This document shows positions 1-35,776 of a stretch of DNA of 35,776 bases, in pieces. Origin of the DNA: a virus; IMG/VR virus record IMGVR_UViG_3300006805_000078, positions 1 through 35,776 of that record. The stretch is one strand, 5' to 3'. The position numbers and the translations under genes were made by a program. The first letter of the stretch is position 1; each line of letters opens with the position of its first letter. The notes beneath the pieces are model-generated. The model was not told the DNA's origin. It did no database searches and was given only the letters and a program-made list of their open reading frames with translations.

Positions 1-38
1 ATCACGTGGGCGAGGAGAGACCAAAACTTGGGCGAGGA

Positions 39-114
39 TGGTGGGCCCACCTGGACTCGAACCAGGAACCGCTGAGATATAAGCTCAGTGCTCTGACCTT
101 TGAGCTATGGGCCC
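39..114 (-). tRNA. tRNA-Ile (anticodon UAU), CCA encoded
   Basis: A full 76-nt cloverleaf reads on the minus strand. The acceptor stem pairs GGGCCCA (108-114) with TGGGCCC (43-49), followed by discriminator A (42) and a genome-encoded CCA (39-41). The D stem is GCTC/GAGC, the anticodon stem CTGAG/CTCAG and the T stem CCTGG/CCAGG with a TTCGAGT loop. The anticodon loop CTTATAT has U33 and anticodon UAU, which reads the Ile codon AUA. Most bacteria read AUA with a lysidine-modified CAU anticodon instead, so this tRNA would not need TilS. Its first G is also the last base of the stop codon of the gene upstream. AUA codons are easy to find in the portal and terminase genes and I found none among the Ile codons I checked in the capsid gene. 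Confidence 0.96.
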
Positions 115-407
115 TAGGGGTGTACCTCTCTTAAAAATATCGGCGTATTCTCTCCGACCCAACCGCCGGTAACGTTGAACTCCATGTACTCTTCTGCCTC
201 AGAAAGGAAGTCACGCTCCTCGCCATCGAATGGAAAAGATTCACTGGCGCTTACCTCAAATTCTTTGGCGAGCTTTATTACGCATTTGGCATAGTCGTAT
301 ATAGCCACCGGCCTGCTAAACTGGGTGCCAAACCCAATTAAGCAGTCCTCCCAACCATCGTAAAGTATTGCGCCTTCTGCCCATTCGGGAGCCTGAATAT
401 AAGTCAC
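114..407 (-). CDS. conserved small phage protein of unknown function
   Basis: A 97-residue acidic protein without membrane segments. It holds an AIYDYAKCVIKLAKEF stretch and a C-terminal EEYMEFNVTGGWVGENTP block. As far as I recall, that combination (YDYxKC, then FNVxGxWVGExTP) recurs in small phage proteins of unknown role. It is the last protein gene of the transcript in the window: its TAG stop shares its G with the first base of the tRNA. No catalytic motif is visible. It follows the 104-aa gene by one base, so it is probably co-translated with it and with dnaB. Confidence 0.75.
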   Translation of the reverse strand: MTYIQAPEWAEGAILYDGWEDCLIGFGTQFSRPVAIYDYAKCVIKLAKEFEVSASESFPFDGEERDFLSEAEEYMEFNVTGGWVGENTPIFLREVHP

Positions 408-408
408 G

Positions 409-723
409 TTAGTTCACCATGGCCTTTCTCTTATCGGACGAGCGCTTTGACTGCTCGCCCATGTCGTACCCCATCTTTACTTGCTCGATCTTGCTCATGA
501 TCTTCTGACCTAGTGAAGCCGCCCACCTCTCTGGTGAGACACCGGCGTTCATGGCCTCACCGGCCTGCCTAATGATCGATGGTAGCTCGGAGATGATATC
601 CCTATACCCATCTACGTAACCCTCATTGTATGCGGCCGGTAGGACCTGGTCCTCAATGGCCTCGATGATGCACTTGCATAGGTCATGCCCACACGTAGGG
701 CTTAGGTCGATCTTCTTCTTCAT
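409..723 (-). CDS. hypothetical protein downstream of dnaB
   Basis: A 104-residue protein I do not recognise. The N-terminus (MKKKIDLSPTCGHDLCKC) holds C11, C16 and C18 with H13, a possible small metal site. The rest is predicted helical, including an NEGYVDGYRDIISELPSI stretch, with a basic tail. Its ATG overlaps the TGA of dnaB as ATGA, so the two are translationally coupled. A role near replication is only an inference from that coupling. Confidence 0.7.
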   Translation of the reverse strand: MKKKIDLSPTCGHDLCKCIIEAIEDQVLPAAYNEGYVDGYRDIISELPSIIRQAGEAMNAGVSPERWAASLGQKIMSKIEQVKMGYDMGEQSKRSSDKRKAMVN

Positions 724-2012
724 GGTCTCACCTCACTAAACGTTGCTGTTGGCCGATGAAATCTTAGCTCAGCCTGCCCAGTCGGCCCATTCCTGTGCTT
801 GGCTATCTTAACATACACTGTTTCGTCTATGTCGTCAAATGCCACGTCGCCCTTCTTCCAGAGCATGAGCACCAGGTCGGCGTCCTGCTCGATGGCCCCA
901 GAGTCACGTAGGTCAGATAGGCGAGGCTCGCCTGACTCCCTGTACTCTGATGATCGCGACAGCTGCGACAGGGCAATTACCGGGACGTTCACCTCGCGGG
1001 CGAGCATCTTTAGTCCACGGCTGATGTCGCTGACGTCGTTGACCCTGTTTCCGCCACGAGAGACGCGATCAGGAGACATAAGCTGAAGGTAGTCTACGAT
1101 AACAAGGTCCAGTCCCTGGTCGGCAACTAGGCGCCTACACTTGGCACGTAGCTCACCTGGCGTCGCTGCCGGGGAATCATCCACATGAATCCTGGCGCTC
1201 TCGACCTCGTGAACCCCCATTGCCAGCCTTGCGACGTCCATTCCTTTGGCGGTACCCTGCCTTATATTCTGCAAAGACACCCCGCTTGACGCGGATAGCA
1301 TGCGAGCACCGATCTGGTCAGCGCTCATCTCAATCGAGAAGATAGCAACGCTCTTTCCAAGCTTTGCTGCGTTCATGGCCATAGTAGTAGATAGCGCAGT
1401 CTTGCCGACGCTTGGACGTGCTGCAACGATGATCAGGTCGGAGCGCTGCCAGCCGCCAGTCACCCGGTCGATGCTGTTAAGCCCGCACATAATGCCAAGC
1501 TTCTGCTCTCCAGCAGCGATCTTGGAGATCCTATCGTAGGCTCGACCAACAATCTCTGTGGCTGACCAGAACCTACCGCTCTTAGCGCTACGGCTAGCAG
1601 CAAACAGGATTGACTCAGCCCTATCGAGGGCCTGCTGGGTGGACTCCGGACGGCCGTATCCTAGCTCGGCAATCTTCCTGGCAGCCTCAATGAGCCTGCG
1701 GTACACGGCCATGTCATTAACAATCTTAGCGTAGGCTTCTGGATTACCGGCCATAGGCGTCTCCGCCATAGCCTCATTCATAGCTACGCCAATGCCCTCG
1801 ACGTCCTTGGCCTCACTGTAAACAGTGACCTGGTCGATAGGCTCACCCTTGGCCTCAAGCCGCTCGAACGCAGACCAGATGCCCTGGTATTGCTGGCTAT
1901 AGAAGTCCTCGTGCTTAACTGAGTCAGAGATAGCGCTGAAGGACGATGGGTCGATCAGCACGCTACCGATTAGAGCCTGCTCAGCTCTCTGGTCGTTAGG
2001 TACGATGGTCAT
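720..2012 (-). CDS. dnaB: DnaB-like replicative DNA helicase
   Basis: A 430-residue protein with the two-domain plan of bacterial DnaB. An N-terminal DnaB domain (about 1-110; EQALIGSVLIDP, HEDFYSQQYQGIWSAF) precedes a RecA-type motor. Walker A is ARPSVGKT at 198-205, the IFSIEMS motif is near 224-230, Walker B is LVIVDYLQLM near 303-312, and a typical ALSQLSR and RDSGAIEQDAD region follows. The family is a hexameric 5'-3' helicase that unwinds the fork and recruits primase. Length is close to the bacterial family. No primase, polymerase or helicase loader is visible in the window, so these may lie further left or come from the host. Its ATG overlaps the stop of the 47-aa gene upstream. Confidence 0.97.
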   Translation of the reverse strand: MTIVPNDQRAEQALIGSVLIDPSSFSAISDSVKHEDFYSQQYQGIWSAFERLEAKGEPIDQVTVYSEAKDVEGIGVAMNEAMAETPMAGNPEAYAKIVNDMAVYRRLIEAARKIAELGYGRPESTQQALDRAESILFAASRSAKSGRFWSATEIVGRAYDRISKIAAGEQKLGIMCGLNSIDRVTGGWQRSDLIIVAARPSVGKTALSTTMAMNAAKLGKSVAIFSIEMSADQIGARMLSASSGVSLQNIRQGTAKGMDVARLAMGVHEVESARIHVDDSPAATPGELRAKCRRLVADQGLDLVIVDYLQLMSPDRVSRGGNRVNDVSDISRGLKMLAREVNVPVIALSQLSRSSEYRESGEPRLSDLRDSGAIEQDADLVLMLWKKGDVAFDDIDETVYVKIAKHRNGPTGQAELRFHRPTATFSEVRP

Positions 2013-2152
2013 GACTTACCACGCTTCTTGCGAGGCGTGAAGCACTTAGGGCAATGAAGCCTAAGACCGCCGTTCTCATTCTGAGTTAGCGCCATTACCC
2101 CATGACGCTTGCCGCCAACCGGGCAGTTGATCCAGTAATCCTTTACTTCCAT
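2009..2152 (-). CDS. 47-aa zinc-knuckle-like miniprotein
   Basis: A short ORF, ATG at 2150-2152 and TGA at 2009-2011, encoding 47 residues. It begins MEVKDYWINCPVGGKRHG and holds LHCPKC followed by a basic tail ending RKKRGKS. C10 with H18 and the CPKC pair (34/37) could bind zinc in a ribbon-like fold. Its stop overlaps the dnaB start as ATGA and its start overlaps the end of the 91-aa gene, which is how real genes are arranged here. The overlapping 66-aa frame at 2076-2276 is rejected because it would displace both. Function is unknown; nucleic-acid binding is plausible. Confidence 0.7.
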   Translation of the reverse strand: MEVKDYWINCPVGGKRHGVMALTQNENGGLRLHCPKCFTPRKKRGKS

Positions 2153-2418
2153 GTGGCCTCCTGACATTGCGAGAATATAGCTGAGCCGGTAATCCCGAAC
2201 TCCTCTGGGTCAGCTGACACGCTACCCCATTTCCCGCACGCATTGCAGTATAAGGCACGCTCAAGCCTGTTGTCAACTACTATGTCCACATCAGTGTGGC
2301 CATTGTAGTTAGATCGCTCTAATGCCCATATCGCCATGCGGTCCGCCTTAGGCCGGTCCCACCTTCCCTCGACTTTAATCCTCTTCTTAAATTGTTCCTT
2401 CGTGTATGTCATCTCCAT
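2143..2418 (-). CDS. small CxxC protein, unknown function
   Basis: A 91-residue protein starting at an ATG with AAGGAG eight bases upstream. The N-terminal half is basic (YTKEQFKKRIKVEGRWDRP). The middle holds ALYCNACGKWGSVSADPEEFG, a single CxxC knuckle, and a further Cys lies near the C-terminus. It resembles the many small zinc-ribbon-like proteins of phage early regions but I cannot assign a family. It overlaps its upstream neighbour by 32 bases and its downstream one by 10. Confidence 0.7.
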   Translation of the reverse strand: MEMTYTKEQFKKRIKVEGRWDRPKADRMAIWALERSNYNGHTDVDIVVDNRLERALYCNACGKWGSVSADPEEFGITGSAIFSQCQEATWK

Positions 2419-2584
2419 TGTTGGTCTCCTTCGCTGTCTTGGTATGCATGTCTATCGAGAACTCCGGCCTCGTCTTGCCTACGAGATCCCAATAGTCTAT
2501 ACCGTACTTGTCGCAGTAGTCCTTGAGGGTCATCCCCCTAGACGCTGCGTCCCTCCGGAAAACGTCAGCTGCCCTGTCTCTCAC
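2387..2584 (-). CDS. hypothetical small protein (GTG start)
   Basis: A 65-residue charged protein with no recognised domain. The start is GTG at 2582-2584 with GAGGAAA just upstream. The stretch GMTLKDYCDKYGIDYWDLVGK reads like a short helix-turn-helix, as in small phage DNA-binding proteins that begin with a TLKDYCxxxGI-type segment, but the rest is too short to confirm it. It overlaps the 62-aa gene upstream by 20 bases and the 91-aa gene downstream by 32. Confidence 0.6.
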   Translation of the reverse strand: MRDRAADVFRRDAASRGMTLKDYCDKYGIDYWDLVGKTRPEFSIDMHTKTAKETNNGDDIHEGTI

Positions 2585-2753
2585 TTGTTTCCTCCGCTAT
2601 TATAGCAGAAAGTGCAAGACCTAGTGCGGCTGCCTGGACAAGAGGGTCGTGGTCTCCGCGCAGAAGGGCGTCTCTAACAGACTTTATCTGCACTTCGGTA
2701 AAGTATCTGCCGTTTATTAACCGACGTATTTCTTCCACGAAATCACTCTTCAT
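2565..2753 (-). CDS. hypothetical small helical protein
   Basis: A 62-residue protein, mostly predicted helix (KSDFVEEIRRLINGRYFTEV, then ALGLALSAIIAEE). No motif, signal or clear membrane segment is seen, though the second helix is hydrophobic. It overlaps the DUF1599-like gene upstream by 11 bases and the next gene downstream by 20, so it belongs to the same tightly coupled early run. Confidence 0.6.
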   Translation of the reverse strand: MKSDFVEEIRRLINGRYFTEVQIKSVRDALLRGDHDPLVQAAALGLALSAIIAEETSERQGS

Positions 2754-3093
2754 TCCTAGACACCTTAGACCACTTTCCCTCGCCCAGAGAGATTAGTATT
2801 AGCGCGTAGTTAGCTATGTCAAGCAGAGCATCTCTTGTACCGGCGTCGTACCAGTCATCGTCAAGGACGATCTTTCCGGCCTCGATACGGCCCTGCATCG
2901 AGCTAGAGACTCTTGCGCACTTGTCGCTAGCTAGCCTTGAGAACACGCCGTGGGGCCCAAGGCTCTCGATGTTGGTAGGCCCATAGCCGGCCTGGCGTTC
3001 GATCAGGGTAGCATGGCACTCGTCATACAGCCTCGCGAAGTAATTCTTGAAGCTGTCTGGAACGTTACCGGACACGGTTGATGCTCCGCTCAC
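2743..3093 (-). CDS. DUF1599-like (nucleotide modification-associated) all-alpha protein
   Basis: A 116-residue protein with the pattern of the DUF1599/Nmad1 family: a helix with LIERQAGYGPTNIESLG, then GVFSRLASDKCARV (D57, K58, R61), then RDALLDIANYALIL (D88, D92). This family belongs to or resembles the all-alpha nucleotide pyrophosphohydrolases and is often carried by phages with nucleotide-metabolism genes. The start is GTG with GGAGGG upstream. It overlaps the MazG-like gene by 29 bases, so two related nucleotide enzymes appear to be coupled. The reaction and substrate are not established. Confidence 0.75.
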   Translation of the reverse strand: MSGASTVSGNVPDSFKNYFARLYDECHATLIERQAGYGPTNIESLGPHGVFSRLASDKCARVSSSMQGRIEAGKIVLDDDWYDAGTRDALLDIANYALILISLGEGKWSKVSRNEE

Positions 3094-3433
3094 GGCTGAA
3101 TCCCTCCGGATATCGTGCCTTTAGCTTTTCGATGTTCTTCTTGGCAACATAGTCTAGGCTTACACCCAGAGCGCTGCACATCTCAGCCGCGTACCACAGA
3201 ACGTCACCGATTTCTTTGATCAACTTGTCTTCGTCCAGCTTGTGTCCGTGACCGATGACCTTCTTGATTTCGTCAGCGACTTCTCCTGCCTCGCCGGCAA
3301 GCCCAAGTCCAGCGATGGCGAGGCGTGCCTCTTTACGGTCCAGGCTATCGTGCGCCCCGGACGTCGAGTCAGCGAGCTTCTGGTAGGCCAGGAATGTAGT
3401 GTCATTTTCAGTTGACAGTTTCTGTGTGATCAT
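3065..3433 (-). CDS. mazG: MazG-like nucleotide pyrophosphohydrolase
   Basis: A 122-residue single-domain MazG-type protein. The metal-binding motif GLAGEAGEVADEIKK (E48, E51, E55) is followed by the second acidic motif KEIGDVLWYAAE (E74, D77), the ExxE...ExxD layout of the family. Such enzymes hydrolyse NTPs or dNTPs to the monophosphate and pyrophosphate; phage members may cleanse the dNTP pool or alter (p)ppGpp signalling. The length matches short phage and MazG-like proteins rather than the 260-aa double-domain E. coli MazG. Start is ATG with GAGG upstream. Substrate is unknown. Confidence 0.92.
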   Translation of the reverse strand: MITQKLSTENDTTFLAYQKLADSTSGAHDSLDRKEARLAIAGLGLAGEAGEVADEIKKVIGHGHKLDEDKLIKEIGDVLWYAAEMCSALGVSLDYVAKKNIEKLKARYPEGFSRERSINRVR

Positions 3434-3620
3434 CTTCGAACCTCTCTTCCAATCTCTCCGCAGTTTGTCCGCGTGCTATAAATAGTACCACAATAAACTT
3501 GTGCTTGCAGTTGGAGCATAGATGTATTCTAGCTAGAAGAGAGCCTATCCTTTTGGCCTTCTTCCTGGCCGGCGCAACGCCCTCACTGTCACACTTAGGA
3601 CAGCGCAGATACCAGCTCAA
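3408..3620 (-). CDS. zinc-ribbon protein
   Basis: A 70-residue protein with two Cys knuckles, LRCPKCDSEG near residue 7-10 and LCSNCKHKF near 35-38, separated by a basic stretch (PARKKAKRIGS). This is a four-Cys zinc ribbon as in small transcription or nucleic-acid-binding proteins. It has an acidic C-terminus. The start is TTG, overlapping the TGA of the upstream gene as TTGA, which supports coupled translation. The target is unknown. Confidence 0.7.
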   Translation of the reverse strand: MSWYLRCPKCDSEGVAPARKKAKRIGSLLARIHLCSNCKHKFIVVLFIARGQTAERLEERFEDDHTETVN

Positions 3621-3823
3621 CGCTTACGGTCGTAAGCAAGCCACGTAATGACCGCAGCCAGGATGCCGCCAAGTGGCAGCGGGGCCGTAGTCGCTATTGC
3701 TGCCGCTAGAACGAACGCAACTCTCTGCCTATTGGTATAGTCTGAGACAGGTGCCGATATCCTATTTATCACCCTCTCAGAAAGCTTTGGCTGCTGCTGG
3801 ATCTCCTCAGGCGTCGTCGCCAT
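3617..3823 (-). CDS. small membrane protein
   Basis: A 68-residue protein with a charged N-terminus and a long hydrophobic region at about 35-64 (VAFVLAAAIATTAPLPLGGI and onward), enough for one long or two short membrane segments, ending in the basic DRKR. The ATG at 3821-3823 is preferred to an upstream TTG because GGGAG lies six bases before it. The early location, away from the lysis genes, argues against a holin, but a role in superinfection exclusion or membrane remodelling is only a guess. Confidence 0.6.
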   Translation of the reverse strand: MATTPEEIQQQPKLSERVINRISAPVSDYTNRQRVAFVLAAAIATTAPLPLGGILAAVITWLAYDRKR

Positions 3824-3995
3824 GGTCAACTCCCTTCCATATCTCCGCTGAGACCTTGGCCGCAGAGCTGATCACTAGGTCAGACTGCATGGCCCCAAGG
3901 TCGATCATCGTGTCTAATACGCGGTTAAATATGACCATCCACTCCATAATGGCCTGATCGATACTGGGCTTACTCTTAGCCTTCTTAGGAATCAT
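3807..3995 (-). CDS. hypothetical small protein
   Basis: A 62-residue protein with a basic start (MIPKKAKSKPS) and a helical body (IMEWMVIFNRVLDTMIDLGAM). No family recognised. Its start overlaps the end of the RmlC-like gene by 11 bases and it ends inside the ribosome-binding region of the membrane-protein gene, so it may serve mainly as a coupled small ORF. Confidence 0.55.
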   Translation of the reverse strand: MIPKKAKSKPSIDQAIMEWMVIFNRVLDTMIDLGAMQSDLVISSAAKVSAEIWKGVDHGDDA

Positions 3996-4497
3996 TGCGG
4001 AACTCCTCGATGGACATAGCCCCCTGGTCCTTAGGACTGATGATTAGATCGTCTCCGAACCTCTCGTCCCATGCCACTCCGCATGTGAGAGGGTTAATTC
4101 CGTACTCATTCTCGGGACGATACACGTCGGAGCATGCGTACGACACAACGGTGTCGTCCTGAAGGGCAAGGAACCCACGCCCCCAGTCGTCCGGAGCGTA
4201 GAAGATCTTGCCGTCCCCAGCCTCCATGTGGTGAGATGTCCAGTTTCCGTACTCGTTGCTGGCCTTGTCCAGGTTGACAGCTACAATCTGAGCGCTGCCG
4301 CTAGATACCCACATTGCCTTCTCCATTCCGCGCTGGGCATGAATCCCGCGAAGAACACCGGCTTTGCTTCGGCTCATGTTGATCTGCCGGATAGTACCAA
4401 TCGCGGCCATGACATCATCGCCCTCCTTGGTTACCTCCTGGAAGAAACCACGTTCATCCACGAAAACTCCCTTAGGCAATATCATCGGCTTTGTCAT
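3985..4497 (-). CDS. rmlC: RmlC-like dTDP-4-dehydrorhamnose 3,5-epimerase
   Basis: A 170-residue cupin of the RmlC family, which epimerises C3 and C5 of dTDP-4-keto-6-deoxyglucose. Visible marks are FVDERGFFQEV near the N-terminus, GVLRGIHAQR with the catalytic-type H53, K60, the sugar-pocket region SYACSDVYRPENEYGI with Tyr, and a C-terminal ISPKDQ resembling the family's SxKD. The usual AHGF motif appears as WGRGF, so a normally conserved His is Arg, which may alter specificity. The ATG at 4495-4497 is chosen over an upstream in-frame start because AAAGGGA lies just before it. It sits among nucleic-acid genes, apart from the rmlD-like gene. Confidence 0.88.
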   Translation of the reverse strand: MTKPMILPKGVFVDERGFFQEVTKEGDDVMAAIGTIRQINMSRSKAGVLRGIHAQRGMEKAMWVSSGSAQIVAVNLDKASNEYGNWTSHHMEAGDGKIFYAPDDWGRGFLALQDDTVVSYACSDVYRPENEYGINPLTCGVAWDERFGDDLIISPKDQGAMSIEEFRNDS

Positions 4498-4846
4498 TGT
4501 TTCCCTTTCCGAACCACTGGGTGAAATCATCCATGGTTACTACTACATATGCCCGGCGCTTGACGCCAGGTCCATCAGCGCTAGCTACAACCAGCGCTTT
4601 AAGCTGCGAAGCATTAGGCTTAAGAGATTCGAGGAGGCCCCAGACCTTCTCCGAGAAGTTGGACGGACCAGACTTGACCTGAATGACCAGCCACTCATCG
4701 TGCTTGCCCCCATCAGCCTTACCTCCAAACATTCCTGTACGAGAAATCCCAAGTTCCTTACACGCCCATAGCTCAATTGCGTTACCCCTCTTTCGATTAT
4801 TCCTACCTCTGCGCTGAGCAGCGGTAAGAGGACCTTTGATCGCCAT
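4472..4846 (-). CDS. PD-(D/E)xK-type nuclease, possible Holliday junction resolvase
   Basis: A 124-residue basic protein. The N-terminal helix carries KRGNAIELWACKELG with E25, followed by GGKADGGKHDEWLVIQVKSG, where D50 and the QVK58 triad fit the core of PD-(D/E)xK nucleases, with Gln in place of the usual Glu. The size and layout match archaeal-type resolvases and VRR-NUC-like phage enzymes. It lies in the recombination module with Erf and the Fe-S nuclease, which supports a role in branch resolution. The start has AGGAGG four bases upstream. Restriction-type or other nuclease roles remain possible. Confidence 0.7.
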   Translation of the reverse strand: MAIKGPLTAAQRRGRNNRKRGNAIELWACKELGISRTGMFGGKADGGKHDEWLVIQVKSGPSNFSEKVWGLLESLKPNASQLKALVVASADGPGVKRRAYVVVTMDDFTQWFGKGNNDKADDIA

Positions 4847-5204
4847 TAAGCCTCCTCACAGTAACTTTCATAACGCCTAGATACAACGGTAGACCAAGCG
4901 CCTCAAAAAGGATCGGGCTTAGGTCTATTAACCTATCCCCGACACATCCAGTGCATCGGTCTACAACCCTGGCAATAGCACATAGGCCAGTCTTCTTCGA
5001 GCAGATCTGAACATTGTATGGGGCGTCGCCCCAGGTAAAGGACTTCACTGCTGCGAAGTTTAGAATCTTATCTTTGCCCCTGGTATACCATGGGTTGTTG
5101 TAATTGGAATATCCCTTGAGTGGCGATCCATACCAGGATGCCCACCCCTTGTCGTAATCAGCTGGTGCTGGGCTACACAGCGTTAGCATCGCTGCGAGAA
5201 CCAA
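4803..5204 (-). CDS. RlpA-like double-psi beta-barrel secreted protein
   Basis: About 133 residues with a short hydrophobic leader ending SPAPA (likely signal peptide) and a double-psi beta-barrel. Landmarks are GWASWYG (20-26), RVVDRCTGC (79-87) and RLIDLSPILFEALG (91-104), as in RlpA and expansin-like domains. RlpA cleaves glycan strands lacking stem peptides; other members only bind wall. Cys68, 75, 84 and 87 suggest disulfides outside the cytoplasm. The start is uncertain: TTG at 5202-5204 is used, but a CTG nine bases upstream lies nearer the AGGAA and gives a fuller leader. It overlaps the nuclease gene by 44 bases and sits far from the lysis cassette. Confidence 0.8.
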   Translation of the reverse strand: MVLAAMLTLCSPAPADYDKGWASWYGSPLKGYSNYNNPWYTRGKDKILNFAAVKSFTWGDAPYNVQICSKKTGLCAIARVVDRCTGCVGDRLIDLSPILFEALGLPLYLGVMKVTVRRLNGDQRSSYRCSAQR

Positions 5205-5206
5205 GC

Positions 5207-5416
5207 CTACCAGAGCTGTTCCTCCCCCCTGTCCTCCTTAGCAATATCCGCCGAGTTTCCGGTATCCTTCATCCACGCGTGAACTGCACGAAGCAGGTCT
5301 ACCGGAGGATGCTGGCACCAATCACACTTAACGTGATCTCTCGTCGCATACTGCCTATCCAGAGCGCAGCGAGAGGCCTCGATGACCCCTCGTGCGCCCT
5401 GGAAGTCTACGGTCAC
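5207..5416 (-). CDS. hypothetical protein with CxxC-H motif
   Basis: A 69-residue protein starting at GTG (5414-5416) that overlaps the upstream TGA as GTGA. It contains HVKCDWCQHPPVDLLRAVHAWM, where two Cys and one or two His could bind metal, and an acidic C-terminus. I do not recognise a family. It lies between a gene of the recombination module and the RlpA-like gene. Confidence 0.6.
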   Translation of the reverse strand: MTVDFQGARGVIEASRCALDRQYATRDHVKCDWCQHPPVDLLRAVHAWMKDTGNSADIAKEDRGEEQLW

Positions 5417-5805
5417 TTCCGTAGCGCCCCGAAGATTAGTGGGCTAGCCTCAACCGCGTTGAAGTCAACGAAGTATCGCTTGCCATCATCTGAAAGCTTC
5501 TTGGAGCCGTTGAACCGCCCGATCACATGGATATGTGGTCGTGGGTCGCGGCCGTTCTCCTCGAGCTTCTTGGCGTAAGATGCGTAAATCTTCTCCACGT
5601 GCTCAACAAGAACTTCATCGAAGACTGTTATAGAAACGTTCAGGTACCTAACAGTAGGCTCAACCCCCTGCTTCTTGCCAGCGACCCAGTCGTCGTACTC
5701 TGGGGTCTGGGCTGATGCCCGGAACGTCAAAGCATTGACGCCAAGCTTCTCGATGTGCTTACGAACTGGTGCTTCCTTACCAAACCAAAGATCAATTCTC
5801 TGCAT
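5413..5805 (-). CDS. unknown protein next to Erf, possible ssDNA-binding protein
   Basis: A 130-residue protein starting MQRIDLWFGKEAPVRKHIEK at ATG 5803-5805, with GGAG seven bases upstream; a longer frame upstream lacks support. The body alternates predicted strands (VRYLNVSITVFDEVLVEHVE, then RPHIHVIGRF, then KRYFVDFNAVEASPLIFG), an all-beta pattern compatible with an OB-fold. It follows erf with a two-base gap. SSB proteins often sit beside Erf and its nuclease, so an SSB role is a reasonable guess, but the C-terminus lacks the acidic DDDIPF-type tail. Confidence 0.65.
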   Translation of the reverse strand: MQRIDLWFGKEAPVRKHIEKLGVNALTFRASAQTPEYDDWVAGKKQGVEPTVRYLNVSITVFDEVLVEHVEKIYASYAKKLEENGRDPRPHIHVIGRFNGSKKLSDDGKRYFVDFNAVEASPLIFGALRK

Positions 5806-5806
5806 A

Positions 5807-6325
5807 TTAGAACTCCAAACTTCCGAGGTCTTCTGACCCCTTTGACTTAGCCGCTGCTGGCTTGGCTTCAAAGATCTGCTTTGCTGCCTCAGCTACCACG
5901 CGGTCATTGCTATCGTTCTCTGGATCATCCCCTGTGGGGATCAGGAACGCTGTCAAGAGCGCATACTTCAGCGCTCCGGTGGCAGCCTTATAGGCAGCCT
6001 TGTCGCCACTATCTGCTCCGGTCCCGATAGACTGGAACGAGAACAGCTCACCTGAGTCTCCGTCTGTAATTGTCCACGTGAATCGAAGTGCCATTATTGT
6101 CTGCTTGCCACTAGGCGTCAGTCCCTCACTTACCACTTCGACCAATGATGGGAGCATAGAGACATTATTCTTGGCCATCTCGTCTCGTACCGTATCGGCA
6201 ACGTCAGTTGCCATTACGTACTTGTATCCCTGGGCCTGGTTTACACCAGACTTGCGGATGTATCCTACGGCCTTCATGATGTCGACTAGCTTCGACGCTA
6301 AATTGCGCTTGCCGGTCTCAGCCAT
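5807..6325 (-). CDS. erf: Erf-family ssDNA-annealing recombinase
   Basis: A 172-residue protein with the ERF superfamily core. It starts with a helix (LASKLVDIMKAVGYIRK), then GYKYVMATDVADTVRDEMA, strands with PSLVEVVSEG and IMALRFTWTITDGDSGE, and the family hallmark GTGADSGDKAAYKAATGALK followed by LLTAFLIPTGDDPE. Such proteins, like P22 Erf, anneal complementary single strands and help circularise or recombine genomes. The C-terminus is short and Lys/Ala rich. The start overlaps the end of the RecB-like nuclease gene by eight bases, a usual exonuclease and annealase pairing. Confidence 0.93.
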   Translation of the reverse strand: MAETGKRNLASKLVDIMKAVGYIRKSGVNQAQGYKYVMATDVADTVRDEMAKNNVSMLPSLVEVVSEGLTPSGKQTIMALRFTWTITDGDSGELFSFQSIGTGADSGDKAAYKAATGALKYALLTAFLIPTGDDPENDSNDRVVAEAAKQIFEAKPAAAKSKGSEDLGSLEF

Positions 6326-6980
6326 TTTTACCTCCTAGACATTCTGTCCGCCAATTGCACCATCCACACGGCCACTTCCGTGTCGAGGCCTCTGGCAACC
6401 GAGGCGGCTTTCGGTCACCGTAGTAGTCTAGCACAGCTAGCACACGCTGTGCAACTGCACCCCACGAGGATGGGTCGATCTGGAACTCCCGGATCGAGTA
6501 GTCATCCTTGTCGATATAGATTACCCAGGCCTCACGAGGCCTAGTGTCTGATGGGTCGTGGAACTTCGCGTAGGAGCCTACCTGCACAGCGTGCTCCGGC
6601 TTAGGCTCCTTAAGCCTGATGAATCCCTGGTGCTTTATGCTCTTGAACTCGAGCACCACAAGCTTATCCCCAAGGTCAAGCAGACCGTCGATGTTCCCTG
6701 CGAAGTCGTTCTCCTCTGAGACTACTGGGATCTCGAACTTAATCTTGTCCCCATAAGCCTCGCTGAGAGCGCTCTCCAGGAAGCTGCCTACGGCATTGCC
6801 CATGGCGAATACCCTTAGGGTCTCCTTGGTGAACGGCTCAGAGGGGGCCACGCCATTGGCAGAATACCAATGTGCCCTGACGCATCCGCCCAGAAGGCTT
6901 CCACGCCACTTGCGCTTTGACGGCCTACCAACTTCTTGCCTCTTGGCAAGGGCCTGATCTAGTCCCTGTTCTACGTACAT
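6318..6980 (-). CDS. RecB/Cas4-like exonuclease with Fe-S cluster cysteines
   Basis: A 220-residue PD-(D/E)xK nuclease. The core motif is AGNIDGLLDLGDKLVVLEFKSI, with D98 and the E111-x-K113 pair, and Q133 in HAVQVGSYA. Cys33 near the N-terminus and C205, C208 and C214 at the end (CGWCNWRTEC) match the 4Fe-4S arrangement of Cas4 and AddB nucleases. It likely resects DNA to give the single strands that Erf anneals. The start has GGAGG eight bases upstream. A 94-base leader with a strong hairpin precedes it, so it may be the first gene of a separately controlled recombination unit. Confidence 0.88.
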   Translation of the reverse strand: MYVEQGLDQALAKRQEVGRPSKRKWRGSLLGGCVRAHWYSANGVAPSEPFTKETLRVFAMGNAVGSFLESALSEAYGDKIKFEIPVVSEENDFAGNIDGLLDLGDKLVVLEFKSIKHQGFIRLKEPKPEHAVQVGSYAKFHDPSDTRPREAWVIYIDKDDYSIREFQIDPSSWGAVAQRVLAVLDYYGDRKPPRLPEASTRKWPCGWCNWRTECLGGKNG

Positions 6981-7003
6981 GTCTGGTCCCTCCGGTCTCT
7001 AGA

Positions 7004-7044
7004 GATGGTCGAGGACCCCTGTGGAGACCATCACAGGGGTCCTC
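7004..7044 (-). promoter_or_regulatory. 12-bp hairpin with an alternative pairing, in the leader of the nuclease gene
   Basis: Within the 94-base gap between the SDR gene and the nuclease gene, gaggacccctgt (7011-7022) and acaggggtcctc (7033-7044) form a perfect 12-bp stem with a 10-base loop. Seven loop bases (gaccatc, 7026-7032) are also complementary to gatggtc (7004-7010), giving a mutually exclusive second hairpin. No U-run follows on either strand, so a standard intrinsic terminator is not supported. It could be an attenuator, an RNA-processing site or an RNA stabiliser. Confidence 0.65.
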
Positions 7045-7074
7045 ATTGCCGAACTAAGCGGCATGTGTTGAATG

Positions 7075-8025
7075 CTAGACGATGTCAGGCTCTATGTCAA
7101 GCCAGCGCTTAAGCCGCTCTAGCCTAGTAGGCACGCTCTTCCCTAGGATCTTGACCTTAGACAAGATGTCCCTCGTGGCCCCTGGGTCGCCTACCCTGAG
7201 CACCCGGCCCATGTCCCCAGATATTGACTCAAACCTAGAGACATCCATCGCGTAGTCCCGCTTGTCAGGAGAGATAGAGTCGTCCCACCATACCGGAACC
7301 TCGCATACCTCAGCTACTGCCTTGGCTATCTGGGATACCGTTGTGTTTTCGGTAGCGACGTTTACTAGCTTATTTGTCCAGAGGCCAGAGCTGCCAGCAA
7401 TAACCATTGCCCGGGCAGCGTCATAGACGTGGAGCATAGGACGTCGGGCGTCCGACTTAGGTCGTATAGTTCCTGTGTGATACGCTTCATATACAAAAGC
7501 ATTTACTACAATGTCCCTTCTAAAGTTGGGCGAGTCGCCCCACAAGGTCCCCATTCTAAGTATTGAGTAGTCCCAATAGCTGCTGACCAGCTTCTCGGCC
7601 TCTACTTTGCTTATGGCATAGTACGTCAATGGGTTTAGCGGGAACCTCTCAGTGGCTATCTTGTCGCTATCGATCAGGCCATACACCGATGCAGACGAGG
7701 CTAAGACCTGCCTGGCGTCTGGGTACCTGTCCGCAACATCAGCCACCAGCTTAACGTTTGTATCCATCGTGAGCTTCTCGCTGACGTTCCCCATTGGATC
7801 GTTAGATATAGCCGCAAGGTGGTAGATGACGTCGTACCATTTGGCTGATGAGAACTCTGCTACGTCGTAGTACTGTCGCCGAGGCTTGCAAGCGCCGTCC
7901 TCATCCAGGAGCGTTGCTCGCTGCATCCCATTGTCTAGGCCATCCACTTCGTGCCCAAGCTCCTTGAGCATCTTAGTAAGCAGGGAGCCTAAGTACCCTA
8001 GGTTTCCAGTCACAAGTATGTTCAT
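7075..8025 (-). CDS. NAD-dependent sugar-nucleotide epimerase/dehydratase (extended SDR)
   Basis: A 316-residue extended short-chain dehydrogenase/reductase. The Rossmann motif is TGNLGYLGS (GxxGxxG at 7-13), the serine motif SSASVYG at 110-116, and the catalytic pair Y136-x3-K140 in YYAISK. It acts on nucleotide sugars: family members are 4-epimerases, 4,6-dehydratases and 4-reductases. The exact reaction cannot be read here; the TDEVYG motif of RmlB is absent. Its ATG overlaps the TGA of the rmlD-like gene, so both are made together, possibly acting on the same 4-keto sugar. Length is close to the family norm. Confidence 0.9.
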   Translation of the reverse strand: MNILVTGNLGYLGSLLTKMLKELGHEVDGLDNGMQRATLLDEDGACKPRRQYYDVAEFSSAKWYDVIYHLAAISNDPMGNVSEKLTMDTNVKLVADVADRYPDARQVLASSASVYGLIDSDKIATERFPLNPLTYYAISKVEAEKLVSSYWDYSILRMGTLWGDSPNFRRDIVVNAFVYEAYHTGTIRPKSDARRPMLHVYDAARAMVIAGSSGLWTNKLVNVATENTTVSQIAKAVAEVCEVPVWWDDSISPDKRDYAMDVSRFESISGDMGRVLRVGDPGATRDILSKVKILGKSVPTRLERLKRWLDIEPDIV

Positions 8026-8879
8026 CGTCGTGCCTCCGCTAGCTCTCCGTTTCGGATGTACTCCTCAAGGGCCATCGCCCAATGCCTAGGGCGAGGTAGC
8101 CTGCTGTTGGCCAGCACACCGTACTTAGGCCTAAGGGGATCGTTCCTTTCAGAGCCGGTAACCTTAACCTTTGTCCTGAGTATGTTAAACAAATAAGCTG
8201 TGAAGTCCTGCCAGTTTGTAGTCCCTGCATTGACTGCATGGTAAACACCAACAGAGAATGGGTCCACGGCCACATCCAGGATCAGGCCTGCAACGTCCGG
8301 TAGGTACGTGGGGGCGAAGTGCTGGTCAGAAGGCATATCCAGCTTGCCAGCAGCCACACCCTTTGGCACGATCATATCGACGAAGTGAGCTCGCTCTGGG
8401 CTTGGGTACAGGCCCCACGGCGAGGATATCCGGATGACGCTGCCGCCCTTAGCCAGAACCTTACGCTCACCCTTCGCCTTGCTTGAGCCGTAGATGCAGA
8501 CCGCATCGGTACTGTCTGTCTCAAGTCTCTTACTATCATGTAGGCCGCGGAAAACGTAGTCAGTGGAAATAAAAACCTGCCTAGGTCCCTTTTCGGCAAG
8601 GAGCCCCGGCAGGTATGCGTTAACGTAGTCGGCCTTCTCTGGGTCTTTCTCGCAACCCACAAGGTCACGGAAAGCTGCAGTATTGATTACTACGTCGCAA
8701 TCAGAGACTGCTAGCATTAGATCTGATTCGTCAACCCAGGTTCGGTTAGGAGAGAAGAGCCTGTCGCTTACGCTTGGGCCGTCCACCCTACCTATTAGGA
8801 CTGTGTCGTAACCGCTTTCCTTAGCGGCGTGAACCAGGTGCTGAGCAACTTGTCCACTTCCAAGTATGCCTATCTTCAT
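8022..8879 (-). CDS. rmlD: RmlD-like dTDP-4-dehydrorhamnose reductase
   Basis: A 285-residue RmlD/RfbD-type protein. It starts MKIGILGSGQVAQHLV (nucleotide-binding loop), has CDVVINTAAFRDLVGCE, the family signature STDYVF at 105-110, and the catalytic YGSSKAKGE with Y130-x3-K134. The family reduces the 4-keto group after RmlC to give dTDP-L-rhamnose. RmlA and RmlB are not in the window, so the substrate would have to come from the host or from elsewhere in the genome. The glycine motif is GSGQVAQ rather than GxxGQLG. It is coupled to the downstream SDR gene and follows the HAD gene by six bases. Confidence 0.93.
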   Translation of the reverse strand: MKIGILGSGQVAQHLVHAAKESGYDTVLIGRVDGPSVSDRLFSPNRTWVDESDLMLAVSDCDVVINTAAFRDLVGCEKDPEKADYVNAYLPGLLAEKGPRQVFISTDYVFRGLHDSKRLETDSTDAVCIYGSSKAKGERKVLAKGGSVIRISSPWGLYPSPERAHFVDMIVPKGVAAGKLDMPSDQHFAPTYLPDVAGLILDVAVDPFSVGVYHAVNAGTTNWQDFTAYLFNILRTKVKVTGSERNDPLRPKYGVLANSRLPRPRHWAMALEEYIRNGELAEARR

Positions 8880-8885
8880 ATTCCC

Positions 8886-9251
8886 TCACTTGTATTTGAA
8901 TCTAAAGATTAGCCAGTCGGCTATCTCTTTCCAGTTATCCTCATAGCGCATGGCCTTGTCGTCCACGTAGGCCACAGCAGCAGGCTTACCAGTTCCCATG
9001 TAGATACCGTCGTAAGGAACGTCATTGTCCTCCAGGAAGTCACGCATCTCGCCAACCCGGCTCCACACGTCGGGCCAGGCCGCCCACGCCCTAGCAGAAT
9101 GTATTATTACCTTGTAGCCAGCATTCTGTATTCGGGCGAGGGCTTCCTTAGCTCCACGATTAAGCACCAGCTCGCCACCGATGGTGGACGCGATGGTGTC
9201 ATCGAAGTCGACCGCGATCTGCGTTTCAGCATCCCGGTCGGCCGGGGTCAT
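8886..9251 (-). CDS. HAD-superfamily hydrolase
   Basis: A 121-residue minimal HAD phosphatase. Motif I is AVDFDDTI with the nucleophile D15 and acid D17, motif II is IIHSAR (S52), and K89 with the acidic pair D97-D98 in GKPAAVAYVDDKA forms motifs III and IV. There is no large cap domain. HAD enzymes like this occur in sugar-phosphate and nucleotide pathways. It lies directly upstream of the two sugar-nucleotide genes and its ATG overlaps the stop of the exonuclease, so a role in sugar metabolism is a reasonable inference, while polynucleotide phosphatase activity cannot be ruled out. Confidence 0.88.
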   Translation of the reverse strand: MTPADRDAETQIAVDFDDTIASTIGGELVLNRGAKEALARIQNAGYKVIIHSARAWAAWPDVWSRVGEMRDFLEDNDVPYDGIYMGTGKPAAVAYVDDKAMRYEDNWKEIADWLIFRFKYK

Positions 9252-10039
9252 CGGTGCATTACGTGCACGAGCTGCTTGAGCTTGCCGAACACGTCACGAA
9301 GGACGCGAACGTCAGCCTCACAGTGCTCGATGATTAGGTTGTATGCTTCCTTGTCCCCATGGTCAGCCGCTTCCCAGATGCGGACGTCAAGAGGTGTCTT
9401 CTTGTTATTAACAGCGAAGTACTTGGAAACATTCTCAAGAGACTTGCGGCCGATTGCCAACGCTGAGCCAGTTGCCTTGTACATCAAGTCAACGTGCATC
9501 TGGGCCTCGACCGGCTTGTAGCCGTACTTCAAGAGCCGTGAGTTGAGAACCGGAACGTCGAACAGCTTACCGTTCCACGAATAGAGAACGTCGAACTCCT
9601 CGAGCCGGCGAGCGTACGCATTCACTAGTACTGAGTCGTCTAGCCAATCCTTTCCTGGATGAGTGTCCAGGGTGTAGGTCTCTAGATTGCCATGCTGGTC
9701 AACTATTGACCCACAGAGCATCCGGCGCCAGCTAGAGTAGGTGCTCTCGATATCGAAGTAACCTGAGTTAATTCCAATAAAGTCACCTTTACCCTTGGTG
9801 AAGAGCGGCTTACCGATTACATTAGTCCTCTGTATCTTCTTATTCGTTTCACTAATATTCTTGTCCAGCCCAGCGGAGCGATTATACACTTCCTCTGTAC
9901 TGTCGTCAACTGCCGGAGCATAACGCTTATATTTCTTCTGGACCTCGTCCTTGCTCAAGTTAAGCTTCTCTCCTATCTTTGCGAATGACATACCCTGATC
10001 CCGCAGGGCTTGGATCATTCTCGTTGGTGTCTGTGACAT
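9248..10039 (-). CDS. RNase H-fold 3'-5' exonuclease with N-terminal HTH
   Basis: A 263-residue protein. The first 40 residues form a helix-turn-helix (MIQALRDQGMSFAKIGEKLN and KDEVQKKYKRY), followed by a linker and a DEDD-type exonuclease of the YprB-like class. Exo I is GYFDIEST (D96, E98), Exo II SWNGKLFDVP (N156, D161), then HVDLMY (D184), and Exo III HCEADVRVLRDVF (D243). It would trim DNA or RNA 3' ends using metal ions. The second ATG of ATGATG is preferred, since GGAGGT is then about five bases upstream; a longer frame reads through the preceding gene. No polymerase domain is attached. Confidence 0.85.
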   Translation of the reverse strand: MSQTPTRMIQALRDQGMSFAKIGEKLNLSKDEVQKKYKRYAPAVDDSTEEVYNRSAGLDKNISETNKKIQRTNVIGKPLFTKGKGDFIGINSGYFDIESTYSSWRRMLCGSIVDQHGNLETYTLDTHPGKDWLDDSVLVNAYARRLEEFDVLYSWNGKLFDVPVLNSRLLKYGYKPVEAQMHVDLMYKATGSALAIGRKSLENVSKYFAVNNKKTPLDVRIWEAADHGDKEAYNLIIEHCEADVRVLRDVFGKLKQLVHVMHR

Positions 10040-10287
10040 CATTGACCTCCAAGACGGATTAGTTGGAGCACCAGGGTTGTAATCACACCTGCTGCGCTCA
10101 CAGCTATACCCAACTTCCATCTTACAGATACTATGCCCTGCTGTCTACTCTCCGACAGAGCTTTCTCCTGAGCCTGGAAGCTCTCAACCTCACGTAGGCG
10201 ATCCTCGATCCGGTCTAGGCGCTCGGTCAGGTCAGACCGGACGCTGGAGATAGCCTCCATCAGGGCCTGGAACTGAGCGTACGACAC
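10039..10287 (-). CDS. coiled-coil protein with C-terminal membrane anchor
   Basis: An 82-residue protein starting at GTG, where TAGTG joins it to the tail gene by one base. Residues 12-48 are a charged coiled coil (SDLTERLDRIEDRLREVESF) and residues 58-77 a single membrane segment. This layout is like XhlA-type hemolysin or holin-accessory proteins found after tail genes. A tail-associated or second lysis role is possible. The better holin is at 28462-28677, so I call this only a holin-accessory candidate. Confidence 0.7.
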   Translation of the reverse strand: MSYAQFQALMEAISSVRSDLTERLDRIEDRLREVESFQAQEKALSESRQQGIVSVRWKLGIAVSAAGVITTLVLQLIRLGGQ

Positions 10288-12104
10288 TAGAAGTTGTTGC
10301 CCTGAACAAGTTCGAGAGTGAGCTCCTCGTGGCCGTCAGAGTAGCCTACCCACTCCATTCCGGCTATGTTTAGAGACTCATCCTGTAGACTTACGTTTCC
10401 GTGGACCACGTGTACAGACACGGCATCCCCAAGGTCCCAGCCGTCCCACGGCCTCAGGTAATCCTCCTTTAGGATGACGTCAAGGGATTTGGCGTTGTCT
10501 GTCTTTGCAGAGTCAGCAAGGCGCTCTGCTTCGTACTGGGCCGCCGCCTCGTCAATGAACCCGGCCTGTGTCACAAGCTTTGGGATTTCGCCATATATTG
10601 AAGATTCCCCTGTCGTTGCGGTAGCTCCGTCAATGGATATACCGACAGCACCAGTCGTAGACGTACCTGCTAGGAACGGAGTGCTAGGGATAACCCGAAT
10701 ATGGGTAAAGATTTCCCCGCCTCCGTCACTGTACGAATACCCACGAAGGCTTTCTGGGTAGGAAAGCTGGATTGTGCTTATGTTTGCGGATGAGACGTTG
10801 TACCTAATCCTAAACGTACCATCGTAACTTCCTGTAGACGATGGGTGGGTAGGTCCAAATATGACCTTATTTCCATCCGTCCTCTTGACCATCTCCAGTC
10901 TCGCTGTGTTGGCAAGGTATGTTACGCTTTGCTCCCCGGCGCTCCACGTCATAAGGGTAGTCGATGGGCTACCAGAAATAGACCTACTAGCGTACCTAAT
11001 CCGACTTAGTGGGAATGTGGTCTTAGCCGCATTAAACACACGGTCAAATATCTGGGTAAAGGTTTCGTAGCCTGACCCCAATGTAAACTTATCTGTCTTT
11101 TTGGGCACTCCTGATCGAAGCCAATGGGGTACTCCTGGGTACTTTCCACAGTTAGTTCGGTATACTGCTCCGTGGATTGTTGCGCTATACGATACGCCTT
11201 TTCTTAGCGCAAAAAGGTGCTTGTTAGCAGCTATCTGAGTGTCAGCCTGAGCAGTAGTTCTACCCAGGGCTATCAAAGCGCTATACATGACCGCCTTGGA
11301 CTCGTAAGGATACAGCTTTACAGAGGCATTATTTATGTAAATATTTGAGTCACCTGTGAAGCTTTTCTCCCAGGCTCCGCCGGTAGTAGTAGGGACTTGA
11401 GGTGCTTCCCCAGCCGGTGGTGTGACGTCGAGCCTAAACCTCCAAGTCTTTGCGGCCTGGAAATGTGTGGATATGGTGCCAGTGTAAGAAGCATCCCACT
11501 CGATGTAGACGCTGGCTGTAGTAATCGTAGCGCTGTCTATTGTTAGTGTGTCAGCAACAATAGAGCTTACGACAACGTTGTCTATGTATAGCTTGTTATT
11601 TGTGCTATAATATGCTGAGGAGCCTGTGGCCGGGTCCTGGTTTTCGTCGCTTGAGCTGTCATTCACTGATCCTGCAGAAAATGTGAATATCGATGACAGC
11701 GAGGAGTTGCTTATGTCTGGCGACAGGTAGCTAGTCGACGTAAACGTCAGGGCCACGGTTGGCGTGTAGTACTGGTTAAACACGGCCATGTAATCGATCC
11801 CACGGAATGTGGTCTCATTCTGGCTGATCTCTGTATCGTTCAGTATTCCGGAGCCGACCCACTTGTAGGCGTCAGCATCTGGATCATATCGATGTATTTC
11901 GTAGTGGGTTTTTAGGGGGAGGCAAACTCCTATCAGAGGATGCGTGTTGGGCAGCACCCAGTATGCCTCCCCTACGTCGTTGGCCTTCTCGGTGACGCCT
12001 ACCTCTATCGGGTCGTAAATAACATTGCTAGATGAGGAGCGCCATCCTGTAGACGTATCTAAAGGATACAGAGTTATTCGAAACTTGTTGTATGCTACTG
12101 TCAT
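10287..12104 (-). CDS. tail hub / minor tail protein, host-facing
   Basis: A 605-residue structural protein. The N-terminal part (about 1-120) has the layout common to baseplate or Tal-like proteins of actinobacterial and other siphovirus tails: YDPIEVGVTEKANDVGEAYW, a hydrophobic segment LPLKTHYEIHRYD, and TTFRGIDYMAVFNQYYTPT. The middle (about 125-270) is Ser/Thr-rich beta sequence with an inserted domain. The end (LRPWDGWDLGDAVSVHVVHG through LTLELV) resembles the C-terminal part of the same fold. It is coupled to the Dit-like gene by ATGA. No enzymatic motif is clear, so peptidoglycan or glycan cleavage is not claimed. Confidence 0.78.
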   Translation of the reverse strand: MTVAYNKFRITLYPLDTSTGWRSSSSNVIYDPIEVGVTEKANDVGEAYWVLPNTHPLIGVCLPLKTHYEIHRYDPDADAYKWVGSGILNDTEISQNETTFRGIDYMAVFNQYYTPTVALTFTSTSYLSPDISNSSLSSIFTFSAGSVNDSSSDENQDPATGSSAYYSTNNKLYIDNVVVSSIVADTLTIDSATITTASVYIEWDASYTGTISTHFQAAKTWRFRLDVTPPAGEAPQVPTTTGGAWEKSFTGDSNIYINNASVKLYPYESKAVMYSALIALGRTTAQADTQIAANKHLFALRKGVSYSATIHGAVYRTNCGKYPGVPHWLRSGVPKKTDKFTLGSGYETFTQIFDRVFNAAKTTFPLSRIRYASRSISGSPSTTLMTWSAGEQSVTYLANTARLEMVKRTDGNKVIFGPTHPSSTGSYDGTFRIRYNVSSANISTIQLSYPESLRGYSYSDGGGEIFTHIRVIPSTPFLAGTSTTGAVGISIDGATATTGESSIYGEIPKLVTQAGFIDEAAAQYEAERLADSAKTDNAKSLDVILKEDYLRPWDGWDLGDAVSVHVVHGNVSLQDESLNIAGMEWVGYSDGHEELTLELVQGNNF

Positions 12105-12961
12105 AGCCAGGCATTTCTATATATGATTGACCCGCTTGTTAACCCTCCTGTTACTACCACCGTAGACGAAAACTGCGAAGAGAGATATCCGAAGCCAGTT
12201 GTCGCGCTTGGGCTGACCTTTCCCTGGGCCAAGGTTCCGGTGAATGACCCTGTCCTTACAGTTGCCTTATTATGGTCGACATAATAAGCTGTACCAGCGG
12301 ATAGACCTATAAGCGATACAGTCCTCCCGCCTATTACGTAACTTAGGGAAGTGCCGCTTGGTGTAAATATAAATTGAGGGTAGAACTCATAGTTTCCTGT
12401 GTAGGCCACTGTTGTAGTCCCAGTTGATATTGACTGAGTATACTCGGTTACAGATATTTTTCTTGGATCAACTGCGACAAAGTTCATCTGAACATTGGTC
12501 GCAAACCCCTTGCTCGCAGACCCCTGAGACATGTTCTTATTGACACGTATTCCTGCTAACGCTGTTGGCCTGACGCTCATGTATACTTGCCTAGATGTGC
12601 TACCTGTTGGAGAGTAGAAGCGCAGTTTTCTAAATCCAGAATCTGACTCAAAAGCGTTAGGGTATGGGTCGTTAGCTATGCTAAGGGCATCCACCTTGTC
12701 CCAGAAGTCACCTAGGGTGCTCCCGAAGGCCTGGACTATTACAGATACGTCCCTTGGGCCAAAGAAGGCCTCAGCGGCCTGGATTCCGTCCCTTTGGGCC
12801 TTCTCTGCTATAAACCCTCTAACTGCTGATGTACCAAGCGTAACGCTGTCTACTATATATCCTGAAAGAGGGGTAGCCGGGGCCACCGCAGATGTAAGGG
12901 TATTCATCTCAATGTATGCAGATGACGTAGTCTGGAGAGCTATTGGCTGGTTAAAATCCAT
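12101..12961 (-). CDS. distal tail (Dit-like) protein
   Basis: A 286-residue beta-rich protein with the phage tail/Dit pattern: a GYIVDSVTLGTSAVRGFIAEK strand region, then EAFFGPRDVSVIVQAFG and LRFYSPTGSTSRQVYMSVRP, and an Ig-like or galectin-like C-terminal half with PQFIFTPSG and NKATVRTGSF. Dit forms the ring at the tail tip to which the hub protein binds. Its presence directly upstream of the 605-aa tail protein fits. It is unusual that no tail-tube or tape-measure gene lies upstream. Confidence 0.75.
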   Translation of the reverse strand: MDFNQPIALQTTSSAYIEMNTLTSAVAPATPLSGYIVDSVTLGTSAVRGFIAEKAQRDGIQAAEAFFGPRDVSVIVQAFGSTLGDFWDKVDALSIANDPYPNAFESDSGFRKLRFYSPTGSTSRQVYMSVRPTALAGIRVNKNMSQGSASKGFATNVQMNFVAVDPRKISVTEYTQSISTGTTTVAYTGNYEFYPQFIFTPSGTSLSYVIGGRTVSLIGLSAGTAYYVDHNKATVRTGSFTGTLAQGKVSPSATTGFGYLSSQFSSTVVVTGGLTSGSIIYRNAWL

Positions 12962-12962
12962 G

Positions 12963-13649
12963 TTAGGCTACCTTTCGCAAGCGTCGGATTCGTCGGAATT
13001 CGTCCTTCCATCGCGTTCTGGCGCTGAAGGCCAGCTGGTTCATTCCTATTGGGGATACATCAGTAGCTCCAGATGTAACCTGCCACTGCTGGAATGATGC
13101 CCGGTCGTTTACAAGTCGGTATAGTGCCTCTGACTGGACGAATACCTTGACGGCGTACTCTGCCTGGGAATCTAGGTCAAATGTGACCGCAGACGCAGAG
13201 ACTCCGCTAGCGCAGATGTTATACGTTCCATACCCATAAAGGCGCAGAACTGCAGGGGACTCCGTGGTGTAGCTAGGAGGGAAGTACAGTATCCCTGCGT
13301 GCAGCTCCCAGCCCGAGTTAGGCCCCTCGCCATTTCCGGTAATCAGGCTCTCCAGATATCCGGTTCGGCTTCCGCTAGAACTTCCGTACACATCTATTCG
13401 ATACACCGACAGAAACTTGTCACCACCGGCCGTGTTGGTAGTTGTAGATATGTCCACACTCTTGAGTCCATTAGAAATCGAAGGGTTGGTCCAGTTGACT
13501 TCCTTCACTATTTCCTTTGGATACACAGACTGGACATGTTGAATCCCAAGATTCAAAAGAGACTTTAACTCTGAATGAGACCATGTTATAGCATTTGAGT
13601 CTCGAAGCTCAACTTGTATTTCGTCGATTATTGTCTGGAACGTTGCCAT
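12963..13649 (-). CDS. head-tail connector/adaptor protein
   Basis: A 228-residue protein starting MATFQTIIDEIQVELRDSNA, with WSHSELKSLLNLGIQHVQ, a central beta stretch and a helical C-terminus rich in Arg (SARTRWKDEFRRIRRLRKVA). This helix-sheet-helix profile resembles gp6-like adaptor proteins that dock under the portal. It is one TAATG overlap away from the glycosyltransferase gene. The gene order, after the capsid and before the tail proteins, supports the call. Confidence 0.75.
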   Translation of the reverse strand: MATFQTIIDEIQVELRDSNAITWSHSELKSLLNLGIQHVQSVYPKEIVKEVNWTNPSISNGLKSVDISTTTNTAGGDKFLSVYRIDVYGSSSGSRTGYLESLITGNGEGPNSGWELHAGILYFPPSYTTESPAVLRLYGYGTYNICASGVSASAVTFDLDSQAEYAVKVFVQSEALYRLVNDRASFQQWQVTSGATDVSPIGMNQLAFSARTRWKDEFRRIRRLRKVA

Positions 13650-14911
13650 TAATCTCCCCTCTCTCTTAGGCCATAATTAGGATGCTCCGCGGCCCATCGG
13701 TAGGCGTCAGCCCACTCCTTGGCCCTAACCTTATAATCGTACTCTAGTAGAACTCTTTCCTTAGCTGCGCCAGATATCTGCTGACGTAGATCCTTGCTCT
13801 CTACTAGGCTCTTTATGGATGAGTACCACTCCTGAGCTGTCCTCGCAAGGAATCCGTCTACTCCGTGTCGCACCATCGAGTATGGGGCGTCGCCCCTTCT
13901 AAATCCTTCCCCGACAAACGCAGCACCGGTGACGGCGTACTCAAGCCAGTGAAGTTCTGATTTGCACCTGTCAAACTCGTCACCAACAAGTGGAGCTATC
14001 CCGATATCGGCCTTAGCGTTGGCAAGAGTCTGAGAAAACTGCTTTATGTTTTCCACGTAATAGTGTGCCTCGTCGAAGTATGGAGCAATTATATGCTCTG
14101 TCCCTGGATTGACACCAATGAATATGTTCCAGAGCTTCTTCTTGGAACGGAGCTCCTCTACGGCTTTGCCGCAGAACCCACCTTTGTGACGGTTGTGGGC
14201 TGTGTCCCACTCTCCGGCGTAGTCACGCATTCTGACTGTGCCACCGTAATAGACCACGCGTGGGAGGTCACCGCCATGGAGAGGGCGTTCAATATTGCTA
14301 GTGTAGATCGAAGGATCAATTGCATTTCTTATTACCCTTATGTTGTCGTTGAATCTGCTGTATTCGTCCTTAATAGGACCTGTGCTAACAGTTACAAGGT
14401 CAGCTCTTCGGGCCATCTGTTCGATGATATCCCACTCGAGCTTAACGTCGTAATAATATCCATTCCAATTTCTGATCTGGAAATGGTTATCATCTGTTTC
14501 GTATATAATCGCCTTATTATGGGCTCTTGTATTGAACGCAGGCCACATCATGTCAGTTATTCCATCCCTAGCCTGGAGCTCGTGCGGATGGTTCTTGGCT
14601 TCTTCCGGACTCTTAGTCCTAAAGGTGCAGTTCTTTTCAATGCATTGAGCTGATGAGTTGTAATATCGGCGGAAGACAACCACGTCTGCCCAGTCGATAT
14701 CTGCCGTGTCTATCTTTAGTAGTCCCTTGGATGCAGCCTCTGCCTGGCTCATCCCCTGAGCCTCTGGGGCCGCTATGAAGTTAACCTTGTCGATATGACG
14801 CATCTCAATTCCGTACTTCTTAAGCTCTTCGTCATACATGTGTCCACGAAAATATGCGCATGGGCCCTGCTCGGCAGTGCCCCAGATCAGAACCTTGACA
14901 GTTTCAGCCAT
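13649..14911 (-). CDS. GT4-type glycosyltransferase inside the virion gene block
   Basis: A 420-residue GT-B glycosyltransferase of the group 1/GT4 kind. The N-terminal domain carries YETDDNHFQIRNW near 137-149 and DLVTVSTGPIKDEY; the C-terminal domain starts near 219 (VVYYGGTVRMRDY) and holds ADIGIAPLVGDEF (301-313) and CKSELHWLEYAVTGA (316-330), the donor-site EX-type region. The product moves a sugar from an activated donor to an unknown acceptor. It sits between the major capsid and adaptor genes and is coupled to the adaptor by TAATG. Two tandem hairpins separate it from the capsid gene. Function in capsid glycosylation is inferred from position only. Confidence 0.88.
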   Translation of the reverse strand: MAETVKVLIWGTAEQGPCAYFRGHMYDEELKKYGIEMRHIDKVNFIAAPEAQGMSQAEAASKGLLKIDTADIDWADVVVFRRYYNSSAQCIEKNCTFRTKSPEEAKNHPHELQARDGITDMMWPAFNTRAHNKAIIYETDDNHFQIRNWNGYYYDVKLEWDIIEQMARRADLVTVSTGPIKDEYSRFNDNIRVIRNAIDPSIYTSNIERPLHGGDLPRVVYYGGTVRMRDYAGEWDTAHNRHKGGFCGKAVEELRSKKKLWNIFIGVNPGTEHIIAPYFDEAHYYVENIKQFSQTLANAKADIGIAPLVGDEFDRCKSELHWLEYAVTGAAFVGEGFRRGDAPYSMVRHGVDGFLARTAQEWYSSIKSLVESKDLRQQISGAAKERVLLEYDYKVRAKEWADAYRWAAEHPNYGLRERGD

Positions 14912-14941
14912 CAGATGTATCCTTCCATGGCTGGGTGTAGA

Positions 14942-14983
14942 GGGGCTCCGACGGCCAACTTGCGGTACAACCGCCGGAGCCCC
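14942..14983 (-). promoter_or_regulatory. 13-bp GC-rich hairpin after the capsid gene
   Basis: ggggctccgacgg (14942-14954) pairs with ccgccggagcccc (14971-14983) across a 16-base loop; one of the 13 pairs is a G-U wobble. No T-run follows on the minus strand, so it is not a clear rho-independent terminator. Placed between the capsid and glycosyltransferase genes, it may stabilise capsid mRNA or reduce read-through. Confidence 0.7.
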
Positions 14984-14984
14984 A

Positions 14985-15003
14985 CTCAGCTAACTATGCT
15001 GAG
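14985..15003 (-). promoter_or_regulatory. small 6-bp hairpin directly after the capsid stop
   Basis: ctcagc (14985-14990) and gctgag (14998-15003) pair around a 7-base loop, one base after the capsid TAA and two bases before the larger GC-rich hairpin. Together they form a tandem stem-loop element at the end of what should be the most abundant message. Confidence 0.5.
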
Positions 15004-15004
15004 A

Positions 15005-15976
15005 TTAGACAGAGACCGTGGCCTGTGTCTTCAGGATGCGATAGCGAGCGCCTGCGTCGTCGAGAAGCAGGGAGCCGAAGCGCATCTTGTAGCCGACCAA
15101 CGCCTTCTGTGCGAGTGGGTCGGAGTGATCGCCGCCCGGAGCCACGAAGTAGCTCTGAAGCGTCTGCGAGTCACCGATGGTGTACGCATCTGGGCTAAGG
15201 AAGAGAGCGTTATAAACGTTCCCTGACGAAGCGCCAGCGGTTGCGTAAACCTTCGCGTCCGAGGACACGATGAATCGTACACCAGCGAACTGGCCAATCT
15301 CGTTAGTGAGAAGTGGCGTGTTGTTGGTGTACTTGTTTGCCTCGATCCAGCCGTTGACCGTGGTGTCCGACACGAGGTCGTACTCCTGGGCAGGGTGGAT
15401 GATGCAGCGGTACGTGCCGTCAGCGAACTGAGGAACGTTTGCGCCCTTGAGGCGAGCAACCATCTGCTTTACGAATGCGCCGGAGAGAACGCCTGCCGCA
15501 GCTACTGCCGAGTTGGCAGCGTTCTGGGTCAGTGCGGTCGCGCTGGTCGCGCCGTAAACAGCGGAAGTGAGAGCCGTCGAGTGGATGTTGTCGCGTACGA
15601 GAACGTCCATCGAGCGGGTTGCCTGATACGCAATGCGCTCAGCGGCGATGCCGATGAGGTCATGCGGATTGTCGATCTGGGCGAGGTCCGTCACTGCGAC
15701 GGTCGCGCCGTACTGGACAGCCGTGAAGAACTCGCTTGAGATCGTCAGCGCCTGGTCAGTTGGTGCAGCACCTTCGGAAAGCGCCGTCGTATTGACGCCC
15801 AGGTCTGCATAGCGTGCATAGCGAAGGGTGTTCGTACCCTTAACGAAGCGAGCCGGGACATAAAGTCCTGGCATCGCGTGAACAGCACGTGCTCGAAGCT
15901 CCTCAGCCGCCTTCGCAGAAACAAGCTGCGTGACGAGATCAGAGAAGTTCGTTGTGCTGGTACTGGTCGTAGCCAT
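15005..15976 (-). CDS. major capsid protein, N4-gp56 type
   Basis: A 323-residue capsid protein with HK97-like features of the N4-gp56 family: RARAVHAMPGLYVPARFVKG, then LSEGAAPTDQALTIS, then FTAVQYGATVAVTDLAQIDN, TRSMDVLVRDNIHSTAL and PQFADGTYRCIIHPAQEY. The C-terminal half has APGGDHSDPLAQKALVGYKM. It follows the scaffold gene by 17 bases, the usual pairing. Codon use differs from neighbours: the Ile codons I inspected are nearly all ATC with no ATA, typical of a highly expressed gene. No internal delta domain or protease gene is evident. Confidence 0.93.
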   Translation of the reverse strand: MATTSTSTTNFSDLVTQLVSAKAAEELRARAVHAMPGLYVPARFVKGTNTLRYARYADLGVNTTALSEGAAPTDQALTISSEFFTAVQYGATVAVTDLAQIDNPHDLIGIAAERIAYQATRSMDVLVRDNIHSTALTSAVYGATSATALTQNAANSAVAAAGVLSGAFVKQMVARLKGANVPQFADGTYRCIIHPAQEYDLVSDTTVNGWIEANKYTNNTPLLTNEIGQFAGVRFIVSSDAKVYATAGASSGNVYNALFLSPDAYTIGDSQTLQSYFVAPGGDHSDPLAQKALVGYKMRFGSLLLDDAGARYRILKTQATVSV

Positions 15977-15993
15977 CTTAACTTACCTCAATC

Positions 15994-16554
15994 TTACTCA
16001 AAAAATGGATTGCCAAGCGACTGAAGTTCTTCGGCAATTGTCGAAGAAGTGCGCTTGGTGTCAATTTTAGGTTCAGAACGACGTGGGTTGTTAGGGTCTA
16101 CCCGATTTACCGTCTCGTCATCAGCAGCAGCACGCGCATCGGCAATGAACTTCTCAAAGGCGGCTGCCTTTGATACTTCGTCTAGTCCGGCAGTGTCCTG
16201 TGAAAGCTGACTATAGAGAGGGAATTCTCGAGCGAGCCGTTCCCGCTTCGCCTGTTCCTTGGTGGAATCAATCTCGCCCTCCAGGGCCTTGATTCGGTTC
16301 TGAGCCTTCTCGTATTCCGATAGACTCTGCTCCTCTATCTGTGCCTTGAACTTCGAGAGATCTTCCAGTTGGCGCTTGGCGTCCTCCAACTCTTTCTTGG
16401 TTGACGTCAGCACCTGGTCTTTACCAGCAAGACGCTTCTTCCAAGTGGTTACATCCTCGTTGCCCTGAGTGAGATCCTCGGCCACAGGCGAATTTTCCTG
16501 CACGTCAAGGGGTGCTGACTCTGTGACAACTGGCGTCACGACTTCGTCCGTCAT
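15994..16554 (-). CDS. capsid scaffolding protein
   Basis: A 186-residue, highly charged and largely helical protein. A disordered acidic N-terminus is followed by a long coiled coil (about 38-120: LTSTKKELEDAKRQLEDLSK and EYEKAQNRIKALEGEIDSTK), then AAFEKFIADARAAADDE, and a short C-terminal tail ending LGNPFFE that could bind the coat. This is typical of scaffold proteins that shape the procapsid. Position just upstream of the capsid gene supports the call. The ATG has AGGAGG five bases before it. Confidence 0.88.
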   Translation of the reverse strand: MTDEVVTPVVTESAPLDVQENSPVAEDLTQGNEDVTTWKKRLAGKDQVLTSTKKELEDAKRQLEDLSKFKAQIEEQSLSEYEKAQNRIKALEGEIDSTKEQAKRERLAREFPLYSQLSQDTAGLDEVSKAAAFEKFIADARAAADDETVNRVDPNNPRRSEPKIDTKRTSSTIAEELQSLGNPFFE

Positions 16555-16592
16555 GCGTTCCTCCTAAATATTTCCCGGCCTACGGCTAGTGC

Positions 16593-19500
16593 CTAGGGTC
16601 CGGGATTAAAGTCCATCGGGCCATCAAAGAAATCCCATGCTTCAGAGAACGCCCCCGCGTAGCGCTCACCGACTCCCCAAACGCTCTGGTTCTTTGCCTG
16701 ATCGAATACAGACCGAGCAACATACCCAGGATCAAACTGGGCTGGCTCGCGTCCGTTGACGCCAGGTCGCTGAGAGCGTTCAAATTGGGCCTTAGAACGG
16801 TTGACCCACCTTGGGCCACCTATCGAAACATCCCCTGGAATGCCAGGGAATAGCTGCTTAACCATGAATATAAAGTCAGACTTAGTAAGGAATTCACCGA
16901 ACTTGGGATCTGCTTCACTCATTGTGGCTATGTGGTCCTGTATCATTTGCACCTTTGTGTACCCGGCAAAAGGCCTGGTTGACTTCGTAAACGGCATCTT
17001 TACAAATGCAGCACGTGCGAACTCAGGAAGGATCTTTCCAATCGTGTAGGAAAGGGGATAGAACGCTAGATACGGATGGTTCAGTGTCCTCTCCAAAGCC
17101 GAACGATTAGGGTTGTAGAAGTGGATTCTATTTGCCGTGTCAGCTGTGTCCTTTAGGGTTTCACGGAATGCCCCGAGAAGTATCTCCTCCGGTCCGTGAA
17201 TATCCATAAGGTTATTTGTTGCGTATCTAAGTGCACGAATATCAGCATCAGAAAGCTTCTCGCCCTTGCGCAGCTTGGACACCAATACTTCCATTCCAGG
17301 GAAGTCTGTGCCGTAAGACCGGAACTGTGCTAGAGAGGCCGAAACTGCCTCCCTAGAGAACCCTCCGTATATTGCAGGGTCTAGGTACTGGCGAACAGCA
17401 TCGTCAACCAGCCCAAAGTCTGCAACTGTCTGAGAGGCGAATCCCTCTGAGAACTTGGCTTCCTCCAGGAGGTCGTCAATCTTACCTATATGATTTGCAG
17501 TCTCTGGAGATGACGCCTCGTTTAGAAGCTTCATTACCTTTCCGATGTCGTTGCCGGTTGCTGCGGACTTTTCCGCAATGTCCTTCAGAAGTATTGCACC
17601 GCTCTGCGCTATGGCAATCTGAGAGTGAGAGTCCGGAGCCTTCTTTATGTCTGCTATAAGCTTCTCTACAGATGCCCTAAACTCAGTAGCAGCGTTCACC
17701 GAACCTGGTCCTGAGAACCCAAAGTTGCGAGGACGGCTAGCCCCAACAACACGGCCTGGGTTAAGGTAACCGTTACGCTGGTCACGAATAATGTTGATCA
17801 TTACTGTTCTGACGTCGTTTGTGCCATATGCCTTAGAGGCAGCAGTCCACTGTTGTGGGAACTTGTATCTTATGTCTGCTGCCACCTTATCAAGGGCCAA
17901 GTTAAATGCCATTGAGTTCCTTCGGCCCTGCTTCATTGGGTATGGGTTCTTGACTGTTTCAACAAGCTCTTTTATCCCATTAGTGAATGATTGCCGGAAC
18001 CCTGTCACAACCTCGATACCCGCAGGGGTTGACATCGTCTCGTCAGCAAGCTTTCCCCCTAGGAGGATTACAGTGTTTCCCACATCTAGATCTGCTCGAA
18101 GTGCGGCACCAGGCTGTCCGAAGACGAGCTCGGCAAAGCCAACCTCTATCTCAGCTCCAGGAGCCTTGCGGGCAAGCCCAAGCTTCTTTCCTATTACAGT
18201 TTCAACACCAGGTATTCTTCGTGCCCATCCGTACTTTGCCTCGTACTTAGTAGACGTTAGAACTCTGTCTATAGCACGAAGGTAATTGAAGAAAGGAGAC
18301 TCTATTGCCTCCTGCAGATAGAAGTTCGGGTTAAGCTTGAACTTTAGGGTAGGGTAGATATAGTCGGTTAGGATAGCAAGCTGAGGAAGTTTAACCTTCA
18401 TAGAGCCGGTAAAGCTTTGAGTCTTACCAACGATGTCCGTACTACCTGCGTACATGCGCATGAGGATTCTACGAGCATCTCCGCCGTTCTTCGCCACCAT
18501 GTCATCGAACAGCTTCGGACCAAGAGCGTCTTGTATTGTCTTGCGGAGAAGTCCGTCGTTCATTATGAGGCCCCTTGGGGTTATTCCGCTGCTTAGGGAT
18601 AGCTCGTTTACCTTAGCTATTAGGCGTCGCCCATCGGCGGCTGTGCCACCGGCCTCCTCAGCAAGGCGGATGGTTGTCTCAAGTTGCTGCTGCTGTACTG
18701 CCTTAGAAGATACAGGGGTAAGCCACTTGTCGGCCAGCTGCCGCAGCGGGGAACGGCTGAATGATGCTGCCGTAAGGTCTAGTGAGTCATCAATAAGTCC
18801 TGCTGTTGAGTCCAGGAACGGTGCCAGGTTTTCGCTAACGTACTCAACACTATCATCAGTGACACGAGTACCCGCACGTCGTATAACATTCGTTTCTGGG
18901 GCAAACCCTAGGCTGTACCGTCCTGAGGATAGCAGCTTTTCGGTTGCTTTACCAGCCCCCGCACCGAGATTGTCCATTAGCGACGAGAACTTCGAGAGCT
19001 CATCGGCACTGGCCATTGTTACATAGTGGCCGCCCTTGATCATTTCGTCAATAGTAGCACCGAGCTCTGCCCATATAGAGGCAGTATCCTTACCGACTAT
19101 TAGATGGAAGTCGGGGAAGTACGAGGTAACTGCAGCGGCTAGATCATCAGCCGTAGCTGTACCGTCAAGGAACTTCTTCTCGGCCATTATCTGAGAGATT
19201 AGATCTTCTGGAAGTCCTACTAGGTCATCGGCTAGAATGCTCTTGCCTGATTCAAGCTTCGACCCGGCGGCCTGCAGGGACTCTAGCCGCCCCTTCGTTA
19301 GTGTATCTGCTTTCACTAGGTTGATTCGACCATACTTGGCGTTCTCCGGATCGTCGAGGAACTTCTTTATTTCGTCAAACTTCGCTGGATTCAGGCGCCG
19401 GCCAATGATCTCCTCGAGCTTGGCGGCGTCTCCGTTCTTGATTGCAGTTATAGCGCTTCGAATGATTGCAGTATTAGTACCTTGCGCTCCGTAGGCAGCG

Positions 19501-21104
19501 ATCTCCATCATTTGGACGTGTCGTGCCTGACCGGCAGCGTCAAGTCCAGCTACGGAGTCGTCCCATATCTTTCCAAGAAGAGCTGCCTGCTCTGGATTGG
19601 CAACAGCAGCTTCTCCTGCGAAAGCACGAGCAACACGCTCCTTGCTGCCTCCGCCGATTGCCGCCACTCCCTTGTCTATGAACAGCTGCCGCCTTCGAGC
19701 AGCGCTCATGCGCTCAAGCTGGTATGATCCCTCGGCAATGTGGGCCTGTGCCTCCAGGGCTGTGTCTGACACTCTAATTCCGCCAGCCTGCTGCACTCCC
19801 TTGTAGTCTCCCGCGGCATTAGCAGCTACGCGACGAGTCTCAGCCTCAGAAAGTTCATCGATCCACTGGCGTCGAACAGTTCGGCGCGTGGCGTCAGATG
19901 CAGAATAGATCTTCTTAACATTATCAGCAGCCGCAGCAGCGTCGAATATTCCCTCTTCGACAAGCCTACCAGCTACCCACTCTTCTCCGTTTGCGATCTT
20001 TCCGTTGGCAACAAGCTTCTTTGCCTGGCCTACAAGCTTTATTGCAAAGTCAGCCTTTGAGGCCATAACGTTGCTGGTGTTGCGTGAGAACAGGCGTGAG
20101 ATTGAGAACACCATCGTGTTGCTCAGGCCCTTGCCGAAGCTCTTGGCTAGGGTAGTGGCCCATTCTCCCTTACCGGCCGCGCTCATGCCCTCTAGGACCG
20201 TCCTAGGAGCCGTTCCTAGGGCCTTAGCGGCCCCAATGAACACTGGGGCTGACACTGCACTTACGAGGGCGTTAAAGCCCTTCCCCATCTTTCCCAGAGT
20301 GGCCTCGTATAGGGCCGCTGGCATTCGCCATTTCTCCAGGAACGCGATGTCCTCTACCGTCATCCTCGAGCCGATCAGGGCCTTTGAGAGGCTCCCCTTA
20401 GTCTTACCGGCAACCGTAAGGTTTGTTGCTTTCTCGAAATCCATTACAGACCTGCCGGCCTTGGATGCAGTTATTACATCAGCTGCTTCTGTTATTGCGG
20501 CTCGCTCTATTCCAGCTAGCTTAGAAGCATTCTTAGCCAATGTAAACGGCTTTGTAATTGGAAGGTAGTTTAGAGGATCTGTAAGAAGGGTAAACCCAAG
20601 ATTTGCGGCAGCGTTGTCGCTGAACGCTCGGTTACCTTCCACCAGATAATTAACAATCTCGCCGAAATCAGATCCGTTGGCCATCATTCTCTTTACGTCA
20701 TCTGGCTTGTCTCCGATTACTCCGGAGGCACGAACTGCAGCTGCACCTGTTTGAACAATCTTACTTGGAAGCATCGCAAGGTCAAGGGCGCCCTTTGCGA
20801 CGTCCTTTACTTGTACAATACCCTCAACTCCAACTTCACCAAACGCACCAAGGCCTTTTCCTATGGCCTTTCCAACGTCTCCGATAACAGGCAGTCCACC
20901 TGCGAAATCGGCAACCCCCTTGGCGGCCCCAACAACTCCGGTAAACAGGCCACCTACTCCGGCGGCTACAGACTCAATCGGATTGAATGGGTCTAGGTTT
21001 ACCTTTATGTTCTCAGGCTGAGGCGCCTTAGTTCGTGCCGCCGATATCGTCGGAGCACTATAGTCCGTATTTCCTTTGTTGAATCCTCCGCTAAGATATC
21101 CCAT
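16593..21104 (-). CDS. 1503-aa virion-associated protein, possible ejection or internal protein
   Basis: A very large protein I cannot assign to a family. The N-terminal 150 residues are glycine/alanine-rich and amphipathic (SVAAGVGGLFTGVVGAAKGV, GDVGKAIGKGLGAFGEVG), like the membrane-active ends of podoviral internal proteins. The body is mostly helical with many basic residues, and the end (ERTLNHPYLAFYPLSYTIGK onward) is rich in Pro and aromatics. It lies between the portal-side 918-aa gene and the scaffold gene, within the head block, and is coupled to its upstream gene by TAATG. No lysozyme, transglycosylase or polymerase motif was found. Confidence 0.85.
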   Translation of the reverse strand: MGYLSGGFNKGNTDYSAPTISAARTKAPQPENIKVNLDPFNPIESVAAGVGGLFTGVVGAAKGVADFAGGLPVIGDVGKAIGKGLGAFGEVGVEGIVQVKDVAKGALDLAMLPSKIVQTGAAAVRASGVIGDKPDDVKRMMANGSDFGEIVNYLVEGNRAFSDNAAANLGFTLLTDPLNYLPITKPFTLAKNASKLAGIERAAITEAADVITASKAGRSVMDFEKATNLTVAGKTKGSLSKALIGSRMTVEDIAFLEKWRMPAALYEATLGKMGKGFNALVSAVSAPVFIGAAKALGTAPRTVLEGMSAAGKGEWATTLAKSFGKGLSNTMVFSISRLFSRNTSNVMASKADFAIKLVGQAKKLVANGKIANGEEWVAGRLVEEGIFDAAAAADNVKKIYSASDATRRTVRRQWIDELSEAETRRVAANAAGDYKGVQQAGGIRVSDTALEAQAHIAEGSYQLERMSAARRRQLFIDKGVAAIGGGSKERVARAFAGEAAVANPEQAALLGKIWDDSVAGLDAAGQARHVQMMEIAAYGAQGTNTAIIRSAITAIKNGDAAKLEEIIGRRLNPAKFDEIKKFLDDPENAKYGRINLVKADTLTKGRLESLQAAGSKLESGKSILADDLVGLPEDLISQIMAEKKFLDGTATADDLAAAVTSYFPDFHLIVGKDTASIWAELGATIDEMIKGGHYVTMASADELSKFSSLMDNLGAGAGKATEKLLSSGRYSLGFAPETNVIRRAGTRVTDDSVEYVSENLAPFLDSTAGLIDDSLDLTAASFSRSPLRQLADKWLTPVSSKAVQQQQLETTIRLAEEAGGTAADGRRLIAKVNELSLSSGITPRGLIMNDGLLRKTIQDALGPKLFDDMVAKNGGDARRILMRMYAGSTDIVGKTQSFTGSMKVKLPQLAILTDYIYPTLKFKLNPNFYLQEAIESPFFNYLRAIDRVLTSTKYEAKYGWARRIPGVETVIGKKLGLARKAPGAEIEVGFAELVFGQPGAALRADLDVGNTVILLGGKLADETMSTPAGIEVVTGFRQSFTNGIKELVETVKNPYPMKQGRRNSMAFNLALDKVAADIRYKFPQQWTAASKAYGTNDVRTVMINIIRDQRNGYLNPGRVVGASRPRNFGFSGPGSVNAATEFRASVEKLIADIKKAPDSHSQIAIAQSGAILLKDIAEKSAATGNDIGKVMKLLNEASSPETANHIGKIDDLLEEAKFSEGFASQTVADFGLVDDAVRQYLDPAIYGGFSREAVSASLAQFRSYGTDFPGMEVLVSKLRKGEKLSDADIRALRYATNNLMDIHGPEEILLGAFRETLKDTADTANRIHFYNPNRSALERTLNHPYLAFYPLSYTIGKILPEFARAAFVKMPFTKSTRPFAGYTKVQMIQDHIATMSEADPKFGEFLTKSDFIFMVKQLFPGIPGDVSIGGPRWVNRSKAQFERSQRPGVNGREPAQFDPGYVARSVFDQAKNQSVWGVGERYAGAFSEAWDFFDGPMDFNPGP

Positions 21105-23860
21105 TAGCGAGCTCCGTTCGTTGTCGTGCTAGGAGATATCGAGACAGGAGCCGAAGAGACTCCGGAACCGACTCTTTCTCCAGCCCTGAAATCAACAAGC
21201 GATTGCTGAACTTGGGCAGGTGTAAACGTAGGACTCTTTGGTGGCCTGATTGTTACTCCGCCTCCTGAAAGGGCTACCCCGCTAGTACCTACAGTTACGC
21301 CTCCTGATGTCGCTCCAGCGTCACCGCCTATATTCGTGTACCTGAAGAAGAAGTCTTCCTTCTTGGCCTCCTGGGTGTTACCGAATAGGATAGCTGCAGG
21401 ATTCATTGCTCGGAGAGCGTTAAACCCAGCAGCATCAGCACTGGCGCTGCTCAAAGGCTTCTCATAAACGTCTCGGAACCTTTGTGTTGCAGGCCCAGGA
21501 GTTTCCATGGCCTTGAGCCTTGCCTGATCTGCCACGAGCTGGGCAAGGTTAAGATTGGTTAGTCCGCCACCTGATCCTGCTCCAGGGCCAAAGAATGGGC
21601 TTCTGGCTGATATGGCATCTCGCTCACGCTTCCGAAGTGCCTCTTCTGCCTTGGCTGCGGCCTGAGAACCAGCTGCCCTTAGTGCGAATAGCTTAGCCTG
21701 GTCAGGCACGCTACCGGCAGAGGCCCTGTTTTCTATGCCCTCTTGATACCTAAACATTGCCGTACCAACTATCTGCTGCGCAGCAGTTGCTACTGCCTCT
21801 GAACCCTTGTATTCTTCGTCCGGAGTATTTAGGAGTAGTTCGATTGTCCTTTTATCGTAACCTATAATCTCACGTGCCCTATCGCTGTCTATGACTCGTA
21901 CATAGCCGGTCGCTGGATCTACGGAGAATACGCTGCCGTTTCCTGTTCCTATGAGGGTACTTGCTACAGACTTTGACACATCTACGAGTGCCGCCCTGTA
22001 TCCTGGGCCCTTTGCAATTCCGCTAAATGGCTTCTCGGATAGGTCTGAGCCGTAAACTGGATCTGATCGTATTCTAGAGCTGTCACCTACGAATGGATCT
22101 TCACTCCCCACAACAATCTGTCCGTTTCCGTCTGTTGATATAGGAGTTGATATGTCATTTAGGTAAAGTTCATACCTGTCCATATCCATGACGAAATTGT
22201 CAGTTGTCATGAATTTATCTACTGGGTTTCCGTTGACGTCAATCTCGAAGAACTTGTATCCGATAACAGTACCAGCGCTATTTAGAACTGGCTCCTTCAC
22301 CTGTGGGGCAGATACTGAAGCTACGCTCTTGTCTGAAAGCGTATTTGATGAAAGTGTTGGTATACCACCTGTTACAGGGGTATTTGAAACTTGTATCTCT
22401 GGGGTTCCCTGGTCATTCCTGGTTAGTACCAAGAATCCGGAACCTGTCTCAACGGCATGCTTTGCCTTATAATCAGCTGCAGCGCTGGATATTAGTTGCT
22501 TAGGATCTATAGATCCATTTGTCCATACGAATGCTGTACCAGTGTATGTATCTATGAGCCTGGATACCTCTGCATCGTTGAGCTGCCACAGCTCTGTCTT
22601 CTTGTTGCCGCTAGCGTCTAGGAACCCATCCCCACCGCCGGGGACCTTCCCTCGCAAAATGTCCTTGAGAGCCTGGCCCATCAGGTCTCCGCTCGAAAGT
22701 GCATCTATACGGTCAGCATGCCTGGCATAAGCTTCCGTGTTCGCGACTGGGTTTCCGAACATCTTCTCGTTGTCAATTACGAGATCAAGAGAAGCCCTGT
22801 CAGCCTTTTCTACATCATTCATCAGGCCCATTGGGCCAGTTATCTGCTGATCGATTTCGTCTAGCAGAGATGTCATTCGGTCCTTTGTCCCAGAATCAAC
22901 ACCCTTAGAAGTGGCCAATGTCTTGACTCTCTCTCGTACGTCATCTAGTGCGTCGACCATGGCGTTAGAACTAAGCACCTCACCATTCAGCTGAATGCCT
23001 GCGTCTTGACCTGCTTTAAGTATTCTTGCCTGCATGGCGAGGTCAAGCTTAAGGAAGTTGCTTGTAAGAGTCATTCCGTCAGTACCCATAGAAAGGTAGG
23101 TAGCCTGATCTAGAACTCCCTTTTGAACTGCGGCGCCCATTGCCTGACTGAGGGCTGACCCAATCTTGCCAACGTTCTTTGACACAAAGTCAACAGCATC
23201 CTGTAGCAGCTGGGTCCTTCCCTCGGCATTCGCCTGCTTTCGTGCTGCTGCAAGATATCCCTGGATAGTTCTATACGCTGTCATGTCCTTTGTTAGGCCC
23301 ATTTCAACAGCACGTGCTAGCTCCCTCTCGTAGAAGCGAGCAAACTTTGCCGAGCTGGCGCCCTTTGCCTTCAAGTCCATGTTGACATCATTAAACGTAA
23401 CAAGGAACTCTTCCTTTATGAACATGATCTTATCTGATTCGTTGGTAGTTACAGACTTAGCCTCTCGTAGGAAGGACAAGTATCCATTTAGGTCTATTTG
23501 CTCCCCGAAGGCCCTTGTGCCATTTTCATAGGCATCAGCGTAAGCATTCATCTCTGCCTTGACTGCATCGTTACGGAACTCTGCAAGCTCTGCAGTTAGC
23601 CTATCTCGCTCAGTTGTGCCAGGAGGATAGGTTCCGATCATCTCTGCGTAGAATGCCTCAACGGCCTGTCGATCAACCGGCTGACCTCCGTATGTAGAGT
23701 CGTAGGTCTTGGTGGCCATGTTCGCGTTAAAGGCAGCCATTATGGCGGCCTTCTTCGCGGCAATCTGCTCCTTAAGTATGTTGTATATTAACGATGTAAG
23801 GTTTTGTGTTCCAGAAGTTGCCCTTCGGAATCGGGCTCGTCGCCTAGTGTTAATAGCCAT
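21104..23860 (-). CDS. 918-aa virion-associated protein of unknown function
   Basis: A large protein starting MAINTRRRARFRRATSGTQN, a very basic N-terminus that could bind DNA. The first 400 residues are long helices (ILKEQIAAKKAAIMAAFN and similar); the middle has beta sequence (YKFFEIDVNGNPVDKFMTTD); the last 120 residues are low-complexity Gly/Ser/Thr. It sits directly after the portal gene (TAATG overlap) and before the 1503-aa gene. Co-location suggests the pair are packaged in the head or at the portal, as ejection proteins are. This is inference. Confidence 0.85.
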   Translation of the reverse strand: MAINTRRRARFRRATSGTQNLTSLIYNILKEQIAAKKAAIMAAFNANMATKTYDSTYGGQPVDRQAVEAFYAEMIGTYPPGTTERDRLTAELAEFRNDAVKAEMNAYADAYENGTRAFGEQIDLNGYLSFLREAKSVTTNESDKIMFIKEEFLVTFNDVNMDLKAKGASSAKFARFYERELARAVEMGLTKDMTAYRTIQGYLAAARKQANAEGRTQLLQDAVDFVSKNVGKIGSALSQAMGAAVQKGVLDQATYLSMGTDGMTLTSNFLKLDLAMQARILKAGQDAGIQLNGEVLSSNAMVDALDDVRERVKTLATSKGVDSGTKDRMTSLLDEIDQQITGPMGLMNDVEKADRASLDLVIDNEKMFGNPVANTEAYARHADRIDALSSGDLMGQALKDILRGKVPGGGDGFLDASGNKKTELWQLNDAEVSRLIDTYTGTAFVWTNGSIDPKQLISSAAADYKAKHAVETGSGFLVLTRNDQGTPEIQVSNTPVTGGIPTLSSNTLSDKSVASVSAPQVKEPVLNSAGTVIGYKFFEIDVNGNPVDKFMTTDNFVMDMDRYELYLNDISTPISTDGNGQIVVGSEDPFVGDSSRIRSDPVYGSDLSEKPFSGIAKGPGYRAALVDVSKSVASTLIGTGNGSVFSVDPATGYVRVIDSDRAREIIGYDKRTIELLLNTPDEEYKGSEAVATAAQQIVGTAMFRYQEGIENRASAGSVPDQAKLFALRAAGSQAAAKAEEALRKRERDAISARSPFFGPGAGSGGGLTNLNLAQLVADQARLKAMETPGPATQRFRDVYEKPLSSASADAAGFNALRAMNPAAILFGNTQEAKKEDFFFRYTNIGGDAGATSGGVTVGTSGVALSGGGVTIRPPKSPTFTPAQVQQSLVDFRAGERVGSGVSSAPVSISPSTTTNGAR

Positions 23861-26169
23861 TATGCCTCACCGCCATTCTCTACTGGTAGTTCTTGTGCCA
23901 TCTGAGCTCCGTCCATAGGGAACGGAACACCGCCTTGTGCGTTTTCAGGCAGGGACTCCATAGGAGCATTGCCTGCGTTCTCAAATCCATTTAGCGATGG
24001 GGTTCCAGGAGATGGAGGATTTAGGGTTCTAGAGGCATTAAGGGATTGCTGCTGGGCCTGAAGCTGCGCCTGGGCGTCAGCCTCCTGCTGCTGCATGCCC
24101 TGGGCCTGAACGCCCTGCTGCTGCATCTGCTGGAATGTCATCATTAAGTTGGCCATCGTCATTACGGCTGCAGGATTGACAGTTGCGTCAGTCTGCTCGT
24201 CGCGAATGATGTCAAGCTCGCCCTCAGGATCTTCTACCCCGACGCGATCCATGGCACGCTCTGCTGACCAGATCCTGTTCTGTACCAGGTTGATTGCGGT
24301 CTGAGCAAGCTCGAGAGTGTCTCGAGGGGTAAGCTCAGGCGGGATTACGTCGATACGGAAGTGGTCGCCAATGATCTGGCCTACGGCCTTATCCTTGTTG
24401 GCCCAGACTCGTGCGCTCTGCAGCCAGACTTCCTTGATCCACTGGTATAGGAGCTTTCGCTTAGGTGCTATTCGTGACTCGTAGTTGGCTATAAGCGAAG
24501 CTATTGCCTTTGACGAACCTAGAACGCTAGTAGGCGCAAGTCCCAATAGAAGGTCGTTCAAGCCTGTTACGACAGCAATTTCTCGGTCGATTCGCTTGTT
24601 GTAGTCTTCAATCTGGAACTGTGGAATGAACGGCTGAAGTGCGCGCAGCTCATTCCCCGGCCCTGGGGCCGACACCTTGTTAGGCTTAGGAAGTGCTCCT
24701 GCCGGTACCTCGTCTGGGGCCTCCGGTCCTACGAGCTGCCACATTTGCCCGCCGACTACAGATTGGATCATCTGAGCCTGGTTGGTGATGCGCTCGTCCT
24801 TCTCGCGGAGAAGCTGTTCTACGTCGTAAAGCTCAGGCTTGCCGTATGGGCTACCAGGTACCTTTCCGTTCTGTAGAATGATGTACGGAATCTCACCCTT
24901 GAATTCTGGGTGGCGAGTATGTGATACTAGTGTATTCCCAACATATATTGCGTTCCACACCATAGCTGGCTTTCCAGCAGATGTAGGCTCCTTGTGCCAG
25001 TAGTCTAGAACCTCAACCTGTAGCTGTTCGTATACAGTCTCTCTTCGAAGAGGGTTACGGTCGAACTGGTTCTGGTACACATTACCAAGTGGGTCCTGGT
25101 GCGTACCGGCTATGGAGGAATATCCGTACCACTTCTCTCCCTGCTTTACAGGAATTATGTCTATATCGTAGTCTTCCTTTACCGCTTGTGGCGATAGGCC
25201 GTAGCAGTAGAGAGCCCAATCTAGACGAGTGTAGTCAGAGTTTCCAAAGCCCATGTATAGGTTCTCTGGCTGCTCTATGATTCGTACGGAAGGCATCTTG
25301 ATCTCATTGTCCCAATAGATCTTTGCGGCCGTGTATCCGTATAGACTTTTAGTTAGGGACGCCATTTCAAGCTTGAGATCCATCTCTTGCTCATTCCACC
25401 AAGCGAAGAATATTCGCTCTCGATTTGCTGCTTCCTCGCGAGCATCCTTGGTAGGTGCCTCCGGTATGTAGTGTATTACCGGAGTAACTGCCTGGAGTGA
25501 TGCTGGGATGTTTACGTATGCAGGATGTACGTTGACAGAAACGTGGGCTCGTCCTGCTAGTCGTGCGCTAGGATCTTCGGCCCAGTGGTCTGCACCGCCA
25601 AGGGTGATTGTGTCCGGGTGGTATAGTCGGTCGTATCGACGGAACATGCTGCGAAGTCGATTCTGCTCAGGCTCAAGCTGCTGCTTTCGCGTGAGGATCT
25701 CGCCAAACAGCTTGACCTCGTCTTGCTCCTCAGGCGCAATCCCCTGAACCTCGAACGAGCTCTTGAGCATCTTGACGGCAGCCTTCTGCTCGTCTGTAAG
25801 CTTTTCGAACTGAAGCGGCGTATAGTTCTTATTGATCGGCTTTACCTTGCCGCCTCGTGATATATTTATTACAGAAGGAGTGGTCGCAATCCCGCCCTCA
25901 ACGCCGGAGTTAGGGGTTCCTGCTGGTGCTGCCTTACGTATCTCTGCAGATATATCGGCAGATGTGCTAGTCTTTATAGGCTTTGCACTTGCTGCTCGGC
26001 GCTCGACTATTACTTCTCCCTTACGTATACGATTAGCTTTGTCCAGGGCGTCGCCAAGCGCCTTAATCTGCGCTGGTGTAGCGACATCCGGGTCAGTCGT
26101 GTACTGAGCCGGAACGCCCTTTCCGTCTACGTAAGTGCTCGGTATTCCTCGGACCTTAGTCTTAGCCAT
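23860..26169 (-). CDS. portal protein
   Basis: A 769-residue portal. After a disordered basic N-terminus come SMFRRYDRLYHPDTITLGG, HVSVNVHPAYVNIPASLQAV, an FFAWWNEQEMDLKLEMASLT helix and IYWDNEIKMPSVRIIEQPEN, then EVLDYWHKEP and PGSPYGKPELYDVEQLLREK, which is the wing and stem pattern of large portals. The end is a Gln-rich crown (MTFQQMQQQGVQAQGMQQQ, ADAQAQLQAQQQSLNAS). It forms the dodecameric DNA-entry ring and docks TerL, whose gene ends in a TAATG overlap at its start. The length matches large portals of podovirus-type phages. Confidence 0.93.
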   Translation of the reverse strand: MAKTKVRGIPSTYVDGKGVPAQYTTDPDVATPAQIKALGDALDKANRIRKGEVIVERRAASAKPIKTSTSADISAEIRKAAPAGTPNSGVEGGIATTPSVINISRGGKVKPINKNYTPLQFEKLTDEQKAAVKMLKSSFEVQGIAPEEQDEVKLFGEILTRKQQLEPEQNRLRSMFRRYDRLYHPDTITLGGADHWAEDPSARLAGRAHVSVNVHPAYVNIPASLQAVTPVIHYIPEAPTKDAREEAANRERIFFAWWNEQEMDLKLEMASLTKSLYGYTAAKIYWDNEIKMPSVRIIEQPENLYMGFGNSDYTRLDWALYCYGLSPQAVKEDYDIDIIPVKQGEKWYGYSSIAGTHQDPLGNVYQNQFDRNPLRRETVYEQLQVEVLDYWHKEPTSAGKPAMVWNAIYVGNTLVSHTRHPEFKGEIPYIILQNGKVPGSPYGKPELYDVEQLLREKDERITNQAQMIQSVVGGQMWQLVGPEAPDEVPAGALPKPNKVSAPGPGNELRALQPFIPQFQIEDYNKRIDREIAVVTGLNDLLLGLAPTSVLGSSKAIASLIANYESRIAPKRKLLYQWIKEVWLQSARVWANKDKAVGQIIGDHFRIDVIPPELTPRDTLELAQTAINLVQNRIWSAERAMDRVGVEDPEGELDIIRDEQTDATVNPAAVMTMANLMMTFQQMQQQGVQAQGMQQQEADAQAQLQAQQQSLNASRTLNPPSPGTPSLNGFENAGNAPMESLPENAQGGVPFPMDGAQMAQELPVENGGEA

Positions 26170-27668
26170 TATTCAGCAGCTCCAAAGTAGGAGAAAGCTA
26201 CATTCGCAGCAGCCTTCTCGGGATTCCTAATTGCGTAGCGGACAGCAATAGCAAGAGCCATTACGGCGTCTTGCTCTAGCTTCTTGTCCTCTAGCTTATA
26301 AGCCAACAGTTGCCTCCGTAGATCCTCCCAGACCCCGCCCCTTGGGAACTTGACCTGGCCTTTATCTATCACGGTCTTGAGGTCGTTTAGTAGTTCGAGC
26401 TTCTTGGACTTGGTCCCGCCGAAGTCGAAATCCCTAAGCGGCTTTATTATTGAGAACTCCTCTCGGAAGAGCTTGCCGCCCATTCCGGTAGAGTCCACGA
26501 TTGTCGTGCACTGAGCTCCTGAGTTGTATAGAAGATGGCCCTCTCGAACCATGTTCACGACTGCAGTTATGGTCTGCTTTCCGCCCCTCTTTCGGGCACG
26601 TACACCACGCATCGAGCTTCTGCTAGTTATATCTATGGTTAGCGCCCATGTTGCGTCAGATGAAATACCGGGATCACATCCCTGTACATAACGGTGAGCT
26701 GACTTTGGCGCATCCTCTAGTTCTAGCGTAGTATCGAAACTGGCCTCTATGACCTGGGAAGAGAAGAAAGCTTTCCTTGACTCTATGAAGTATCCGTCGA
26801 TGTTCTGTGGGACTAGGTATTCTGCCTGCTGCCGGACTACGGCATCGAAGTCTTCCTGTCGTAGGCCGAATCCTATGTTGTCCCTGGTAGAAAGTCTGAA
26901 CGATATGAACTGGTCGTCCCTGGATGGGTTCTCCGGATTACCCATCTCCCACAGGTCGGCGTAGTCGTTGATTCCCTCTGTTGGCGTTCCGATGAAGTGA
27001 AGTGGCCCACCGGTAGAGAGCCTTCGGAGGTTGAGAACTTCCTGGTAGATTGTTATCAGGTGCGGCTCAAAGGCCGCTTCGTCGAATGAGATCCCTTGCA
27101 TGTCCTTGCCTAGAAGGGCCTTAGCCTTGTCCTGTGTTGTCCTGAAGTGTATGCTGGCCCCGCCTACCACTGGGCTGAACTTTATCCAGAGATACTCGCC
27201 ACGATACTTCTTCTCGAAGTCGGCAACCTTTCCAAGCTCCTTAGTTAGCGGACAGCCACGGTCTCCCTGCGCCTGGTGAGCTCCCTGAAGGATCATAGAG
27301 ATTTCCCGGTGAACCAATTCAGCAGTCTCCTGTTGAATCCCGACGTGATACCACTCGTACGGATCATTGATCCAGCGCCCTGCATCTGCAGTATTTCCCT
27401 TCTCGGGAGGTCTAATCCCAAGCTTGTATAGTGCGTGGTGCATACATACGACCGCCATCGCGAGAGTTTTCCCGGCACGATTGCCCGCGGAAACAACTGT
27501 CGTGAGGTACCGTGGCCGGAACCCATCGTCCGCTCGATCTGCGCAGGCCTGCCACCAGGCAACTTGACCTGGGTTTCCTTTGATACCGAGCCAGCGAGAA
27601 GCAAAGAACTCGATATCACCGCGGCCCCTAGCCAGATCGATAGCGGTTTGTGTGCTAACAGGGTTCAA
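26169..27668 (-). CDS. terL: terminase large subunit
   Basis: A 499-residue packaging motor. The ATPase has Walker A AGNRAGKT (61-68) and Walker B QGISFDEAAF with D196-E197. The nuclease has acidic residues in VQGCDPGISSDATW (D332), TTIVDSTGMGGK (D392) and EQDAVMALAIA (D467), the RNase H-like triad. It cuts concatemers and drives DNA into the head through the portal. The start is TTG, overlapping the upstream TGA as TTGA. A canonical lead-in helix FFASRWLGIKGNPGQ precedes the ATPase. Confidence 0.97.
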   Translation of the reverse strand: MNPVSTQTAIDLARGRGDIEFFASRWLGIKGNPGQVAWWQACADRADDGFRPRYLTTVVSAGNRAGKTLAMAVVCMHHALYKLGIRPPEKGNTADAGRWINDPYEWYHVGIQQETAELVHREISMILQGAHQAQGDRGCPLTKELGKVADFEKKYRGEYLWIKFSPVVGGASIHFRTTQDKAKALLGKDMQGISFDEAAFEPHLITIYQEVLNLRRLSTGGPLHFIGTPTEGINDYADLWEMGNPENPSRDDQFISFRLSTRDNIGFGLRQEDFDAVVRQQAEYLVPQNIDGYFIESRKAFFSSQVIEASFDTTLELEDAPKSAHRYVQGCDPGISSDATWALTIDITSRSSMRGVRARKRGGKQTITAVVNMVREGHLLYNSGAQCTTIVDSTGMGGKLFREEFSIIKPLRDFDFGGTKSKKLELLNDLKTVIDKGQVKFPRGGVWEDLRRQLLAYKLEDKKLEQDAVMALAIAVRYAIRNPEKAAANVAFSYFGAAE

Positions 27669-27976
27669 GCTTCCTTCTTATTCTTAGTCCGGCTGCTGAT
27701 CGCCTTGGCCTTGCTCTTAGCGTCTGCCTTGCTGCTAGCGCCCCAGGCCTGCAGACTTAGTAGAAGTCGTGTAGGCTTTCCCTTAGAGTCACGCTCTGGT
27801 CCTGGCATATTGCCCATCCTTGCTAGGAATGAGGCTCTGCGAGGGTTGTCCCCACTCTTTACTGGGGCCTTCAGGGTTCCGCCTGTCTGTGCCTTGTACG
27901 ATGCGCGACCCTTTGCGTTAAGGCCTCCCTTAGGATTCTTGCCCTCTGTACGCTGCCAGGCTGCTGATTTAGGCAC
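27665..27976 (-). CDS. small basic conserved phage protein
   Basis: A 103-residue, very basic protein beginning PKSAAWQRTEGKNPKGGLNA, followed by KAPVKSGDNPRRASFLARMG and GKPTRLLLSLQAWGASSKAD with a Lys-rich tail. I recall this pattern as a widespread small phage protein, possibly of a DUF family (DUF6321), but cannot confirm the number. It may bind nucleic acid. The start is GTG with GGAGGA upstream; it overlaps both the small terminase and TerL genes, so a packaging-related role is possible. Confidence 0.75.
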   Translation of the reverse strand: MPKSAAWQRTEGKNPKGGLNAKGRASYKAQTGGTLKAPVKSGDNPRRASFLARMGNMPGPERDSKGKPTRLLLSLQAWGASSKADAKSKAKAISSRTKNKKEA

Positions 27977-28484
27977 TAGACTCCTCCGTAATTAGCTCAG
28001 GTTCTATTGTCGTTGATATACCCTCTATTACCATCGACCCACCAAGTATCGAGGCTAGGGTCATTGCTAGATCCCTGTCAGAGCTCTTCTCAGAGCGCTT
28101 GTCAAGTATCTCCTGGGCCCTCAGGCCCTCTGCCAGCGTCGGTAGCAGCTCACCTGCTTCAACCGCAGAGAACGTGTAGTCCCTAACGAGTGAGGCCAGG
28201 TCCACGCCCTTTGTGGGCTTCATGGTCTTCTTACGTTCCTCCATCACCTTGATTGCATCTGACTTGGCCTTTTCAAAGTCGCTAGTTAGATGCTCACGTC
28301 GATGCTTGCCTAGAGTTACCCTGCTCACGTACTGGCCCTCAGACTCAAGCCACTTGCTGACCTTTGTGTCTGGCATTCCCTCTCGCATTCTTCGACTTAT
28401 TAGGTCAGCCAGAGGGCTCCGGCATACGTGACACCCAGTTAGAACTGGGGCCAGGTTGATGTTACTCATCTCCCTTGTAGCCAA
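27969..28484 (-). CDS. terS: probable terminase small subunit
   Basis: A 171-residue protein (166 if the inner ATG at 28467-28469 is used). The N-terminal region holds TGCHVCRSPLADLISRRM with a CxxC knuckle, and PDTKVSKWLESEGQYVSRVT that reads as a helix-turn-helix, then a basic KHRREHL. The rest is a helical oligomerisation-like region. This fits the DNA-recognition subunit that selects the packaging site, and it lies one gene upstream of terL. No clear Shine-Dalgarno favours TTG 28484 over the inner ATG. Confidence 0.65.
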   Translation of the reverse strand: MATREMSNINLAPVLTGCHVCRSPLADLISRRMREGMPDTKVSKWLESEGQYVSRVTLGKHRREHLTSDFEKAKSDAIKVMEERKKTMKPTKGVDLASLVRDYTFSAVEAGELLPTLAEGLRAQEILDKRSEKSSDRDLAMTLASILGGSMVIEGISTTIEPELITEESSA

Positions 28485-28677
28485 ACGCTACGTCATTTGG
28501 GTTGAGCCATCGAAGTATGACTGGAAGTATCGCAGCAATACCTGCTGAGATGATGCTCTTAACTGCATCGCCGTTTAGGTCGAATGCAGACCCACCAATT
28601 GCCAGGAACTGCGCTACGCAGGCTGCTGCGAATGAGCGTCCCCACGAAGCGAATAGAGCCTTCTGTTCCTTATTCAT
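28462..28677 (-). CDS. holin
   Basis: A 71-residue membrane protein with two hydrophobic segments, about 12-29 (WGRSFAAACVAQFLAIGG) and 41-57 (SIISAGIAAILPVILRW), a short connecting loop and a charged tail ending FGYKGDE. This is the small two-segment layout of phage holins that time lysis by permeabilising the membrane. The peptidase gene two genes upstream is the likely lysin. It starts by TAATG overlap with its upstream gene. Confidence 0.8.
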   Translation of the reverse strand: MNKEQKALFASWGRSFAAACVAQFLAIGGSAFDLNGDAVKSIISAGIAAILPVILRWLNPNDVAFGYKGDE

Positions 28678-28979
28678 TACTTTGCCACCTTTCCTGTATT
28701 AACAGAAATGACCTTTGCTGGAGATGGGGTCTTGCGAACCCTTGGCATCTCAATGTTCCACCTGGCCGTTGTACCATATGCTGATCCGGTACGCTGAAGT
28801 GCAGAAGTTGGTGTTTTAGTCCAATTCTGCCTAACTACGGTACCATCGGCCTTTGTCCGTATAACTATGTTCTTGTTAGTGTTGATCTTTACCACGTTCC
28901 CATTAGCTCTTGTAACTACAATGTTCCCATTCTTAGTCACCTTAGATGTGTCGCCTTTTTGCTTTCTTACTGCAACCAT
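28677..28979 (-). CDS. hypothetical small basic beta-rich protein
   Basis: A 100-residue basic protein built of short repeats of Asn/Gly turns and strands (NGNIVVTRANGNVVKINTNK then NIVIRTKADGTVVRQ), ending in a Pro/Lys-rich tail. It lies between the peptidase and holin genes. The repeat style resembles the C-terminal part of the 104-aa protein at 34443-34757 (TNANTGKVISKKTNKTVL). Function unknown; the shared feature suggests a virion or DNA-bound accessory role. Confidence 0.7.
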   Translation of the reverse strand: MVAVRKQKGDTSKVTKNGNIVVTRANGNVVKINTNKNIVIRTKADGTVVRQNWTKTPTSALQRTGSAYGTTARWNIEMPRVRKTPSPAKVISVNTGKVAK

Positions 28980-28988
28980 AGGTATCTC

Positions 28989-29558
28989 CTACTTCTTGAC
29001 TATGATGCAGCGCTTGTGCGGAGCATCGCCCTTGCTCGAGGCAATTGCCTTGAGCTCATCTTCGGTCACCACGACCGCAAACTTCTCTTTTCCCTTGCCG
29101 TTGAATGTGGGATCAGCGAACTGGAACCCGACTCCGTCAGCCCAGGCCGCCGCCACCATGTGGCCATACGTCGCCCCAGAGTGCCGGCCGATGTACCTCT
29201 TGTGCCACGAGCTCAGCGCCTGTGGCGGGTAGTTCTTCGCTGCCTGGACATTGATAATAAGCGCGGCGCCCTTCTTGACGCTGTCTACGCAGTCGCTCCA
29301 GTCTCTTGGATATCTGGCGTTGGCGCCAAGTTCCTTGCAGGTACGTATTAGATCCCATAGACTTGAGCCGTTGTCGCTGACACCTTGCTTCTCCTTGAAT
29401 CCAGTGGCCTTTTCTTTGGCCTTGATGCCTTCTCCGGCGGTTATATCTTTGTTAAGTACCCAGGAAGACGAACATGCCGCGCTTGAAGGTCCACAGTCAT
29501 CTAGTACGCCGCCAGCCTCTACGTGGTCAAGCTGAGATCTAATAACTAGCTTAGGCAC
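28989..29558 (-). CDS. papain-like/C39-type cysteine peptidase, probable endolysin
   Basis: A 189-residue protein with a cysteine-peptidase core. VLDDCGPSSAACSSSW has the nucleophile-type C22 in a DCGP context; ATYGHMVAAAWADG supplies H133; FADPTF supplies D149. The Cys-His-Asp order matches C39 and related papain-fold peptidases, several of which cut peptidoglycan stem peptides. Adjacent to the holin gene, it is the best lysin candidate; no other lytic enzyme is seen. There is no signal peptide, so export would need the holin. The start is GTG with GGAG four bases upstream. Confidence 0.8.
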   Translation of the reverse strand: MPKLVIRSQLDHVEAGGVLDDCGPSSAACSSSWVLNKDITAGEGIKAKEKATGFKEKQGVSDNGSSLWDLIRTCKELGANARYPRDWSDCVDSVKKGAALIINVQAAKNYPPQALSSWHKRYIGRHSGATYGHMVAAAWADGVGFQFADPTFNGKGKEKFAVVVTEDELKAIASSKGDAPHKRCIIVKK

Positions 29559-29594
29559 CGCACTCCTCTAGCATCTCTTCATTGTCGCGGATGA

Positions 29595-29987
29595 TCATAT
29601 CTGTTGAGGATTTTTCAAGTTGTAAGCCTGCTCAATTACTAAAGCCTTCTGCTCGTCATCAAGTATTTCGTCAAGCTGAGATTCCACAGCTGCTCGAACT
29701 GACTCTGCCTTAGTTCTTTCGGCAATCTCAGTACGGATTATGAAATTAATCCGCTCATACTGATGAAGCTTTGATAGGAGTTCGATATCATCAATTGGAC
29801 AGTTCTGCAATGCAGTAATTTGGTCCATTCCTTTTAAGCCCTCAAGTCTGGCTGGGTATTCTGTGGGCAGGTTTTCAAGGATCTTCCTATAGTTTGCAAT
29901 GTTAGCATCGTAATCGTATATTTCCTGAATACGCATGACTAGATGGGCAGCTAGGTCCATAACCACCTTTTCGTCTGTAATAATCAT
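29595..29987 (-). CDS. hypothetical helical protein following the fibre gene
   Basis: A 130-residue acidic, all-helical protein (MIITDEKVVMDLAAHLVMRI, later SQLDEILDDEQKALVIEQAY). The ATG at 29985-29987 has AAGGAG six bases upstream; a longer upstream frame is unlikely. Small helical proteins after fibre genes are often chaperones or assembly factors, but no family is recognised. Its stop is overlapped by a tiny ORF leading into the peptidase gene. Confidence 0.75.
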   Translation of the reverse strand: MIITDEKVVMDLAAHLVMRIQEIYDYDANIANYRKILENLPTEYPARLEGLKGMDQITALQNCPIDDIELLSKLHQYERINFIIRTEIAERTKAESVRAAVESQLDEILDDEQKALVIEQAYNLKNPQQI

Positions 29988-29997
29988 CTTTAACTCC

Positions 29998-31038
29998 TTA
30001 TCTTGACCATGTCGCAATACCACTCACCGTGGGTGATGGGGCTGTGTACTTTGTTCCAAATCCGCTTGCGTTTGTATATGTGTATACCACTAGATCATTT
30101 GCTGCATCAGCAAGGTACACCACATCAGTCCCTCCGTTTCCTACTTGTAAGTTCTTGTTAGTACCAGAGCTATTGGTGGCAGCTGGCATCCCGGATGGGT
30201 TAGTCATTTTTGTACCGAATCCAGACGAGGAGGAAAAGTTTACAATAATTGGAGCAGCAGAAAATAGTCCGCAAAGAATTTTCTGGGCTGTTGCTGCGCT
30301 TCCAACAACGTTTAGCGATCTCATTGCCGTTAGGCTTGTGGCGCTTACATTAGCAAACTTTGTACCAAATCCAGTTCCTTGTGTGTATGCAAAAGCGAAT
30401 ACCCAAGGGGTTCCGTTACTTCCACCAACATTAGCAAAAACAGAATTTCCAAATGGAGAGAACCTAGTTCCTTGGCCGCTATTTGCTGAAGTTGGAGTAT
30501 TTAAATCTGCAGAATTTGTTCTCTTCGAGCCCCATTGGGTGCTGTTGCTCCAAGCCCAAGCCTGTATGTATGATGGGTTTGAGCTACTTACGGAAACAAC
30601 ATCAGTTTCTGCTGGTCCAAAAACTGGATCTGTGATATCTACCACCCCAACACTTGCTGGGGTATAGGTAGATACTACCTGGGATCCATCGACAGCTTCA
30701 ATATCTATACTTGATGCTCTAATTGTTGGCTCTGGAGCCGATGCAGTTACCATATACGTTCCAGATGCATTGACGTCTACGTAGTTAGCACTTATAAGGA
30801 CTCCGCCAGCGGTATCAACATTGCCATACGTACCATTTGTCCAATACCTAAATCCAGCCCTGGTTGAAGTTGATACTCCTACCATCCCCCTCTTGCTCGG
30901 ATGCATGGTTGGATTGTCTAAACCAGTACTACCAGTACCACTAGAAGTCCCCCACCCGGAATTCCAATAGTATGATGCAGTCTCCGTGACAAGATGTGTT
31001 CCCTTATGTAGTTGCTGCTGAGATGCACCTATAATCAT
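29998..31038 (-). CDS. repetitive fibre or receptor-binding-type protein
   Basis: A 346-residue protein. Residues from about 170 on carry repeats of the kind SGFGTK(F/M/Y) that follow a strand: YTQGTGFGTKF, SSSSGFGTKM, YTNASGFGTKY, with a less regular STQWGSKR earlier. This resembles a beta-propeller-like repeat array. The ATG at 31036-31038 overlaps the stop of the upstream fibre gene as ATGA, chosen over a frame starting nine codons earlier. No hydrolase motif is visible. Host recognition is a reasonable inference for the pair. Confidence 0.8.
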   Translation of the reverse strand: MIIGASQQQLHKGTHLVTETASYYWNSGWGTSSGTGSTGLDNPTMHPSKRGMVGVSTSTRAGFRYWTNGTYGNVDTAGGVLISANYVDVNASGTYMVTASAPEPTIRASSIDIEAVDGSQVVSTYTPASVGVVDITDPVFGPAETDVVSVSSSNPSYIQAWAWSNSTQWGSKRTNSADLNTPTSANSGQGTRFSPFGNSVFANVGGSNGTPWVFAFAYTQGTGFGTKFANVSATSLTAMRSLNVVGSAATAQKILCGLFSAAPIIVNFSSSSGFGTKMTNPSGMPAATNSSGTNKNLQVGNGGTDVVYLADAANDLVVYTYTNASGFGTKYTAPSPTVSGIATWSR

Positions 31039-32279
31039 GGAGTTGTGTCTCCTAAGACTACCCACGTATTTGTCGCGCGCTTAATAGCTGTGGCTGATGA
31101 CCATTGTGCTCTAAGCTTTAGTCCGTCTGACGAGTTAACCGTTACTCCTGTTCCGGCGACTATCGTAACTGCACCAGCACCCGCTCTTAGTATATGCACC
31201 TGTGCTCCTACTCCGAAAGCCACTGTTGAGTTTGGTGGTATTGTGATGTTCAATGCAGTTCCAAGCGTTACCTCGACCATTTTATCCTTGTCAGTAAGTG
31301 CAAGGGTGTATGCTACAGTTTGTACGTTAGCAGTGATGTCAAGAGTTGATACGCCAGACGTTACTGTCTGAAATGAGACACCGCCAGAACCGTTAGCCTG
31401 AAGTAGCTGTCCTGACGTTGCTGCGCCAGAGGAGATCGCAACAGTCCCAACAGCCTGGGCAATAAGTTGGCTGGAGCCAACGGAGGTTGCCGAGAGGTGG
31501 GTGGAGTTGATGCTGCCAGCAACGATAGAGACCGTCGATGTCCCAGATGCTGTGGAGACGGAGGCTGGGGAGGTCCCGATGACAGCATTGACGTATGTCC
31601 CTGCTGTCTGGTAGTTGGCGTTAAGGCTGACCGTAATTGCCGTAGTCCCAGTTGCGGAGATAGGAGATGTCCCGACAACGCCAGTGACATATGTCCCAGA
31701 TGGCTGATAACTCCCAGCAGACTGGAATCCAGTGGTATTAATGGAGATGCTTACTGCACCCGCTGTAGAGAGAGACGCAGAAATCGGTAGCGTTGCACTC
31801 ACGCTAGAGGCGTAATTTCCAGAAGCCTGGTAGCTTCCTGCGGTCTGGTAGTTTGCGTTGAGGGAGATTGTTGCCGTCGTTCCAGAGACTGCGGCACTAA
31901 TTGGAGAAGTCCCTATTATGTTTGTTATCCCAGTGGCGTCTGCCGGGAGTGTACTCCACGTCACTCCACCGGCTCCATTAGCAGTAAGGACGTACCCGCT
32001 AGAGGCAGAGGTCGATACTATAGATATTGTCTTACCGGAACTTGTGGAAGTCGCAGATATTGGGTATGTTCCAGCAAGTGTTGTTACTGATACTGCGTTA
32101 GTAAGAGTAAGGAACTCGTTTGTGTCTATCCACTCAAGGGTTGGCTCTGCTCCTCGCAGGTCACCCTCAAACTCTTCGTATAGCTGGTCAGGTATAGAGA
32201 AGACGGTGTTAGCCGGCCCCTTTATGTCATATCCATTCCAATGGATATTTATATCCCTACCGAATCTAAACGTTGCCAC
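31035..32279 (-). CDS. repetitive tail fibre-type protein
   Basis: A 414-residue protein. The first 60 residues (FRFGRDINIHWNGYDIKGP) look like a virion-attachment segment. The middle carries imperfect repeats of GTSPISA, then a Thr/Ser strand, then SLNANYQTAGSYQ and SGxY. The end has KDKMVEVTLGTALNITIPPN and AFGVGAQVHILRAGAGAVTI, as in the terminal part of many phage fibres. Such Ser/Thr-Ala repeat shafts are typical of trimeric fibres that bind host surface sugar. Nucleotide repeats invite slippage or domain shuffling. Confidence 0.85.
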   Translation of the reverse strand: MATFRFGRDINIHWNGYDIKGPANTVFSIPDQLYEEFEGDLRGAEPTLEWIDTNEFLTLTNAVSVTTLAGTYPISATSTSSGKTISIVSTSASSGYVLTANGAGGVTWSTLPADATGITNIIGTSPISAAVSGTTATISLNANYQTAGSYQASGNYASSVSATLPISASLSTAGAVSISINTTGFQSAGSYQPSGTYVTGVVGTSPISATGTTAITVSLNANYQTAGTYVNAVIGTSPASVSTASGTSTVSIVAGSINSTHLSATSVGSSQLIAQAVGTVAISSGAATSGQLLQANGSGGVSFQTVTSGVSTLDITANVQTVAYTLALTDKDKMVEVTLGTALNITIPPNSTVAFGVGAQVHILRAGAGAVTIVAGTGVTVNSSDGLKLRAQWSSATAIKRATNTWVVLGDTTP

Positions 32280-32507
32280 TTACTTCTTGCTCCGGTTCTT
32301 AGACTTGGACATAGCTTGCAAGTTCCCCTTGCTATTGTCCTTAGGGTTCCCATTCTTGTGGTCAACGTCTTTGCCGCGGAGCTTTGCAGCCCCAACAACT
32401 TTAGCCAACTTACGACGCGCTTTATTGCGTGACGTTCGGTTGGCTAGCTGGTCGGGTGTACCATGGTACGTATCGTACTCCTTACGGTAGTCCCGCGGTT
32501 TAGTCAA
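32280..32507 (-). CDS. short HNH-like protein
   Basis: A 75-residue, very basic protein with GKDVDHKNGNPKDNSKGNLQ (D49-H50, N62), which is the DH...N...L core of HNH nucleases, but without the zinc-binding cysteines or a full flanking domain. Phages carry many such short proteins; whether they cut DNA is unclear. The start is TTG with GAGGTG four bases upstream. It sits just before the fibre genes. Confidence 0.78.
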   Translation of the reverse strand: MTKPRDYRKEYDTYHGTPDQLANRTSRNKARRKLAKVVGAAKLRGKDVDHKNGNPKDNSKGNLQAMSKSKNRSKK

Positions 32508-32592
32508 TATTCACCTCAAGTATAGTGCTGGGGGAGCCAGGGAATGACTCGCCCCAGCGGTAGTAGCCAGGTCGTGGAGCCTGACTACAGGA

Positions 32593-33279
32593 TTACTTCG
32601 CTACCATTCCCTTCTTAGGGACTGGCTGAATAGTCTTCTTAGGAGCTGCCTTAGGAGCCGCCTTGACGGTAGCCTTAGGAGCTGCCTTAGGGGCAGCCTT
32701 AGCGGCCGGAGCCGAGGCCTTAGCCGTAGTGCTCGCCTTAGCTGCAGCAGCGTATCCGGATCCTGATGCTCCAGACAGGCTTGCGCCAGCGAACGAAGTC
32801 TTGCGACGTGCCGCCTGAATGCCAGCCTGGAGTGGGGAGTTGCCAGATACAATTCGATTGTATGTGCCCTGGCGCTCGCGGAGGCTATCCCCAGCAACCT
32901 TTGTAAGGCGTGGGTCGCTAAGGTTCTTAGATGGGCGCTTAGCAGCTGCGATACGATTATACGTAGCGCGTCGTTCTGCGAGACTATCGCCTGCTACTGC
33001 TTGGAGTCGGGGGTCGCCGAGTCCGGTAACTGGCTTGAGACTTGGGAGCTTGACGAGTCCCTGATTGAAAAGCTGGCCCGTCTCTGGGGTCCAAGGAATA
33101 AGCGGGGTCGTACGAAAATCAGGCTTCTTTGTAGTCGTAGATCCGCCGCCACCGCCACCGCCGCCGCCGATATTGCCGGCCGGTGCATTTCCTGAGATAT
33201 TCCCTGCGCGTCCGCCGCCGCCGGCAGATCCCTTGATTATGCGCTTAGTGCGCCCTGTTCCTGAAAATCGCCCTGCCAT
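32593..33279 (-). CDS. low-complexity protein with Gly-rich and histone H1-like regions
   Basis: A 228-residue protein: a basic N-terminus, a run of nine glycines (38-46), a two-copy repeat (about 89-110 and 122-143, each DPRLxxVAGDSLxERxxTYN plus RI), and a C-terminal Ala/Lys/Pro block (from about 190) of KAAPKA units like histone H1 tails or bacterial DNA-condensing proteins. It may bind DNA or act in the virion. It is joined by TAATG to the 54-aa gene upstream. After its TAA stop the same frame stays open for 30 further codons to TAA at 32500. Confidence 0.8.
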   Translation of the reverse strand: MAGRFSGTGRTKRIIKGSAGGGGRAGNISGNAPAGNIGGGGGGGGGSTTTKKPDFRTTPLIPWTPETGQLFNQGLVKLPSLKPVTGLGDPRLQAVAGDSLAERRATYNRIAAAKRPSKNLSDPRLTKVAGDSLRERQGTYNRIVSGNSPLQAGIQAARRKTSFAGASLSGASGSGYAAAAKASTTAKASAPAAKAAPKAAPKATVKAAPKAAPKKTIQPVPKKGMVAK

Positions 33280-33443
33280 TACTTTTTCCCCTTCTTCTTC
33301 CCCTTGGCCTTTTCGGCCTTGGATTCCATAGCAAGTTCCTTCTTGCCCTCGCCCTTTTCATGCTTCATCTTTTGACCCTTGGTCTTGTACTTCTCTACCT
33401 TAGCGCCATACTTTTCGAACATGGCCATCTTCTTTCCTGGCAT
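33279..33443 (-). CDS. 54-aa lysine-rich miniprotein
   Basis: A short ORF (ATG 33441-33443, TAA 33279-33281) of 54 residues starting MPGKKMAMFEKYGAKVEK, ending AKGKKKGKK. Roughly one third is Lys. The ATG has GGGGG four bases upstream and its stop overlaps the next ATG as TAATG, the usual junction in this phage. It is likely a nucleic-acid-binding or charge-balancing small protein. Confidence 0.75.
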   Translation of the reverse strand: MPGKKMAMFEKYGAKVEKYKTKGQKMKHEKGEGKKELAMESKAEKAKGKKKGKK

Positions 33444-33454
33444 TTTTCCCCCTA

Positions 33455-33469
33455 GCCCGCGAAGCGGGC
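33455..33469 (-). other. 6-bp hairpin between the methyltransferase and the 54-aa gene
   Basis: gcccgc (33455-33460) and gcgggc (33464-33469) pair around a 3-base loop. On the minus strand it lies nine bases after the methyltransferase stop and is followed by TAGGGGG rather than a T-run, so it is not an intrinsic terminator. It may damp coupling or shield the ribosome site just downstream. Confidence 0.5.
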
Positions 33470-33478
33470 GAAATTTTG

Positions 33479-34087
33479 TTACTCAGATTTCAGGTTAAGT
33501 AACATATCCCTTGCTGAATCGAAGTCTTCGTATGTCCAGGAGCTCAGCTCTCTTACGTCGATATCAAGCAGGCTTTCCGGCTCCCCAACGTATATAACGG
33601 CCAGCCCTGGGTGATCTGGGTGGGTTCTGACGTTAAGGTCGGCCCTAGTGGCCCTAACGTGGGCTACTGCCTTCCAGACGTCCCCACACCAAGAAGCCCC
33701 ATGAGATACTACAATCTCGTCGTTTGGGGCCGCCTCATCGGGGCTTGAAGGGTTGCAGTCGTCTACTAGGAGGACGCTTCGGCGAGTCATTACCCTGAGT
33801 GAGTTCTCTATGTCACGGAGGGCTTGCTCGTAGGTATGCTTACCGTCGACAAAGATCACTCCGTCTATCCTAGTTGAGTACTTGGAGAAGTACTCGTCGC
33901 TAGTCATCTGGAAGAAGGTTTCGCCATTCTCGTTGTCGTTATCACAAGGGAACCGGAACTCTACGTCTACGGCTATCTTGCGATTGGCCTGTATAGGCCC
34001 GAAAGTTGCTCCCCTATCTACCCCTATCTCTAGGTAGTCTGGTCCGCCTACGACATTGATGTAGGCCTGGACCCGGGGGGATGGAAT
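33479..34087 (-). CDS. class I SAM-dependent methyltransferase (Methyltransf_24-like), apparent ATT start
   Basis: With the start taken at ATT (34085-34087) this is 202 residues. Motif I is YLEIGVDRGATFG (18-30), then KIAVDV, GVIFVDGKHTYEQALRDIEN (D81, H84) and SVLLVDDCNPSSPDEA, as in small-molecule and sugar O-methyltransferases. A search for ATG finds only an internal Met at residue 61, which would delete motif I, so the upstream frame must be coding. No ATG, GTG or TTG exists between the preceding in-frame stop and motif I. The ATT overlaps the previous TAA as TAATT, the place where other genes here have TAATG, and GGAGG lies six bases before it. Confidence 0.8.
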   Translation of the reverse strand: MPSPRVQAYINVVGGPDYLEIGVDRGATFGPIQANRKIAVDVEFRFPCDNDNENGETFFQMTSDEYFSKYSTRIDGVIFVDGKHTYEQALRDIENSLRVMTRRSVLLVDDCNPSSPDEAAPNDEIVVSHGASWCGDVWKAVAHVRATRADLNVRTHPDHPGLAVIYVGEPESLLDIDVRELSSWTYEDFDSARDMLLNLKSE

Positions 34088-34443
34088 TATCGTCCTCCGC
34101 TCTGGCCACGCATTGGCTTAAGCCTATTGGACTTCTTCTGGTCCTTGACCTCTGCTCGTTGCTTGCCCTTGCCGGCAATATAGGCCATTGCAGCAATCGG
34201 GGCCACGAACGGAATGAATGGAGCCCCAGCTGCAGCTCCTGCAATGGTAGTAGCTACCATGCCAACCCCTGCTGCCGGTCCGACAAGGTCCTTAAAGGAC
34301 TTCTGGCGCTGCCGTGCAGTCTTGGCGTCAATGCTGCTGTTTACTGCCTGGGACCGGCCCAGGTAGGTCGTTACGTCGTATTCCTTAGGAATGCTTGTCC
34401 TTTTCACCGGCCGGCCGGTACCGTAGCTATTGTCTACACCCAT
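34087..34443 (-). CDS. hypothetical small membrane-type protein
   Basis: A 118-residue protein starting MGVDNSYGTGRPVKRTSIPK, with basic ends and an Ala/Gly hydrophobic region at about 57-90 (GVGMVATTIAGAAAGAPFIP and FVAPIAAMAYIAG) that could cross or bind membrane. Its first residues match those of the 87-aa protein at 34771-35034 (MGxDxxYGxG), hinting at paralogy. Its stop is shared with the ATT start of the methyltransferase. Function unknown. Confidence 0.72.
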   Translation of the reverse strand: MGVDNSYGTGRPVKRTSIPKEYDVTTYLGRSQAVNSSIDAKTARQRQKSFKDLVGPAAGVGMVATTIAGAAAGAPFIPFVAPIAAMAYIAGKGKQRAEVKDQKKSNRLKPMRGQSGGR

Positions 34444-34757
34444 TAGCGAGCCTTCACTTTTGAAGGGGTACGATACGTATTGGCATAAGTAAGAACAGTC
34501 TTATTAGTTTTCTTGCTAATTACCTTGCCGGTATTAGCGTTTGTAGTGGTAATAGTCGTTCGCTTAGTAGCTGGTCGACCATAGGTTCCGCCAGCGCCAG
34601 AATCCTGTTCCCACTGAATATTCGTAGCATATTGGCGCTTCTGGGTCAAAGGCCTATAGCTTGGACCCATTATATTTGGCAGTTTCTTACTTACTGAACC
34701 AGGAGTATTTGGAACAGGTACTGGACCTATTGGCTCAGGGACTGAACGCTTTACCAT
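34443..34757 (-). CDS. hypothetical basic protein
   Basis: A 104-residue basic protein with a Pro-rich N-terminus (PEPIGPVPVPNTPGSVSKKL), a tyrosine-rich middle and a Thr/Lys strand repeat at the end (TTNANTGKVISKKTNKTVLT) that resembles the 100-aa protein near the holin. The ATG has GGAGG nine bases upstream in a TGTAACA context also seen at the next two genes. A structural accessory role is possible but not shown. Confidence 0.7.
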   Translation of the reverse strand: MVKRSVPEPIGPVPVPNTPGSVSKKLPNIMGPSYRPLTQKRQYATNIQWEQDSGAGGTYGRPATKRTTITTTNANTGKVISKKTNKTVLTYANTYRTPSKVKAR

Positions 34758-34770
34758 TTGTTACAACCTC

Positions 34771-35034
34771 CTACTTGACCTTGTTGCTGCTTGGGAGGCC
34801 AGTACCGCCGCCGCCACGGCCAACGTTAATTCCACCACCGATAAGCAGACCGGCGCCGGCAGTAAGGCCAGCTCCAATGCCTAGGGCTACCATCTGTGGA
34901 CCGGTTAGTGGCTTTCCAGCCTTTGAAAGCTGAGCAGCTACCTTCTGGATATTCTTCTGTCGAAGGGCAGCCGACTGAGCTCGAGCGCTTGGAGCCTTGC
35001 GAGTACCGCTGCCATATCCCTTGTCTATACCCAT
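34771..35034 (-). CDS. hypothetical small membrane-type protein, paralog-like
   Basis: An 87-residue protein starting MGIDKGYGSGTRKAPSARAQ. A helix (IQKVAAQLSKAGKPL) leads to a Gly/Ala hydrophobic segment (VALGIGAGLTAGAGLLIGGG) and a Gly-rich tail. The start shares MGxDxxYGxG with the 118-aa protein two genes downstream, and the hydrophobic segment is similar in kind. AGGAGAATGTAACA precedes the ATG. Function unknown. Confidence 0.72.
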   Translation of the reverse strand: MGIDKGYGSGTRKAPSARAQSAALRQKNIQKVAAQLSKAGKPLTGPQMVALGIGAGLTAGAGLLIGGGINVGRGGGGTGLPSSNKVK

Positions 35035-35046
35035 TGTTACATTCTC

Positions 35047-35436
35047 CTAGAAACTTGGTGTCGGAAGGAGCCCACCGACCGGGCCGGACAATGCGTCCGC
35101 TGCTCTTTCAACCTCTATCTCCCAGACCTTGGCCAGGATCTCGTGGCTTTGACCCCCGAGAATAGGCTCCAGGTGGTTGACAAGCCGCTCGACCCCCGCA
35201 TAATGCAGGTGTAGCAGCTCGTGGGCTATAATTTTGGATTGCTCCTCCGGCTTTTCCTTCCAGAAGTCCTCTGAGAGGCGGAGCTTGGCGTGCCATAGGT
35301 AGTCGTGGGGCTCGATATCGGCATAAGCGTCATCGGCTGATGGGTAGTCCTGGACCTTTATCTCCCATTGGGAGAGATTTAGCAGGTCCCGGGCCTCGTC
35401 CACGTACTTCTGTGCCTTCTGGAGGCGTGTGGCCAT
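35047..35436 (-). CDS. zinc metallopeptidase-like protein (HExxH)
   Basis: A 129-residue protein with IIAHELLHLHYAGVE, an HELLH motif at 72-76, and an acidic downstream helix VWEIEVERAADALS (E108, E110 region) that could supply the third ligand. N-terminal residues (LQKAQKYVDEARDLLNLSQW) are helical, followed by strands WEIKVQDYP and HAKLRLSED. This resembles short SprT/peptidase-type phage proteins. It is the first gene after the leader, hence a possible first product of the late transcript. A role as capsid protease or host-targeted enzyme is open. Confidence 0.75.
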   Translation of the reverse strand: MATRLQKAQKYVDEARDLLNLSQWEIKVQDYPSADDAYADIEPHDYLWHAKLRLSEDFWKEKPEEQSKIIAHELLHLHYAGVERLVNHLEPILGGQSHEILAKVWEIEVERAADALSGPVGGLLPTPSF

Positions 35437-35516
35437 TGTTACATCCCCCAGGGCGGACTGCCCCCTATAGGCTTATGTACCTCTTTGTTAATTATTCTGA
35501 TGTACCTGTATTAGTC

Positions 35517-35686
35517 CTCTATATAGTAGACAGCTTTTTGGCCATTTTTGCAGAAAATCTGCAGGTTAAGAGTCCTTTACCATATATACTGTCCTCATAG
35601 TGAATGGGGGGGGCCTAGCCTTATCAGAGGGGTGTTCCAGTGCGGAGCTCAGGTGTACCTCACATTGGCGGAAACTATATATATAC
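35517..35686 (-). promoter_or_regulatory. candidate promoter region with three TATATA blocks
   Basis: On the minus strand TATATA-type blocks occur at 35676-35685 (ten bases), 35583-35588 and 35520-35525. Only the first has a loosely matching -35 (TTCAAA, 18 bases upstream). The latter two are each followed by AGGACT within about ten bases, a possible shared downstream element. This suggests tandem promoters for the rightmost genes, but a phage-specific sigma or polymerase could read another motif. Confidence 0.3.
35549..35563. promoter_or_regulatory. 15-base palindrome, possible operator
   Basis: tgcaga (35549-35554) and tctgca (35558-35563) form an inverted repeat around AAA, lying between the second and third TATATA blocks. 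The size suits a small dimeric regulator. No regulator gene is recognised nearby, so the assignment is tentative. Confidence 0.3.
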
Positions 35687-35776
35687 CCGGCAGGGTCCCC
35701 CCCTTTGAACATTCGCCGTCTCCACGGCTCATGTTCTTCAGGTATGCGCTCAGCTCATGGCTTCGCGCCCCCCCCC

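Follow-up and report, generated by a model that had tools for sequence, protein, structure and literature searches.

A glycosyltransferase gene fixed in the head operon of uncultured tailed phages points to sugar-coated virus particles

In a group of uncultured, tailed phages, a gene for a GT4-type glycosyltransferase (GT) holds its place in the head operon as firmly as the capsid gene does, an arrangement that points to a virus particle coated with sugar. The window analyzed is IMG/VR record IMGVR_UViG_3300006805_000078, positions 1 to 35,776 (35,776 nt of virus DNA; Table 1). With a probability of roughly 0.6, we propose that the product is an active, soluble GT4-type enzyme, made late in infection, that puts sugar on at least one virion protein, most likely on the exposed surface of the capsid. 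This proposal draws on direct observation of the gene, its fold, its invariant placement, the purifying selection acting on it, and the sugar-nucleotide genes that co-occur with it. Virion-protein glycosylation is the best explanation because the slot is fixed, the gene is under selection, sugar genes are present and a thymidylate-synthase-type enzyme is absent from the records searched.

Table 1. Features of the window discussed in the text, with the evidence for each assignment.
Feature	Position	Strand	Basis or remark
Portal	23860-26169		Separated from the scaffold-like ORF by two giant ORFs
Large ORF, no assigned function, 918 aa	21104-23860		Between portal and scaffold-like ORF
Large ORF, no assigned function, 1503 aa	16593-21104		Between portal and scaffold-like ORF
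Scaffold-like ORF, 186 aa	15994-16554	minus	Directly upstream of capsid gene; weak phrog_10 match
Major capsid protein, 323 aa	15005-15976	minus	phrog_1357 major head protein E 9.5e-41; Pfam Phage_capsid_4 2.6e-10
Capsid-GT gap, 93 nt, GC-rich hairpin GGGGCTCCGGCGGTTG / TGGCCGTCGGAGCCCC	14912-15004	minus	Folding energy, relatives
GT4-type glycosyltransferase, 420 aa, soluble	13649-14911	minus	phrog_7162, AlphaFold2 (AF2) model, Foldseek, dN/dS
Head-tail adaptor, podovirus-type portal-tail adaptor fold, 228 aa	12963-13649	minus	AF2 model and Foldseek
Small HAD-type phosphatase, adjoins sugar genes, accessory	8886-9251	minus	phrog_1238 7.6e-17
RmlD-like NDP-4-keto-sugar reductase, 285 aa	8022-8879	minus	Pfam RmlD_sub_bind 8.9e-37
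Nucleotide-sugar SDR, 4-dehydrogenase/epimerase type, 316 aa	7075-8025	minus	Pfam Epimerase 1.2e-27
RmlC-like NDP-4-keto-sugar 3,5-epimerase, 181 aa	3985-4530	minus	Pfam dTDP_sugar_isom 1.1e-32

The open reading frames confirm that the GT gene lies between the major capsid and head-tail adaptor genes, as proposed in a sequence-only reading of this DNA, and that it is coupled to the adaptor gene by the sequence TAATG, in which base 13649 belongs both to the stop codon of the GT and to the start codon of the adaptor. That reading also held the GT to be the sole interruption of the order portal, scaffold, capsid, adaptor, which is incorrect, since two giant ORFs separate the portal from the scaffold-like ORF, itself 43-96% identical among relatives. 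The adaptor matched no sequence family in profile searches; its AF2 model (pLDDT 82) matches the P1 connector (Foldseek E 2.3e-5) and the portal-tail proteins of KHP30, cyanophage A4 and GP4.

The GT assignment is based on both profile and structural comparisons. The protein matches the phrog_7162 glycosyltransferase profile (E 5.5e-22), and its AF2 model (pLDDT 89, pTM 0.87) has the two-domain GT-B fold of solved GT4 enzymes, with BshA, MshA, PimA, GlgM and PglA as its PDB matches (Foldseek E 1e-12 to 6e-15). Sequence searches found no relative of solved structure, and Pfam Glyco_trans_1_2 (PF13524) is below threshold on the window protein alone (21.8 bits versus a cut-off of 25) but matches 42 of 42 relatives at E<=1e-3 (best 8.3e-9). 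No hydrophobic segment is present (maximum 19-aa KD mean 0.66). The EX7E motif is half kept, in that the second Glu (E324) is invariant, while the residue at the first position varies ahead of an invariant K317-S318; therefore, the protein is called GT4-type by its fold, which bears out the earlier assignment, and not a canonical member of this family. Other invariant residues (G16-P17, R227, R229, K249, K317-S318-E319, as well as E324) are of a type found lining the pockets of GT4 enzymes. BshA, MshA, PimA and PglA share the GT-B/GT4 fold at ~10-15% identity to the window GT, have the full EX7E motif and use cellular small-molecule, lipid or glycan acceptors. Most GT4 enzymes have acceptors of these kinds, which counts against a protein acceptor for the window GT, as does the variable first Glu position.

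When viral contigs were scanned with a capsid seed and, separately, with a GT seed, the same arrangement was returned. The capsid gene is upstream of the GT in 71 distinct GT sequences, 57 of which also have the adaptor downstream, and neither slot exceptions nor empty-site relatives were found among contigs with enough intact sequence. Thus the prospect that relatives carry the gene elsewhere, which would have counted against a link to the head genes, was not borne out. Strong purifying selection acts on the GT (dN/dS 0.028-0.076), and the gene is better conserved across the group's deep split (~66% identity) than the scaffold (~50%), adaptor (~40%) or first tail gene (~33%), and so it is a core gene and not a passenger. 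A second, small GT2-type gene is present in 13 of 21 relatives; its absence from the window places it outside this core. Members of the wider capsid family, namely Bacillus phage Pascal and MW202637, have no GT annotated in the same slot, so linkage of the GT to this capsid fold is not obligatory. Relatives of the GT fold occupy other positions in Arthrobacter phage Racecar and Klebsiella phages, and neither a megablast search with the late region nor a portal tblastn gave a close match to the window in 50,697 phage records.

The gap between the capsid and GT genes contains a hairpin that the first reading had missed (MFE -43 kcal/mol, z -3.65; none of 200 shuffled sequences folded as well). 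A hairpin follows the capsid stop codon in 93% of 59 distinct relatives (median stem 13 bp, 33 distinct sequences), and no comparable one follows the other genes tested in these relatives. It lacks a U-tract, no intrinsic terminator was called in the gap, and the gap matched no Rfam family. In addition, codon bias is stronger in the capsid gene than in the GT gene at 51 of 51 paired loci. Because of the hairpin and this weaker codon bias, the GT is probably produced in smaller amounts than the capsid protein; the hairpin probably steps expression down, which would yield a catalytic, not a stoichiometric, amount of enzyme. The earlier proposal that placement ties GT expression to the capsid is therefore half right: there is tight coupling, but it is to the adaptor.

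This coupling raises the possibility that the sugar goes onto the adaptor or a tail protein instead of the capsid, and we infer the choice of capsid, just as we do the catalytic activity, the sugar and a protein acceptor. In all 57 distinct sequences the GT and adaptor genes either overlap or lie end to end, the hairpin splits the GT gene from the capsid gene, and mycobacteriophage GTs are described that modify both the capsid and the tail tube (PMC12363180). However, overlapping genes are common in phage operons and the GT sequence is much better conserved than that of the adaptor. As the adaptor is also a low-copy, mostly buried ring in solved homologues, we regard an adaptor or tail acceptor as unlikely.

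The GT slot is accompanied by a sugar-nucleotide module, which fits with virion glycosylation. The RmlD-like reductase and the SDR are both present at all 31 loci where sequence was sufficient, the RmlC-like epimerase family in 24 of 26 long records, and the HAD-type phosphatase (TIGR01689 capsule biosynthesis phosphatase 1.2e-6, below threshold) in 13 of 38 RmlD-bearing loci. The RmlC-like protein contains the RGxH motif and matches RmlC in the PDB (1.7e-25), whereas the best solved relative of the SDR is 6vo6, a 'putative sugar-nucleotide epimerase/dehydratase' (E 1.2e-23), which we take to be Cj1427. A complete dTDP-rhamnose (RmlABCD) set was not recovered: no RmlA was found among the scanned window ORFs, the SDR is weakly RmlB-like (5.3e-8), and the RmlC-like and RmlD-like proteins are under their equivalog cut-offs (TIGR01214 rmlD 2.4e-35 for the reductase). 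The viral enzyme classes are those used to make heptoses in Campylobacter, namely a C4-dehydrogenase, a C3/C5-epimerase and a C4-reductase, a likeness that exists at the superfamily level only (PMC10680097).

In the proposed mechanism, the GT would be produced late in infection from the head operon, the phage SDR, RmlC-like and RmlD-like enzymes would remodel a nucleotide-activated sugar, and the GT would move this sugar onto one or more virion proteins, the capsid protein's exposed surface being the most likely acceptor. The N terminus of the capsid protein is rich in Thr. A bolder and more doubtful proposal, which we advance only tentatively, is that shell glycosylation is obligatory throughout the group and uses the phages' own unusual sugar, formed by 4-oxidation, 3,5-epimerization and 4-reduction of a nucleotide sugar, as in Campylobacter heptose synthesis; if true, glycosylation would be a core trait of the head and not an accessory one.

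The same genes could instead serve to alter a host surface glycan late in infection, either by masking receptors, so that progeny do not re-adsorb to debris, or by superinfection exclusion. Envelope glycans are common GT4 substrates, and sugars of the RmlC/RmlD type are typical of surface polysaccharides. Yet the GT lacks a membrane segment, no flippase, O-acetylase or polymerase genes were found among the window ORFs searched, and a fixed slot between head genes is atypical of host-glycan modifiers, making such a role distinctly unlikely.

It has also been proposed that the GTs of freshwater actinophages E7 and F5 act on DNA (PMC10202952), as phage GTs can do. By analogy, the window GT could glycosylate modified bases to protect phage DNA from host nucleases, with its position in the head operon being incidental, and C5-methyltransferase-type genes do occur in 5 of 21 relatives. 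However, neither the window nor 16 of the 21 records carries a C5 methylase, even though the GT is universal. Modification through thymidylate-synthase-like enzymes was rejected, as no thymidylate-synthase/hydroxymethylase-type gene was present in 26 records (a search with a working control). No base-hydroxylating enzyme was seen among the scanned window ORFs, and a TET/JBP search run without a positive control gave no match. Expression with the head operon would in addition be late for shielding replicating DNA, so a DNA substrate seems improbable.

Since the gene has an invariant slot and core status, its product could also have lost catalysis and serve as an assembly factor or minor virion protein required for head completion. 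Such a role would explain the position and might account for the half-kept EX7E motif (invariant E324; variable first position followed by invariant K317), but the many invariant residues of the GT4-pocket type and the accompanying sugar-nucleotide genes make it very unlikely. Least credible is a horizontally acquired moron inserted by accident: GTs are frequent phage morons and fold relatives occur elsewhere in Racecar and Klebsiella phages, but this is disfavoured within the group by the invariant slot, with no empty-site relative among contigs of enough intact sequence, the dN/dS of 0.03-0.08, and the better conservation of the GT than of the scaffold, adaptor and tail genes.

For virion glycosylation, the closest architectural precedent is the cluster O mycobacteriophage Corndog, where O-methyltransferase and GT genes lie between the portal and capsid protease genes (PMC4351075), a layout also seen in the Idergollasper genome. 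Like the window, Corndog places sugar-transfer genes (gp35-gp38) inside a tailed-phage head cluster, and glycosylation of its capsid and tail has been reported (PMC4351075; PMC12363180). The window GT instead lies between capsid and adaptor, whereas Corndog has several small GTs plus the O-methyltransferase, and the region viewed carries no annotated RmlC/RmlD genes. Capsid and tail-tube glycosylation is described for Che8, Corndog and Myrna, and Che8 gp110 is a GT tied to capsid glycosylation (PMC12363180; PMC12619734, citing Freeman 2023). The earlier description of capsid glycosylation as rarely described is fair, with the qualification that cluster O mycobacteriophages provide a precedent for the gene architecture (PMC4351075; PMC12363180). 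A phage-encoded GT beside structural genes, one feature of a Che8/Corndog-type system, was found at 57 distinct loci in the present group. In Che8 (cluster F), gp108-gp110 are encoded at the right end of the genome, a long way from the capsid gene, and homology of the small gp110 to the window GT was rejected (BLASTP E 1.0, no detectable similarity); therefore, neither place nor sequence proves function. Among podoviruses, Manatee Spring MW202801 has a capsid homologous to that of the window (29% identity) and, between its capsid and tail genes, a remote GT homologue (profile E 1.7e-15) ~4 kb downstream of the capsid gene, in a putative sugar-modification cluster with a second GT, a NodB-like protein, a PhyH-like dioxygenase and a methyltransferase; no close relatives of this GT were found in the viral contigs.

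Two candidate leads to the host were rejected. The sole bacterial genome match is a GT fragment fused to 64% GC bacterial DNA in an alphaproteobacterial MAG contig; it resembles an assembly chimera and gives no basis for naming a host. An actinobacterial host was not supported by WhiB, which was not found in 26 records.

Few tailed-phage isolates, most of them mycobacteriophages, have provided direct evidence of virion glycosylation. The presence of a head-operon GT together with a sugar-nucleotide module in dozens of distinct uncultured phages provides a concrete, testable prediction, and offers a virion role as an alternative to the DNA protection proposed for some aquatic phage GTs. It also suggests that glycosylated phage heads may prove to be common beyond the mycobacteriophages.

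Scans of 2.9 million viral contigs, whether capsid-seeded, glycosyltransferase (GT)-seeded or based on a capsid profile, agree on the arrangement of the head genes around the GT. The order capsid-GT-adaptor is found in 59 loci having all three genes, and the one other row is L007, a fragment of the window itself on the opposite strand. Across all loci, capsids without a following GT are confined to contig ends, the rearranged contig L081, L007, and L004 and L006, two distant records that were added to the locus set manually. The distinct GT sequences number 71 with the capsid upstream and 57 with both neighbours, and in 57/57 the GT and adaptor genes overlap or abut. In one relative (L021, contig 3300008259_005467) the GT is split in two frames (4654-5779), which is read as a frameshift, either a sequencing error or real. 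A GT fragment of this group is also joined to a 64% GC alphaproteobacterial MAG contig (L238:9908-10153, CANJJD010000040.1), a junction that looks like an assembly chimera.

Late genes, all on the minus strand, and sugar genes of the 35,776-base viral record
Feature	Position	Strand	Remarks
Terminase	26169-27668	-	
Portal	23860-26169	-	
Giant ORF, 918 aa	21104-23860	-	between portal and scaffold; without family match
Giant ORF, 1503 aa	16593-21104	-	between portal and scaffold; without family match
Scaffold-like ORF	15994-16554	-	
Capsid	15005-15976	-	
GT	13649-14911	-	
Adaptor	12963-13649	-	
Dit-like tail gene	12101-12961	-	
Further gene after Dit-like tail gene	10287-12104	-	
RmlD-like	8022-8879	-	in 31/31 loci extending far enough
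Nucleotide-sugar SDR	7075-8025	-	in 31/31 loci extending far enough
RmlC-like 3,5-epimerase	3985-4530	-	PF00908, 1.1e-32; RGxH motif present

The sequence-only reading had described this gene order, and the GT, its TAATG coupling to the adaptor and the capsid-GT-adaptor order are all borne out; its claim that the GT alone interrupts portal-scaffold-capsid-adaptor is wrong, because two giant ORFs also intervene. The 1503-aa protein diverges fast among relatives, and its ORF is far longer in some (>2000 aa in the contig L051 and others). At the extreme end of the record is a tRNA-Ile (anticodon tat, 39-114), with replication genes close by (DnaB, 720-2012).

The GT matches the phrog_7162 glycosyltransferase (E 5.5e-22), and a search for membrane segments in it found none. 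Its AlphaFold2 model, built from 42 relatives (pLDDT 89, pTM 0.87), matches the solved GT4 enzymes BshA, MshA, PimA, GlgM and PglA. Of the two Glu residues of the GT4 EX7E motif, the segment KSELHWLEY retains the second and lacks the first, so the enzyme is named GT4-type by its modelled fold. No sequence family was found for the adaptor; its structure model matches the connector of phage P1 and portal-tail adaptors of the podovirus type.

The GT is under purifying constraint, with dN/dS of 0.028-0.076 in pairs with measurable dS. Across the group's deep split, identity to the window is ~66% for the GT, 60-65% for the portal, ~50% for the scaffold, ~40% for the adaptor and both sugar SDRs, ~33% for the first tail gene and ~87% for the capsid, a value biased upwards because loci were found via the capsid; the comparison of the GT with adaptor, scaffold and tail gene is free of GT-caused bias. 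In the nearest pair, the window and its relative L001, the adaptor is more conserved than the GT.

The 93-nt capsid-GT gap (14912-15004) holds a strong GC-rich hairpin (MFE -43 kcal/mol, z -3.65), at which no U-tract was found in the window. In the 80 nt after the capsid stop, the best stem has a median of 13 bp among 59 distinct sequences of relatives and is at least 9 bp in 93% of them, compared with medians of 5-7 bp after every other gene tested; the hairpin is retained with 33 distinct stems, the 5' arms of which are C-rich or G-rich. Codon bias is stronger in the capsid than in the GT in 51/51 paired loci (median ENC 40.7 vs 51.3), and synonymous change is suppressed in the capsid (dS 0.28 vs 0.82 for the GT in the window-L001 pair). 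On sequence grounds, capsid and GT lie in the same operon, and the hairpin, codon bias and dS suggest a probable expression step-down after the capsid gene.

The RmlC-like gene occurs in 24/26 long records, some of which may be fragments. The nearest solved relative of the SDR, matched at superfamily level, is 6vo6, which we take to be the Campylobacter C4-dehydrogenase Cj1427. The Campylobacter heptose pathway includes dehydrogenase, epimerase and reductase steps (PMC10680097); the likeness of the viral genes to these three steps is at superfamily level. A second, small GT2-type gene (~180 aa), located ~13-16 kb upstream of the GT next to the capsid, is present in 13/21 relatives (L245-L256, for example L245:1844-2281) and absent from the window.

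Among known phages, Corndog and other members of cluster O have GTs together with an O-methyltransferase in the interval that separates the portal from the capsid protease (PMC4351075), a layout also seen on inspection of Idergollasper. The window arrangement appears to work alike and is at most a candidate member of the Corndog system. Virion proteins of Che8, Corndog and Myrna are described as glycosylated in secondary accounts (Freeman 2023, via PMC12363180 and PMC12619734); the Che8 GTs lie far from its own capsid gene, and no similarity of Che8 gp110 to the window GT was found. In the Manatee Spring podovirus MW202801 the capsid is homologous, and a remotely related GT sits downstream of it within a modification cluster. 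Bacillus phage Pascal has a distant homologue of the window capsid with no GT annotated in that place.

As to the acceptor, an adaptor or tail protein may be an alternative to the capsid, and a repetitive 414-aa ORF rich in Thr/Ser/Gly upstream of the terminase (31035-32279), fibre-like in composition, is another possible candidate. Glycosylation of phage DNA is made less likely by two results: TS-type enzymes are missing from 26 records, and C5 methylases occur patchily among relatives. A TET search, run without a positive control, gave no match. Modification of the host surface is likewise weakened, as the slot is fixed in the head operon and membrane or flippase genes were not found among the ORFs searched. 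Within this group, the GT is unlikely to be a moron.

The proposal that expression of the GT is tied to the capsid and that it glycosylates a virion protein is partly supported: the invariant slot and the sugar genes favour glycosylation of a virion protein, and the probable step-down after the capsid gene counts against the tie in expression. We hypothesize that the capsid may be the acceptor of the sugar transferred by this enzyme.
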